From Aurantiochytrium sp. KH105 (taxonomy: Eukaryota > Sar > Bigyra > Thraustochytrida > Thraustochytriidae), in contig BGKB01000200.1 of assembly GCA_003116975.1 (NCBI GenBank), positions 5,858-69,857 on the forward strand: a DNA stretch of 64,000 nucleotides, written 5' to 3'. The notes under the pieces were generated by a model. That model ran no database searches and had not been told where the DNA came from. It saw only the letters and a program-made list of their open reading frames with translations. Shown piece after piece: positions 1 through 64,000 of this stretch (position 1 is the first letter of the stretch; each line of letters begins with the position of its first letter). The position numbers were made by a program, and so were the translations under genes.

Positions 1-773
1 CTGGCTACTCCCAGCTCTACGCAGGTAGCTGCGCTTCCGCGTGCGGTTGCAGTCAGCCCGATACAAGCGATAAAACCAGCTTGAAATGCGATATGTGCTG
101 TAAGAATGACGATGGAAAATGCGCTCACCACGATCCTGACTGCCCCGCTGGCTTTAGTAGAATGCGAATCAACAATGCCAAGTACGACGAGATCTGTGGG
201 TGGAATGGAGATCGATACGATTTCTGCTGCCGAGACGACCCGACGGATCCTATCAGATGGCGACTGAGTCTGACACCTGTCATCGATTACGATGCCGCAT
301 GTCCTGCTGGGTACTCCCAGTTCTACGCAGGTAGCTGCGCTTCCGCGTGCGGCTGCAGTCAACCCGATACAAGCGATAAAACCAGCTTGAAATGCGATAT
401 GTGCTGCAAGAACGATGAGGGGGCATGCGGTGTTATCGATCTTGACTGCCCTGATGGCTTTGGTCGTTTGCCGCGAATAACTCGAACTTCTACGTACAAC
501 CTTATTTGTGGGTGGAATGGAGATCGCTACGATTTCTGCTGCCGTGACAATTGGAGAGATCCTGTCAGATGGAGGCTCAGCAAAGATCCTGGAATCGATT
601 ACACGGAGGGATGCGGCGATGATTATTCCAGAATCTACTATTACCCTTGCAATGTTTTCTGTGGCTGTAGCAAACCCGACGCGGATGTTCCAAATAGTCT
701 TACTTGCAAGTATTGTTGCCGATACGTTGCGGCCACGAATTCTTGTTATAGGAAGTCACCGAGTACCACGTGA
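1..773 (+). CDS. Cys-rich tandem-repeat protein, 5' partial
   Basis: The reading frame is already open at base 3 and runs to a TGA at 771-773, so the start and any signal peptide lie to the left of the window. The product is made of about 102-residue tandem repeats. The motif GYSQ(L/F)YAGSCASACGC occurs at about base 3 and again at base 309, and a diverged copy (DDYSRIYYYPCNVFCGC) follows at about 618. Each repeat carries about a dozen cysteines, including CDMCC, CGWNGDRYDFCCRD and CGC clusters, spaced like a disulfide-rich extracellular module. I do not recognise the family. A secreted or surface role is inferred from cysteine density only. The high similarity of the first two repeats points to recent internal duplication. 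Confidence 0.7.
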   Translation, partial: GYSQLYAGSCASACGCSQPDTSDKTSLKCDMCCKNDDGKCAHHDPDCPAGFSRMRINNAKYDEICGWNGDRYDFCCRDDPTDPIRWRLSLTPVIDYDAACPAGYSQFYAGSCASACGCSQPDTSDKTSLKCDMCCKNDEGACGVIDLDCPDGFGRLPRITRTSTYNLICGWNGDRYDFCCRDNWRDPVRWRLSKDPGIDYTEGCGDDYSRIYYYPCNVFCGCSKPDADVPNSLTCKYCCRYVAATNSCYRKSPSTT

Positions 774-1557
774 AAGAATTTTGCCCCTGCTCCTTTTTAC
801 AGCTCCGATCCGACTATGACGTAAAATTGGCTCCATCAGATCGTACTGCAGCGCCGCCAGGCGCGTTCATAAAATTTCACCGCTGGGCATTTTGACGTAA
901 ATTATGAAAAAGAATCATGTCCTTATGCTCAAATCATCTTGTCGGTTCCTCTTTACAAGGGCACGTTTGGGGGAGCGAGAGTCTTTTCGTGATTCGTGCC
1001 AGCCAGTTCTGCGACAACGCACTTGGAATTTGTCGCGCGCTGCGTCGCACCCATGATATTTCAGTCGAGGCAGGGAGTCGCCTCGGCTGCAATGAATTCT
1101 TTCGTCGCCCAAGGTTGAAGTGGTGTGATGGCGAACCCTGCCTCACTTTCATTGATGCCGAACAAGCTCCGGACGCTTTGCGGCAAAGATTCCACTATTC
1201 ACTGTCTAGCGGTCACTGCATTGGATTTATCTTTCTTGCGCTTGAGGTGTCCGAGAAGCCAAATTGCATATTCAAGGAAATTGACAAGGTCAGATTCGAT
1301 CTTTTCAGTAACCTACCAGCAAAATTCAAACAACGAATGGGCAGACTCACGATGAACTTAAAAACCTGCCACAGTTTCTTTCCAGGAGATTATTTGTTTG
1401 CTTTTCTTTTTCTTTCTGACTGTTGAGCAAAGCTCAAGAGTCGAAAAGGACACTTCTAGAGTGTCCCGTCCCTCGTAACGGCTCGAAGGAGGTTTTCTTT
1501 CCTCGCACTACGGAGTCGGGTCGGGGGACGCAAAACGTATTGCAATCGTGTGCAAAG
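774..1557. other. intergenic region, no supported gene
   Basis: This stretch separates the Cys-rich repeat gene from the ERV/ALR-type gene. A 169-codon ORF at 917-1426 on the plus strand and overlapping minus-strand ORFs show no recognisable domain and contradict each other. Bases 1423-1557 are in frame with the next gene but are more likely its 5' leader. Confidence 0.5.
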
Positions 1558-3474
1558 ATGGGCAGCGGAGCTTCGTCTCTCCCCGCTGGCAAGGAGCTCG
1601 AAGAAGCCTTTGTGGCTCTCGACGAGGCTGGCAAAGCACAGGTCCTTCAGGTCATCGAAAAGCTCGGGGGAGATAATGATGGAACGAGCTTGCTCGAATT
1701 GCAGACAGGTCTCTTCAGGCTGATCCAAGGCGCCGCCTATCGCGTACACCGCGGACAATTCTCCGCAAACTATCACACGCATCTTACGGCTCGAGAACTT
1801 CCGTACACTTGGCGCAACTTTGTCGCTTTCATCGATGCAATAGTCGACCTTGTGCTCGCGCTGGACATTCACGAGATTGACGCAAGCGCCTGGAACGAGC
1901 TGCGCAAAGCCGTGCATGAAGAAAATACAGCCTTGGACGATCGAATTGCTAACTTTGACGTCGCATCGCTTTCTCCAGAGGCACTTGCTGAGCATAGTCG
2001 CGTCAATGAGGAAAATGCAAATCACGATGAGACCAAGCTCGAATTCAAAGTTCATGTCGGAGCTGCTCTCCTCACAAACATGGAAAAAGACGCTACTTCG
2101 GGCAAACTTTGTGACCTCGCACACGCCGCTGCCGTTTTCGAAGCACGCGAGGCACAGGAAGAGAGGCAGCAGAGTCTTCAACAAGCTCATGACGAGCGCG
2201 CAAAACTTGCACGAACCGAGGCTGGCTACGCCGAGGGTTTTGCAGCGCCAACGCTTCCGCCTTCCGACATGAGTGCTGAGGCTTACCTTGCCAAGTGGAA
2301 CCGCGTAATTTTAGAGCATCATGAGGAACGCGTCGACGGCTCCATGATTCAGGTGCAATGGTGGTATCAAGACTTTATGCCGCGGTTGCTTGTCGCTTGT
2401 AGCAATGCCGAAAGCGCTCAGGAGCAGAATGACGACAGTGACTGGTTCGAAGCGCACAAGCATGAATTCGAGCCCTTTGCGTGCGACGTCCTGGAGTCTT
2501 GGCCATCGCTTGGCCCGAGTGAGCGCAAGCGGGTTCGTCGTGCGTGGCGTTTGACGCGTCATTATCTGAATGGTTTTCAAAAGAACCGCGAACGCTTTGC
2601 AGAGTCTGGCGTAGATCACCGTGCTACTGGCGACCTTTCGCAATACGTCGCCTTCTTGGATGTCCCCCTCGGTCGCGCGTACGTGCGCAACGCAGATATG
2701 CGTCTCACCTTTCCATACTTTATCGGAAATGCCGTGTGGAAGTTCAAGCATACCGTGGCTGAGATCGCCTGCGCAAAAGAGAGCGAGGAGATTGTCAAAG
2801 CTTTCAAGGCCTACATGCCGCTCTTTGCAACCATGTACCCGTGTCCGTACTGCCGCTTCCATCTCAACAAGTACGTGGCTCTTGGCCGTGAGCGCGATCT
2901 CTACCCGATCGAGTATCTCTTGCTGGGCTGGAATGATCCAGTCGACAACATCGATGGTACCCTCACCCTTGCTGACAAACTTACAGCCATCGACACGCCC
3001 TCATCCTTGCGTCTCTTCATCTGGAAGTTGCACAATGCTGTTAACAGCTCCATTTATCGCCAGGAGGCGTGGTATCATGCCGAGCAAGACGCAATCTACA
3101 CATCGCGCTATTGGCCCAATATCGACGCTGACTGCCATCGCGCGCAGCAAACGCATGGGCTTTTGTCTGCGCAGCGCACTGCGGCTGTTGTCAACGTTCT
3201 CAAGGCGGCCACCAAGCTCGCAACCGTCCGTGGCGCTTTCCAGGCACTCAGCACGACGCTTGCAGCGACCGGAGAGGCCGCCGTTGACAAATCTTACCTC
3301 GAATCTCTTCTCCGTCACACGCAGGCGCTTTGTGCCGACCTTGATGTGGCAGTGGTTGCGGGACAATTTCTTCAGCGCGCATACACTTTTGATGCAAGCA
3401 TTGTCGATCCTGAGCCAAAGTCGCTTCAAGACCGAGGTGAATTCTTTCGCCACGAAGACTTTACGCTCAATTAA
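1558..3474 (+). CDS. ERV/ALR-type sulfhydryl oxidase domain protein, probably N-myristoylated
   Basis: This is a 638-residue protein. I chose the ATG at 1558 because it gives MGSGASS, a good N-myristoylation sequence; the frame is open 45 codons further upstream. Residues 1-380 are helical and charged with no family I recognise. Residues 400-510 match the ERV/ALR FAD-linked sulfhydryl oxidase fold: a WKFKH segment, then YPCPYCRFHL with the CxxC pair at about C429 and C432, then WKLHNAVNSS at about 489-498, which corresponds to the conserved HNxVN FAD-binding signature. Family members form disulfides with FAD and oxygen. Most ERV proteins are 120-200 residues or PDI fusions, so the long N-terminal region and putative lipid anchor are unusual. 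A cytosolic membrane-attached location is inferred from the glycine-2 motif. The gene appears to be a single exon. Confidence 0.75.
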   Translation: MGSGASSLPAGKELEEAFVALDEAGKAQVLQVIEKLGGDNDGTSLLELQTGLFRLIQGAAYRVHRGQFSANYHTHLTARELPYTWRNFVAFIDAIVDLVLALDIHEIDASAWNELRKAVHEENTALDDRIANFDVASLSPEALAEHSRVNEENANHDETKLEFKVHVGAALLTNMEKDATSGKLCDLAHAAAVFEAREAQEERQQSLQQAHDERAKLARTEAGYAEGFAAPTLPPSDMSAEAYLAKWNRVILEHHEERVDGSMIQVQWWYQDFMPRLLVACSNAESAQEQNDDSDWFEAHKHEFEPFACDVLESWPSLGPSERKRVRRAWRLTRHYLNGFQKNRERFAESGVDHRATGDLSQYVAFLDVPLGRAYVRNADMRLTFPYFIGNAVWKFKHTVAEIACAKESEEIVKAFKAYMPLFATMYPCPYCRFHLNKYVALGRERDLYPIEYLLLGWNDPVDNIDGTLTLADKLTAIDTPSSLRLFIWKLHNAVNSSIYRQEAWYHAEQDAIYTSRYWPNIDADCHRAQQTHGLLSAQRTAAVVNVLKAATKLATVRGAFQALSTTLAATGEAAVDKSYLESLLRHTQALCADLDVAVVAGQFLQRAYTFDASIVDPEPKSLQDRGEFFRHEDFTLN

Positions 3475-3993
3475 ATGGGGTACAAAGTGCCAGATACTTT
3501 ATCACCACCTCTGAATACAGCATCCACGATTGGAAAAGTTGCAATGCTGGGACGAACAAGTGAAACAACCAATCTATTCTATGACTGCAGTCTTATCATA
3601 TGCCACCTTCATCTAGTTTACAGGTTAATCAGTGCGATTGCCATTCGGCGCAACAGACAAGAGGTGGTGTGCTTGGGTAGGAAGCCTGATTTACAACATC
3701 ATTTTTCGAAAAATCCTTTTTTGATCAAAATTCAAGCTTTACTTGCAGGAGTCGCGTGGGGCGTGCGTACAAGCATGGAGAGCTTACATCTTGATCAGTT
3801 GATTGGTGTTGCTTGAGATCAAATAGGCCTAAAGCTTGAATTTTCATCGAAAAATGATTTTACGAAAATTGATGTTGTAAATCAGGCATCCTACCCTACT
3901 TGATTCTCAAAGTTGACCAACTTTAAACATTGTCAGCAAAGAGCGGCGAGGGGAAGGCCAGCTGCAACACTAAAAAGCACGAAAAGAGCTTGT
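3475..3993. other. intergenic region between convergent genes
   Basis: It lies between the ERV/ALR-type gene and the convergent tetraspanin-like gene. It is AT-rich compared with its neighbours and contains the long inverted repeat described separately. The 113-codon ORF at 3475-3816 overlaps that repeat and shows no domain. Confidence 0.5.
3675..3896. repeat. imperfect long inverted repeat (hairpin or MITE-like)
   Basis: The left arm at about 3675-3740 and the right arm at about 3831-3896 are reverse complements over roughly 65 bases with scattered mismatches. The outer segment GGGTAGGAAGCCTGATTTAC on the left pairs with GTAAATCAGGCATCCTACCC on the right. The inner end TTCAAGCTTT pairs with AAAGCTTGAA. 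The loop is about 90 bases. There is no coding capacity. The structure fits a small non-autonomous terminal-inverted-repeat element or a transcribed hairpin in the convergent 3' region. I could not identify a clear target-site duplication. Confidence 0.75.
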
Positions 3994-5436
3994 TTACCTG
4001 TGGCTGGTATTGGCTCCTGGAAGTGAAATGACACGGTTGGCACGAGGCTGACCTTTCGGCTCAAAGTCTTCGCGTGGCTGCTTCGCACCAGGAGGTTTCT
4101 TCTTGGAGCGAGAGTGTCCGACAGTCGACGCGCGCAAAGCGCGAAACTCTTCCTCTTCTTCGAAGCGAAGTCGAGCATGGATCAACGCGGTCCCGTATCC
4201 AGTTTTGATGCGATAGAGCCCATAGAGAACCGCAAGAAGCTGGACGAGAGCCAAAGCGACAAAGGATGCCACAATCGGTCGCAGAAAGGATGCCAACCAC
4301 AGATAAAAGACATACTGGAACCCTTTGGCATAGCCCACACCACATCCTCCCTCAGACGGGTCTCCCACCACTGTAGTGTCACTTACAGAAAAAACGTTTG
4401 ACATGCTCAAGCCCGTTCCCGGCACGTTTGCGTTCTTGTCAACGTGAACGTCTGCTTTGGAAAGAATGTTGCAAACGTCAAAGTCCCGAATCTGATGCAA
4501 GTATGTCTTATAGGCCTCCTCGCTTGATAGATAGCATGTGCACAAGGCATCGCGGAAAAATAACAAACGATCCTCCACCTCACAAGATACAGGACTGCCA
4601 ACTGTGTAGTTGCTCGGGCAGGCTTCAATTGCGCCTTGCATTGTGTAGTTTTGGGACACACAGCACTCGTTGAACATAGCCACTTGAACATCGAGAATTC
4701 GCGCCTTGGTGCTGCCAGGCTCGGCGTCATTCAGTTCTCCGTCGCGAACGGCAACATCAATCTCATTCACGAGCCCCTGAAGTGTCATCGCGAAAACGGC
4801 TTGTACAATCACAAACGCCAGCGACAGAGCAAGACATACGATGGCTGCGTATTGTTTGATGCCGCCATACTTTTTACGCACGCCTTCCTCGACATCTGAG
4901 ATTGTCAGCGCGTCTTCTGCGCGCAGTGCGAGCTCAGGATCGGCGTCAATAGAGAAATCCCGAGCTTGAAAAAACGAAAGGCGAGCGAGATAGGCAGTCA
5001 AAATGTTCAAACAAGCAATGATGCCGCCTGCGCCAATGGGGAAGAATACGATGAAACGCCATAGTAGAGGGCTTTCTCCAATGCTGCTCATAAAAGCCTC
5101 TCCAACCTCGTAACGCCCACGAGAGCTTAAATACATGATCAGCGATAGCGCCATGGTGCATAGTGCGCATATTCCAGATACAACACAGGCAAAAGCCACG
5201 GCAAACATGAAATTGCCATCATTTTCTTGGCCTTGAAGCGAGTTCGTCATGGATACTTTCGCAGATGACCCGGACGATGCAAATGAGCGATTCTGGTCCA
5301 TATTGCGCCGCGACTCGAGTGAATGTACATGACTGACGACGACGCTGGGCATCTCAGTTCCTTGGATCACAATGCGTCTTAAGCTTTTTACGTCCCCTTC
5401 CTGCCCAATCGAAGGATGCCTGCTTCTCAAGCTCAC
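3994..5436 (-). CDS. tetraspanin-like four-pass membrane protein
   Basis: This is 480 residues from the first ATG. Later in-frame methionines at residues 29 and 46 are also possible starts. Hydrophobic segments lie at about 78-104, 126-148, 194-219 and 385-408. A large loop of about 165 residues separates segments 3 and 4. It holds a CC pair (ECCV, residues 258-259) and further cysteines (EACPSN, SCEVED, CTCY, GGCGVG), plus NYT glycosylation sequons. Four passes with a large cysteine-paired last loop is the tetraspanin plan, but the canonical CCG reads CCV, so this is a divergent member or look-alike. The C-terminal tail is charged (FEEEEEFRALR, RSKKKPPGAK) and cytosolic by this topology. The gene is convergent with the ERV/ALR-type gene. 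Confidence 0.65.
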   Translation of the reverse strand: MSLRSRHPSIGQEGDVKSLRRIVIQGTEMPSVVVSHVHSLESRRNMDQNRSFASSGSSAKVSMTNSLQGQENDGNFMFAVAFACVVSGICALCTMALSLIMYLSSRGRYEVGEAFMSSIGESPLLWRFIVFFPIGAGGIIACLNILTAYLARLSFFQARDFSIDADPELALRAEDALTISDVEEGVRKKYGGIKQYAAIVCLALSLAFVIVQAVFAMTLQGLVNEIDVAVRDGELNDAEPGSTKARILDVQVAMFNECCVSQNYTMQGAIEACPSNYTVGSPVSCEVEDRLLFFRDALCTCYLSSEEAYKTYLHQIRDFDVCNILSKADVHVDKNANVPGTGLSMSNVFSVSDTTVVGDPSEGGCGVGYAKGFQYVFYLWLASFLRPIVASFVALALVQLLAVLYGLYRIKTGYGTALIHARLRFEEEEEFRALRASTVGHSRSKKKPPGAKQPREDFEPKGQPRANRVISLPGANTSHR

Positions 5437-6849
5437 ACTCGTCTCAAGACGATAAACCCTTGCGTCTCACGCTTCGACCCCTGTCTCCGGGCCCGAGATT
5501 TCTGCTCTGCTTTCCGGCCCGCCAATCTTCTTCACGCAACTGATAATCTCACCCGTAGATCTCTCGCTCTCGGCTCGCCCAAAGGTCGTTGCCCTTTTCC
5601 ACCTGCAATTCCGCATTTGCTTCGTTCGCCAAGCAGCAAAGGTCGACCCGGCCCCGATCTTCCCTCTCCGAGCTCTCCGCGACGCAAAAGTTCCGCTCAA
5701 TGCAGCCGCCGGCTGCAATCGAGCAGAGTAAACGAGCAGCTGCGCGACTGTCTGCCGCCACGGTGCGGCTTCCGCCCGTCGTTGCCACCTTGGGACGCCT
5801 GCGTCGACGCGAGCAATCACCGCAAGAAAGGACATCGGGACAGCCCCCGCCAGTCCCGGTACCTCCCGGGGGTTCCCGTGGGCGTCTGGGATGGGACGCA
5901 TGATGAGTGTCTGTATAGGAAAAGGAGGCCGAGTGCAGCTCGCGGCGCGGTGGGCGCCGGAGATACCCGGCCAGGGGGGCTGCCATGCGCATGGAAGGAC
6001 ATACGAGAAGCGATGGCAGGACTGACTGCGATCAGGAGAAGAGGATGAGAACGCGCTGAAGAAGAAGAAGTGGGTCACGCAGCTCATTGGGTCATGGCAC
6101 GAGTTAAAAAAGAAGAAGAAGAGTAGAATTAGAAGAAGAAAAAGAAAAACAAGAAGAAGAAGAAGAAGAAAGAGGCCTGTGTTGATTGACGTCTCAGCCC
6201 TGGCTTTTGCATGAAAGTAAAAGGCTCACTGCAGTGAGTCAACAAGAGGCTGGCCAAAACATTGCCAGCTCGAAATTGAAAATGACCCCCAATTTAGGGG
6301 ACCTCTCTGTTACACGCAGTGGCACAGGTCTTTCTTTGCTTGTGTGGCCGTGAAGGGATAAGACACATCGCAGTTGTTCATCAGATTACGCGCATGGATC
6401 GGCGGGATCCCTACGAATATGAGAGAGAATAAATGAAATCCTTGGCAGATCACAGCATGCGCGATGCCGCACAATCCTCCGAGTCAATTCTCAATGCGCA
6501 CTCTTTTCACTACTCGACAAAACTTTGTCCGAACAAAGAATGACAATCTAGGGATTTCATGATACTCACCAGACCAGAGAGAATCAGCCCTTTGGCCACC
6601 TGTTCCCTCATTTCAGTGTGTCCTTAGCACTCTCAGTCAAGTCGTAAACACATCAAGTAAAAAACTTGCTACGTACGATATCAAAGGTCTGATGATGGTA
6701 CGATAATACCCAACGGATACATACATGCACGTGAGAACCGCGGCCTTGTCACCCGTGGCAGGCAGGTTGAGTCAACGTTCATTCGTTCGTCCGCCGCAGG
6801 ACGGAAGAGACCAAAACTCGCTCGCTCGCCCAGCGCTGGGCGGGGCACG
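5437..6849. other. intergenic region between divergent genes
   Basis: It lies upstream of both the tetraspanin-like gene (minus) and the CSPP1-like gene (plus). The half next to 5437-6060 is GC-rich and carries overlapping ORFs on both strands with no domain. The rest is more AT-rich. A purine tract is listed separately. I see no RNA gene or further protein gene. Confidence 0.5.
6105..6174. repeat. GAA/AAG purine tract
   Basis: About 70 bases of nearly pure purine on the plus strand, mainly AGA/GAA triplets, in the divergent intergenic region. Such tracts can form triplex DNA; no function is shown here. Confidence 0.8.
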
Positions 6850-8802
6850 ATGTTTGCCGACCTGCGCGGTACGGTCCGTGACCTTGGCGTTGGGGTCGAG
6901 AGCGAATATGGCGGCCACGCCATTCCTTCACGTCAAGATCTCTATCAACAATCAGCGACCGCCTGGGCGCCGGGCGGAGCGCAGCTAGCATCGACGATCA
7001 TGCCAAGCGAGGCAAGCGGACATGCACCGTCATCCCCCACGCGACCACTGCCTCCGCGCGCCTTTGTTCAAACGCTGCAAGCCAAACATGCCCCTCCCGA
7101 TGAGGCACATTTGGCCAAACTGAGCAAACAGGAGCAGTTTAGGCGTGAGCTTGACATACAAATCGCGCTGAAAAATGAACGCAAGGCGCAGGAAAAACTC
7201 GAACTTCAGCGCGAGCAACAGCGCGAACGTCAAGAAATTGCGAATTACAATCCGTTTGGGAAAGGAGGAGCAGGGGCGCCCCTTCGAGACTCTCACGGTG
7301 GTCTCATTGCCAATCTTCGAACCCAAAGTACCTTGACATCACCAACGCACCATCAGCATGATCTCATCGCTGGATCTGCATATCCTACTGACCGCGCGCC
7401 AAAGGGTAAAACGTCATACGCGCAGCCTGCTCTCGCTTCGCCCACGCGTCCGCAAGAACCACCAGCGTATGGCTTCACTCCATACAATTCTGCCAAGGTT
7501 TCTAATTACACAGCGCTTGCATCAGGCTTTGTGCCCCCGCTCGACTTTGACAACAAGACGAGCTCTCGGCACATGAGTCCGGGCATTAATTCGCATCGTG
7601 AATCGGAAAGCGCTCGCCACTCCCGATTCCACTTCGACCGCGCAGCTCCAGAGGAGCAGCTCCGTATCCAAGAAAAACTTCGCAAGCAACACGAAACAGA
7701 GCAATTTCTTCGAGAGCAGCTTGAGGAAAAGCGTCGACGTCTCGAACGTGAACGACGCGAGCGCGAGGAAGAGGAACGCAAAGAGGAGGAACGTCTTGAG
7801 CGCGAGCGCGAAGAACTTCGCAGTGCCTTTGAGCGAGAAAAGGGACGTTATACCGGTGCCAAGCATCAGGATCACCACGAGACCGCCCCCGTATCGTCAA
7901 TAAAAGTTGCGGATACTGAGAGCACAAACAATAACAACAACAACAACATCAACAACAACACTTCGAGTCAACCAGCAACAGGAAACCAGCATCAGCATCA
8001 TCAAGCCAATCACCAAGCGGATGACGGGTCGCCGCAGCACTTTCGAAAGCCTCGAGATGTCAATCCAGTGTCCCCACAACATTCTCCCGTGCGACACCAC
8101 GTTCAAATGAGTATGCCTTCCAACCAGCCTCGCGAGTTTCTTCCTGCACATGGACGAGACGTTGACATCGCGACACGAGCCCATGACCCATATACGACAG
8201 GTGCCGCGCCGGGCCGCGACTTTTATTACGGACACGCCGAGGTCGGACATGCCCGGCTTTCGGTTCTTCGAGAGGAAATTCTTGGCGAATGTGACACCTT
8301 GCGGAAGCAAATTCGTCGGCAGGAAGATGCTTTGCGGGATCTCGTGCGCGAGGTCAGTGCGCTGAAGCAGCACCAGGCCAATGAAGAGGCCCAGCGCCAA
8401 AAGAGACACAACCAGAGACAACAACAACAGCAGGCCATTCACCACGCACCCACACACCACCTCGATCGGCGCTCGCAGAATGATCACACGCAAAATAGGC
8501 GCCAAAATCAGGCGTCCTCGTTCGCTTTGCCGCAGCCCTATTCCAAAATGCAACCTTCGTCTGGCCATCGACCGGGCGCATCGTTACAAACGCGTTCAAT
8601 CTTTGTCCAAAACAACACCGGGACCGAGCCGTCTCAACAAGCTGTGGACGCCATACTTGGCGCTAGCCTCCTTCCAGATCAAACAGGAACGGCTACTTTT
8701 GGTGCCGGTGCCTCGTTTTCTTCTTCATCATCCTCGTTCGGCGGACTTGTCGAGGAAAACACGGACGAGCTCGACAGGTTACTTCAAGACTTTATTTTGT
8801 AA
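6850..8802 (+). CDS. coiled-coil protein resembling CSPP1 (centrosome/spindle pole)
   Basis: This is a 650-residue single-exon protein. At about 95-165 a charged helix (FRRELDIQIALKNERKAQEK) leads into YNPFGKGGAGAPLRDSHGGL. That layout resembles CSPP1 and related centrosomal proteins, where EEL-Q-QI helices are followed by NPWG/NPFG-xGGGAPxRD. A strong Arg/Glu coiled coil follows at about 260-335 (FLREQLEEKRRRLERERR). The middle is rich in Asn, His and Gln (SSQPATGNQHQHHQ) and probably disordered. A second short coiled coil lies at about 475-530 (LRKQIRRQEDALRDLV). The protein ends in an acidic amphipathic segment, ENTDELDRLLQDFIL. A microtubule or centriolar role fits an organism that also encodes RSPH9. 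The assignment rests on motif resemblance, so it is moderate. Confidence 0.55.
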   Translation: MFADLRGTVRDLGVGVESEYGGHAIPSRQDLYQQSATAWAPGGAQLASTIMPSEASGHAPSSPTRPLPPRAFVQTLQAKHAPPDEAHLAKLSKQEQFRRELDIQIALKNERKAQEKLELQREQQRERQEIANYNPFGKGGAGAPLRDSHGGLIANLRTQSTLTSPTHHQHDLIAGSAYPTDRAPKGKTSYAQPALASPTRPQEPPAYGFTPYNSAKVSNYTALASGFVPPLDFDNKTSSRHMSPGINSHRESESARHSRFHFDRAAPEEQLRIQEKLRKQHETEQFLREQLEEKRRRLERERREREEEERKEEERLEREREELRSAFEREKGRYTGAKHQDHHETAPVSSIKVADTESTNNNNNNNINNNTSSQPATGNQHQHHQANHQADDGSPQHFRKPRDVNPVSPQHSPVRHHVQMSMPSNQPREFLPAHGRDVDIATRAHDPYTTGAAPGRDFYYGHAEVGHARLSVLREEILGECDTLRKQIRRQEDALRDLVREVSALKQHQANEEAQRQKRHNQRQQQQQAIHHAPTHHLDRRSQNDHTQNRRQNQASSFALPQPYSKMQPSSGHRPGASLQTRSIFVQNNTGTEPSQQAVDAILGASLLPDQTGTATFGAGASFSSSSSSFGGLVEENTDELDRLLQDFIL

Positions 8803-8837
8803 GACAACAAAAGCATATATACATTGTTCTTCTTCTC

Positions 8838-11081
8838 TCACACCAAAAGAGCCTTGCTATTGCGCGAAGGAAGGATGGAACAGATGCTCGTCCAGAGGCG
8901 GTACAGAGCATTGCGACGACGGCCACCGCCCCCTGTTTCAGCGCGGCGTCGCGCGAACGACGCGGATTCGGCCTCGTCAATGTCTCTCTGCTCTGCTGCA
9001 TCCTCTGCCACAATAATTCTGCCCTCGAGCTGCAAACGCGAGGACTCAGACGGGCCGGGCGCACGCAACAACCCGCAAAATAACGTCTGTGCATCAACTC
9101 GAGAATTCGTGAAAAGGTCTAGCCCTGTGCGTTCCCAATACTCGGCCACCTCGTCATATCCGCACTCTTCGCCACGGAGCACAACCGCGCGAGACCATGC
9201 TCCCGAAAATCGAAAAGAAGCATCAGCACATTGCAGCTGATCATAAGGAACGACTTGCTGCCAACGCAGGAACCGACGCCACTCATCCCAAGCAGAGAGC
9301 CACTGCTGGAATGAGGATTCCGTGGCGGCTTCCACAGCTCGTGCGGCCGCCTCGAGGTCTTCTGACCCAATGTTTACATAGTGAGGATACAGCATTTCCA
9401 CCGCTGATACAGGTAGCGCGAGGCGCTCGCGAAGATCAACTTCGTACCTCAAAAAAACGCACACCTCGTCAACACTCGGACCCAGCGCCGTCACTTTGCG
9501 CATTGCAAAGTCATGTACAATTCCAAGCCGCATGATGGCTCGTCCCACCTCGCGAAGCGCGTCAGCGTCCCTGCGAGCTTTGATAATGGCGGCCAGAGCG
9601 CATATTTGATTCAGTGCCCAGATGGGCTTATCTCCGCAGCTGTCGACACTATCACACACGCGCGAGAGTAACTCGGCACGCGTAGAAAGATCTTCCTGAG
9701 CTAGCAGCTCCAATGCTTCACGCACGCGGCGCACGAGGCCGACGCGGAGCACCTCATTAGTGTATTCTTTGGAGCTCCTCAGTTTGGTGAGGAAGAGCTG
9801 GAGCCCTCGTTGATAAGCCGGGTCAACTTCGAGGTGAAGTGTTGGGTGCCAGTTACGAATATGCTCCGCGAGCTCTTGCTCCGCGAGCTGCTTGCTGGAC
9901 TGCTGCGCGGCAGCCGCGAGTTCCTCGAGCTGAGCGCCCGAAATTTCCACGTTCACGTGAGGTACTTGCATGGTGCGAACGACATCAAGAGCGCCTCCGC
10001 GAAGGCCAGTTCCAATAAGTCGAATATACAGCGGCTTCGTCGCACTGCGCACGTCGAACAAACTCGAGGGGAGGTGAGAGACGCCCCAGCAGGAACGCAG
10101 CTCGACAAACTCGCCGCGTACATTCAAGTTCTCCGAGAGCTCGGCGGCGCCGGTGAGACCTTCAAGATATAGATTTCCGCCGACGAATAGTCTTGAAAAT
10201 GGAAGAAGTCGCGGGGATGGAATTGTCGACGAACCCAGCAGGCCCGTCGGCCCGTCCTCCGAAGCGACGCAAAGCGACCCGCCTACCCATGAGTTTTCGC
10301 CAAGCTCAAGTCGCTTGCAGCCGAGAGCACGCAAGCTTCCTGCCACGACGGCTCGGCGATGCGTAGGTACTTGCAGTTTTCTTACCATGTCGCTCTTGAC
10401 TCGATCGGGCGCTGTTCGCGCGAGAATTTCTTCGTCCGTGCGGAGAGCCAGCGTCGGGCCATAGGAAAAGATTGCACGCCCTCCTATCGCAAGATTACGA
10501 GGAAGCGTCTCGAGTTCGTCCAACATGTTTAACTCCAAATTTCCGCCGATTCGGAACTCTGAGGGGAGGTGCTGGAAGGCTTTGCAACCCTGGATGCGGC
10601 AGTCCCCCGAAACAAAGGTTCCAGGTCCGAGACGCGCGAATTTGGCGCAGCGAAGAATGGTCAGCGAGCCGTAGACGGCTAGATTTGGCGGCAACTCGAC
10701 GAGCTCGTTGCAATGCTCGATGGTCAGGTCCCCATTTACGGTGTATCCTTCGTCCACACGTTCGAGCTTGGGACAACTCGTCAAAATGACAGAGCAGCGA
10801 AAGTCGAGCCGTGGCAATCGCGTTTCGCCAAGCGCCAGGACAGCCACCTCACGCCACTTTGGCGGAATCACAATGAGCGTCCGCTGGCGCCCGCCGCTGA
10901 GCCCTTGGGCGTCGCTGGCGTTTTCGCCCGTCTTGGGACCTTGGTCGTTGCTGTCTTCGTCGTCGGCCCAGAACTTGCGGCACCCGGCAAGCGCCAGAGC
11001 GAGGCCGGGCCCGCCCTCGCTCTCCAGCCAGGCGTCCGTGTCCCGCTTCGTCGTGGACGTCCGCGCCGTGTGGACGAGCAT
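8838..11081 (-). CDS. LRR plus NEL-type E3 ubiquitin ligase
   Basis: This is a 747-residue single-exon protein. Residues 85-400 form irregular leucine-rich repeats with recurring 'vxGxLxixxCxxLxxLPxxL' units (VNGDLTIEHCNELVELPPNL, VYGSLTILRCAKFARLGPGT). Residues 405-610 match the NEL (novel E3 ligase) domain of IpaH/SspH-type effectors. They contain VRRVREALELLAQEDLSTRA, then VCDSVDSCGDKPIWALNQIC with the CxD catalytic motif at C482 and D484. Then come VDEVCVFLRYEVDLRERLAL-P and FQQWLSAWDEWRRFL. NEL ligases form a ubiquitin thioester on this cysteine, and the LRR selects the substrate and holds the ligase inactive. The family is known mainly from bacteria, so transfer is plausible, but GC content and codon style look like the neighbours. 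No secretion signal is seen. It is convergent with the CSPP1-like gene (35-base gap) and divergent from TOR. Confidence 0.75.
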   Translation of the reverse strand: MLVHTARTSTTKRDTDAWLESEGGPGLALALAGCRKFWADDEDSNDQGPKTGENASDAQGLSGGRQRTLIVIPPKWREVAVLALGETRLPRLDFRCSVILTSCPKLERVDEGYTVNGDLTIEHCNELVELPPNLAVYGSLTILRCAKFARLGPGTFVSGDCRIQGCKAFQHLPSEFRIGGNLELNMLDELETLPRNLAIGGRAIFSYGPTLALRTDEEILARTAPDRVKSDMVRKLQVPTHRRAVVAGSLRALGCKRLELGENSWVGGSLCVASEDGPTGLLGSSTIPSPRLLPFSRLFVGGNLYLEGLTGAAELSENLNVRGEFVELRSCWGVSHLPSSLFDVRSATKPLYIRLIGTGLRGGALDVVRTMQVPHVNVEISGAQLEELAAAAQQSSKQLAEQELAEHIRNWHPTLHLEVDPAYQRGLQLFLTKLRSSKEYTNEVLRVGLVRRVREALELLAQEDLSTRAELLSRVCDSVDSCGDKPIWALNQICALAAIIKARRDADALREVGRAIMRLGIVHDFAMRKVTALGPSVDEVCVFLRYEVDLRERLALPVSAVEMLYPHYVNIGSEDLEAAARAVEAATESSFQQWLSAWDEWRRFLRWQQVVPYDQLQCADASFRFSGAWSRAVVLRGEECGYDEVAEYWERTGLDLFTNSRVDAQTLFCGLLRAPGPSESSRLQLEGRIIVAEDAAEQRDIDEAESASFARRRAETGGGGRRRNALYRLWTSICSILPSRNSKALLV

Positions 11082-11401
11082 CTTCTCCGTTGGCGAGTTC
11101 CTGGCTTCGGCCAGCTCGCGGGTTTCTCGATTCGGATTTGGGAAGCTCCGACTCTGCCGCCGCGAGAGGGATCAACTCCGGGCTTTGCCCCTCTTCTCGC
11201 GCGTACGACGCTGCAAAAACGACCCGCCGCCGCGCCTCGCCACTTGCGGCGCGTATACTTCACTTCCGAGGGCGGGGTTTCGCACTTGCGCCCGGCGCCG
11301 CAAGTGGAGAATGCCGTCGCGCGAAGACGAGGCGGCGCAGAGCAAAAAATCCTCCCGGAGACAGACCGACGCGCGGCGGCGGCGGCGGCGGCGCGGCCAG
11401 C
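11082..11401. promoter_or_regulatory. bidirectional promoter region, NEL ligase / TOR
   Basis: These 320 GC-rich bases separate the divergent starts of the NEL ligase (minus, 11081) and TOR (plus, 11402). The promoters of both must lie here unless there are upstream leader exons. No TATA box is evident. A GGC/GCG run lies just before the TOR ATG. Confidence 0.5.
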
Positions 11402-14400
11402 ATGAACCTGCGGCAGTCGCAGCAGGTCAACGACAAGGGCCAGCAGACGCTGCGCAAGACCCTCGACGTGAGTTTCCCGTCGCAGAGACGTCTGGAGAGG
11501 AGAGGGTGGGGGGAAAAATGTGAATGCGACGCGAGGCCCTCGACCCGTGCCGGTCCCTTGCCGCACTACTACGCAGGCCCGACTGGGTTGGGGCCGCAAG
11601 GCCGCAGGCGTAGCGCGTAGGAGAATAATGGCGGCATGGGAGACGCACGTGCCGCGAGAGATCAAGAGCTTGTTCTCAAAGAGGAAGAAGAAGAAATAGT
11701 GGTGGTGGTGGTGGTGGTGGTGGAAGGCACGAATAACCAACCCCAACATACTGACGCTTTGTCTTGCTTGGCCTATCCACCTGTAGTCGCTCCGCACCAA
11801 AAACAAAGATGACCGCATCATCGCGACGAAGCGCGTGCGGCGCTACTTGGAGCAAGAAAGTCGCAGCCGGTCAAGCGAGAGCTTTGCTCGCGTTCTAAAA
11901 ACTGTCATTGCGCAAATGGAGGTGTGGAAGAAAACCTCGAGCTCCACAGACAGTCTCGCGTGCACGATCCTCATTAACGAAATCGTTCACATGGCTCACC
12001 CCGAGGTGAAAAATAGAAACATTCAGGTAGTGGTCATAAACCTTTTAACACGCATCGTCCAGCAGGAAGCCTCGGGCCGCATTCCTACCTCGGACAAGAA
12101 CGCTGGCCTCGTGGCGCTCGAATCTGCATGTCACGTGCTCGGAACCTTGGCTACCGGTCCAGCCTCTGTGACATCCTTTTTTGTCGAGCGAGAGTCCAAA
12201 AAGGCTATCGCCTGGCTCGACGCCAAAACGAATCATGAAATGAAGCGCTTGGCCGCCGTGCTCATGCTCAAAGAGTTTGCCCTCAACGCGCCAACACTGT
12301 TTAACATTCATAGCGAAGACTTCTTTGGCAGTATTTACAGCGCTCTGTGTGACAAACACTTGCGTATTCGCTTCACGGCCTCCATTGCCCTTCGCTACGC
12401 ACTGCGCGTCATCGCACAGCGCGAAGCGCGCCAAAAATACAAACTGTACAACGACATTTGGGAACTCGCAAGAAAACAGTTCCCAGACCCATACGGATCC
12501 TTTTCCGGCGCTCGCAGCGCCAGTACGGGGTCCAGAGGCGGTGTCACATCTCCACGAAGTCGTCGCTTCTCGAAGCTCAAGCGAGCCGCTGCCGGGAGCA
12601 AGCCAAGCAGCCTCTTTGGCTTCATCAGCGGCGGCGGACACGGATCAACAGGATCGGGTGACGCATTGCATCACCACCACCACGACCATGCGGGTGGCGC
12701 TGGTGCTGCTGCGGGTGCTGGTCCCGGTGCGAATGGTGATGCCGGCCCATCTACCCCCTCGCATTCGAGTGGACAGAGCTTTCGCAATGCTGCGGCCTTG
12801 CACGGCGCTTTGCTAGGGTTCTACGAGCTGATTGGCGAATGTACGGGGGAGTTCATACGCTTTCGATTTGATGAAATTTTTGACCAGTGCATTTGGCTTC
12901 CCGATGTGCGGTTCCATAGCGATCCGCTCGTGCGAGAAACTGTCATGATGATTCTTCCTCGATTGGCGCTGCATTGTCCAGATCCGTCATCGGTTGCTGT
13001 TTTTCTCTCACAAAGTCTTCGTTACCTCATTTCGTCGGCAAGTTCATCTCCCATGAACGCAGGAATCCCGACTTCGGGATCAGGTCAAGGTCAAGCTGCC
13101 ACTTCCGCATCTTCCGCGGGGCAACATCGCTTAGCCGCGACTTGGGATCGGGGCAAAGCCAGTAGCAGCAGCATGCCATCGACGCCACCACCCCCGCCAC
13201 CCTCTTCAACGCCTCCCATCTCATTCCCCGTGCCACCTTCGTCGGCTTCGACTACTTCCAATTCATCTGCGAATGGCACAACAAACACTGACGAATCCGC
13301 AAAGAGCGCACGCGTGAGCAGCCGCCCGGCAGCTTTTCGCGCTCTTGGCCAAATGAGCACGCTTAACAAGGCCTCTGCGATTATCGAAAGCCACCTTTTG
13401 CAAGTCATCGAAACCATTCGCGACGGCCTCACGGCCACACCCAGATGGCCCTTTTGCCCCGAGGCACTTTACTGTCTCCGCCTGCTCTTGCAGTCCCACA
13501 ACGTTGTAGGCGTCCTCGGTTCTAATGAACCTCTCCGCGCCCTCATTCCCTATTTATTCGGTGGCGGTCTCAGCGAAGGCCTCGTCGCCACGCTAGCTGT
13601 TCTCACCGACACCCTTGCCAACGACGCTATTGTCCTTCAGGCGCGCCTTCTTCAGGAAGTGACGGCCATTTTGTCTGTCTCCGCGGTCCGCGGCGGCAAG
13701 AAAAACCGCGCTTTTCAGCAACACGTCCAAGAAAAGCAGTTCAAGCTCACGCGCAAGCTTGCCCTCAATAACCAACTCGAGACCGAGACGCTCAGCTCGT
13801 ATGTTTCCAGACGAGAAAGCGCTGCAAACGCGTCGCCCGCAAGCGCGTCTCACCGCTCCGCTCGTGCGGACTCGCGTACCTCGGACAATGGGTCGTCTAT
13901 GCGGGAAGTCTGGAAGGACTTCAAGTGGAGGGCCGCAAATTTTTGGGCCAACACCGGTACGACCGTGAACTCCAACGTCTTGAAGCAAAGATCGGAAAAG
14001 GAACAGTACGCGGATTCTGACCCAAGCGCGCAAATGCAAATTTTGGCTCTCAGGACCTTGTCGACGTTCAAATTTGAGAGCATCGACCTTATCCCGATTC
14101 TTGTATCACTCGTCGCGCGGCATTTCGAGGCCGCGGATCCCCGGGTGAGAATGGAAGCATGCCGAGCTGCAGGCTATGTGCTCACGCGTGCGCTTGCGGC
14201 TCATGCTGCCACCTGCAAGCTCGCCGCTGCAGTCTCGGGTAAAACCTTTGCATCTGGGTCGCCTTCGCGAATATTGAGCAAGAGGTCTTCACAGAGCTCT
14301 GGGTCAGACCCTCGTCAACGACTTTCACTTTCGGAGAGCATGTTTGCGCACGCTGGCATCTTTTCTGTGGATGCTCGAAAAAAGGACGATGCAACGCGAA

Positions 14401-14447
14401 ATCCCTCAGCCGCTTCGGACGGCACAAAGCCAAAGCAGCAGCATTCG

Positions 14448-14486
<39 letters not shown>

Positions 14487-17400
14487 AAAAGGTCGCAAAC
14501 GCCTCCGCTAAGCTCTAATTCCGCCAATGCGCAAGCCTCATCAAATGGAGTCTTTGTCGTTGACGAGGAGGATCGTTACGCAGACGATGACCGCGTTCCG
14601 TCCCTTGACATGCATGCTGTCCATCACATCATGGCGCGGCTCGTCATGGTGGCCATGACGGATGAGGACGTGGCGTTGCGCCAGTACGTGGTGGAAGACC
14701 TCTCGCAACGATTCGCCCCAATTCTTTTGCAGAGCCCAGAGCTTATCCGCTCCTTTATGGTGCTGGCCAATGATCGAAACTTTGAAGTTCGCGCCGTCGC
14801 AGTGGATGCGCTTGGTTGCTTCGCATCACAAGCGCCTTCGAGGATCATGCCATCTGTGCACACGGTGCTCTTGCGCCATCTCAATGAGCTGAATTTTGCC
14901 GTCGAACCAAAGCACCGAGAAGAGTCGGTCATGTTGCTTGGTCTGCTCATTCGGTCGTTGAATCCAGCGCTGGCGCGTCCGCATATTTCCACGGTCATTG
15001 ACACTCTTCTCCCGAAGATTCATCGCGTGCATCGTGGTGTAGCAACGGCCATGCTTGCAACTTTGGGCGAAGTTGCACGTGTCGGTGATGAAGCGACGCT
15101 TTCGCCACTCTTGGCGCGCGTGCTTCCCATAATTGTCACCATTCTTGATGACGGATCGTCCTCCACCTTTCTCAAGCGAGAGGTGGCACTCTCCACGCTT
15201 GCCATCATGGCAAGCAACGCAGCTCTTCCCATTTGGCCTTACTTGTGTTTTCCCCAACTTCTCCAAAGCATTCTCAAGACCATGGTCATGCCGGGCGCTC
15301 CTATAGAACTTCGCAAGCAAGCGATGATCACCTATGGTGTACTCGGCGCTCTCGACCCCTGGCTCTTTACGAATCACCAGCAACTCGCGGCGGAAGGTGT
15401 CGGAAGTTCTCCCGAAGGCGAAAGTGCAGCGTCCATTCCAAAGCTCTTGTTAGCCTTTGGCGGCAGTCGCGACCTTCCAGCTGCAGTTCTCCAAGCTTTC
15501 GCTGCAAGGAAAGTCGATTCCGATGATGAAGCAGACGATAGCTCGAGCGAACCCGAGGAGGAAGTGTACTTTACAGATAGTTTTGTGGAGGGTAGCAGCT
15601 TCGACCTCGATAGTCACGGCCAGCAGCACTCCTATCACGCTTCTGCTAGCACCACTGATGGCTTCGGCAGTGGCTCCTTTCGGGCTCTGTCCAAAAACTC
15701 TTCCTCCTTGCAGCCGCCTCCCACTTTGTTTGCAGATCACAACCGACCGCTGGAGACCGCGATACTTTCTGGAGCCCGTGCGACCACTCGGTCTGGCTGG
15801 CAGTCGGGTGATGCTCCCGGCTCGAGACCAACGCCAGCAGCGTCTGGCGGTCTCTGGGGATCCCGGTCTCGTCGGACTTCCTATCTCGTCAAGTCTGATT
15901 TGTATCCTGTGCCTGGGACTTCGTCCGAGACGCTCGCAACAGAGGAGAGCCATGATTCCCTTCCCAAGGAGATCAATGAAGCTGCTATTTTACATTCTCC
16001 ACAGCCCTCGGTTCCAGCACATGAAGTCTCGCCTGTCATTCATCCAGTGCCTCGACCATCTTCGGCTCATCTTCCGTCCACTGCATTCCCGGATCTCCCA
16101 CCTCTGCCTCCGCCACCTCCGCCACCGGGCCCGCCACCTGCGGACGCCTTTCCCATGTCCGGCCTCGAGCAAATGTCGAGCATTCTTGGCGGCGACCACA
16201 GCGGAGCTCGTCGCACCCTTGGTGGAGCGAACTTTGGCCATCCTGGAGGACGAGGATCCGCGCTTTTCCCAAGTACTGGACCGCAGCAGAGCCAAGACTC
16301 CGGTCTGATGATGCTGCCGGGACCACCTGGGGTCACTGGGACAAATGCCCACGTCACGGGTGTGCCGCCAGGTTTCATTCCAGGTGGTGCGCACCGACGC
16401 GCGGCAACGGCAAATCCTACGTTTCAAGACACGCTTACAAGCAGCAGCAATCAGGCGCGCAGAGCGTCTGCGCGTGCTCTGAACGGACGAGGTCGAGGTC
16501 GGCGCAAGTCTTCGATCCGCGTTGTGGCTCAGCAAATTAATGTCATGTCGCACACTTCAAAGAACAAGCGCCGCCAGAGTACCTTGTATCAGTTCCATCA
16601 AGCCCCTAGTCGCTCGACGGGCGCCGAGAATCTCAGCAGCAAGCCTGGAGATCATAGCTTTGCAGCCTCTGCAGCCAATCGACCAAACGTGTTGGCGCAG
16701 ACGCCCGTGAAGGCCTCTTCGATCTCGGTTTCAGGCGCTGCGGGAACGCGTGCAGACGCGACAAAAGCGACCGGTCCTGCAAATGCAAGCACCGCAGTAG
16801 CAGCGCAGAGCGCGTCTGCGGGCTCGGCCCTTGATGAAGCTGCAGGAGCGAACAGTGCCTGGCATGCCACGAATGGTGCCCAGGTGTTCACTGGAGCCGC
16901 AGCCTATGCAGCAGCAGCAGCCAACCAGCAAATTCAGGACCAGCTTGCAGACGAAGAGGTCCAGGCGGACCTCCTCGATCAAACTTCTGCAAGCGCAATC
17001 CTTCCGTCAGCCGTACAAATGAACGCCGAGTACTATCCCCGCGTCGCCATTACGGCGCTGTCCAAGGTCCTTGCGCGCAGTCAGCTGGAGCACGAAGAGC
17101 ATCTCATGTCGGCCATCGAGGCGATCAATCGTGTTTTCCGGGCGCTCGAGTCAAATTTTTCGCTCTTTCTCCCGCTCGTCATGCCCCGTTTGATCCACGT
17201 TATCCAGCGCGCGGGCCTGCATGGCCGACCTATCACTTCCAAAAAGCTTCAAGAGCTGAGCTTTCTCGTGAAAATTGTCAAAGACGACATCACGCCATAT
17301 GTGGCGGCAATCTTTGAACTGAACCACGAAATTTGGAACGGAAAACACAAGCTTGCCATCGTACATCTCGTAGACACTCTGGTGGATACTCTTTCGCCGG

Positions 17401-20400
17401 ACGCCTTGCGGCCTTATATGGCTACCGTGCTCGATGATATGCTCAGCCTTTTGCACAGCGAGCGAGACGCTCTTCAATTTGTCGACTCATCGCATGTGTT
17501 GCACGTCTTGTCGCGCTTCAGATCCGCCATTGACGAACACCTCTATCTCGTCATCCCGACGTTGTGTGCGCTCATCGATAGTACGTTGGTCCCGCTGGAG
17601 ATTCGCGCGAAGTCTGTAAGCACGCTCAAGTTCATTATTCGCTCATGCAACGTCAGCGAGTACGCTTCTCTTATTATTCATCCAATCGTGCATGCCTTGG
17701 AAGATTGCAAAGCGCGTAGCGCGGCAGCTGCAGCTTCAGTCTCTGTGCCCGAGTCGAGCGAATCTTCGGCGACCGAGGCATCGAGCTCAACAGCGAGCGC
17801 TGCCGCGCAAGTGGCTCGCAACAAGGGAGAACGGACTCTCTTTATTCTCGTCATGGAAGCTCTCGAGTCTCTTGTCTTTCGTCTCGAGGAAGACTTTGCC
17901 GTCTATGTATCCCTTGTGGAAAAGGCCCTTGGCGAAGTGGTAGCGTCCGGCCTCTTCTTGTTGCTGCCTGGATCGCCGCATTCGACGACAGGAATCGTCG
18001 GCAAGGAAGGCGCAGCCATTGAGTCTTATCTGGCCCTGGTGAATCGCGTGCTTCGGGGACAGGCGCTCGACCGCCCAAAGTGGCTCAACGCTGAAAACGA
18101 AGTGGAACTTTTGTACCTTGAGAAACCGCTCAAGGAAAGTGCGACGCGCAAGACACGCACGCAGTCCATGGTTCGTTCGCACAGTATGGATCTGAGCCAG
18201 CTCAAACCCGCATGGCACACGGCGCAAATCAGCACAGAAGCAGAGTGGCTTGAGTGGATGCGACGCTTCACGCTCGCGCTGTTGCGGCAGTCACCCATTG
18301 AGGCTATTTATGTATGCCATGCGCTCGCAGAAACGTACGACCCCGTCGCGCGCGAGCTCTTCAACGCCGCATTTCTCTCCTGTTGGGACAATCTTGAGGG
18401 CAATGCGCGTGATAGCCTGGTCGATCAAATGGAGCTGGCGATGAAATCGCCCAAGATCCCCAAAGACCTTTTGCAGGTCTTCCTAGGTCTTGTGGACTTT
18501 ATGGAACACGATGACAAGCCGCTGCCCATCGATCTTCGTGTATTGAGCGATGTGGCAATCCGTTGTCAGGCGTATGCCAAGGCGCTGCGCTTTAAAGAGC
18601 TCGAGTTTCGCACCGTTCCCGAAGACTGCATTGAAAAGCTCATCAACATCAACAACAACCTCGAAATGCACCACGCTGCAGCTGGAGTTGTCTTGTTTGC
18701 GCGATCTCACTTTTCCGAAACAACAGAAGTCAAACCTCTGTGGTACGAGCGTCTGCAAAAATGGGACGAGGCATTGCAGGCATACGATCAAAAGATGCAT
18801 CAGCTCGAGTGCGATTTGCGCGGCCGCCAACCTTCATCAAGCCGCAATGGCATTTCAAGATCATCGTGGCCCGTCAAGGAGCAACTCAATCTGACGGTGG
18901 GCCGGCTGCGCTGTCTCAACAAGGTCGGAGGGTGGAATTCTGTGCTGTCCCTCCTCGAGGGTCACTGGGCTGAGCTGCGCGAGATCGATCGAAGTCTTGC
19001 ACGAGTCGCGTCGTCACCTCGCGAGGACAGCGCGCACTCTCCCCGAGCCGATGCGACGCCGTCTTCGCCGGGCTCTGCCCCGTCTCCACCTGTCTTGTCA
19101 CACTTTCTGCCCAAATTTCGAGGATCCTCGGATCATCTCGCCATTCTCGATCCGTCCTTGGGCAATGGTGACCATGCCTCGGGTCGGCGTCGATCTCTGG
19201 ACGAGGGTCCTGGCGGCACCACGTCGACGCTCGGCCAGCCCATCGGGGTGCTTATGCGGAATCGCTCGCACGCCTCTTCATCCGTGGTTTCCCACAACAC
19301 GGACGAGGAACTCTCTGAGTCACGACTTGGAGCACTTCGATTGGCCTATGGCGAAGATGAAGTGACAGGCCCCTGTTCACCAAAGAGCGCTACCGAAAGG
19401 CCCCAGCCCGAGCTCAAGGCGCTCTTTGGCCAGAGTGGAAGCTTCGGTCCAGTCCCCAACAACGCCGAGAGCGCGTCAACAGACCGAATTTATTCTTCGC
19501 TTGGTGGGAAGTCGCCAACTTCGTACCCACAGCCGTTGGTGGGCCTCTCGTCACCCGTCGACCTAGGCCCACACGTTCCGGATCAGGCATATGTGGGCGC
19601 CGTGCGTGCGACCAGCCCCTTTGACGCTGCAGGCGACAGCTTAAGTCCGGTATCTCGCGACATTCGCGACTACTACAAGGGCATGGGCGCGTTTTCAGGC
19701 GTCGTGTCGAACGAGGTTGACAAAGAATTGTCAAAACATCGCGAGGTGGCCGAAGTCTCGGGGTACTCGCAAGAGATTTCGCAGCGCAGCAATATGGCGA
19801 CGAATGCTGAACAAAGCACGGAGTCAGACCTTCGGTGGTACGCGCAAAAGCTCGCGACCATTGGTGGTCTTGCATCGTATGCGTTGGGCAAGTGGGAAAA
19901 CCTTGCTCGGTTTGTTCCTTATCTTGATACAAATCGCACGGATGGCTGCACGCTAAATGTGATTTTGGCGCTGCATGAAGGCCGGTTAGAGCATGCTCAA
20001 ACCTTTATCGATCATTCGTATACGATCCTGGACAAAGCGCTCACCTCGCTCGTCGCGGAGAGCTACGGGCGTGCGTATCCGCATCTGATCCAAGTCCAGC
20101 ATATGGTCGAGCTTCAAGAGATTCTCGATTACAAGAAGCTTTTGCGTCAAGAGAACACCGAGGAGGCAAAATTATATCTCAATCGTCTGCGGCGCGTATG
20201 GTCGGCACGGCTGCAAGGCGTGCAGAATACGGCTTCGTCCTACATGCTAATTCTTGCCTATCGGAGCATCATTGTCGATCCCGTCGACGATCTGGACACC
20301 TGGCTCCATTTTGCCAAGATTGCGCGCAAAGAAAAGCTTTTGAATCTTTCGCTGCAGGCTTTGATGCGTCTTGGCATCGGAGCCAACATTGACAATCAAG

Positions 20401-23400
20401 GCATGTCGTTGCGTGCCGAGGGCACGCGGAGTTTGACTGCTTTACTCGATTATGACGAGGAAAAGGCAGATCTCCAGTTCTTTAGCAAGGAAGACATGAG
20501 TTTTCACATGGTGACCCCCAGCGAGCGCGGGCGTGCTCACATCCGTGCGCGCAAGTTCAAGGTGAAACCTCGCGTGGCCTTTGCGTATGTAAAGTACATT
20601 TGGGCGAGCGGCCACCACGTCGAGGCAGTTCACCGTCTGCGACGTCTTCGACTGGTTCTCATGCGATGCCTGGAAGCAGACCACCCGCTCGACCTTGGTC
20701 TGCAAAGTTCCTCGTTTCTTCGTGCGGAACACGCAACACGTGAGCACGCAAGGGATGACAGTGGCCAGAGCAGCAACGATGGTAGTATGTTTGCGAGTTC
20801 TTCCCGACGCTTGCGCAAGCTGCGAAGAGGTGACAAGGTCAGTGAAGAGGCTGGGTCGCCTCGATCCGCATTCACGAGTGGCGACGAGGAGGGAAGCGGG
20901 GACCTTTCCGACGGCGGCGATGTCTTCGCCTCGAACGAGCCAAAAATGTCCGCGGCGGTGGTCGGGGATGCAAATGCGTTGTTCAGCATGAGTGATCTCG
21001 ATCAGCTCCGCGCGGAGATGAATGCAGCTGACGAAGCCGAGGGCAAGGGCCCTCGTGTTGATGAAAGCGATGCGGATCTTGAAGATTATCTTATTCCTGA
21101 TTTACAGGCGCTCGACGTCAACTTCCAACGCAAAGACGCGCTGCGTAAACTCGTGGTCCAGTGCAGTAACAAGTTGGGGGCGTGGCTGATCGCAGTCAAG
21201 GACAAACAGGCCGCCTTGGCGCCGAGCCCACGCGACACGGACTCTGGAGCCCGCCCGCCTATTGCTCCCCAGCAGCCGATGGAGCGCGCGCCATCTGCGC
21301 AGAATGGGCGCGGTGGGGCAAACCATGGATCTGACGCGCGGCCGACATCACCTCCAGGATCCCCACGCTTGGGCCCTGTGCCACGCTCTCGAGCGCGCCC
21401 TCGACGCGCGCGCATGTCCATCACAGCGACGATTCATAAAGGCTATGACTCAACGTCATTGAGAGGTGACAGTCTCATGTCACGGGACCCGCTGCTGCTC
21501 GAAGAACAGAGCAAGCACATTTTTGGACAGATTCTGCAGTGTTATCGGGACGCGACGGACTTGGATCCAAACAACTACAAGGCCTGGCATGCCTGGGCTT
21601 TGGCCAACTTTCGAGCTTCGGTCTCGCCGCAACTTGCCGCTGCGCATGCGGATGGCGAAGCAAAGACGGACGAGGGTGGGGCGCTCCAAGATCAACGCCA
21701 ATTTGTCGTGCCTGCGATCAATGGCTTCTTTCGCTCCATCTCTCTTGGACGTGAACGTGGAATTGACGTTTTGCAAGACATTCTTCGACTCTTGACGCTT
21801 TGGTTCAGTCATTACGAAGAGGAGGCGGTGAAGCGCTCCGTGCACGAGGGTTTCGGAACACTTGAGATTGATGTGTGGCTGGGCGTTATTCCGCAACTGA
21901 TTGCGCGTCTCAAGACCGATGGCGATCTCGTGTGCGAGCTCTTGCTTCGCATCGGAGAAGCGCATCCGCAGACGCTCATTTACCCCCTGACGGTGGCGTC
22001 CAAGTCGGACGACCCCGCGCGTTCTGCTGCCGCAAAGCACGTGATTCGCGGCATGCACAATCTTTACCCGGCCCTTGCTGAGGAAGCGATTGTCGTATCC
22101 CGTGAACTCATTCGTATCGCGGTGCTCTGGCACGAAAAGTGGTATGTTCGGCTCGAAGACGCCTCGCGAGCATACTTTACAGAGAACCCTGACGTGGATG
22201 CGATGGCGGAAATCCTCATTTCGTTACACCACGACATGGATGAAGATGGGCCTCAAACCTTGCACGAGGTAGCTTTTGTGCAGGCATATGGTTTGAATCT
22301 GGAAGAGGCTGCAGAATGGCTTTGGCAGTTCAAAGCCTCAGGGAACAAAAACAAGACGTTTTTGGACCAGGCTTGGGATTTGTACTATGGCGTTTTCCGT
22401 CAAATCAAGCAGCAACTCCAGCACAAGCAGATTGAGCTTCGAAACGTATCGCCCATTCTCTTGCGCGCGCGCGACCTGCAGCTCGCCGTTCCTGGCACCT
22501 ATCAGGTGGGTGCGCCGGTCATTCGCATTGCAGGTTTCGAGCCGTCGGTCCGCATCATTAGTTCCAAGCAAAGACCTCGAGTGATCACCATCATGGGCAG
22601 TGACGGGTTCTCGCACATGTTTCTTCTTAAGGGCAATGAGGACTTGCGCATGGACGAACGTGTCATGCAGCTCTTTGGTCTCGTGAACGGACTCTTGCAT
22701 CTCGACGAAGACACAAGCAAGCTCGGTCTCGAGATCCAGCGGTATGCCGTGGTTCCCCTGTCCTCGAGTTCGGGTGTTGTGGAGTGGGTGCCTCACACGG
22801 ACACTCTGCACCGCCTCATTGAGGAGTACCGCGAGTCACGGCGGATTCCGATTCAAGTTGAGCACAAGCTGATGAATGAGTTCTACACCAAGTACGATGA
22901 CCTGACGGTGATGCAAAAGGTTGAGATCTTTCAGCATGCGTTGGATAACACCTCTGGGCAGGATCTGGCACGTGTTCTTTGGCTGAAAAGTCCGAATTCT
23001 GAGGTTTGGATTGATCGTCGGACCAACTACACACGCTCCCTCGCAGCGATGTCCATGGTGGGCTACATTTTGGGACTTGGCGATCGGCACCCTTCCAATT
23101 TAATGCTCGAGCGCAGCTCCGGTCGAATTTTGCACATTGACTTTGGCGATTGTTTCGAGTCCACCATGCATCGCGAGAACTTTCCGGAAACGGTGCCCTT
23201 TCGCCTCACACGAATGCTCGTCAAGGCCATGGAGGCGTCCGGGATTGATGGTACTTTTCGGCACACGTGTCATGCGGTCATGCATGTTTTGCGCGAAAAC
23301 CACGAATCGATTCTCACCATGCTTGAGGCCTTTGTCTACGACCCGCTTGTCTCCTGGCGCATTCTCAATCCAGACAAGGATGGCAAGGAAGGTGACGCTG

Positions 23401-23765
23401 CTGTAAGCGCCTCTGCCGCCGTCGCTGCCGCTGTGGCGGAAGCTGGTGCAAGCAAAGACTCAACTGCGAATGGATTTTCATCGACTGCAGCAAGAACTGA
23501 AAACAGACGGCCTTCCGCGTCAAGCGACAAGATCGCGGGAAGTGGACCTCTGAAACCAGAGAAGTCAACCTTGAACCAGCGCGCTGTGGATGTGATTGAC
23601 CGCGTACGCGACAAGTTGCAAGGGACAGACTTTGCTTGCTCGGGTGAAGTCGATGGCGAACCAAGTGCATTGTCGGTGAAAGAGCAGGTGGAGAAACTCA
23701 TCAATCAGGCCACCTCTCATGAAAACCTCGCGCAACTTTACAGAGGCTGGTCCGCATGCTGGTAA
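11402..23765 (+). CDS. TOR: TOR (target of rapamycin) phosphatidylinositol-kinase-like protein kinase
   Basis: Two exons: 11402-11467 (MNLRQSQQVNDKGQQTLRKT-LD) and 11787-23765. The phase-0 intron starts GTGAGT and ends CTGTAG. The product is about 4014 residues; human mTOR has 2549, and the excess is low-complexity inserts (His, Gln, Pro and Ser runs). N-terminal HEAT repeats carry the TOR signature (AIAWLDAKTNHEMKRLAAVL). A FAT region precedes the FRB domain at about 3460-3560 (ELIRIAVLWHEKWY, LEDASRAYF, LDQAWDLYYGVF). The FRB serine, tryptophan and phenylalanine that contact FKBP12-rapamycin are all present. The kinase has KGNEDLRMDERVMQLFGLVN at about 3635, GDRHPSN at about 3787 and HIDFGD at about 3806. 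The FATC tail ends YRGWSACW, like the usual YIGWCPFW. It would be the catalytic subunit of TORC1/2, controlling growth by nutrients. Confidence 0.97.
11699..11722. repeat. GTG microsatellite in TOR intron 1
   Basis: About eight GGT/GTG units lie inside the 319-base TOR intron. It is non-coding in the splice model used here. Confidence 0.85.
14434..14485 (+). repeat. CAG/CAA tract encoding polyglutamine in TOR
   Basis: A mixed CAG/CAA run encodes a near-continuous polyglutamine tract at about residue 906-920 of TOR, between HEAT repeats. CAA interruptions would stabilise its length. Confidence 0.85.
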
Positions 23766-23895
23766 GCTCAACTCACCGCCCCCCTTAAAGGAATCTTTAA
23801 CCTGAGAGACAGTTGTATTTTATGAGAGATTTACTTGCATCCGATTGAAGAAGTCTTGCGCACGTTGGTGCTTTCACCATGGTAGCAATAACATG

Positions 23896-23926
23896 GACAG
23901 ACAGACAGACAGAGAGAGAGAGACAG
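23896..23926. repeat. GACA/GA microsatellite
   Basis: Four GACA units followed by GA repeats in the 253-base gap between the convergent TOR and Atg27-like genes. Confidence 0.85.
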
Positions 23927-24018
23927 TCAACGTGAAAGAGTGACGATAGAGAAAGGGAAGGAGGGAGGAAGACTTGAGCTCATGTATGTGCCAAAATATT
24001 TGATTGCGTGTCTTTTGT

Positions 24019-25246
24019 TCATATGACTGTGTATTCCCCGGAAGGCCCACGCGGTTGACCGGTAATGGGGACTTGCGACTCGCTTGTTGGCGACACTGCG
24101 GCTCCGCCTGAGGAGGGCGGCGGCGGCATGGAGTAGTCCGCAGCCCCATTTACATTGCCACTGCGAGCACTAGTAGGCGAAAAACTGTGGTAGCCACCTT
24201 CGGCGCCAAAACCAAGCAGACCCTTTACCCACGAAAAGGTAATTGCAGCAGCATGCACAATGAGGGCAGGCAGAGCGCGCCAAAAGTCGATGTGCGGAAC
24301 GGCTTCAAGACCCTCACGTCCCTCGTTCCGCATGTTGAGAAAGATGCCGATCACACAGTAGAGAAAGGTACCAACCAAGAGTAGAGTCAGGAAGACCGAC
24401 ATGCTGCCCGTATCCGGGTCATTGCTGCTCCCACTGTGCGCGTTTCCTTGTTGCGTGGGCGAAGAAGCAGGTTTGTGACCGGGAGAAGAGGACGGCGCTG
24501 TGGGAGATGAGCCACCAGCACCTGTGGTTCCCGCATCGCTGCCTGATGCACCGGCGTCTCCAACGGGGGTTCCGCACCCAGTCTTGGACCTGAAGAGAAA
24601 GGTCACTTCGCAATGGTCTGGGCCGACGGTGACTGTATCCAAAAAAGTCGGCGCCGTGATTGTCTCTTCGCATTTGATTTGGATCCGAGTCACTCGACCT
24701 TGTGCGCACAGCCCGTCGCTCGGGCCAGCGTAGGTAGTTTCGATGCCAGCGCCTACATTGCCATTGATGCCCTTCCAAGGCTGCTCATTTTGCAAAAGTC
24801 CCCATGGCTGGCACGTTTGGTAATTGACACTCACGGCCACGGCGTCTGGGTGGTCCGCGCATGGTCCCTTTTCCGTGACGCCTGCTACAACAGGCTCGCA
24901 GATATTAACATAAAAGATTGCCGACAGTTGCTGCTCGGCCATGTATTTCTGATACGGTGGCAGCCTGTGCAAAAAAAAGGTCGTTGGAGATCGCAATTCG
25001 GCAGGATGGTGTCAGTCTTCATCGCAATTTCCTCGACACGTACGGTCGCCACACTCCGCATCTTCCGCGTCGTCTTCCTCCCCGCGCCCTCCCAGCCCAG
25101 CCCAAACAGATTGATACGCACTCCTTGCTCGCAGATTTGAGATCGAAGGCGAGGCCGTCGACCTCGAAGCTGCAGACATTGGCCCTGGACCCATGCGAGC
25201 TCGCGAGCAGCACGCCCGCCGCCAGCGTCGCCGCGAGGGTCCTCAT
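24019..25246 (-). CDS. Atg27/MRH-type single-pass receptor
   Basis: Two exons on the minus strand: 25246-25122 and 24964-24019. The intron has a GTGCGT donor and a TTTTTTTTGCACAG acceptor, giving about 356 residues. Exon 1 encodes a signal peptide (MRTLAATLAAGVLLASSHG) followed by CSFEVDGLAFDLKSA, the usual beginning of an MRH/Atg27 lumenal domain. Exon 2 continues it: YVNICEPVV, VNYQTCQPWG, YAGPSDGLC, RIQIKCEET, and CEVTFLFRSKTGC with paired cysteines. A Ser/Pro/Gly stalk leads to a membrane segment (SVFLTLLLVGTFLYCVIGIF). The cytosolic tail ends GEYTVI, a YxxPhi-type sorting signal. Atg27 cycles between Golgi, endosome and vacuole and helps Atg9 traffic; mannose-6-phosphate-receptor-like proteins share the domain, so either label is possible. 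It is convergent with TOR. Confidence 0.72.
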
Positions 25247-25730
25247 CGCTGCGCGGCCGGCCCGCTCCTCGCGCGCAGGTCGTCTCCGCGGCGCCGCGTC
25301 GAGGGTCTGGCACGAACCGAGGGCTCCGCCGCCGACCCCCACTCTTGTGCCCCTTGCCCTGGGCCCCGCCGCGCAAATGTGCCGCCGCGCGAGGCCGGCC
25401 ACATTTGTGCCGCCCGGCCGCGGCGCAAGCGGCACAAATGAGCGCGGCCGGGTTCGCCGCGCAGACCCCGATCCGCGCCACGGCGCCCGAGCCGGAGCCC
25501 GAGCCCGAGCCCGAGGACGGGCCCGCGAGCGCGGAGGAGAGGGCGCGCAGCGCCGCGGCGACGCGCGGCCCGGCAGCGCCAGGGCCCCCGCGCGCGCTCG
25601 GGGCGAGGCCCGGCCCGAGGGCGCAGCGCGGCGCGGAGAGCAGGCCCGGCTGCGCAGCCTCGGCGGGCGAGGTGCTGCCGGCCAGTATCCTTCCTTGGCG
25701 GCGCCGCGGCGCAGAGCGGGACGCGGGGAG
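25247..25730. promoter_or_regulatory. bidirectional promoter region, Atg27-like / VHS adaptor
   Basis: 484 very GC-rich bases separate two divergent endosomal-traffic genes. All frames are long and open here because of base composition. The segment about 25340-25440 is strikingly symmetric: 'CTTGTGCC' and 'CACAAATG' type blocks recur in both orientations (CGGCACAAATG near 25430, CGCAAATGTGCCG near 25370, CACATTTGTGCCG near 25400). This suggests inverted binding sites. Confidence 0.45.
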
Positions 25731-26839
25731 ATGTCGTTCAAGGCGATCACGGCGTCGTACTACGCCAGCAAGGGCAAGGCGGACTCGGAGCTGTTCAACC
25801 TGATCGAGGCCGCGGTCAATGGCGACGGGCCTGATGAGGCGCTCAATGCGCAGATTGCCACAAAAGTCCACGGGATCAAGGAGCCCAAGCAGCTGGCGGA
25901 TATTGTGCGCAGGTTGCGGAAAAAGCTCAAGATCCCGGACCATAACATTGTGATGAACACGTTTGTACTGCTCGAGACACTCATGGACGAGTTTCACCCG
26001 GACCTGATTATGGCTGTGTCCATTCCGAAGATGATGAAGCAGTTCATGCGTCTCATAAAGGCCGGCAAGCAAGGCGGGAGGAGCAAGCAAGAGGAGGCCG
26101 ACAAGGCACTTGCGTTGCTCGAGATGTGGAGCGCAAAGTATCGCGAACGGCCTGCGATGGCCAAGAACATTCTCGATACTTTTGCCTTGCTTCAGCGCAA
26201 AGGGGTTGCCTACAACGACTCCTCGCGTGAAGCAAATGTGACATCGGCCGCAAGCGCGACGAGGAGTTCTGGTCGCACTGGCGGCGCGACGGGGGATGGT
26301 AGCAGGTCCGCACTCTCGCAGGCCACGACGCAGCTTCAGGGCCTGTCGCCGCAGGAGCAGGATTCGGTCATTTCGAACGCAACGGCCATGCTCGAAGAAC
26401 TCGTGTACAATGTATCTTCAAAGGAGGAGGCCGCTTCCAACGATCTCATTACAGAGCTCGTACAACAGGTCAAGGGCTTTCAGAACGTCATTGCTGCCAA
26501 GCTCAGTCAGGAGGAGGATGCTTCGCGCATGGATATCCTCATCAAGCTAAATGAACGCGTTCTCAACGCTCTCAGCCTTCACAAGCGTGCTGTGGAGGTT
26601 GGTCCTCCGAGCGCAGATACAAAGCCAACGACATTCACCATGGAGGACTTTGCGCGCGACGGTCAAACCCGTAGTCGTAGTCCTGACATTCCCACGGCGC
26701 AACCTCTAACGCCCAACTCCGCAAACGGATCTGGGCGCATGGTAGGCCACGTTGTAGGGGGCTCAGCGTCCGCACCGAATGCAACGGGTGCTTCGTCTGG
26801 ATGGAACATGAGTTCACAACCTCTTCAACCCCAGTCACA

Positions 26840-26879
<40 letters not shown>

Positions 26880-27740
26880 CATCAGCCTTCGTCTTGGGCA
26901 GCGAGTGCTGACTCTTTCGACCCCTTTGGCAATAATCACCAGCAACCGCCTCAGCGTGAGGCGCCTTCTGCGCCAGGCTGGGGGGGCGTGCCGTCTCCTA
27001 CAGGGGTACCTGGAAAAGACGAGAACCCGTTTGATGCTTTCCGTGCAGGAGGGGACTCTTCCGACGAGGATGATGATGACGACGACTGGGCCGCGGCTGC
27101 GTGGGACAAGGCCTCGCCCACACCTCCGCCGACGAATCCTCATCCTGCTCCGTCCATGCCGCAGGGCCAGCAATCCCAGTGGTCCTCTGTTCCGCCTCAA
27201 CAGCCGAAGCAGCAAACGGACAGCGCTGCAGATGCTTGGGCTGGAATGATGAATTCCATGAGTCTGGGGGGAAATGGATCCTCTGCCTCTGCATCTTCAT
27301 GGGGCGGTCGCCCTACTCAACCTGCTGCACCTCAACAGGCTCCGCATCCCCAGCAGCAGTATCAACAGCACCACTACTCTCAGCAACACCCTCAGCAACC
27401 TGCACAGGCACCGCCGCCACAGCAGCAGCAGCAGCAGCAGCAGCAATTTCAGCAACCAATGCAGCGCCAACAGTACCAACAGCAGCAAGCAGCGCAGAAC
27501 AGGGTGCAGCATCCACGACCGAATGCCCCGGTGCGTAGTCGACCTCCAGCACCCCAGGCTCGTCCTCATCCTCCTCAAGCTGCGCAGCATCCCATGACAG
27601 CGCCGCAGCCCCAACAACAGCAGCAGCACCAGCAACACTACATGCAGCAGCACCAGCAGCACCAGCAGCAACCGCCGCCGCAGCAGCAACAGCAACCCGC
27701 CAAGAAAGACGAAGACAATCCTTGGGACTCCCTTTTCTAG
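25731..27740 (+). CDS. VHS/GAT-domain endosomal sorting adaptor (TOM1-like) with Gln-rich tail
   Basis: This is a 669-residue single-exon protein. I chose the ATG at 25731 because the VHS domain begins right after it; the open frame upstream is compositional. Residues 1-140 form the VHS superhelix (ITASYYASKGKADSELFNLI, IPDHNIVMNTFVLLETLMDE, MAVSIPKMMKQFMRLIKAGK). Residues about 195-290 resemble a GAT three-helix bundle (DSVISNATAMLEELVYNVSS, AAKLSQEEDASRMDILIKLN), which binds ubiquitin in TOM1 and GGA proteins. The tail carries FDPFGNN, ENPFDAF (NPF, EH-domain ligand), an acidic run with a DDDDDWAAAAW end and many Gln blocks. It ends NPWDSLF. The protein probably works as an ESCRT-0-like adaptor sorting ubiquitinated cargo at endosomes. 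No VHS-FYVE zinc finger is present, which separates it from HRS. Confidence 0.82.
26842..26880 (+). repeat. CAG/CAA tract encoding polyglutamine in the VHS adaptor
   Basis: Thirteen consecutive CAG/CAA codons. A second glutamine block lies at about 27420-27447, and further ones near the 3' end of the gene. Confidence 0.85.
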
Positions 27741-28447
27741 ACACCTTACTCAACTAAAGCTCTGTGCACCCGCCAACTTGCATGCTTCGAATCTTGACAA
27801 TCTCTTGGCGCAGCAGATTCACCGGAAAAGCCACGCGACGACGCTGATTCTCGCCCCCTCTTTCATACCTTGGTCCCCAGCCAAAGCTCTGTGCCCCGCC
27901 AACTTGCGCGCCTCCAATCTCGACAATCTCCTGCTTGCAACATTTTCACGAGAAAGCCACGGCGACGATCATGCACCCCGCCCCGGTCTTGTCCACGCCC
28001 TACGCAGTCTGCCAACGAACCTCCATCCGACTTCCCTTCCATCTCCTATCTCCCAGATTCGCTCGGGTCGGGCGGGACCTGGCGGCAGCAGACCCGATTC
28101 CCTCTCGGCCTCGCTCGCGCGCGAGACCCCGGTCTGCGCGCGCGGCGAGCTCGACGCGGAGCGCGCGGCGGACGCGGCCGCCAGCAGCAGCTCCTGCAGC
28201 AGCAGCTCCTGCAGCAGCAGCTCCTGCAGCGGCAGCGGCGGCAGCAGCAGCGGCGGCGGCAGCAGCAGCAGGCGCCCGGTGTCGAGGACGCGACCTGGAC
28301 GCGGCCGCGACGGCGGCACCTCGGCCGCGCGCGCGAGACCGCGGCGGGGCCGAGGCGAGACGGGTCTGGCGTCGCGGCCAGCCTGCCGGCCAGCGACCCC
28401 CCTCCCCTCCCCTCGCGCGAGGAGAAGCGGCGAGCGAGCGAGCGACC
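27741..28447. other. intergenic / long 5' leader with duplicated segment and CAG-CTG repeats
   Basis: It lies between the tandem VHS adaptor and GNAT genes. A segment near 27780-27845 (GCTTCGAATCTTGACAATCT, AAAGCCACGCGACGACG) recurs in diverged form near 27910-27970 (GCCTCCAATCTCGACAATCT, GAAAGCCACGGCGACGAT). That is a tandem duplication of about 125 bases. The end nearest the GNAT ATG is very GC-rich. The GNAT frame is open through it without a stop from 27935. Confidence 0.55.
28181..28275. repeat. AGCAGCAGCTCCTGC tandem repeat and GCA/GGC-rich run
   Basis: Three copies of a 15-base unit (CAGCAGCAGCTCCTG), then AGC/GGC triplets, just upstream of the GNAT gene. The unit contains CAG and CTG on the same strand, so it can fold on itself. 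Confidence 0.8.
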
Positions 28448-29689
28448 ATGGGTGCGGACGACGACGTCTTCGAGGACGACCTGAAAATGGCCAGCTGCGG
28501 AGCCGTCGCGCTGCCTCCGAATCTTCGCGTCGAGCGCCAGGAATGCGGCAAGGAGGTCAAGTGGCTCGTGTTCCATGAGGACAAGCGCGGAGCGCAAGGC
28601 AAGCTCGTGGCGCAGCTGCATGAATGCGGTGCTGCAGGCCAGCCGACCCCTGCGGAGGAGCGGCAAGGTTTCATCAAGGCCGTGTCTGTCCGCCCAAAAC
28701 TCCGCGGCCAGAATGTCGCACTTGCGCTCCTGGAAATGTGTAAGGCTTTTATGCGTGACCATCTTGGCTATTGCTGCGTGCTTCTCGAAGCGGAAGAAGA
28801 CATGGCTCGCTTTGGCAAACTTGTTGGTCTCTACGAACGCGCGGGATTCGAAGTCGTCAATATGCCGAATGGAAGCTCCTTCAAAATGCTCTATAATGGC
28901 GACGAGACCTATCGCGTGGTACCGATGCGCTGCAACTTGCAAGCGCAAGGTAGAAATCTTGTGTCACAGACTCAACGTCTTTCTCTCGTGCACGCTTTGG
29001 CCAAACGAGAGGCTACACGTTCCTCGACCCGCTGCACGATTTCAATTTGGGATGCGCTCTCTCGTAGCGGGGGTCTTGCGCGCGCAACTTCGCGAATGCG
29101 CGCCGCCGAATCCTGCGGCCATCCTGACTGGGTGCAGTTTCTCGCTCTTGTCCAGCATCTAGGTGCTTTCTCGAGACAGGGAGACTGGGGCCAGCCAGTA
29201 GCTGCGGTGGAGGGAGCAGACTCGCTTTCGGATCTCTGGCTCGCGGGCATGCCCGCCACGACGGCTCAGGCTGCTCAAGCAGGGTGCGAGGAAGCAAGCA
29301 TTAAGTTAATGGGTGAGGTAGAGGCGAACTCGGGCGATCAAACCGAGCTCCAAGCACCTCATCTTGACGGCGTGCAACCTGTTTGGAGCGACGACGAATA
29401 TTTGTACACTGTCTTTGAAAAGAACGCCTGCGTTCTTCCTTCGGCGTTTCTGCACATGCTGCGATTCCGGCGTCTTGACAAGCTTTTGCAGGCGGGTGTC
29501 TATGACAAGATTCTTGGCCCTGGGGATCGCTCTGCACTTTCCTGGGTGCACCTGTATGCGCAATTGTGGCGCAACGCCCTGCTTCCGGCCGCTCTCGCAC
29601 TCAATTCCGACGATCCTGCTTCTGAACAAGATTTGTTGCGAGCGAAGATGCTTGCACGCAAGTTTGCGCCCGAACCTTTGGCTTGGTGA
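28448..29689 (+). CDS. GNAT-fold N-acetyltransferase-like protein
   Basis: This is 413 residues from an ATG in good context (ACCATGG). A GNAT core lies at about residues 28-145. It has a beta strand GFIKAVSVRPKL, the acetyl-CoA loop-like RGQNVALALLEMCKAF (matching RGxGxG/A-xxLL), a strand CCVLLEAEED, and the terminal motif GLYERAGFEVVNM. The last resembles 'lYek.GFe', typical of GNATs. The C-terminal 260 residues are helical, and I do not recognise them (TVFEKNACVLPSAFLHMLRF, LSWVHLYAQLWRNALLPAAL). The substrate is unknown. MGADDD allows, but does not prove, N-myristoylation. It lies head-to-tail after the VHS gene, and its stop is 45 bases from the convergent WW-repeat gene. Confidence 0.6.
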   Translation: MGADDDVFEDDLKMASCGAVALPPNLRVERQECGKEVKWLVFHEDKRGAQGKLVAQLHECGAAGQPTPAEERQGFIKAVSVRPKLRGQNVALALLEMCKAFMRDHLGYCCVLLEAEEDMARFGKLVGLYERAGFEVVNMPNGSSFKMLYNGDETYRVVPMRCNLQAQGRNLVSQTQRLSLVHALAKREATRSSTRCTISIWDALSRSGGLARATSRMRAAESCGHPDWVQFLALVQHLGAFSRQGDWGQPVAAVEGADSLSDLWLAGMPATTAQAAQAGCEEASIKLMGEVEANSGDQTELQAPHLDGVQPVWSDDEYLYTVFEKNACVLPSAFLHMLRFRRLDKLLQAGVYDKILGPGDRSALSWVHLYAQLWRNALLPAALALNSDDPASEQDLLRAKMLARKFAPEPLAW

Positions 29690-29734
29690 TTCTCGCTGTC
29701 ACGTCACACTGCACTTTCATTTTATTTATCTTAC

Positions 29735-32700
29735 TTATTTCTTTGAGGTAGACGCACCTTGCGGGAACATGTTGCGAATAGAGAAGTTGTCTCTTTGAAG
29801 TTTGGACTTACGGGCCTGCGAGGGAGATCCCAGACTTCCATGTCGGTTATGAAGCTTTCGCTTGGCTTTGAGCTCGGGACCGAATTGCTCGATCGCCGCG
29901 TTGTGAAACGTGCGCAAGATGTCCACAGTCTGAGAGAAATCGCCGTCGAAAACAAAGACCTCGCCGCTCTCGAGCTCCATCGAAGCGGGTTCTTCCGCCG
30001 GGGTCGTTTCGATGCCAAGCCTGCGCTTGGTTCTGGCGGCTGGTAACTCTTCGATCCGTTTGGGAAGCAGACCATCATTGCGCATCTCCGCTTGTTCCAA
30101 GGCTGTTCGCCCCTTGTAGTTGCGGACCAAAAGGGTCTCTAGCCCGCCTTCGACCTCGACCAAAATGCGAACGGTCGGATAGTGTCCGTGACGCGCAGCG
30201 CAATGCAGCGGAATGTCACCCAGATGATCGCGTGCGCAAATGTTTGCGCCTGCCGCAAGAAGAAGGCGAATAAGATCTCCGCCCCAACCAGCTCGCGTTG
30301 CTTCGTGGAGTGGCGTTGTAAGGGTGCAGCACGAGTCAACTGCCTGCACGAGCGAACTTGACCCCCCCGGGGTAAGTTTCTCGGCGAGCGTGAGTAACGC
30401 TTTGGCTACAGATGAGAATCCAAGCCAACTCGCTTCATGCAACACAGTGCGCCCGAATTCGTCGCGGACGTCAATGAGTCCATCCTCAGTCTCGGGAACC
30501 AGGGGTGCGAGGACTGAGACATCGGCAACGCCAGCGCGCACAGCTTCGAAAATATTTGCGTATTGTCGAGTTGCCTTGTCCTGCGCAAGGGTCGAGCGCC
30601 GAACTTCGCGCTTCTCTTGAGCAATTTTTCGTTCTTTCAAACAATACTGCAACATTGCATCTTGTTCTGCAGCAAGACGCGCTCGCTCCTTGCTTACACT
30701 GTCGTGATACAGTTGTGTCCAGCTTCTGAGATCTGCTGCACGTTGCGCCTTTTCGGCTGCGCGAGCCTTGGCGCGCTCTTGCTGAGCAGCTTGTTTCTCT
30801 TTCAACACGGCTTCAAAGCGTTTCTTCTTGATTGCTTCCTTGGAGTTCGCGTCCATTTCATGCTGCGCTTGCGCCTTCTCCATGACAGTTTTCTTTTGCG
30901 CAAGATGAGCTGCTCGTTCCTTTTCTCGTGTTTCTTTGTGCAAAGCTTGTGCGGAAAGCAAGTGTGCTTTACGAGCTTGAACTCTTGCTTCTCGCTTCTT
31001 CTCTTCCTTTGCTTCAGCTTTGCGAAGCTTTTCGTCTCGCCGCGCTCGCTCGCGAGCACGCGCTTCGCGTCGCTCTTCAGGATTTGCAAGGGCGTTTGGA
31101 TCAATTGTCTCGCTCGCTGTGTCACTTGCTTGCGAATCCTCAGTAGCTGCAGCGGCAAGACTCGCCGCTCCTTCGGCCTCCTTTGCCACTTCATTCACCT
31201 TGGTGTCAAGGGTATCTCCCGACACATCCACTGCGTCGGAGACTGTCTCTGGCTGACGCGCTGTTTCAACGCTTTCTCCATGTTCTGTGCTCTTCGTATT
31301 GTCTTTATCCTTTGACAAAAGTTCTTCTTGCTCAAGAGTGCGAGGGTTCGAGCTTATTCTTCGTGCGGATTCTTGAGGTTGTTGTTGCTCTTCTTGTTCT
31401 TGTTCTTGCTCTTGTTCTTGTTCTTGTTCTTGTTCATGTGATGGTGGCGGTGAGGACTCCTTTTGTTCATGTTCTTGTGCAGGTTCTTGTTCTCTTGGCT
31501 GTTCATCTTGAGGCGCTTGCTGCGAGCTTGTAACCACAGCTTCTGCGGCTTCGACTGCACCAGTATCTGGACGGTTATTGGCGTCATTACTGTTCTTGTC
31601 GTCCACTGCAGCAATTTCAGCATCTGTCACAGCAAGATCTTGATCATATCCTTCCATCCGAGGAGATTTGTCAAGATCCATTCCAGACAGTGCAGAGCCA
31701 GGCTCGCCCTGTGAAAGCGTTAACTGGAGCGGCTCCTCCCAGCTGATTTCGTGCAATCGCTTGTGAAACCAATAATGAGCGTTTGCGTCTTTGTCAAAGA
31801 TTTTCACCCACTGTGGTTCTTTTTCCGGAGGTTCATCTTTGGTGAGCTCGATAGCACGCAGGAGACGGACGTCTGAGCGAGCCTTTTTGGCACGAAAGAG
31901 CCCCTGCATGAGAAGTGCCGCATGCAGCAACTCATCGCTTGCCTCCATGACAAAGTCGGCAGGTTTTTCCCAGACAGTGACTCGCGTATTAACATCGTAG
32001 TAATAGTACGCACCATGCTCCTCATCAAAGACTTCGTACCATCGATGTTTGGCCACGACAGAGGCCTTGGCCTGTTCTGCGCGAACGACGCTCATGCGCG
32101 CATCCATTTCTTTGGTTCGCTTTCGAAGCTTGCCCTGCACAGCAAGTGCCATTCGCCGGCGAATGTGCCGAAGGCGTTCATTTTCTTCCTGATCAGAAGC
32201 GATCAAGGTCTCGTCACCGTCGAAATCCTCAGGCTTGGTCCACGAAACCTCTTCAGTCTCTGCATTGAAAAAATAGACATCTCCGCTGTCGGTATCCACA
32301 GCGGTGTACCACTTTGGCGCCTTGGCGGCTTCGTCGGCACGCTCGCGTTCGCTCTCCGTCATGAGCTCGCGCGGTTTGTCCCAGGTCGTCTCCTGCGTTT
32401 CTCTGTTGAAAAAATACGACTGACCAGATGCTGGGTCATGCAATTCTTGCCAGAGCATCCCGTCGTTTTCGTCAGCCATGACTTTTCCACGTTGAATGCG
32501 GACGTCTTGGCGGGCCCGTTTGGCGCGAAAAGCGCATTGTAGCATGATTGCAGCGCGAAGCTCGGGTGCCATCAACACCTTTGCCTTGGAGAAATCCATG
32601 CGCTCAAAGCCTTTAGGTTCATCCCACTGTGACTCGAGCGTTCGATTGTTGAAAAAGTAGTATCGCTTCGATTGGGGATCAAAAACCTCGACCCATTCAA

Positions 32701-34168
32701 CGCTAGGTGATTCACTGTCTGTCGTATCCACTGCTGGCACTTGAGCATCTCCACTACCGTTGGTGGCTAGAGACCCTGCTTCTGTTTTCGCAATCTTCTC
32801 CCCACATTCGACTTCTTCGGCTGGGGGGTCCCATGTGGTCTCATGCGTTTCGCGATTGTAGTAGTACGGAAGCTCCGTCTTAGGATCGACGAGCTTTTTC
32901 CACACACTGCTCGACTCTTCGCCATCAATTTCGGTGAGATTCTTGCTGGAGCTCACAAGCCCACGCTGTGCTCGCACTGCCTGTCGCGCCTTCTTTGAGC
33001 GAAAAGCGCACTGCATCATCAGCGCGGCACGGAGTTCAGGCGCCATCAAATGCTTGGCCTTGGAGAAATCCAGACGTTGAAAACCTTCAGGCTCTTCCCA
33101 CTGACTCTCAAATGTGTGATTGTTGAAAAAGTAGTACAGTTTCGTTTGCGGGTCGAACACTTGAACCCACTCGGGGATCAGGCGACGAGATGTCTCTGCA
33201 TCGCTGGAGATCAGTTCCGATGCATCTTCGACCACTTCTTCGGGCCCGAGATCTTTCGTCACACTCACGTGTTCTCCACTCGGAGAATTCTCGGCGTCGT
33301 TTGAATCAATGTCAGATTGTACCTCGGCTTTTGCTCCCGAAACGACTTGATCCTTGGCTACCAATTTGTTTTCTCTTTCTTCTTCTTCTGAAATCGGGTC
33401 TGATTTCTTTTGTGTCGAGTTGTCCGCATCGATTTTGTCATAATCAGCAGGTTTTTCCCAGGTGACCTCGTTCGTCTCGCTGTTAAAGTAGTATGGAAAT
33501 CCTGAAGCTGGGTCTAGCATTTCTCGCCAGCCACTAACTTTATCTGTAGAGTTTGCTGCTGTCTTGGCACGCTGAACGCGGACATCACGTCGTGCAAGCT
33601 TGGCACGGAATGCTGACTGTAAGAGCATGGCAGCGCGAACCTCGGGCGCCATTAAAAGCTTTACCTTTGCAAGATCCACTTCCTGGAAGCCTTCGGGTTC
33701 GTCCCATTGGCTTGCTAGCGTGTGATTGTTGACGTAGTAGTAGGCTTTGGAGCTTGGGTCGAAGACTTTCGACCACTCTGGCATGTCTTGCTTGTCTGCA
33801 CTTGGGGCATCGTCGTCAGCTTGATCCTGTGCCGAAGCAAGCGCTTCGTCTCCTTCTTTTACGGGAAAGGCGTCGTCTGCGACTGCCAAGGTTTCTTCTT
33901 TTGTCACAGCAGTATCAGCAGCAGCATTAGCATCAGCATCAGCAGGAGCCACAAGATCTTTGGCAGGATGGTCCCACGATGCTTCCCCGGTGATGATATT
34001 GTAATAGTACAATGTGCCTGATTCATCGAGAGCTTCAACCCAATCCTTCCCAAGAGTATCAATATACCCTTCAGGCGCTTCCCATTGCGTTTCCCCGGTC
34101 TGCGCATTGTAGAAAAACACGTTGTTGCTCTCGTCCACTTGCTTGAGCCAGTCTTTAGTGGAAGCCAT
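29735..34168 (-). CDS. eleven-WW-domain scaffold with IQ motifs, coiled coil and ankyrin repeats
   Basis: This is 1477 residues in one exon. The ATG at 34168 is chosen because the first WW domain starts at once (MASTKDWLKQVDESNNVFFY). Eleven WW-like units, each with two aromatic-flanked strands and a closing W-x-x-P, lie in residues about 4-813 (for example PEWSKVFDPSSKAYYYVNNH, ASQWDEPEGF). Four IQ-like segments (APEVRAAMLLQSAFRAKLAR and relatives) alternate with them, so a WW-IQ-WW block has been duplicated. After an acidic linker comes a Glu-Gln run, then a long Arg/Lys/Glu coiled coil (about 1030-1200). At about 1210-1375 are ankyrin repeats (DEFGRTVLHEASWLGF, TPLHEATRAGWGGDLIRLLL, GDIPLHCAARHGHYPTVRIL). 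WW domains bind Pro-rich peptides and IQ motifs bind calmodulin, so a calcium-responsive scaffold is the likely role. I know no named orthologue. Confidence 0.8.
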   Translation of the reverse strand: MASTKDWLKQVDESNNVFFYNAQTGETQWEAPEGYIDTLGKDWVEALDESGTLYYYNIITGEASWDHPAKDLVAPADADANAAADTAVTKEETLAVADDAFPVKEGDEALASAQDQADDDAPSADKQDMPEWSKVFDPSSKAYYYVNNHTLASQWDEPEGFQEVDLAKVKLLMAPEVRAAMLLQSAFRAKLARRDVRVQRAKTAANSTDKVSGWREMLDPASGFPYYFNSETNEVTWEKPADYDKIDADNSTQKKSDPISEEEERENKLVAKDQVVSGAKAEVQSDIDSNDAENSPSGEHVSVTKDLGPEEVVEDASELISSDAETSRRLIPEWVQVFDPQTKLYYFFNNHTFESQWEEPEGFQRLDFSKAKHLMAPELRAALMMQCAFRSKKARQAVRAQRGLVSSSKNLTEIDGEESSSVWKKLVDPKTELPYYYNRETHETTWDPPAEEVECGEKIAKTEAGSLATNGSGDAQVPAVDTTDSESPSVEWVEVFDPQSKRYYFFNNRTLESQWDEPKGFERMDFSKAKVLMAPELRAAIMLQCAFRAKRARQDVRIQRGKVMADENDGMLWQELHDPASGQSYFFNRETQETTWDKPRELMTESERERADEAAKAPKWYTAVDTDSGDVYFFNAETEEVSWTKPEDFDGDETLIASDQEENERLRHIRRRMALAVQGKLRKRTKEMDARMSVVRAEQAKASVVAKHRWYEVFDEEHGAYYYYDVNTRVTVWEKPADFVMEASDELLHAALLMQGLFRAKKARSDVRLLRAIELTKDEPPEKEPQWVKIFDKDANAHYWFHKRLHEISWEEPLQLTLSQGEPGSALSGMDLDKSPRMEGYDQDLAVTDAEIAAVDDKNSNDANNRPDTGAVEAAEAVVTSSQQAPQDEQPREQEPAQEHEQKESSPPPSHEQEQEQEQEQEQEQEEQQQPQESARRISSNPRTLEQEELLSKDKDNTKSTEHGESVETARQPETVSDAVDVSGDTLDTKVNEVAKEAEGAASLAAAATEDSQASDTASETIDPNALANPEERREARARERARRDEKLRKAEAKEEKKREARVQARKAHLLSAQALHKETREKERAAHLAQKKTVMEKAQAQHEMDANSKEAIKKKRFEAVLKEKQAAQQERAKARAAEKAQRAADLRSWTQLYHDSVSKERARLAAEQDAMLQYCLKERKIAQEKREVRRSTLAQDKATRQYANIFEAVRAGVADVSVLAPLVPETEDGLIDVRDEFGRTVLHEASWLGFSSVAKALLTLAEKLTPGGSSSLVQAVDSCCTLTTPLHEATRAGWGGDLIRLLLAAGANICARDHLGDIPLHCAARHGHYPTVRILVEVEGGLETLLVRNYKGRTALEQAEMRNDGLLPKRIEELPAARTKRRLGIETTPAEEPASMELESGEVFVFDGDFSQTVDILRTFHNAAIEQFGPELKAKRKLHNRHGSLGSPSQARKSKLQRDNFSIRNMFPQGASTSKK
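31388..31436 (-). repeat. Glu-Gln codon repeat in the WW scaffold
   Basis: Repeated GAACAAGAACAAG on the minus strand encodes an alternating EQ run at about residue 910-926. Confidence 0.8.
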
Positions 34169-34625
34169 CGTCCAGAATTCTCGCGGCTCCGCTCGCGCAC
34201 CCAGGCAGAAATTCAACGCAGTATTGCGCTGGAGCAGCTCCTGGTGCTGCCCGCTCAAGTGCGCGGTGGCGCTTGCAAACTCTACGTTTGCAGACGCTCC
34301 ACTTTGCATGGATTGTAAAGACGGTGTGTGCGCGATCGAAAAGGGGGGTCCCCGGGGACCTCCTTTTCTCAACGGATATCTATCTATCTTGACCTTCTTC
34401 TTTCTCTTTTGTATTTTATCACAGAGAAAAAGCCAAAGTCCTATCCATCGATGTGAGCCTCTTGTAAGCGGCAAGGACAATCTTTTCCCATCAAGGTCAC
34501 GCACATCGAGCTCGCGAAAACGAGTGCAAATCAGCTTGCAAGGGTTCGCAGTCTTGGAAAATAAAAATAGAAAGGTCACGCTTTTGTTGACGCGAGCGCG
34601 CACGCACTTGTACCTATCTTCGAAG
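34169..34625. promoter_or_regulatory. bidirectional promoter region, WW scaffold / bL9-EF-hand
   Basis: 457 bases between divergent start codons. It holds the palindrome described separately, close to the middle. Both neighbouring frames run open through it, but no domain is encoded. Confidence 0.5.
34340..34367. promoter_or_regulatory. 28-base palindrome between divergent genes
   Basis: The sequence is centred on CCCC|GGGG and reads AAAGGGGGGTCCCC then GGGGACCTCCTTTT. The arms of 14 bases pair except for two G-T positions. The symmetry and its location between two divergent start codons suggest a dimeric protein binding site or a transcribed hairpin. No factor is known. Confidence 0.6.
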
Positions 34626-35696
34626 ATGCTGCGTGTACGGTTGCTCGAAGACCTCGAGGCAGGACGGAAACGCGGCGATATCGTCGAAGTAGCTGCTGGC
34701 TATGCAAAGTCATACCTCATTCCTCACGGATTTGCTGAAGCGGCTCCCTTGGAGGAAAAGAATGATGTCTGGGATCCCCGGGAGCTCTCCAATGCAGACG
34801 CGCTTGATCGCAACATTGTTCTCGAAGAGTTCCGTCGCCAAATGTACCATGGTGGAGCGCGCACATGGACGATCCGTGGTCTTAATCGCATCTTCGATGC
34901 AGTCACGCGAGACATGCAGGACGATGATGGTGATGCCGCCATGGAACCTTGGCAGTTTCAGGAAGCCATCAACAAGTTTGGCGTCTTTCTCAGTGCAGAC
35001 GCAATGCGAACACTCGAACGTGCGTTCGACACAAATGGAGACGGACGCATCAACCACACCGAGTTTCTCAGTGGCCTTCGAGGACCGATGAATGAGCGGC
35101 GTCATCGAATCTGTGAACGTGCGTGGAAATATCTCATTTCCCGCAAGGAGCCTGGCGTACAAGTTGTACAAAAGAGCGACGCATTTGGATCGCAGGATCA
35201 ACATCCTCTCATTCGCAGCGGCCAGGCCTCGGAGGAGGAGGTCGAAAATATGCAGAACGATGGCCTCGAGCATTGGACTGGTGGCGATGATCTTGTCGAC
35301 GAGCAGGCTTTCATGGCCCATTTTACCGACATGAGTGCAACAATCGATAGCGACGATGTTTTCTGTCAGATGGTAGAGCGCCAGTTCGGTGTGCGTGAGG
35401 CGGATGAAAGCGCCGAAACACAACAAATTGTGCAGTCTTTTAAGGAAACACTTCTCCGCAAGGTGCACGAAAAGGCACGCGAGGGCGTCACCGAGTCGCG
35501 CACTCTTCTCGACGCCTTTCGGCTTGTGAACAGCGACTCATTGGGGAGTGTGACTCTTGGTGAATTTTCAGCTTGTATGGCCAATTTTGGCCTCGGACGC
35601 GACGAGCAGACTGTCATGACTGTTTTCCAGCATTTCGATCAGTCTCAGAACAATCAGATCTCGTACAAGGAATTTGTCGCAGCAATGACAAAATGA
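34626..35696 (+). CDS. fusion of bL9 N-terminal domain with calcyphosin-like EF-hands
   Basis: This is 356 residues in one exon. Residues 1-40 (MLRVRLLEDLEAGRKRGDIV, EVAAGYAKSYLIPHGFAEAA) match the N-terminal domain of ribosomal protein bL9, whose hallmark is 'LLEDv..lGkkGdvVeV..GYarNfLiP.g.A'. Residues about 80-356 are EF-hand protein. DTNGDGRINHTEF (135-147) is a canonical calcium loop, followed by LSGLRGPMNERRH, which resembles the 'LRPPMS..R' stretch of calcyphosin. A degenerate C-terminal pair (VNSDSLGSVTLGEFSACM, FDQSQNNQISYKEFVAAM) lacks several acidic ligands. bL9 occurs in bacterial and organellar ribosomes, while calcyphosin is a cytosolic and ciliary calcium sensor, so the combination is odd. 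No transit peptide follows the chosen ATG, though the frame is open upstream with a basic, Ser-rich stretch. Confidence 0.75.
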   Translation: MLRVRLLEDLEAGRKRGDIVEVAAGYAKSYLIPHGFAEAAPLEEKNDVWDPRELSNADALDRNIVLEEFRRQMYHGGARTWTIRGLNRIFDAVTRDMQDDDGDAAMEPWQFQEAINKFGVFLSADAMRTLERAFDTNGDGRINHTEFLSGLRGPMNERRHRICERAWKYLISRKEPGVQVVQKSDAFGSQDQHPLIRSGQASEEEVENMQNDGLEHWTGGDDLVDEQAFMAHFTDMSATIDSDDVFCQMVERQFGVREADESAETQQIVQSFKETLLRKVHEKAREGVTESRTLLDAFRLVNSDSLGSVTLGEFSACMANFGLGRDEQTVMTVFQHFDQSQNNQISYKEFVAAMTK

Positions 35697-35817
35697 GAAG
35701 GTTATACAGGATAGAGATGCAATCTAAGTTTTCTTACCAATCGCTGGTCGTTTTCCCCTTACTTATAGTCCGTGGTGCCCGTGCTCTCGCAATCTTACTC
35801 GATTCATCTAATTCATC

Positions 35818-38800
35818 TTACAGCTGGTATTGGGCAATCGTGTCTTTGATCCTCTGTGCAAGTTCGGCAATCTCCGCATCAGTAGGTTCAATCTCGCTAT
35901 GCATTGGGACGAACAGCGGTATTCCACACCAACGAAAACGAAATTCGCCATCCCATCTGTCTCTGTCCGCCATATCCTCGTCGATCACGCACGCAATCAC
36001 ACGTACAGGTTTTTGGCGGTCCATCGCGTAGTGAAACTCCATGCAACAATAGTCATTCGTTGATCGCCCCGCATTCACCTTTTCCATGTATTCTCGCGTC
36101 ACAAAGATGACGGTGGTCCGGGACTTGTCGATGCCAAACGCCATGGATCGATAGATCTCTGGCTCAATGTTATTCGCATCAATCCAACACCGAATGCCTA
36201 GCTCCGCCAGCTTTCGCTCAACAGCCTTCACCCTCTCATGCGTGACGTTGTCGGGGCCCCACGCGTGACCGAGAAAAGCATCAAACTGGAAGCCGGCGCT
36301 GCCCGCTGACTCTCCAAGAATTTGAGCCTGAGAGGCCCCATCCACGAACGACGCAAACGCTTCAAGTGGCTGGCATGACGACCGCGTTTGAATTGTGGTG
36401 CCCGCCAGAGGGTGTGCGAGGGATTCCGCAAGAGCACAAGACTTGTCGTTGTCAGTTCCGTCGGAGCTGACATATAACTTTGGTTCTAACTTGCCCCTCA
36501 TGAACGTTTCATCGATTTCCTTCAGCTCTTTGCTCAACAATGCGAGAAGCGATGCGAGCGGGCGATCCCGTCTAGCATTGCTGAAGCGAAAGGTGATGCG
36601 TCGTTGCGATACCTCCATGAGGCACTCCATGCCATTGAAATCAACACTTGCGACGTCCGCGAAAAGCTTCTTTCCCACAGTCGCTACGCCTGGAAATCTC
36701 TGCAAAAGAAGAGCCACGAGACGCTGAAAGAAGCCTTTTGGCAAAATTTCGAAGTCAACGTAGGCAAGAGCAGAGTCACCGACCCATCTTCGTTCATCCT
36801 CCTTGTCGTGCTCCGATGCAGCGTGCAAAAGACTCGGCACCAAAACTGAGTTCTTCTTACCAGCGTCATCGCTGATCCAAGGGCTCGGACATGCCAACAA
36901 TGTCGACTCCATCAATGATACCAAAAAGTCAACAGGGTTGCCTTCCCACAAAAACTCTAGCAAGGCACGACTGGCAACGGCGTGAGATTTCCAGCGACGA
37001 AGTGCAGCATAGAGATGGGGAGGAAGGGCGGCGCGATCTCCGGCTCCCGACCGTAGTCTGTTCATATGCCGTCTCATGTGCTCTGCGCTTGGATCGCAGA
37101 TGACTCGTGACAGGTTTTTCAGTAGCCACTGCGGTTGAATCACAACGACTTTGCACAGAGCCTCATTCTTGGGAAAGTACAAAAGCACGCCAAGCTCATG
37201 CAGATACTCGAGCATCTTCGTGACGTCCTCCTTGGCAACGAAACATTTCGTCACAGCAAGCGCCTCAACATCGTCAAACTGCACGTATGGGTCGCTTTGT
37301 TGGAGCAATCGGTCCAGGCAGTAGGACCAGCGAAGAGGAACCTTCTTGTTCACAAACGCCTTGTCGGCCACGGATCTTGTCAGCTGATCCTTGATACGTG
37401 CAACGTGTCCGTCTACATCCTCGCGATCTTGATTGTTAATAGGGAAGAATTGAAGGAAATTCTCATTCCAGATGTTGCTCTGAATCTCTGGGTCGCCATC
37501 TATTTCGTCAAAAATCCTCTCTTCCAGAGTCTCTTGGATTTCATGGTGCTGATCAAGCTCTGGAACCTGGTCCAGGAATGTCCCGACCAGCGCAACCTCG
37601 ACGCCTGGCGCGTGCAATCGGATAGAGTCGAGCCAGAAACGAAGCGTCTGAATTGCGTCGTCTTGCGAGGCGAGCTTTGCGAACTCTTCCTCGTCGAGCT
37701 TCTTTTGAAAACGCTCCTTACCCAGCACCTCGCGCATGTCAAAAACCACAACATAGACGCCATACTGGGTCAGGAACAGGTGGTGCAGCGCGTAAAAGAC
37801 CTCCTGACCACCGTAGTCCCATATCGTAAAGCTGATCTCTTCTTCCTCCTTTCCGGCGTGCTCCTTGACACGAATGCGAAGCGGGGTGTTCACAGCTTTC
37901 GCAATTACCTCCTCGTCAAACTGGACTGATGGAGACTGCGGCGGAGTTTGACGCACAGCGGAAGCACGACTGTCTGAAACGGCAAGTGGAGCAGCGCGTG
38001 GCGCCTTGGAAACGCTTCGCGCTGCGTCTTTCAACGACTGAGCCTCAGACTGATCCAGGTCGTCATGCTTCGCTATGTTCTGATACTTGTACTTTACAAG
38101 TTGTTCGCCGAGATCGGCATCGCCAATGTTTTCCCGCTCCTTCCAGTCTCGTGTGTGCATGAGCATCAGATCTATTCCAATCGTTGAGACATGCTCGGGT
38201 ACGAATGGCTGGTTCAGGAGCGTGCGGATCGTCGACGTCTTGCCTGCGGCTGCCTTACCCACGACCATTAGCTTGGCACGCCCCCAGCGTACTTTTTTAT
38301 CTGTTCTGAGCGCCTCAGCCGCTGCTTCGCTCAGCTCGTTCAGCTCATCCTTGACAAGCTTGAGGCGAGAGCCAATACGAGCAAAAATGCCCGAAGAGAC
38401 TTGGTCAAGACTGTTGATCAATTACATGAGTCTTCGATGTCCTCGAAACGAAAGATGCGGTACGAACTTACGCTAGCTCCTGCAAGATGTCGTTGCTCTC
38501 GAGCGCTACGGCAAGAGCTTCAGCGCCTTCATTCCCAATTCTACATCCAGTGAGACTGTTTTCACGTGAAATAGTCAGCAATTGCATGCTACAATGACTC
38601 TGAGTCTGATGTGTTGCTGGCAAACGTACTCGAGGGACTGAAGAGATGACTTGTTCTGCTCAAGCGCCTTTGCCAGCTTTTCGGCGCCTTCATCGTCAAC
38701 AATGTTATCTTCAAGGCTGAGAAAGATGAAAGATGACATGCCGATCATCGCGTGATGATGCGCACGTTTGTTAGAGATTTCAATTTGTCTTCGATCGTTC

Positions 38801-41800
38801 TTGTGTCATGGTGTTAACGTACTCAAGCTCCTCGAGTGTACTGTTTTCTACGAGCGCACCAGCCATGGCTTCAGCGCCATGTGGACCGATAAGGTTCTCA
38901 GAGAGACTGCAGTCATTTGTAAAGAACCAGGTTGGCAAAAACACAGAAAATTGAACGTTTTGAAGGTTCATCTTCGTAAGTTCCTATTTGCCCCTAATAC
39001 AAGCGCCTTTCCGAATCCAACGTACTTTAACGACTGCAGAGAATTGTTTGTTGCGAGCGCTTTCGCAATCTCATTCGCGCCGTCGTCCCCAATCGCATTG
39101 TTTTGAAGACTGGACGCGATAAGCGGTTTGTGAAGTTGTTACAAAAAAAGATAAGCAAGTGCTGGTCAGTTTTACACAGTGCCGACACCCTGGACCCGCC
39201 ATGCCAACGTACTGTAGCGTCACGAGGGACTTGATCTGAGCGAGTGCCCCTGCCAGCAGAGAAGCGCCATCATTTCTGATGTTGTTGTGAGATACACTGT
39301 GAATTGCGACACCAAGCGCGGGTCGGGAAGAAATAGTTTATGAACATGCTCGTCAGCTAAGCACATCTTGATCCTTTTGCCATCATCATAAATACTTACT
39401 CCAGAAAGTGTAGCGTTGTGTTCTCCGTGAGAGCGCTCGCAAGATATCTTGCGCCAGCCATACCGACTCTGTTCTTTGCAAGACTATCAAGATGAGGAGT
39501 GTTTTGATCGACATAAAAAGCCCGCGGAATTCCACACCAGATCATATCACGACGAATAATCATTTTTCGACGAGTATCGAGTGATCGTCAGTCATACTCG
39601 CTTCTTGAGTACCGCCATGTTTGTATAATAGAACTTACTCTAGCGCCTGTAATGATTCGCTCTTGGCAAGCGCATTTGCTAGCTGTTCAGCGCCATCCTC
39701 CGTGATGTCGTTGCTACGAAATCTGCGTGATTTTGCGTGATACGGATTCATGAACACGCGAGGAAAAGCCACATGGAGTCGTGAATACATCTTCGTTAGT
39801 CCATGCTTCTCCTTCCTCGCGCAATGCTCACTCGCCAATACTTACTTCAGTGTGTGCAGCGACTTGTTCTTCAGTAGTGCGCCCGCCACAGCCACAGCGC
39901 CTACGTTGCCAATCTTGTTCCTTGTAATACTGCGCACCACATCAAGATTTTGCATTTGGTTTGGAAATTGTGAGACTCCTTGCATTCAATGTGCCCCAAA
40001 TTGTCTTGGTATCACTTACTCTAGGAACAACAGCGACTTGTTCTCCTCCAGTGCGCTGGCCACATGCACAGCGCCATCATCGCCAATGGAATTCCATCCC
40101 AGACTGGGCTTGCCAAATAAAAGAAAACACCACCAACGTGCGCATATTTGGAAGTCGTTTTGCCATACATACTTGTCAGCCTTCTTCGAATCATACACGC
40201 CTCATTCTCGATGATGTGGTTCTTACTTGAGCAACTCCAGCACTTTCGAGTTCACGAATGCTTCCGCTATCTCCTTGGCGCCATAAGCGCTGATCCTGTT
40301 CTTCTGAAGGCTGCGCTTGGCCATGGAGAGAGGTCAAATAACAATAGCACCGCGAGGAAAAAGCATTGTTGTATATGTGTCCAATAGTGAGTCTCATTGC
40401 TCAACTACAACGATCTGTTTCTACTTACTCGAGAGAACACAGCGTTGTGTTCGCGGCAAGCGATCTGGCCATTGCCGCGGCGCCACCGTCACCGATACGG
40501 TTCCAGCCAAGACTGCATTTACGTGACGACGAGCAGCAAGTTGCCAAATACAGTGCCATTAATTGCTTCGTCGTCAGTCATCGGGATTTCGCGCACTTTC
40601 TCGCTTCTCATGATCACCTACTTGAGCGTCAATAGGGACTCATTTTTCTCGAGCATATCCGCTACAGCCTTGGCGCCAATGTGACCTATCTCGTCAGCCC
40701 CAAGACTGCGCTCATTTAATCAATTGCAGTTTTATGCAAGTACGAAACACCACAGAAATTCATGTCAGTCTTTCTTTGTCTTTTGCAAAACGCTTTTTAC
40801 CGTTCTCACCACATACTTCAAGTTCTGCAGCGACTTGTGCTCGGCAAGCGCGCATGCCACGGCCTCAGTACCACTATCGCCGATGCCATTCTTGGAAAGA
40901 CTGAGAGGGTGATTATAAAGTAGATAAGTGACCACGTTTCATTGCGTAAGTTGGTTTGTTCATGCAACAAAAAATCTATCTTCGTGATTCTCCGTTATTT
41001 TCCTCGAAACTTACTTCAGAGAATGGAGCTGTGGGTAATTAGCCAGGCTCTCCGCTATTTTTTTGGCGCCTTGTGGGCCGATGCCATCACCAGATCGACT
41101 ACACTCATCGAAATAAAACATAAGGGAAGCAAGCACCAATGTCGACAGTGGTGCGTAAGTAAAAGTTTGCAGCATGTTAGTTCACTTCGACCGTACTTAA
41201 GCGAAAATTTCAACGCAACGTACTCCAATTCTTTCGCAGCCTCAAATTCATCTTGCTTCTGGGCTGCAATCGTTGCGCGCTCTTCGGGTCCCAATCCTGA
41301 GCCCGCCTGGGCTCTTACGCCCGCTTGGCCTTCGGAGCTCCTGTGAGCATCTGAGTCTGCTTGCGCAATGAAGTCATCGTCGCGCAAGCGGTGATACATG
41401 GAATTCCTCCTGTAGTATTCGCAAACGTTGATGAAAAGTTAAATATAATCCCAATTGCTCATCGTTAATAATTCTGACTTCTCCTCCAATTGAAACTACA
41501 CATACCTGTTTTTCCTTATCAGTGCGTATATTTTGTGCAACCAGTGTCTGCTGATATTGTTTTCACGAAGGCTGCTCTCGTTTAAAAAATTGGTGCAAAC
41601 GTGCACATAAATGACGAACAGGGAGGTGGCCACAAAAAATTGTTCGCCTTTAATTTAGTTCTCCTCGCTTCCCAAATGCGGTTTTTCTTCCTCACTCCCA
41701 ACTTACTCAAGCGTCTGCAGCGAGGTGTTCTCCTTGAGCGCATTTGTTAATGCTACTGCGCCAGCATCGCCAACTTGGTTGCCCCAAAGACTGCGATTGT

Positions 41801-43067
41801 GCATTTTAATGGCAAATTGAAAACGTAAGAGCATGCATGGTCGCATGATCGAAGAAAGAGACGAACAATCATAGCATCACGTATTGGGTTGGATGATTTG
41901 TACCATTGCAAGTTGGTCAGTCTTTTTCGTTCATTGCAAGCTTTCTTTGCTTTCTTTGCTTTTCCCGCGTGCAACTTACTAAAGCCGCCGCAGCGACTTG
42001 TTCTCCTTTAGCGCATTCGCCAGTGCTGTCGCGCCATCGTCGCCAATTTGGTTCCACCGAAGGCTGCGATTGTGCATTGTATGGGCAAATTGAAAACGCA
42101 AAAGCATGCATGGCAGCATGATCGAAGAAAGAGACGTACAATCATAGCATCACGTATCGAGGTTGGATGATTTGTAGCATCGCGAGCTGGTCAGTCGTCT
42201 TCGTTCATTGCAAGCTTTCTTTGCTTTTCCCGCGTGCAACTTACTATAGCGACTGCAGCGACTTGTTCTCCTTTAGCGCATTCGCCAGCGCTGTCGCGCC
42301 ATCATGGCCAATTTGGTTGCTGTCGAGACTGCGTTGATTTTCAAATTTTTGACGAAGTGAAAACGTAAAAGCATGCATGGCAGCATGATCGAAGAAAGAG
42401 ACGAACAATCATAGCATCACGTATCGAGGTTGGGTGATTTGTAGCATCGCGAGCTGGTCAGTCGTCTTCGTTCATTGCAAGCTTTCTTTGCTTTTCCCGT
42501 GTGCAACTTACTATAGCCACTGCAGCGACGTGTTCTCCTTTAGCGCAATCGCTAGCGCTGACGCGCCATCAACGCCAATTTCGTTGCTAAAAAGACTGTG
42601 TTGATTTTCATATTCATTTTTGTGAAAACGTAAAAGCATGCATGGCAGCATGATCATAGAAGGAGAAGATTAATCATTGCATCATGAACCGAGTTGGATG
42701 ATTTGTAACAATGCGAGCTGGTCAGTCATCTTCATTCTTGAAGAGCTTTCTTTGCCTCTCTTCAAGCTACTTACTAAAGCCTTTGCAAAGCTGTGTTTCC
42801 CTTGAGCGCATTTGCCAGCGCTGTCGCACCACCACGGTCAATTCTCTTATTCAAAAGACTACGATTGAACATTTCACAAAAAACAATGCGATCGGAAGAG
42901 CGATATTGGAAAAACATGACAGTGTTTGAGTCAGAATATACCACAAAGCATTGCAACGAGGCCCATTGGCAATTTGGAGTTGCTCGTTTTACTTACCGTA
43001 GGTAGGTCTCACCTTGTGACATTTGTCGGATTGCATCGGCAATCACGTCTTCATTGGAGGTAGACAT
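35818..43067 (-). CDS. LRR-linker-LRR-Roc-COR-TIR protein (ROCO family), 23 exons
   Basis: The model has 23 exons and 1504 residues. Minus-strand exons are 43067-42997; five 84-base LRR exons (ending 42775, 42512, 42245, 41980, 41707); 41571-41506 (LRR cap); 41409-41224 (62-residue linker). Fourteen LRR exons follow, ending 41015, 40817, 40622, 40429, 40227, 40020, 39846, 39639, 39400, 39213, 39026, 38823, 38630 (87 bases) and 38472, then the last exon 38410-35818. Every intron is phase 2 with GT(A/G)xGT donors and AG acceptors, and the total is divisible by three. LRRs are the 28-residue ribonuclease-inhibitor type (LGWNSIGDDGAVHVASALEE). The last exon has Roc P-loop GKAAAGKT (about 692-699), DYGGQE and GTFLD, then COR. 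The TIR-like domain (about 1348-1504) starts FDAFLGHAWG and has a Glu in CCMEF (about 1432) where NAD-cleaving TIRs carry theirs. The likely role is a GTP-switched sensor. Confidence 0.82.
41707..42858. repeat. tandem exon-plus-intron duplications within the LRR gene
   Basis: Five consecutive LRR exons recur with spacing of 273, 265, 267 and 263 bases. Introns share long near-identical stretches: AAGCATGCATGGCAGCATGA, CAATCATAGCATCACGTAT, GAGCTGGTCAGTCGTCTTCG and TTCATTGCAAGCTTTCTTTG recur. The copies around 42064-42244 and 42329-42511 differ at only a handful of positions over about 140 bases, so these units duplicated recently, introns included. Confidence 0.88.
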
Positions 43068-43975
43068 TTCGACCAAAAACGTATGAGACCTTGCCTTACG
43101 CGTATCAACGATCTTGTTTCTCTGCAGCGATTAGTGAATAGAAAAGGCAAGCAAGCTTTTGGCGTGTAACTCGCGGGCTCTGCAAGCTCGCAAGTATGCA
43201 GACTTTCGAGTTCGAGCACGTGTGCTTGGCTTCCCTGCAAAAGTAAACTTGATGCAGCTCACGTGTGTTGGCCCTGAGTCCGTGGCTGCAGCGCTGCAAG
43301 CGAGTGAGCGCCGGACGACCGTCCGCCCGGCAGGCTCTCCGGTAAGCCTTCGGCGGTCTCTCGTGCGCACGAGGGCCGCTCGATAATCGCGGACGCTGCA
43401 GGTTTGGACTCTTCTATCTTGTTCATCTTGCCCCGCCCAAAGTAAGTCCGAAGGAAGAAGCCAAAAGTAAGCTCGATTTCCCGAAGCAGATGGGAATGAG
43501 CAGTCTGCATCCTTTGGAGACAAGACCAACGAGAGACAAGCAAGGTCACCGCTAACCGCTCAGCCCTTTTCGAAGCGATCAGACAGACACTGCGCGTGCT
43601 GCCACAGAAGTGCTGTCTGACTGACCCGCCCATGATCTTCAGAGAGAGCACGTTCCGAGAGCGAGCGGTCTTCGTTCGCAAATCATCAATGGCATGGCAT
43701 GCATTTGGATGAATAAACTTGCGGGCAATCTTCGTGTCGCTTCTGGCTGGTGGCTGCTTTTCGGGCAAAGGTTCATGTGCTCTGGAAATGCACGTGAATG
43801 ATCCTCCTGGCGGAGCCCGGCAGAGCCGCAAGTCGCAGCCTCAGATGAATCCCGGACATCCTTGAAATCGCACGCGTCGTCATTCCTCGCGCATTCTCTC
43901 TCATCCAGAACCTCTTGAGCGGTGGTGCGTCAGGGAGCGCGCGGCAGGGCCGAGTAAGGGAAGGGAAGGATCAGG
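43068..43975. other. intergenic region between divergent LRR-Roc-COR-TIR and FSH-GTPase genes
   Basis: 908 bases with promoters of both genes. On the minus strand an acceptor-like CGCTGCAG at 43125-43132 opens a frame that runs into the ATG at 43067, so a 5' leader exon is possible. The 190-codon ORF at 43831-43259 (minus) has no domain and cannot be joined in frame to the LRR gene through its GTGAGC donor. Confidence 0.45.
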
Positions 43976-46798
43976 ATGGCGGCGGCGGGCGAGGGACTGC
44001 TGCGCGTGCTGTGTCTGCACGGGAGCAGCCAGACGAAGGAGATTCTGCGCGCGCGGCTCGGATGGCTCCCGAAAAAGGTGCGCAAGACGGCGGATCTGGT
44101 GTTTGTGGACGCGCCGCACGAGCTGCCGCTGCGCGAGGGCGACAGCGTCCCGACGCGTACGTGGTGGCGGCACCAGGCCGATGAGGAAGAGAAGACGCGC
44201 ACACTGCAGGAGTCTTTTTTCATGCTTGAAAAGGTTTGGAAAGAACAGGGTCCTTTCGATGGCATTATTGGCTTTTCCATGGGCGGCGCCGCCGCGGCGC
44301 GCATTGCCGCTAATCCCTCAAGATTTCCTGTAAGTAGATTTGTACCTCGCTGCGGAGAAACGATTGACTGACAAAGACGCCAATAACAGGGTTTGGAGTT
44401 TGTGATTCTGGGTGGCGCGCCATGCATGACGAGCATGGCATCCTTTTGGCAGGATGTCGAGCTTGCGGAAATGTCAATCCCTAGTTTGCACATTATGGGA
44501 CGTACAGATCGCGTTGTAGACCTTAGTTCGAGCAAGGAGCTTGCTGCCCGGTTTGTAAACGCCCAAATTTATGAGCACGATCAGGGCCACCTTATTCCGT
44601 CAAACGCACCGGCACGGAATCTCATCGTAGACTTTCTCAATGCGCAGCACGAGCGTATCATGGCCTCTTCGGCCCCGTTGGCTACTTCTACTCCCCCCCC
44701 TCCTCCTTCTCCACCATCGCCGAGCAAGGCAGCCGAGAAGCAGCAGCAAGCCTCGAAATCCAACGAGCCACCACCTCCGCCCACGTGCACATCAGATGAA
44801 GGTGCGGCGGAGCAGCGAGACGAGGTCGAGGCTCTCGAGTCCATCTATCCTGACACGATGAAAATCACCCGGCCGGCTGCGAGCGGCGCCGGAGCTCCTT
44901 GCGGTGCTCTAGCGTTCCGACTGGCATGCGAGGACTCCCCCCTTCACCAGAAACTCGAGCTCGTCGTAGATTATCCAGCCAACTACCCGGAGGAGGTACC
45001 TCGGGTACACATTGAACATTCGCTCGGAATGCTGCAATTCCCGCAGCGTGTCGAGACGGCGTTGCTGCAGCATGTGCGCGCCGAGCTCGATGAGCAGGCA
45101 GGCATGCCCTGTGTGTACACTGCAATTTCGGCTGCGGAAACGTGGCTTGAAGATCCGCAAAACATTGCTCTGCTTGACAAGGCGCGCGGTGAGTCAGATG
45201 CCAAGGCAAAAGCAGCTGCAGCCGCCAAGAGTGGCAAAGAGGATGAAGATGCAGCCGAGGACGAGGAAGAGGATGACATGCTGCCTGGCACGCGAAAAAT
45301 CTGGGAGGAAGAGCCCGAGGAGAGCGTTGAGAACGAGCTCGTAGAAAAGGCCACTAAAGAGGCATGCATTGAGGTCGCGCGACGGCAAAAGAATCCTGTA
45401 GAGGACGCTGGTCACGTGGCCAAGGGTCGAGGTGTGAGAAAGTTTGTCGTGGGACTTGTAGGCAAGCCCTCGGCAGGCAAATCTACCTTGTTCTGTTGTA
45501 CAACACGCCTGCAAACTCTCGCCAAGGTAGCGGCGCACCCTTTTACGACAATTGAGCCCAACTATGGTGTCGGATGGTGGGCCTCAAACGATGTGACTGA
45601 TCAGGCGACGGATCCGAGCGATGCTGCCTTCGAGACCGAGCATGGCCGCGACGGCCAAGGACGACGTCTGCTTCCGCTCCTCATCAAGGATGTCGCGGGG
45701 CTTATTCCTGGCGCATACAAGGGTCAAGGCAAGGGTAACAAGTTTCTTAATGACTTGTGCGACGCCGACGTTCTCATTCACGTTGTGGATGTATCTGGAT
45801 CCAGCGACCGCAATGGTGTGGCTGTGATGGATGATGTTCAATCTGCGTCAACTGCAGAGGAGGATATCAAGTGGGTGCGCGAGGAGCTGCATCGTTGGAT
45901 TTTTGGCAATGTCGTCGCCAAGTGGCGAGGCGTGGTGCGCGCGGCTCGCGCTCGTAACTCGGAACATGCGGCAGAAGACCGTCTGGTAGCCTTGCTCACG
46001 GGCTATCAAGGGCCGACGCGAAGCATTGTCACGGCTGCAGCGGCACGGAGCAAGCTCGATCCAATGATTGCGGAGCGCTGGAGTCGTGCTGATCTACACC
46101 GTTTCATTGCGCACTTTTTGAGCGTGCGCTTTCCCATGTGCTTGGCGCTCAACAAGTGCGACCGTCTCATTCTGAACCCCAAATTCGGTCAAGAGGTGGG
46201 CCTCGAAAAGCTGGAGCAAGCCAAGAAAGTTGCTCTCGAGCAGGGATACGTTGCCGTGCCTTGCTCTGCGATGCTCGAGACAAATTTGTTGTCGTTAGCG
46301 GGCGAGGGCAAGATCGAGTATGCCTTCGGCTCGAGCGCTTTTGCCGCTCCTGGGTACTTGCAAGAGAGCGTTTCCTCGTCAACGACAGACAGCAATGAAG
46401 CCAAGTTACGCAAGGAACTCCAAGCAGCTCGCAAGGTGATGGATTTATTTGGGTCGACAGGCGTTGTGGACTGCATCAGCTCTGCGGTCGCGCTCCGAGA
46501 ACCTACGCTGGTGTATCCTGTGACCGATCTCAAGTCTGGCAAGCGTCGCGAGTGTCTTCAGTCGCTCCCGGGTTCCACAGTAGACGACATCTTTTCTGCA
46601 CTTAAACACGGCGTCGTGGACAGTTTCCGACTCGAGGGTGACTTTATTCGCGCCGAAGGGACCACGCGCACTCCTGATGGCGCAACTCGTCTTGTTGGCA
46701 AGAATGCCGTTATGGACTCTTCGATTCAAGTCTTGCGGATTCTCACGAATCGCAAGGTTGCATGGCAGCATACAATCAAGCCCAAGTCTGGGCAATAA
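43976..46798 (+). CDS. fusion: FSH-type serine hydrolase, RWD domain and Obg/YchF-related GTPase
   Basis: Two exons, 43976-44329 and 44390-46798 (phase-0 intron, GTAAGT to AACAG), giving 920 residues. Residues 8-215 are an FSH1/DUF341 alpha/beta hydrolase: LRVLCLHGSSQTKEIL, nucleophile elbow GFSMGG with Ser101, the acidic residue in MGRTDRVVD and the His in HDQGHLIP, so the triad looks complete. After a Pro/Ser linker, residues about 270-390 form an RWD domain (DEVEALESIYPDTM, VDYPANYPEEVPRVHI). An acidic stretch follows. The GTPase then starts at RKFVVGLVGKPSAGKSTLF (P-loop G476-T), with AAHPFTTIEPNYGVGW, KDVAGLIPGAYKGQGKGNKF, and ALNKCDRL as G4. It ends in a TGS-like region (VAWQHTIKPKSGQ). 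The GTPase half resembles the fungal Ygr210 branch of the Obg/YchF family, implying a ribosome-linked role. The hydrolase substrate is unknown. Confidence 0.82.
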
Positions 46799-46940
46799 GA
46801 GCGTTGTGTCAAGGGTATCTTATATCGTTTCGTGCGGCTCTCGTGTGGCTTTGCATGCTTTTGCTTTTTTGTGCGCTTGCTGCTGATTTCGATAGATTGC
46901 TCGTTCTACGGGTGTTCTTAACAATGTTTTAGCTTGGCGT

Positions 46941-47141
46941 TCAAGAGTGGCGGTGGTCGTTTTCCTCCTGAAGATACTTTTGCAAGAGGTCAGCCTCGAT
47001 TCTTTTTCGTGCACGTCGCATGGCAGGTTCGAGCAAAACGTCCTTGAGTTCCCACTGCCAAAGTCGGGCTTCGCGAACGCGTTGCTCTGCTCTCTGCAGA
47101 GCAGCTTTCTCGCTCTCGGACGCTGCCGGTCGAGTGTCCAT
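46941..47141 (-). CDS. small charged helical protein, unknown
   Basis: This is a 66-residue ORF from the ATG at 47141 (MDTRPAASESEKAALQRAEQ). It is almost entirely predicted helix with a striking WQWELKDVLLEPAMRRARKR middle and an acidic-basic C-terminus. I recognise no family. It is supported as a gene by its compact clean start and by its head-to-head position with IMP4 (273 bases between start codons). It is also convergent with the FSH-GTPase gene 142 bases away. A longer ORF in the same frame reaches 47627 but would overlap the IMP4 coding sequence. Confidence 0.45.
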   Translation of the reverse strand: MDTRPAASESEKAALQRAEQRVREARLWQWELKDVLLEPAMRRARKRIEADLLQKYLQEENDHRHS

Positions 47142-47414
47142 CGCTGCCCCAGAATATTGACAAGTTGATGATGTGCTGGGACGGCGATTCCCCTTACTGT
47201 CATCGCCCGTTATGTATACAGTTACGTAAAAAGCGGTTACAAACCCAGGAAAGGTTTTGGGTGTCTGGACGGGGACCCCAAATTGCCGTCTCTTGAGTGG
47301 ACGTCGAGGCGACAGAACTCGAAGAAGAAGAGCGAGTGGCCCTCGGCTCAGAGCGCGCGCCGCGGAGGAGGACCTGGCCAAAGGGGGCGCGACAGAGAGC
47401 AGAGCGTAGCAAAG

Positions 47415-48302
47415 ATGTCGCTGCGCAAGCACATTCGTATGCGGAAGGAGTACATCTACCGCAAGTCGCTCGAGGGAAAGGACAAGGAGCAGTACGAGAA
47501 GAAGCGCCAGATTCGGGAGGCCCTTGCAGCTGGCAAGCCGATCCCCACGGAGCTGCGCGACGAGCAAGGCAAGCTTCGCCAGGAACTCGACAGAGATGAC
47601 GAATTCACCATCAAACCCAAGACGCACATGGATGACGAGTACGCGAACGCGGGCGTTCGAGACCCGAAAATCTGTGTGACTACCTCGTCAGACCCGAGCT
47701 CTCGCCTCAAACAGTTTGCCAAGGAGGTGCGTTTGATGTTTCCCAACTCGCAGCGCATCAATCGTGGTAATGTCAAGCTTGCAGAACTTGTAGATACATG
47801 CCGGTCCAACGACTTTACAGACATTGTCATTGTTCAGGAGCACCGCGGTGAGCCCGACGCCCTCGTTGTCTGCCATCTGCCGTATGGGCCGACCGCGACC
47901 TTTTCTCTTACCAACGCAGTCATGCGGCACGACATTGAGGATTGCGGCACCATGTCCGAGGCGTACCCGCACCTGATTTTTGACAACTTCAACACAGCAC
48001 TCGGGGAGCGTGTGTCAAACATTCTCAAGTACCTTTTCCCTGTACCCAAACCAGAGTCAACGCGCGTGCTTACATTTTCAAACAATCGCGACTTTATCTC
48101 CTTTCGCCATCACACATTTAAGAAACTCGGCGGCGAATCGAACACGGTAGACAAGGAGCATGTCGAGCTCAGCGAGGTTGGCCCGCGCTTTGAGATGCAG
48201 CTGTTTCAAATCAAGCTGGGTACTGTTGACGATCGTAATGCTGAGATGGAGTGGGTTCGCCATACGTACACCAACACGGCCAAAAAGCGGCGATTGCTGT
48301 GA
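47415..48302 (+). CDS. IMP4: U3 small nucleolar ribonucleoprotein IMP4 (Brix domain)
   Basis: This is 295 residues in one exon; human IMP4 has 291. The ATG at 47415 gives MSLRKHIRMRKEYIYRKSLE, close to the conserved IMP4 start; the frame is open upstream to 47283 but lacks homology. The Brix domain spans about residues 80-270: KICVTTSSDPSSRLKQFAKE, LMFPNSQRINRGNVKLAELV, VVCHLPYGPTATFSLTNAVM, PHLIFDNFNTALGERVSNIL, and RVLTFSNNRDFISFRHHTFK. It ends with the typical WVRHTYTNTAKKRRLL. IMP4 binds the U3 snoRNA-pre-rRNA duplex in the SSU processome in the nucleolus, with MPP10 and IMP3. Identification is firm. Confidence 0.97.
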   Translation: MSLRKHIRMRKEYIYRKSLEGKDKEQYEKKRQIREALAAGKPIPTELRDEQGKLRQELDRDDEFTIKPKTHMDDEYANAGVRDPKICVTTSSDPSSRLKQFAKEVRLMFPNSQRINRGNVKLAELVDTCRSNDFTDIVIVQEHRGEPDALVVCHLPYGPTATFSLTNAVMRHDIEDCGTMSEAYPHLIFDNFNTALGERVSNILKYLFPVPKPESTRVLTFSNNRDFISFRHHTFKKLGGESNTVDKEHVELSEVGPRFEMQLFQIKLGTVDDRNAEMEWVRHTYTNTAKKRRLL

Positions 48303-48915
48303 CTTTGCTGTAAACACTAAATTGCTCTCGTTTCGTCTCTTGCTTCGTACAATTTCCACTTGCATCGACCAACGTGGAAGACTCGTGCTCGCGCGTGTGC
48401 GAAAGAGTTCGCAAGCGTGCCTAGAGTTGCCAACACGGCAGGATATGTTTTTTTTTCTTCTAAAAGCGCGCTTTGACAGAACGATGACGATCACACCTTG
48501 TCCCCGTCAGTCAGTCAGTCAGTCAGTCAGTCAGTCAGTCAAAAGCCCGCTTGCTCTATGCCTTCCTATTCTTTTCTCTATGAAATAAAAGCCCCAAGCT
48601 GGTACATCAATACGCGTGGTGATCAAACAAAGCATCAAAGTCGTTGGTCCTTCGGCTGTAGATGAATTGCAATTTGAGCCAGGTTGAGCACGAAATTGTT
48701 GCTTTGGGGGTTGAAAGAAGGCGAGAAATAAGAAACCGTGTGTAGGCCTGCCTTTTCCAAATGATGTCAGAATTTTCGTCTCAATGGCTCATGGACTTGA
48801 CCATGCCAGGTTAAAAAAACAGCTTCGTACAGTAAAAGATGAAGGTAGATAGATAAGTGAAAGAAATTAGGTGGGGGAGAAAGACTCTCACGATGGGGGT
48901 TGCCTCTCACGCCAC
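48303..48915. other. intergenic region between convergent IMP4 and nitronate monooxygenase genes
   Basis: 613 bases of 3' flank for both genes. It includes a TCAG microsatellite and an AATAAA at 48584-48589 that could be a polyadenylation signal. No gene is seen. Confidence 0.5.
48507..48540. repeat. TCAG tetranucleotide microsatellite
   Basis: Eight and a half uninterrupted TCAG units downstream of IMP4. Confidence 0.95.
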
Positions 48916-50189
48916 TTACAGCTTGGCAATGCGCGAGGGAGCCTTGCGCAGAATCTCAACAGCTTCCGTCATCATCTCCTCGACAATGGCACCCGCAGGC
49001 TTGACCTCAGTGATGAGTCCGCAACCCTGGCCAATGAGCTGAGGGAAGTTGCCCGCAAGATCGAAATGCTCGCCATTCTTCTCGGCTTCCTTCAAGTCGT
49101 AGTTGAACGGGATGACGCCCTTACTGCAGAGTTCGTCGATTTGGCTCGCACGCTTGGTATGCCACTCGCGGATGTAGGGCGACTGGTAGGCGCGAAGGGG
49201 CCGTCCCGAGTACACGAGCGTTCGCGTGGTGTCGAGCGCGCCAATTTCAAGTACACGAGCCTTGTGGCGGTCGCTGGCATGGCTCTCCTCGCTGGCAACA
49301 AAACGAGTGCCAACCCAGACGGCCTCGGCACCGAGGGAGAGCGCTGCGGCGATGCTTGCGCCGTTCACAATACCGCCAGCGCCAATCACCATGATGGGGC
49401 TGCCATCCATCTGAGACTTGTGGCCCTTGCAGCGATCGACGCACTGCTGAATGAGCGCAAGGGTGCCAATCTCACCAGTGTGCCCGCCGCCCTCAGTGCC
49501 CTGGGCGCAAATGAGATCGACGCCGCTGGCAATAGCCTTGTCCACATGCTTGGGCGCGCCAACCATGTTCATAATGGGAATGCCAGCGGCATGGAGCTTG
49601 TCGACGGCCCACTGGGGCGGCACACCGACGGCGCAGACAAAAAGACTTGCCTTCTCTGCAATGATGAGATCAATCAGTTCCGGCAGCTTGCCGTGCGTGT
49701 AATCGTGATTTGTCTTGCGTGCGTTGCCGCCGACCTGGGGAATGGCCAAATCAACGCCAAAGGGGAGATTCTTGTCGGTAAGGTGCGCCTTGAGGTCATC
49801 AATCTCCTTCTTGAGCACCTTGGGCGAAAGCGTAAGACCGCCGATCACGCCAAGACCTGTCATGAGCGCACGTGCAGGGTATGGACCATCGCACGTATGA
49901 ATCAAACCAGGGAAAGGGGGAAGTAAAGACGCAAAGGAAATCGTGTACATAGACAGTTGACGCATCCAAAGCACCTCTTGGTTAGAGTTCAATCGTTTCG
50001 CTACGTCGCCATTGCGATTTTCACTCGCGCCTCACTTTCTACTCGCGCATGTTCCTTCCTCGACTTACCTCCAGCGTTGGACACCGCTGCCGCGAGCTCG
50101 CCATGACTGACGCCGCTCATGCCCGCCAGCAGGATGGGCACCTTGATCCCGAGCTTCTCGGTCACGGGTGTCCGGATGGTCTCCTTCAT
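48916..50189 (-). CDS. nitronate monooxygenase (2-nitropropane dioxygenase family), possible peroxisomal
   Basis: Two exons on the minus strand: 50189-50069 and 49856-48916, phase-1 intron of 212 bases (GTAAGT to GACAG), 353 residues. Exon 1 encodes TPVTEKLGIKVPILLAGMSG and HGELAAAVSNAGG. Exon 2 continues LGVIGGLTLSP, completing the first TIM-barrel strand pair. The FMN and active-site signatures are DLICAQGTEGGGHTGEIGTL, with the conserved His, and MVIGAGGIVNGASIAAALSL followed by GAEAVWVGTRF. The enzyme oxidises alkyl nitronates such as propionate-3-nitronate, using FMN. The last residues are RIAKL, and AKL fits the peroxisomal PTS1 pattern, so a peroxisomal matrix location is likely. Length is usual for the family. 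Confidence 0.92.
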
Positions 50190-51698
50190 CGTGTCTCGAT
50201 CTTTCCCTTCTCCGCGTCCTCTGCTGCCTCTGCTGCCTCGGTTCTGCAAGTGGGCGAGCGAGCGAGCGTGGATTCTGTCTTTGCTGCCGTCCGAGTTTGC
50301 TTCGCCGAGTCTTTATTACTACTAGCCTATACCAGTAAGTACGTACTAGGAGGTAGTGGTGGTGTTGCAGAACTGTCAGTCCTCCTCTGCAAGCTAGCGG
50401 ACATAGCGCAATATGACGGGCATCGGACAAGGCCTCGCGCCACGCGCTTGCAGCGCAAGGACAGGCGCGAGACTCGCGCTCGCGCCAACTTGGGGCTCCC
50501 CGACCTCGTCCGCTCGTCCGGCAGCTGCTGGCCATACGCCCTGCGCGACGTTGGCCTGGCTGGTGACAGACAATCACGACAGCCGGAAAGGAGGCATGAC
50601 CGGGGGACCAAAACCTGGTTTGGCTTCGGCATGTTTTGGGACACTCGCAGATAGAAGCTTCGCTATAACCGGCAACCTGACCTGGCTGACCTGACCGGTC
50701 CCAAACAAATTTGACTTGAACTCGAACCTCAAGACTGTTCGTCCATCGAACTTCTTGCTATTTTGACCATTCGATGAAGCGGGCGCTTGAGGTGGGGACT
50801 CCGAGGTCAACGCTGACCGGCCGGCCACCTGAGGTCACGTGGACCTTGTTCAGGCGACGTTGGTCACTGGCTGGTCCACGGCAGGAAAGTTTGACAATGT
50901 TCATACCAGGAGTCAGGCATCCGCGAAGACCCAAGGTTGTTAGGATACTTTAATGAGGAGCGAGTGGTAAGATTTCTTATTTCGTTGCAAGAGCGAATGT
51001 CTGACGTCTCGATACCTTTTGCGCAACAGACGGCTGACTGAGAGCCTGCATGGTCACTCTTGTAATACTACCGCAGCTAAAGAGGAGCATTTGGACCCAT
51101 CCCAAATGAGCCAAATGCCAGTTTGCAACGCCCCGAAAAGTAAGAAAAATTACGCTTCGATGATTGGCTTAGAAAGCATACCAGGTTTTCCCGTGCCTCT
51201 GCGCACGGCAATGTCTGGAAAGCCAAAAGTTACCTCTCCTTTTCGTGACTCTTTGTCAAATTGAGTTGAATCGATCCAATCCGCATTGTGATGCGATACT
51301 TGGCAGACTTTTGCTCAAGCTTTTGCAATTCGGAAAGAGAAACACTAGCTCTTCACCATTTTATATTCCGTTTTCCGCGTGCTCGGACTCGCTCTCCGAT
51401 ATGCGCAGACACACCGTGACGACATGTATCAAAAGGCGATGATCACCTACTGGCAATGATAAATATAAAATCCCTTCGCAATCCCGCAAAGGCACACACG
51501 CACGCGAACGCCGGCCGCGCAAAAGCAAGCAAGCAAGGAAGCAAGCAAGCAAGCGGGCGGGCGAGGAGACGAGCGAGCAAGCAAGCGTCTGCGGCGCGGA
51601 GAACGGAGAGTTTTGTGCGCGAGGCGGCGGCGCGTTATCCTCTCTGATCACAACCTTGCTCAAAGCAAAGAGCACAACTTTCCAGACACCCGAGCAAC
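50190..51698. other. long intergenic region between divergent genes
   Basis: 1509 bases between the nitronate monooxygenase and ataxin-3 start codons. Open frames at 50049-50654 and elsewhere occur on both strands with no domain and reflect GC content. An AAGC-type repeat lies just ahead of ataxin-3. I see nothing else I can support. Confidence 0.5.
51523..51555. repeat. AAGC microsatellite upstream of ataxin-3
   Basis: Repeated GCAA units with single-base variants. A similar tract follows the gene at about 52915-52955. Confidence 0.8.
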
Positions 51699-52729
51699 AT
51701 GACGGACGAGTTGACCGAGGCCATCTACCACGAAAAGCAGTATGGGTCCATGTGCGGGCAGCACTGCCTAAACAACCTGCTGCAGGGCCCTTATTTTGGT
51801 CCTGATGACCTTGCGGAGATTGCTGCCGAGCTCGATGCGCTGGAACGTCACCTCATGGAAGACGGCGGCGGTAAGTCTGACGACGATCAAAACCATGCGT
51901 GTACGAATGGCTAGCTCACGTTTTTTCTTGATTTGCGTATCCGTGCATTCTCCATCTTACGACAGCGACGAGTACTTCAAATAACGTGGACGACTCTGGC
52001 AACTTTTCGATCCAGGTCCTCTCAACAGCCTTGGACCGGAGTCACGGCCTCAAGCTGGTGCAGGATAGAAGGGCCGTGAACGAGTTGCTCGAATATCTCA
52101 ACGGCGACAATGCAGATTTAAGCGAAGACGTCGCTTTCGTCTGCAACCTTGCCAACCACTGGTTCAGTATTCGCAGCATTCGTGGGGAGCTCTGGGATCT
52201 CAATTCTCTGAAAAAGCGACCGGCTTGCATTTCGCTCTTTTACTTGTCAGCATACTTGGGTCAACTCCGCGAGGAGGGCTACTCGATTTTTGTCGTCGAA
52301 GGCACGCTTCCACCCCTGTTCACAGACATGAACGCCATGGGTAAGAGGTCCGACTGGTTTGTTCCTGGCGTCGACGACGTTGGTGTAGATGATTCCGCGC
52401 CACAGCGACTGAATCCAGACGATGTCGATGACCCTGATTTGCGCGCTGCATTGCGCGCAAGCATGGCCTCCTCTTCGAGCTTTGGGAATCACAGCACCGC
52501 TGCTACGGCCGGAGAACGCTACTCTGTTGGCGCCTTTGATTCTCTCGAGGAAAGCGACTCCGACTTGCAGGCTGCTCTGGCAATGAGCATGCACAACAGG
52601 GGATCTACGCACGAAAATGCTGCTCATGTCGAGTTGGATGCCGAGGATTTCGACGACGCCGACGACGCCGACGACGAGGAAGAGCTTGTACGGCGTGCGA
52701 TCGAAGAGAGTCTCAAGGACTCTCGCTAG
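51699..52729 (+). CDS. ATXN3: ataxin-3 deubiquitinase (Josephin domain, three UIMs)
   Basis: Two exons: 51699-51870 and 51966-52729, with a phase-1 95-base intron (GTAAGT to CGACAG), giving 311 residues. The Josephin domain has the catalytic Cys19 in YGSMCGQHCLNNLLQG, His122 in NHWFSIR and Asn137 in LWDLNS, in the same order and almost the same positions as human Cys14, His119 and Asn134. VDDSGNFSIQVLSTAL and EEGYSIFVVEG are further diagnostic stretches. Three ubiquitin-interacting motifs follow: DLRAALRASM, DLQAALAMSM and EELVRRAIEESL. The C-terminus has no polyglutamine tract, unlike human ataxin-3. The protein trims ubiquitin chains in proteasomal and ERAD quality control with p97. No clear VCP-binding arginine-rich motif is seen between the UIMs. 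Confidence 0.96.
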
Positions 52730-53418
52730 GCTCTCAGTAGCCCAGAAAACATAAACCTGTCATCTCGCGCAGCCTCTTAAGCGGGCTTTGATTCGTGCGA
52801 GTGCGAGCTGTGTGCAAAAACTTGCGCGAGATCCCAGACCCCTCTTTTGCAAGCAAATGGTGACGGACGATCAACAGCGTATGGAGAGAGAGAAAGAGGA
52901 AAAAGAAAAAAGAGTAAGCAAGCAAGCAAGGAAGCAAGCAAGTAAGCAAGGCAAGAAGAAGCATCTGCAATGAGGAGATGGGGGAACTCCTTTTTTACTT
53001 TTTACAAACAAAAAATGATCTGTAGTAGTTCTCATTCCAAACGATCTTGGTCGGGTCGCCCTCGGCTTTTCCCCTTCCGCACCCCTTCTTTCCTTCCTCA
53101 GGTAGGCCTATAATAATAGTGCACGCGCTAGCATGATGAACCGGAACTTACTTTTCCATCATGGCCTGGTAGTACACACCCCCTCTGTATCTCTCTCTCA
53201 ACGGTCAAACGCAGAATTTGTCGCGCTACATACTTGCCCAAGAGGAAGCCAAGACAAGGCAAGGCAAGGAAGGAAGGAAAGGCCAAGCAAGGCCAAGAAA
53301 AGGCACTTCAGACAAACATTTGTGCAGAGAGACGAAGCAGAGTCTCGAGACGCTCGCGCAGGGCGACGCAAGTGGCGCTCGTGCCTGATTGAACTCCTCG
53401 CGAACAAGGGAAAAGATC
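52730..53418. other. intergenic region, ataxin-3 to RSPH9
   Basis: 689 bases: the 3' flank of ataxin-3, an AAGC microsatellite at about 52915-52955, and the leader of RSPH9 with GGAA/GGCAA-type repeats near 53245-53300. No gene is seen. Confidence 0.5.
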
Positions 53419-54393
53419 ATGTCGTCGTCTGCCCTCGATGCACGCGTGGGCGCTCTGGCGGGTCGATGGCTGACGCCCGAGGAGGAGACACTCCTTAGCA
53501 ACGAGTTGAGCGCTCTCGATACCTCGGACCTCGATAACATTACGTTTTGGGGCAAGATTGACGGAAACGATGCCGACTATCTCATTGTCGTCGGCCAGGA
53601 CAAGCTCAAGGAGGAGGACGACTATCCAGACCAGAGCTTTTGGTTCTGCTCGACGACAGACTTTAAGTTGCGTCCTCTGACCACGACGTGGGCAACGCGT
53701 CACCCGGAAGGTAAGTAAAGGTGGTTTTGTCCTTTATATATTTTACAATTGTACTCGCTCGACGAAGACGCATGCACGAACGAAACGAGTGAACGAATAG
53801 ACTCGAGGAAAATGTATTGATCGATCCAGTCACTAACAGCACAGATGCATGGCACAGTCAACGCAACGACGATGCGATTCACCGGCGACGCCGCCACGGA
53901 GTTGGTGGCCGCTGTGGAGGCCACCGAGGACGATGAGGAGACCAAGGGAACAGCCGCGGTGGATGCCTTCACCGAGAAAGATTTGCTCGCCTGCGTCGTC
54001 AAGGATATCCACGGCGCCACTGCAGTGGTGCCCCGTGGAGCCTTTGTGGTGGACCCATTACACCGTGTTGCCAAGAATGTGAACTTTACGGGTCTTAGCG
54101 TGGCCGAGGCGCAGGACGTGAGCAGCTACTTGCTTTTCCGCAAGCCGAACGAGGGCGCTGCGGTGCGCGACATTGATGGTCTTCTCAAGCCGGAATGCTT
54201 TCTCGAGCCCATCTCCGCGACTCATCCCGCTGGTGCGTGGTCCGTGCAGGCGGATCCGTGCCAGACCACGGTAGTCATCAAGAGTCTGGTGTACCCTGGT
54301 TTCTCGTTTTACCACGAGCCTGGCACGGCACGCTTTGGTAGCCTCTACATGGGCGACGGTCGCAAGAATGAGGACCTGGCCTTTATGATCTAA
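53419..54393 (+). CDS. RSPH9: radial spoke head protein 9
   Basis: Two exons: 53419-53710 and 53840-54393, with a phase-1 intron (GTAAGT to CTAACAG). Using the acceptor at 53839 rather than the one at 53844 keeps the frame. The product is 281 residues; human RSPH9 has 276. Diagnostic stretches are LDNITFWGKIDGNDADYLIV, FWFCSTTDFKLRPL, NVNFTGLSVAEAQDVSSYLL, PGFSFYHEPGTARFGSLYMG and the C-terminal DGRKNEDLAFMI. RSPH9 is a core radial-spoke-head protein of 9+2 axonemes and works with RSPH4/6 and RSPH1 to regulate dynein. Its presence shows that the organism has, or recently had, motile flagella, for example zoospores. Confidence 0.95.
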
Positions 54394-54605
54394 ATTCGTA
54401 TACCAAGGATGAAAGCTTGAGAAAGATGACGGCGGGCCTTATTGTGAATGCCGTGGTCAAATTCTGCTCTCTGTCTTTCCTCTTTATATCAACTAAAGAA
54501 AAGAAAGCTTGAAGAAAAACGAAGGAAAGGAAGAACGAAATTTCTCAAGTTGGTCGGGCTAAGAGGATTGAAAAGGAAAAAAGCTAGCACGGGAGTTGAT
54601 AACGT

Positions 54606-55339
54606 CTACTTGGAGGGACCCTCCTCGAGCGAGAATTTAATGGGCGCAAAGTGATCGTTGCTGACTCGGCCCGAAAAGTGGACGGCTGCGAGCTCATCGC
54701 CGTTGTGGTCGTAGACGTTCGCGATACCGTCAACGCCGAGCTTGAGTGGGACCGGATCGCGATCCGGGATCATCTCGTTGAACTTCTTGCTCGCCTCGCC
54801 AGCCGTAATGGGGCAGGGCGGCATCTCAATGTCGAGATCCTTTTCGAGGACCGGAATCTTGAATCCGCAACGAGCGTTGCAGAGCTTGCACTGTACCTTG
54901 AAGGGGAGCGGAAAGAGCCCCGTCTTGATGTGCATGCTCGCCACAAAGTGCGACCCCTCGTCGAGGTCCCGCTTGAGGTTGGCATGAACGTTGCCCGAGA
55001 TGTTCTTGCCCCAATCTGTGGTGAAGCTCTTGCAGCCATACTTGTCCTTGCTCTTGCAGCCTGCGAGACGCGCGTGTTATTCTTATTGAGTCAGCCCACC
55101 ATGTCCGTGCAGCACTCGCGCCGGCCGCTCTTCTCCCCTCCCTTTACTCCCTCCCCGCTTCTGCGTCGCAGCGCGCAGGCGCTGCGCGGGCAAAACTCAC
55201 CGTCGATCTCGATATCCAAGTCGAGGCCGTTGATGGCCGTGATGCTGCGGGTCGCGGAGATCTCCGCGGCGCAGGGCGCGGCGCCCAGGAGCGCAGTCGC
55301 GCACAGCGCGAGCAGCGCAACCGCCGAGACTCTGGCCAT
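54606..55339 (-). CDS. secreted ML (NPC2/MD-2-like) lipid-binding protein
   Basis: Two exons on the minus strand: 55339-55201 and 55060-54606, with a phase-1 140-base intron (GTGAGT to CTCGCAG), giving 197 residues. Exon 1 is a signal peptide (MARVSAVALLALCATALLGA) plus ITAINGLDLDIEIDG. Exon 2 starts GCKSKDKYGCKSFTTDWGKN and contains HFVASMHIKTGLFPLPFKVQ, then CKLCNARCGFKIPVLEKDLD, then IEMPPCPI. The cysteine pattern and the 'P.C.i..g' strand are what ML-domain lipid-transfer proteins such as NPC2 and phosphatidylglycerol/PI transfer protein show. The last 60 residues (DPVPLKLGVDGIANVYDHNG and on) extend beyond the usual 130-150 residue length. A lysosomal or secreted sterol/phospholipid carrier is the likely role. 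It is convergent with RSPH9. Confidence 0.65.
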
Positions 55340-55740
55340 CTTTCCCTTTTTTGCTCGTGCTCGCTCGCGTCGCGTCTGGTCGGCGCGCTCGATCTTCGTG
55401 TCGTTTCCTGTTTGGCCGGCGCCGCGCTCGCGGCTTGATTGTCTCGCGCAACCCGATCAATCGAAAGTCAATCAATGGACGACCATAAGACGGAATTTGG
55501 ACCAGGCTCTTCGACCATGGATGAACTAGGCCCTTATTACAATCGTCACACACAAGATAGCTTTCCGCATTCGTGACAGGGTCAAGGACAACACGAGGCA
55601 ATCAACTGCAAGGGTGAGATGGGACTCTTCTCGTTGACGAAGACGAGGAGCGCATGAGCGAATTTGTGGCTAATGGAAAGGGGAATTTCGTAGATTTTAG
55701 TGTTACAGATGCGCAATGTGATCGGCTGCGAAAAGATCAA
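55340..55740. other. intergenic region
   Basis: 401 bases between the ML-protein start and the 3' end of the Asn-rich gene, both on the minus strand. It should contain the ML promoter. No gene is seen. Confidence 0.5.
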
Positions 55741-56551
55741 TCAAAGACCCGCTTGCTCGATGAGCGCCTTGATTTGACCGACGGCGGCCTGCTTGGATCG
55801 GACGAGGGACTCTGCGCGTTGCCGGAGTTCGGAGGCAGTGCCTGCAAGATTCGAGGCAAAGTCCGCACGCTCGGACACGCCATCAACGAGCTGCTCGAGT
55901 TGATCGTGAACGGCCTGGAAGAGCGGATCAGCCGTGAATTCCGGCGCCGCGTCCAAGACCGGGACCCGCATTGCGTGGCCATCAACAGTGCGAATAAAGG
56001 GCGTTGGTGGCAATGGCGAGGGGGAAGGCGAGGTTGCCGCCGAAGATGAGCGAGAAAGAGGACGTCGCAAGGCATTCATCACCTCCAGGTCCTCCAGATG
56101 ATCGTCCTCTTGATCGCGGTCGCTTTCGTCCCCGTTTTTCTCAATTTCATCCTTGCCGTCGCAGGTTTTGCCAACGTCCTCATCACTGCTCCGCAGAGCG
56201 TTCCACGTCGCTGCTTCGTTTTCCTTTTCATTTTGTCGTGCCCGAAGACTGGTGTTTTGTTTCTTGATGTCGGATCCTGCATTTTCAGAGGACTGCTGGA
56301 GAATTGCGCGTCGCGGAGCATCTTGGCGTCCAGCGTTTGAGGAACGAACGGGGCCATTCAAAGGAGTAGTGTTCGTTTGTGGGCGAGCAAAGGATTCTGA
56401 GCGACTACGTTTCGGTGTGTGCGTAGTACAAGTGGACTCGCTCACGGCGGTGCTGGTCTCGCGTCTTTCGTCGTCCTCCATTTCTCCAAAAAAGGAGCGC
56501 TTCTTCTTTTTGGCTGCCTTTTTCGTCGGGGGCGTTGCAGGAGGCGATGTC

Positions 56552-56589
<38 letters not shown>

Positions 56590-57237
56590 ATCGTTGGGGC
56601 TGGGGCTTGCGCCGATGCTCGTCGTAGGGTACGGGTCGCTGAGGGACTCGTTGGAGTTCTTGCCGTGGATCTTTTCTTGGTGCTCCTTGTCCTTGTCCTC
56701 GAGCTTGTGCTCAGGTTCAGGTTTCTGTTGGTAACAATGGAGCTGTTCCTGCCGGGCTTCTCCGCCTTGCTTGTCAAAGGTTGTGGCGCTGCGCGCGTGA
56801 CGCTGTGCCGACAGCAGGTTTGGCAGCTTTCCGAAAGGCTTCAGGCTGCTCGCAAGCTTTCTGAGCTTTGCTGCTCCAGCCTCGGCCTTCTTGCCAGTGG
56901 TCGATGCCGTGAGCGCCATGGAGACGGCTCCGTCCGAGTTCGAGTCTTCGGAAGCTCGCTCTGTTCCTGTTTCTGTTCCTGTGCCTGGACCTCGCTCGAC
57001 TTGCGGCTTTGTCGCTGCCTGGGTCGTGCTCGTGCTCGTGCTCGTCAGCGGTCTGCCACACGCAGCAGGGGGCGAGCGACGCGGGTTCGTTCCGTCGTCT
57101 GCGGCAGCGTCTCTCTGATGAGAGTGCTGTGTGTTGCCGCTGCTGCGTCGCTGGGATGATGAGAGGTGCATCAAGAGGGCCTCGTCATCCTCCCCGCTGC
57201 CGCCGCTTGTCAACCGAGCTGACGAGGGCGGGTTCAT
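55741..57237 (-). CDS. low-complexity protein with conserved-looking C-terminal helices, unknown
   Basis: This is 498 residues in one exon. The first 400 are low complexity: Ser/Thr/Glu-rich, an asparagine run encoded by AAC codons, a basic patch PPTKKAAKKKKRSFFGEMED that looks like a nuclear signal, and acidic stretches. Only the last 90 residues look folded. They include TPFIRTVDGHAMRVPVLDAA, PLFQAVHDQLEQLVDGVSER, and a terminal helix ending QIKALIEQAGL. I do not recognise the family. The mix of KKAAKKKKR and disorder suggests a nuclear or chromatin protein, but this is inference. ORFs on the opposite strand follow the repeat composition and have no domain. Confidence 0.55.
56552..56590. 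repeat. GTT/AAC tract encoding polyasparagine
   Basis: Thirteen uninterrupted GTT units on the plus strand, read as AAC (Asn) in the minus-strand gene. Confidence 0.9.
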
Positions 57238-58644
57238 GAATCTCCTGTGGAAGTTCCGCCACTACAGCCGCAACAGCAGAAGCAAGAAGAAAGGTAGAGG
57301 GGGGTGACTCACTGTCAGAGGGCTCTCGTCACTTGGTCTTCGTCGGCGATCGGCCGGCGTTTCCGCGGCGTCTGCGGCGTTGCCTTTGTGAGCACAAAAG
57401 GTGCTCCAAAAAGATTGACTGATGCAGCCAGCGGTGGCGGGGGGGCTTGCGGCAGCGGTGCGGTGGTAGCGATAGGAGCGGGCTCTCGTCGGGATTCGCG
57501 GACTCGGCGCGACAGCGACCACTGCGAACAACCAAAAGGAGTCAAGGGAGAGAAAGAGTCAGAGAGAAGGGGGAGGGAGGGGGGGAAGGGGGGCTCCGGC
57601 GTTGCCGAACAGTATCGACAAAGGAAGCGTTGGAGACAGAAGAAATGTTTTTTTCGCGGGCCCTCCGCGAAGAAAAGAGTTGGCACACTGCACAGGTTCC
57701 AATGTTGCTGCAGCTGGCGCTGCTGCAGCTGCAGCTGCAGCTACAGTTGCTGTTGAGCGCTGACCGTGTCCCGCAGAGCACACGCGACAGCGAGCACACG
57801 AGGAGCGAAGCCAGCCTGGTCGCAGGGTCCCGTCTCCAGAATCCGACCTTTGGAATCAACGAGTTTGTGGAGATATACTACTATACACTACCGACGGTGC
57901 GCGGCAGCGAAACAAGCGTTGCAACTGCTGCTGCAAACAACACAAGCAGTATACAACAGGCCAGGCTTTTGCGAGAACTGATTTTTCACCTTCAAATTCG
58001 TAGATTCGCCTTTCCTTGTGCATGCACACGCTCAACACAACGTGCACCCACGTTCGACTCGGATCTCTCGCACCAGCACTAACGCAGACAGCGAGCGCAG
58101 GATCCCGCGTTTTTACGCTGCTAGCGTTCCTGCCGCTGCAGTTGCAGCAACAGCTGCTTCTCCGTGCCCGACTGCGGCGGCACGGAAGCGTACGTCAAGT
58201 GATCAGCAATCTCAAGCAAAGCAGATTTGAAAAATCGGCAGCAGCGCTTGCAGACAGGCGGTCTTTTGTAGACATGACTGTATACAATAGATACGCTCCT
58301 CTGCGCAACCCATTTTCATAAGGGAGCCAGAGGCAGCAATCCGATGAACCATGCCTGACTGAACGTCTGTCTGCCTGCCAGGACACGGCTGCTGCTGCTG
58401 CTGCTGCAGCTGCTGCTGCTGCTGCCATCGTGATTGATTCTGATGATGGTGTGAAACATGCCTTCATGCCACTCGCAGTGTGGCAGAGATTTCTGATTTT
58501 GTCTCCGAGGTCGGTCATTTCAAGTTCATCTGAGCTGAGGTTCTTCTCTCGTTGACAGTGAGTCGGCCTGGCAAATCTTGTTCGACGAAAACAGCGAGAA
58601 AGCGAGCGAGCGAGCAAGGCCGTCCGGACGCCACGACAAAGAAG
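57238..58644. other. long intergenic region between divergent genes
   Basis: 1407 bases upstream of both the Asn-rich gene (minus) and the penta-EF-hand gene (plus). It contains GCTGCAG palindromic runs near 57705-57745 and a CTG repeat. Open frames on both strands have no domain. A TTGACAG acceptor-like site at 58552-58558 could end a 5'-leader intron of the penta-EF-hand gene. Confidence 0.45.
58388..58425. repeat. GCT/CTG triplet repeat
   Basis: About twelve GCT units with one GCA interruption giving a CTGCAGCTG centre. It is non-coding in this annotation and lies about 220 bases before the penta-EF-hand ATG. Confidence 0.9.
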
Positions 58645-59517
58645 ATGCAGCGCTACCGCGTGACCGTCCCGGCGGGCGTGGGCCCCGGCCAATCGTTCCT
58701 GGTGAGCGTGAACGGTCAAAAGATGAGGGTCACCTGCCCCGCCGGTATCTACACGGGCATGCAGCTCGACATTCAGGCCCCTGCTCCGGCCGCAGCGAGT
58801 CCGCAGCGCCACGGACCCCCTGGAGGACCTCCACACCATGGCGGACCTCCGCACCATGGCGGACCGCCGCACCATGGCGGACCGCCGCCACCCATGCCGC
58901 CACCACCGCCGCAACCTGTTGCAGGGGGTAACGCGCCGACCGCCGCTGCACAGGCGTTGGCGCACCAATGCCAGGCTTCTCGCGACGCCGAGGCCAAGCT
59001 GCGCCAAGGCTATCCGGCCGATGCGATGCTCATTTTTACGGCCATGGACCGTGATGCAAGCAACTCCGTGACGGCGGACGAGCTTCAATATGGCCTCAGC
59101 CAAGGCAAGATGGATTTTAGCCTCAAGACCTGCCGCCTTCTCATTAACCTCTATGACACGAGCCTCGATGGCTCCGTCGATCGCACCGAGTTCGAGGGTC
59201 TTTGGGGCTATTTGCAGCAGTGGCGCGAATGCTTTGAAGGTCACGACAGCAACAAGTCGGGTCTCATTGATCATAATGAGCTCAAGGCTGCCATCAAACA
59301 GGTTGGCTATTCTTTCTCAGACGCCTTTTTCAAGCGTCTCTTTGATGTCTACGGCACCGAAAAGGCCGGTGGCATTGGTTTTGATATGTTTGTCGCGCTC
59401 TTTTGCGAGTTGCACAAACTTACCGAAGCCTTCAAGAAAAAGGACACCAACTACTCAGGCAATGCTACATTTCAGTACGAAGAGTTCCTCGAGGCCGCCT
59501 ACTCGATCCACACTTGA
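58645..59517 (+). CDS. penta-EF-hand protein (ALG-2/peflin/sorcin type) with extra N-terminal module
   Basis: This is 290 residues, with the ATG at 58645. Residues 1-50 hold a module of the form V-VPAGVGPGQSF-V-NGQKMRVTCPAGI-TGM. It is a short beta repeat I know only as a recurrent 'VPxGxxPGxxF' element in protist proteins. Residues 50-95 are PPHHGG repeats and Pro runs, matching the Gly/Pro-rich N-terminus of the family. EF-hands follow: DRDASNSVTADEL, DTSLDGSVDRTEF, DSNKSGLIDHNEL, a fourth degenerate one (VYGTEKAGGIGFDMF), and a fifth at KKDTNYSGNATFQYEEF. Penta-EF-hand proteins dimerise through the fifth hand. They link calcium to ESCRT, ALIX and COPII partners at membranes. Confidence 0.85.
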   Translation: MQRYRVTVPAGVGPGQSFLVSVNGQKMRVTCPAGIYTGMQLDIQAPAPAAASPQRHGPPGGPPHHGGPPHHGGPPHHGGPPPPMPPPPPQPVAGGNAPTAAAQALAHQCQASRDAEAKLRQGYPADAMLIFTAMDRDASNSVTADELQYGLSQGKMDFSLKTCRLLINLYDTSLDGSVDRTEFEGLWGYLQQWRECFEGHDSNKSGLIDHNELKAAIKQVGYSFSDAFFKRLFDVYGTEKAGGIGFDMFVALFCELHKLTEAFKKKDTNYSGNATFQYEEFLEAAYSIHT

Positions 59518-60289
59518 CACTTTCACAGCACATTGTACGAGGCCTAGGATGACTAACATAAGGACAGTTCACCTTGTGGTATCCTACTACGGAACGAGTG
59601 ACAATCCACAAAATGCATTCTTTTTCTCTTCCTTCTTCTTCTTTTTCCGGCTTGCTTGTACGGCGTTCTTCTTTACAACTTGCGAATCTGTAGCGCCTAC
59701 TTCCTCTTGTCTCGCGTGCTTCCTCGAATGGCTGACAATCCACATCCACCAACTTGTGTGCCGCACTGCAAACCTCCTCGTCACAGAACGATCTTCTGCG
59801 ATTGTTCTGTCCCTCTACAACCTGAGGGTTCCCCACGGCCAATGCACCTGACATTTTCCTGGCAGACGCAAGAGGCGGCCCTGGTGAGCTTTCTTCCGCC
59901 GCGAGCCGCTGAAGCGCCGCGCCGAGCACGTTCTCCCTCCCGACCCCCGGGGTATATCAGGCTTTCAAGTTGACAGACAGAGGGCCCGGCAAAGCCCCAT
60001 CCGCCCACACCTGCGTCCCATTATACTACCATGACCATAATCGTGATATGAGAGGGGAACCCGCCACCGAGTGAAGAAGCAGCGGTTCCCGTTCCCCGGC
60101 CACGTCGGTGACGAAAACACGGCGACAGATCCTTGGCTTCATGCATGGGTTCCGGTTCGCATGCACGAGTCCGTTCCGCGGCCCAAAAGGGAGAAGAAAC
60201 GGGAAGGAGGAAGGAGAAGAAGGAGACGCCGGAAGGTCAGCAAAGCCCAATTAGACCCAGTCCTAGCCCGTTTGCCGTGAACGAACGAG
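59518..60289. other. intergenic region
   Basis: 772 bases between two plus-strand genes, with the promoter of the TPR gene. GGAGAAGGAAG-type purine runs precede its start. No gene is seen. Confidence 0.5.
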
Positions 60290-62887
60290 ATGGCCGCACG
60301 CCGCGCGAGCATGCTGCGCAGGAGCCTTGCCAAGAGGGCGTCCTTTTTGCACGGCAATAGCAGCCACAGCCAGGCGAGCCACGACTCGCTGAAAAGCCAA
60401 GATGTGGAACAGACGCGACGCATCCTGAGTCACCAAAGCGTAAGCTTGCGCTTCCTCAAGGAACTCGTCGACGACATCGCCAGCAGGCGCGTTGCAAGCG
60501 ACGTCGAACTCTTTGTCGCGATGCGCGACCTTGGCGCAGATATTCCGACAGGCACGACGATTCGTCGCGTTGCGACTCTGCAAAACGGCAAAGTCAAGGG
60601 AACCGTCGACTTTGTTCCAGGTACCATCGATTTTCTTCCCGGCCAAGACGCTCGCGAGAAACCGCGCGCCGAGTGGAGCACCGAGGACGTCGCCCAGCGA
60701 GTCGTTCTCGCAGCCACCCAGCAGCTTCGAGGATCGCAAATCTACTTGGACATTATTGGAGACACGACCGACGTAGGCGACGAGTTCCAAGGCATCTTTG
60801 TCAGCCAAGCGCGCAAGTGCTGCTTTGCTGATCTCGTCCAAGCGCTCGATATGTACTTTGCTGAGAGCGAAGACGATACAGAGCCCTTTGTCTGGCTCGA
60901 TCTCTTTTGCGCCAATCAGCCCCTGCTTCTGAGCACCGACGAAGACCTCCCTGCTGAAGTGCTCGCTTCGCGAGAGCGCATTCTCACGGAAGGTTTGCAC
61001 GAGGCCATTGCTCGCTTCAACCACACTGTTGTTTTCTTCGACCGATGGGACCGACCAGCGCCCCTCCAGCGCGCGTGGTGCGTTTGGGAAATTTTAGGCT
61101 CCGTCAACAACGGCCAGCCGGCGCGTGTCATTTACGCAGATGGTCAAGAGTCCGATTATATTACGCAGCTACTTGAAGACCCCGCGCAGATCGCCCGGGT
61201 CATGGCCGATAATATGGACATGCGCAAGGCGCGCTGCTGGAAGCCAGAGGATGAACGCCGCATTTCCAATGCGATCAAGCGTACACTCGAAAATGGTTTC
61301 GTCACCCTCAATTCCGTCATCAACGAGCAGGTCCGAACGTGGCTACTTGGAATGGCACGCCAAGCCATTGCGACTGCGCGAACGCAGAGCGACGAGCTTT
61401 ACCTTGCAAGTCTTCTTGCGCAGACGGGGTTCTTGGCAGACTCTCAAGGCTACTACCAGGACGCCCTGTCGGAATTTTATATGGAGGCGCTCGAGATTCG
61501 CAGGCGCATTCTCGGACCCTCAGATCACGAGACCGCGAACACGCTTGTAGGCATCGGCAACGTTTACACGAAGCAGGGTTACTTTGCGGAGGCTCTGCAG
61601 ATATTTAATGATGCCCTGGTAATCTTGCAAGAGGGACGCGGAAGCCGAACGCCAGCCGTCGCAAATGTCCTCAACAGCATCGCACGCGTGCACTTTCGAC
61701 AAAGAAATTATGAAGATGCGCTCACCTTTTACAAGGATGCCCTTGCCATCTATCGAGCTAGCTTGGGAGCTAAACTTGAAAAGGTTGCCATCACGCTCAT
61801 CGGAATTGCAGATGTTCGTCACGCTCAAGGTAAGAACGAAAAAGCTCTTCGCAACTACAACCAAGCTCGCTCGATTATCGTCAATGCGCTCGGTGAGCGC
61901 CACCCACTTGTTGCCACGACTTTGCACAATATCGCCAAGGCCTACGCGAGCCAGCAGGACTTCGAACAGGCCCTCCAAGTGTATCACGCGGCGCTCGAAG
62001 TTCGCCAAGAAGCGCTCGGATCGCGTCACCCAGCTGTGGCTGAAACACTCAATGGCATCGCGCTCGTCTTGCACCAGACAGGCGAGCACGATGAAGCTCT
62101 GAAAAAGTACTTTGAGGCTCTTGACATTCGAAGAGAAGCCCTTGGACCGCGCCACAAAGCCGTAGCTTCGGTACTTTGCCACATTGCGGATGTTCATCGA
62201 GACCTGCACAACTTTGACGTTGCCTTAGAATACTACCGCGAGGCCCGGTCGGTGTATCTGGACGCCGTCACACCTTCGCAGTTGGAACTTGCGGCGCTGC
62301 TTGTCAACATTGGAAACATTTTCACCACTACGGGCCAGTTTGCGCGTGCGCTCCACTACTACGAGGACGCTCTTCCACGTTGCAAGGGCGCCGCGGCGCG
62401 GCTCCTGAAAGCCCAAGTGCTAGACAAAATTGCCGGAGTCCAATGCGCGCAGCGAAAGTACGTGGATGCCCTCAATAACTATGAGGCTGCTCTCGAAATT
62501 CGACGACAACATGCCGAGGATCTCGATCTCGACATGGCCTACTCTCTTCGCAATGTAGCTTCGCTACATCAGCGCCTGCGACATTATGAGGAGGCGCTCG
62601 CACTTCTCAATGAAGCTTTTGAAGTTCTTGAGCAAATCCAAGATGTTTATCCGGCTGAATTTGTATACATTCTCGAAGCTATCGCAGACATTCATGCCGA
62701 GCAAAACAATCGCAATGAGGGATTACAAGTCTTGCGTCGTGCCGAGGCTCTGTGCAAGAGAGAATTGGGCCCCGATGACGAATGTACACAAAGGCTTAGC
62801 GCCAAGATCGCCACTTACAAGCGGGCGTCGTCCGCGTGGAAGAGGCTCTCCTCTCGCTTTCGGTCCGAGTCAAGTCCAGAAAAATGA
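60290..62887 (+). CDS. HET/TIR-like N-terminal domain plus kinesin-light-chain-type TPR array
   Basis: This is 865 residues in one exon. Residues 1-35 are basic and Ser-rich (MAARRASMLRRSLAKRASFL). Residues about 125-300 hold a domain with EPFVWLDLFCANQ (201-210), FNHTVVFFDRWDRPAPLQRA and RAWCVWEILGS (261-271). This pattern of a buried Asp-Asn strand and 'RxWCxWEI' recurs in protist proteins and resembles fungal HET and TIR-like folds; I cannot assign an enzyme activity. Residues about 360-845 are ten or more 42-residue TPRs of the kinesin light chain/nephrocystin-3 type (ETANTLVGIGNVYTKQGYFA, VAETLNGIALVLHQTGEHDE). No nucleotide-binding domain lies between them. The arrangement of signalling domain plus repeat sensor recalls innate-immune receptors, but that is inference. 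Confidence 0.75.
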   Translation: MAARRASMLRRSLAKRASFLHGNSSHSQASHDSLKSQDVEQTRRILSHQSVSLRFLKELVDDIASRRVASDVELFVAMRDLGADIPTGTTIRRVATLQNGKVKGTVDFVPGTIDFLPGQDAREKPRAEWSTEDVAQRVVLAATQQLRGSQIYLDIIGDTTDVGDEFQGIFVSQARKCCFADLVQALDMYFAESEDDTEPFVWLDLFCANQPLLLSTDEDLPAEVLASRERILTEGLHEAIARFNHTVVFFDRWDRPAPLQRAWCVWEILGSVNNGQPARVIYADGQESDYITQLLEDPAQIARVMADNMDMRKARCWKPEDERRISNAIKRTLENGFVTLNSVINEQVRTWLLGMARQAIATARTQSDELYLASLLAQTGFLADSQGYYQDALSEFYMEALEIRRRILGPSDHETANTLVGIGNVYTKQGYFAEALQIFNDALVILQEGRGSRTPAVANVLNSIARVHFRQRNYEDALTFYKDALAIYRASLGAKLEKVAITLIGIADVRHAQGKNEKALRNYNQARSIIVNALGERHPLVATTLHNIAKAYASQQDFEQALQVYHAALEVRQEALGSRHPAVAETLNGIALVLHQTGEHDEALKKYFEALDIRREALGPRHKAVASVLCHIADVHRDLHNFDVALEYYREARSVYLDAVTPSQLELAALLVNIGNIFTTTGQFARALHYYEDALPRCKGAAARLLKAQVLDKIAGVQCAQRKYVDALNNYEAALEIRRQHAEDLDLDMAYSLRNVASLHQRLRHYEEALALLNEAFEVLEQIQDVYPAEFVYILEAIADIHAEQNNRNEGLQVLRRAEALCKRELGPDDECTQRLSAKIATYKRASSAWKRLSSRFRSESSPEK

Positions 62888-63667
62888 ACAAGGCTGACAC
62901 GCGTTACAACTACTATGTAAATAAATCATGTAAATACGATGCTCATGCAATCTTTGACTTATCGCAAATTTTACGTTCTCATTGAACGCGTGCGCTGGCG
63001 TCGTGACGTTTATCTCCCTCATCGATTGGCTTTGACGAATGCCTCTCAGGCTGCCAGCTAGCCTGAGCAGAGTCAACTTTACAACGCAAAAGTCGAAAAC
63101 AAACTTCGTGTCCTTTTTCCTATAGCCAGGAAAAGGAGAAGAGTCTTTCCTCCGCGGTAGCGTCGCTCGGAGTCCTCAAAAAGACACTCAAAATAAGCAA
63201 GATATTACGTCACGGTCGCACCAGACTGCTCGTTGCTCATGTAGTAAAAACTACGCACGCAGGACAACGATGCAGCATGATCTGTTTGGCAGCAGCATGC
63301 ATGACAGACTCGCTGTTACTTGTCATGGCATCAGCCATCCCCTCGAAAGCGTCTCGTACATGTCAAACGCAGTGGTGACGGTGACCTGGCTCGTGTACCG
63401 AGGTGAGTTGCAAACTTGCAAACCGCTCTAGGGTCGCGCGGGTGTAGCGCGCCTACGACGGGACGCTGGTGGACCGCCCAGCGGAGCTGGCACGGCCGGC
63501 CGGCCCGCAGGCAGGCAGCCTCGCGCTCCGTTAAGGGGGCAGAAGGATCGCTTCACAGTACCACTTGCAAGCTCCCTCGCGCGCGGCGCGCCTCGTGTCG
63601 GGGATCGTTCGCTTGGTGGGCGGATTGGCTCGCGGCGCCTGCGACGACAAGTCGTGAAAAGCCGTAG
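62888..63667. other. intergenic region with polyadenylation signal
   Basis: AATAAA at 62920-62925, 33 bases after the TPR stop, is a good polyadenylation signal. The rest is upstream sequence of the partial gene at the right edge. ATG 63360 followed by a short frame and GTGAGT at 63402 could be a first exon, but I could not join it in frame to the next one with confidence. Confidence 0.45.
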
Positions 63668-64000
63668 GTGGCCCACGGTTCTTCGTCTTTGACGACCCGC
63701 GAGTGCGCGAGGCGCGCGCCGCGGGCGCCATGCGGACGGTGCCTTTCGAGACGCAGGAAGGCGTTCGACGACGGCGCCCAGGAGCTGCGCAGGACTTTGC
63801 CTCGAGTCGAGTCTTTGGCAAATTCGACGACGGCGACGAAAACGACGACGACGCGGGGGTGCAGCCGAACGAGGAGGAGGACGGGGAGGCGTCCGAAGAC
63901 GTTGACGCGACATGGAGGTACTACGATGAGGACGGACACAATCCCTTTCGAAGATTCTTGCGTCCCGACAACCCCGAACATCTGTATCCGACAAGACGCT
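63668..64000 (+). CDS. partial gene running off the right edge, unknown
   Basis: An uninterrupted frame runs from an acceptor-like CCGTAG at 63662-63667 to the window end. It encodes PRFFVFDDPRVREARAAGAM, then VPFETQEGVRRRR, an acidic run and DATWRYYDEDGHNPFRRFLR. The in-frame ATG at 63730 is the alternative start. The composition (aromatic, ordered motifs plus an acidic linker) looks protein-like, and the opposite-strand ORFs do not. I do not recognise the family. Low confidence, because the gene is cut and the 5' side is unresolved. Confidence 0.35.
   Translation, partial: MAHGSSSLTTRECARRAPRAPCGRCLSRRRKAFDDGAQELRRTLPRVESLANSTTATKTTTTRGCSRTRRRTGRRPKTLTRHGGTTMRTDTIPFEDSCVPTTPNICIRQDA

Follow-up and report, generated by a model that had tools for sequence, protein, structure and literature searches.

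The gene studied here comes from Aurantiochytrium sp. KH105, a marine single-celled protist of the thraustochytrids, which are grown for oils, and its product is probably a ROCO-class, NLR-like intracellular receptor whose leucine-rich repeat (LRR) surface diversifies through germline turnover of exon units. The window, that is, the whole stretch of DNA analyzed (64,000 nucleotides of contig BGKB01000200.1), carries the gene on its minus strand from 43067 to 35818, and the spliced model comprises 23 exons and 1504 residues. The encoded domains are arranged as five LRRs, a cap and a linker, fourteen further LRRs, and a Roc-COR-TIR region (Table 1). The division of the repeats into a variable and a fixed array was missed by the first-pass annotation.

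In the predicted splice model, all 22 introns have a GT donor and an AG acceptor and lie in phase 2, which upholds the 23-exon, 1504-residue structure proposed in that annotation. Each of the 19 LRR exons encodes one repeat between phase-2 introns, 18 of them being 84 nt and one 87 nt long, exactly as had been described. The claim that internal exons are frame-neutral also holds, with lengths divisible by three in 21 of 21. A scan for the exon pattern, limited to exons of 81-87 nt that pass a score threshold and blind to odd units, gave 19 sense-strand matches in the gene region. The antisense strands of five such loci together yielded a single match, and the other 53.5 kb of the window yielded 0 and 1 matches on its two strands.

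Table 1. Features of the ROCO gene, in window positions.
Feature	Position	Strand	Basis
Exon 1, start codon, 71 nt, phase-2 end	42997..43067	-	spliced model
LRR exon 1, variable N-terminal array, 84 nt	42775..42858	-	spliced model and exon scan
LRR exon 2, variable N-terminal array, 84 nt	42512..42595	-	spliced model and exon scan
LRR exon 3, variable N-terminal array, 84 nt	42245..42328	-	spliced model and exon scan
LRR exon 4, variable N-terminal array, 84 nt	41980..42063	-	spliced model and exon scan
LRR exon 5, variable N-terminal array, 84 nt	41707..41790	-	spliced model and exon scan
Cap-like exon, 66 nt, end of first LRR array	41506..41571	-	spliced model
Linker exon, 186 nt	41224..41409	-	spliced model
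Fixed array, 14 LRR exons and introns (13 of 84 nt; the 87-nt exon at 38630-38716)	38472..41098	-	spliced model and exon scan
Last exon, 2593 nt, Roc, COR, TIR and stop codon	35818..38410	-	Pfam
TIR-like domain, including the conserved glutamate at last-exon frame residue 795	35818..36300	-	Pfam, alignments and weak model

The window gene belongs to a family, of which we compared five close copies (A1, A2, B1, C1 and C2). The second, Roc-side array has 14 of 14 LRR exons in each copy, with exon-by-exon identities of 79-99%. The number of units scored in the N-terminal array was 5, 5, at least 11, 9 and 16, respectively, the lower bound reflecting a locus with a 937-N gap. The array is thus bipartite: the first five repeats of the window gene are its variable part, and the fourteen behind them are fixed across all five copies. 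Because one extra exon-like unit with a short internal repeat was seen by eye in the gap after LRR 1 of C1, the count of 9 may be 10.

Two of the loci, C254 and C20, can be taken as alleles because they share 96% identity about 7.6 kb downstream at a nearly equal offset and 88% just upstream, and they differ in the N-terminal array by 9 versus 16 scored units. Unit number therefore differs both between copies and between two alleles, in line with the earlier proposal of a recognition surface that can vary through unequal recombination. By residues, the C1 unit at position 2 resembles C2 unit 11 and that at position 7 resembles C2 unit 10; the introns pair differently, and we do not count a reversal of unit order between these alleles as established.

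Exon 1 matched A2 at 91% over 70 nt, B1 at 95% over 63 nt, and C1 partially (82% over 33 nt); the C2 locus begins just before its first LRR exon, with exon 1 presumably just upstream. The cap exon, for which an alternative acceptor 3 bases upstream would give 69 nt, matched A2 and B1 at 94% and C2 at 74%, with no DNA match in C1 at the threshold used, and its frame is open in all five copies. The linker matched over its full length in A2 (90%) and B1 (84%) and over the 3' third only in C1 and C2; its 186-nt frame is open in A1, A2 and B1, and other lengths are possible in C1 and C2. The resemblance of the cap to the end of an LRR domain raises the alternative of two genes or two products, in which the first five LRRs and the cap would form a separate short LRR protein and a Roc-COR-TIR protein would start at the linker. 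Read-through of the cap donor meets a stop after three codons in A1, A2, B1 and C2 and after seven in C1, and the linkers of A1 and B1 contain an in-frame ATG. However, stops shortly past a donor are common in introns, the A2 linker has no ATG near its start, and in all five copies both exons have open, in-phase frames bounded by GT/AG sites, which makes this arrangement improbable.

We further analyzed the last exon; the first-pass annotation had called for a profile check of the full 1504-residue model. Pfam Roc (E = 4.1e-17, 63 bits, cut-off 27) is followed directly by COR-A (E = 4.5e-14, 53 bits, cut-off 35.3), and TIR_2 is also above its cut-off (E = 6.8e-10, 39.9 bits, cut-off 28). With Roc followed by COR, the window gene encodes a ROCO GTPase, and the domain order given in the first-pass annotation is supported. 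G55, G60, K61, T62, D202, G205 and Q206 of the last-exon frame (P-loop and DxxGQ) were invariant in 22 aligned sequences. While NLRs, as STAND ATPase receptors, are defined by an NB-ARC or NACHT ATPase, neither was among the 10 Pfam families that matched this exon at E <= 1.

The candidate catalytic glutamate suggested near residue 1432 corresponds by arithmetic to residue 795 of the last-exon frame; it is kept in at least 90% of the 22 aligned relatives and in all eight aligned TIR domains. A motif of TIR domains is WCxxE; in the window TIR its tryptophan is replaced by Y, a point against the receptor reading. Using the weak predicted TIR structure (mean pLDDT only 62), Foldseek placed TIR or SEFIR proteins in its top seven rows (Cat1, SPARTA, SARM1, RPS4/RRS1) and non-TIR flavodoxin-like folds from rank 8, with none of 1341 matches at E <= 0.001. 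A sequence search of the TIR against the PDB retrieved no TIR protein; its matches, two ribosomal protein uS9m entries (E = 0.75 and 0.94), were dismissed as chance.

We also compared the LRR units column by column. At concave columns 1, 2, 4 and 25 of the N-terminal array, pN/pS was 1.61 versus 0.38 elsewhere (46 units). These values come from counting rather than from a likelihood model, and their weight as support for a receptor role is lessened by pN and pS being near saturation and by recombination among the units. The model of the Hondaea relative P0001 (mean pLDDT 44.8) served solely to place strands in the LRR part; mapped by hand, these lie on columns 25, 26 and 0 and on the split codon. 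Among 17550 possible column sets, columns 1, 2, 4 and 25 ranked second and first in the two largest groups, and 2, 1, 36, 2, 309, 467, 115 and 81 across eight groups. Within these loci, diversification was confined to the concave-face positions of the N-terminal array, which also supports the proposal of a variable recognition surface. At the same columns of the second array, dN/dS was 0.16-0.31 in four comparisons, with small counts of 5-12 replacement changes each, and Roc-COR-TIR gave 0.25-0.33 in three comparisons within loci A-C; both parts are conserved.

An ordinary ROCO signaling protein that is not a receptor, and whose repeat array is relaxed and prone to recombination, would also show changes in unit number. 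Because LRR arrays change number easily and unit introns within one gene are up to 0.994 identical, unit turnover is mechanically expected. Relaxation, however, predicts a neutral rate at concave positions. Across 25 pairs of units from the same gene whose introns are at least 90% alike, concave first and second codon positions differed at 0.390, fourfold sites at 0.138 and introns at 0.064. Concave change was thus 2.8 times the fourfold rate and 6.1 times the intron rate, with a bootstrap ratio of concave to fourfold change of 1.96-2.65. Several observations count against a sensor role. Concave pN/pS was 0.97 in the four most alike pairs (introns at least 97% alike), as relaxation predicts, against 1.69 (15 pairs at 93%) and 1.86 (80 pairs at 88%); two of 20 genes (L030 and L032) showed no excess of concave over fourfold change; the concave excess was small in several older arrays; and fourfold sites were mostly more diverged than adjoining introns. 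Given the concave excess in the 25 pairs and an adjoining second array that is not relaxed, we consider a relaxed array without a receptor role very doubtful.

Another possibility is that recognition is diversified mainly by alternative splicing of the symmetric LRR exons, by analogy with brown algal ROCO genes. The frame would survive skipping of any of the 21 internal exons, and the public Hondaea model P0002, probably an automatic prediction, omits exons that by eye are present in the 99%-identical C6 locus. Genomic unit turnover, however, already accounts for the observed diversity, and splicing as the main source seems unlikely.

We also compared the window alleles along the locus. In 500-bp bins, allelic identity was 0.826-0.928 over positions 36201-43700 and 0.949-0.988 over 43701-51200, so that the divergence of the alleles spans the gene and does not extend into the 5' flank sampled. 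The 3' flank is represented by a single bin of 0.977 that includes the gene end, which weakens this comparison as support for a receptor role. Fungal incompatibility NLRs tell kin from non-kin cells, and some fungal incompatibility proteins carry WD40 repeats. A comparable self/non-self or mate recognition role is conceivable, in which the variable LRR surface would separate kin from non-kin and TIR activation would block fusion or kill. Allelic divergence above the sampled 5' flank, together with alleles of unlike unit number, fits balancing selection, and a WD40-bearing sister family recalls the fungal proteins. Pathogen recognition, however, fits the same pattern equally well, and we hold a role in recognition of self rather than in defense to be somewhat unlikely.

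Our preferred reading remains a ROCO-class receptor with a germline-diversified N-terminal array as its putative recognition surface. Exon-plus-intron units of about 264 bp would be duplicated, lost and reshuffled by recombination, with selection favoring changes at concave-face residues, and the 14-repeat second array and the Roc-COR GTPase would form a conserved regulatory body. In a protein transcribed and spliced as predicted, ligand binding may alter the state of GTP on Roc-COR and draw the TIR domains at the C terminus into contact, and the gathered domains would cleave NAD+ or produce a nucleotide signal, leading to defense or cell death.

Genome searches for the wider family gave at least 150 Roc places and at least 150 TIR places; the family set comprised 79 distinct Roc lines, mainly from long frames, and 150 TIR places, the 71 Roc places outside it lying mostly in short frames. 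In a larger related family, one sampled member carries WD40 ahead of Roc. It is conceivable, at slightly below even chances, that one Roc-COR-TIR chassis carries a two-armed repertoire, with LRR sensors shaped by unit turnover between alleles and concave-face diversifying selection, and a larger arm of WD40 sensors. Together the two arms would make up an NLR-like system for immunity or allorecognition that relies on a GTPase where NLRs use a STAND ATPase. Such a system would have evolved in parallel to the brown algal ROCOs and may be widened further by exon skipping.

Plant TIR-NLR resistance proteins likewise combine an LRR sensor, a nucleotide switch and a TIR in one chain. In contrast to those proteins, the domain order of the window gene is reversed, with the TIR at the C terminus. 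Roc-COR and TIR also occur in one chain in the database proteins P0018 and P0022 and, according to a figure legend, in Trichoplax (PMC4104024). Among the matches listed for thraustochytrid, Hondaea and labyrinthulomycete ROCO, TIR and immune receptors and for exon-per-repeat LRR genes, no paper on this family was recognized by title or abstract start, and the accessible part of PMC7159879 contains nothing on ROCO-TIR.

The first-pass annotation had judged the combination of features undescribed, which is only partly correct. In brown algal LRR-ROCO genes, first described by Zambounis 2012, each LRR occupies its own phase-2 exon, exons are shuffled and alternatively spliced, and four concave sites are under positive selection (Teng 2024, PMC11378527), so that a shuffling exon-per-LRR ROCO under concave selection was already published. 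They share with the window gene N-terminal LRRs joined to Roc-COR, the exon-per-LRR structure and phase-2 introns, and concave-face diversification is common to both, whereas the second array of the window gene lacks it. Brown algal exons are 72 bp and encode 23-residue LRRs, compared with 84 bp and 28 residues here. Groups 1 and 2 have the LRR-ROC-COR layout, group 3 carries a peptidase at the C terminus, group 4 combines another LRR class with DUF900, and groups 3 and 4 show no shuffling. The accessible text of PMC11378527 names no TIR for the brown algal proteins and makes no mention of a fixed second array behind a linker; the window gene has both.

Two further systems show that the claim of novelty was too broad. 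A TPR-ROCO-TIR protein of the red alga Chondrus crispus has repeats, ROCO and TIR ordered as in the window gene, but its repeats are TPR rather than LRR, and no exon-per-repeat structure is stated in the text seen (PMC11378527). Tetrahymena has nearly 50,000 tandem LRR exons with phase-2 introns, expanded by recombination, which form equal-length arrays as here, but its exons are 90 bp versus 84 nt, and the available text states no tie to ROCO domains (PMC6564038).

Exon-modular LRR-ROCO genes are thus not unprecedented; here one is joined to a TIR signaling domain, which adds to the brown algal report an attached effector with a testable enzymatic output. The size of this family contrasts with the at most four ROCO copies counted in PMC11378527 for each other SAR species surveyed, including Schizochytrium aggregatum. 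If our interpretation is correct, exon-modular LRR diversification of a GTPase receptor occurs in two stramenopile groups, and the presence of 72-nt and 84-nt versions of the repeat exon suggests either convergence or an old stramenopile device.

We analyzed the gene under study (43067 to 35818, minus strand), whose spliced model comprises 23 exons and 1504 residues. The first-pass annotation had placed nineteen leucine-rich repeats (LRRs) on single exons flanked by phase-2 introns, and this description was borne out: 18 LRR exons measured 84 nt and one 87 nt, all 22 introns were in phase 2 with a GT donor and an AG acceptor at the predicted joins, and the lengths of all 21 internal exons were divisible by three. 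A scan for the exon pattern returned 19 matches in the gene region, one in the remaining 53.5 kb of the window with both strands counted, and one in total on the antisense side of five loci of this kind. The profile search it had proposed for the Roc, COR and TIR domains gave Pfam matches in the last exon to Roc (4.1e-17), COR-A (4.5e-14) and TIR_2 (6.8e-10), each exceeding its curated cut-off. Read from the sequence, the exon anatomy of this gene is real, the exon joins being predicted.

To place the gene in its family, the 76-Mb, 367-contig assembly was searched. Many Roc matches occurred in equal-scoring pairs, as expected of a diploid assembly. The Roc-COR-TIR exon had four close, near-full-length matches (82–91% identity) and 16 further near-full-length matches at 49–52%, counted as genomic places with alleles counted separately. 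Among 20 sampled genomic stretches (L017–L036), LRR exon arrays of 4 to 30 scored units were present in all 19 of L017–L035, and the exon scan found none in L036, a fragment on contig C123. Pfam assigned Roc, COR-A and TIR_2 to all five members searched (on contigs C98, C16, C5, C265 and C254). A TIR match lay 0.8–3 kb downstream on the same strand at 66 of 79 distinct Roc places, chosen from the best 150 Roc matches. Among the matches listed, the same was true of 21 of the 23 members from the Roc-COR-TIR exon search; no downstream TIR was among them for C265, which has a TIR by Pfam, or for C97, which aligns over the whole TIR. Ten database proteins of Hondaea fermentalgiana, a thraustochytrid stramenopile, were compared with the paralogs: two were 99.2% and 98.6% identical, seven 90.1–93.7% and one 47.6%, which points to this species or a near relative as the source of the window. 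The lower identities may reflect receptor divergence or be a sign of a different species. Database models of the family were named automatically, for example as "Leucine-rich repeat serine/threonine-protein kinase 2" or "NACHT, LRR and PYD domains-containing protein 1".

A stretch on contig C119 (L044, C119:68400-69799), the sole sampled member of a larger Roc family, has a single open frame in which WD40 repeats precede Roc; a frame of equal length at this place holds matches to Roc and TIR. By our own count, 54 of 93 genome matches to this stretch reach its last or next-to-last residue, that is, run from WD40 into Roc, although stop codons occur in some and, for a few of the 54, the alignment is limited to the later portion of the query. 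The WD40-into-Roc family is large, and many places have a TIR match downstream, with domains sampled in one member. Given the C119 arrangement and these matches, the Roc-COR-TIR chassis seems to carry two sensor types, LRR and WD40.

We compared five close copies at three loci: the window gene and its C97 counterpart (locus A), C265 (locus B), and C254 and C20 (locus C). The array adjoining Roc (C-array) has 14 units in each copy, matching one to one at 79–99% DNA identity. The array before the cap and linker (N-array) has 5 scored units in the window, 5 in C97, at least 11 in C265, 9 in C254 and 16 in C20; the C265 count is a minimum because a 937-N run lies inside the array. All five copies keep an open frame through both cap and linker, and linker length differs in C254 and C20. 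The array unit, intron included, repeats with a period of about 264 bp. For 25 of 39 units the nearest intron lies within the same gene, but only 11 of those 25 come from the neighbouring unit, and some introns are 99.4% identical although their flanking exons are unlike. A DNA search with two units matched the arrays of all three loci and, more weakly, single exons on 26 other contigs (own count), often in series; such arrays are therefore not confined to loci A–C. Three of the 26 (C13, C197 and C138) carry already listed family members.

The window contig pairs with contig C97, to which it is 97% identical over 6 kb. In 500-bp bins, their identity is 0.826–0.928 across 36201–43700 (a range that takes in some 0.6 kb 5' of the start), 0.949–0.988 across 43701–51200, and 0.917 in the last bin, from 51201; the 3' side is represented by a single bin (35701–36200, 0.977) containing the end of the gene. 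The window alleles thus diverge over the gene relative to the sampled 5' flank. The protein of the next gene is 98.4% identical over 801 residues, whereas Roc-COR-TIR is 88.8% identical. C254 and C20 are alleles, with 96% identity 7.6 kb downstream at an almost equal offset and 88% just upstream. The proposal that unequal recombination varies the recognition surface gained support, as unit number differs among copies and between these two alleles. C265 and C123 share a 96% identical flank, and C123, close to its contig end, matches the C-terminal part only. Stray matches suggest that C16 (12 units) and C41 (15 units) are allelic, and four other likely allele pairs (C5/C21, C13/C197, C138/C69 and C98/C89) have equal unit counts. 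By residues, units 2 and 7 of C254 resemble units 11 and 10 of C20; a shuffled unit order between these alleles was considered and dropped, since the introns do not pair as the residues do.

The variable columns of the LRR exon peptide are those expected on the concave face (1, 2, 4 and 25). In the structure model of one Hondaea protein (P0001), the strand of the LRR part, mapped by hand, falls on columns 25, 26, the split codon and 0. Across 46 N-array units, concave columns had a pN/pS of 1.61 and the remaining columns one of 0.38; with pairs grouped by intron identity, the concave value was 0.97 (4 pairs, ≥97%), 1.69 (15 pairs, 93%) and 1.86 (80 pairs, 88%). For 25 within-gene pairs whose introns share at least 90% identity, the difference at first plus second codon positions was 0.390 in concave and 0.057 in other columns, against 0.138 at fourfold sites and 0.064 in introns. 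Among 17550 possible four-column sets, the concave set ranked 2, 1, 36, 2, 309, 467, 115 and 81 in eight groups. Of 20 genes, 18 changed more at concave columns than at fourfold sites (exceptions L030 and L032), and both kinds of change were close to saturation in several older arrays. Bootstrapping over units gave concave/fourfold ratios of 1.96–2.65 for the A–C arrays and 1.58–2.25 for the next largest group. In the C-array of loci A–C, dN/dS at the same columns was 0.16–0.31, and in Roc-COR-TIR it was 0.25–0.33 in three A–C comparisons and 0.23–0.56 in five others. Diversification in loci A–C is therefore confined to the movable N-array.

In the N-arrays of loci A–C as well as in other arrays, divergence at the fourfold sites of LRR exons exceeds that of the neighbouring introns in most comparisons, about twofold in several; this is the opposite of the expectation for neutral introns. 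Homogenisation of introns through gene conversion is one possibility.

We consider it somewhat probable that the window gene encodes an NLR-like receptor of the ROCO class whose N-array is diversified by germline turnover of exon units, with selection on the concave face. From domain knowledge, the N-array would recognise a ligand, Roc-COR would act as a GTP switch and the TIR domains would cluster; the role could be defence or allorecognition, the evidence favouring neither. Across 22 aligned sequences, P-loop and switch residues are invariant and the TIR glutamate nearly so. The TIR structure model is weak: when it was compared with the PDB, TIR or SEFIR proteins took the top seven places, a mixture with other folds began at rank 8, and every match had E > 0.001.

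The window also contains several other open frames. The NEL domain is best known from bacterial effectors, and the instance here is from a protist. The frame with an Obg-like GTPase is either a fusion or neighbouring genes read through.

Other features in the window
Feature	Position	Strand	Evidence
NEL (C-terminal novel E3 ligase domain) in a 747-residue open frame	8838-11081	-	Strong match to Pfam PF14496, 4.4e-27
TOR-like kinase: FAT, FRB, PI3/4-kinase and FATC in a 3976-residue uninterrupted frame	11835-23765	+	Domain matches
Ten scored WW stretches, ankyrin repeats and IQ motifs in a 1622-residue frame	29735-34603	-	Domain matches
Ribosomal L9 N-terminal-like domain, then EF hands, in one frame	34122-35696	+	Domain matches
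End of FSH1 hydrolase, RWD domain and Obg-like GTPase in one frame	44393-46798	+	Domain matches

Several components have precedents, cited here from parts of the respective sources. In the brown-algal ROCO genes of groups 1 and 2, each LRR is a 72-bp phase-2 exon, the exons are shuffled, splice variants occur and four concave sites are under positive selection; in group 3 a peptidase lies at the C-terminus, and group 4 has a different class of LRR together with DUF900 (PMC11378527). The same source, in the part cited, calls LRR-ROC-COR the sole brown-algal structure, reports a conserved COR in 18 of 111 genes, names a TPR-ROCO-TIR in Chondrus, and gives at most four ROCO copies for each of the other SAR species examined, Schizochytrium aggregatum included. 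Tetrahymena has nearly 50,000 LRR exons of 90 bp in phase 2 (PMC6564038), and a review figure legend includes TIR among the domains of Trichoplax Roc-COR proteins (PMC4104024). Given these precedents, the thraustochytrid genes are not new in kind. The combination, thought undescribed at first pass, is so only in part: one LRR per phase-2 exon in ROCO genes is known from brown algae (PMC11378527, as cited in part), whereas the joined TIR and the array layout differ. Relative to the brown-algal LRR-ROCO genes, what is new here is the repeat length, the pairing of fixed and movable arrays, the attached TIR, and a large expansion in a different lineage.
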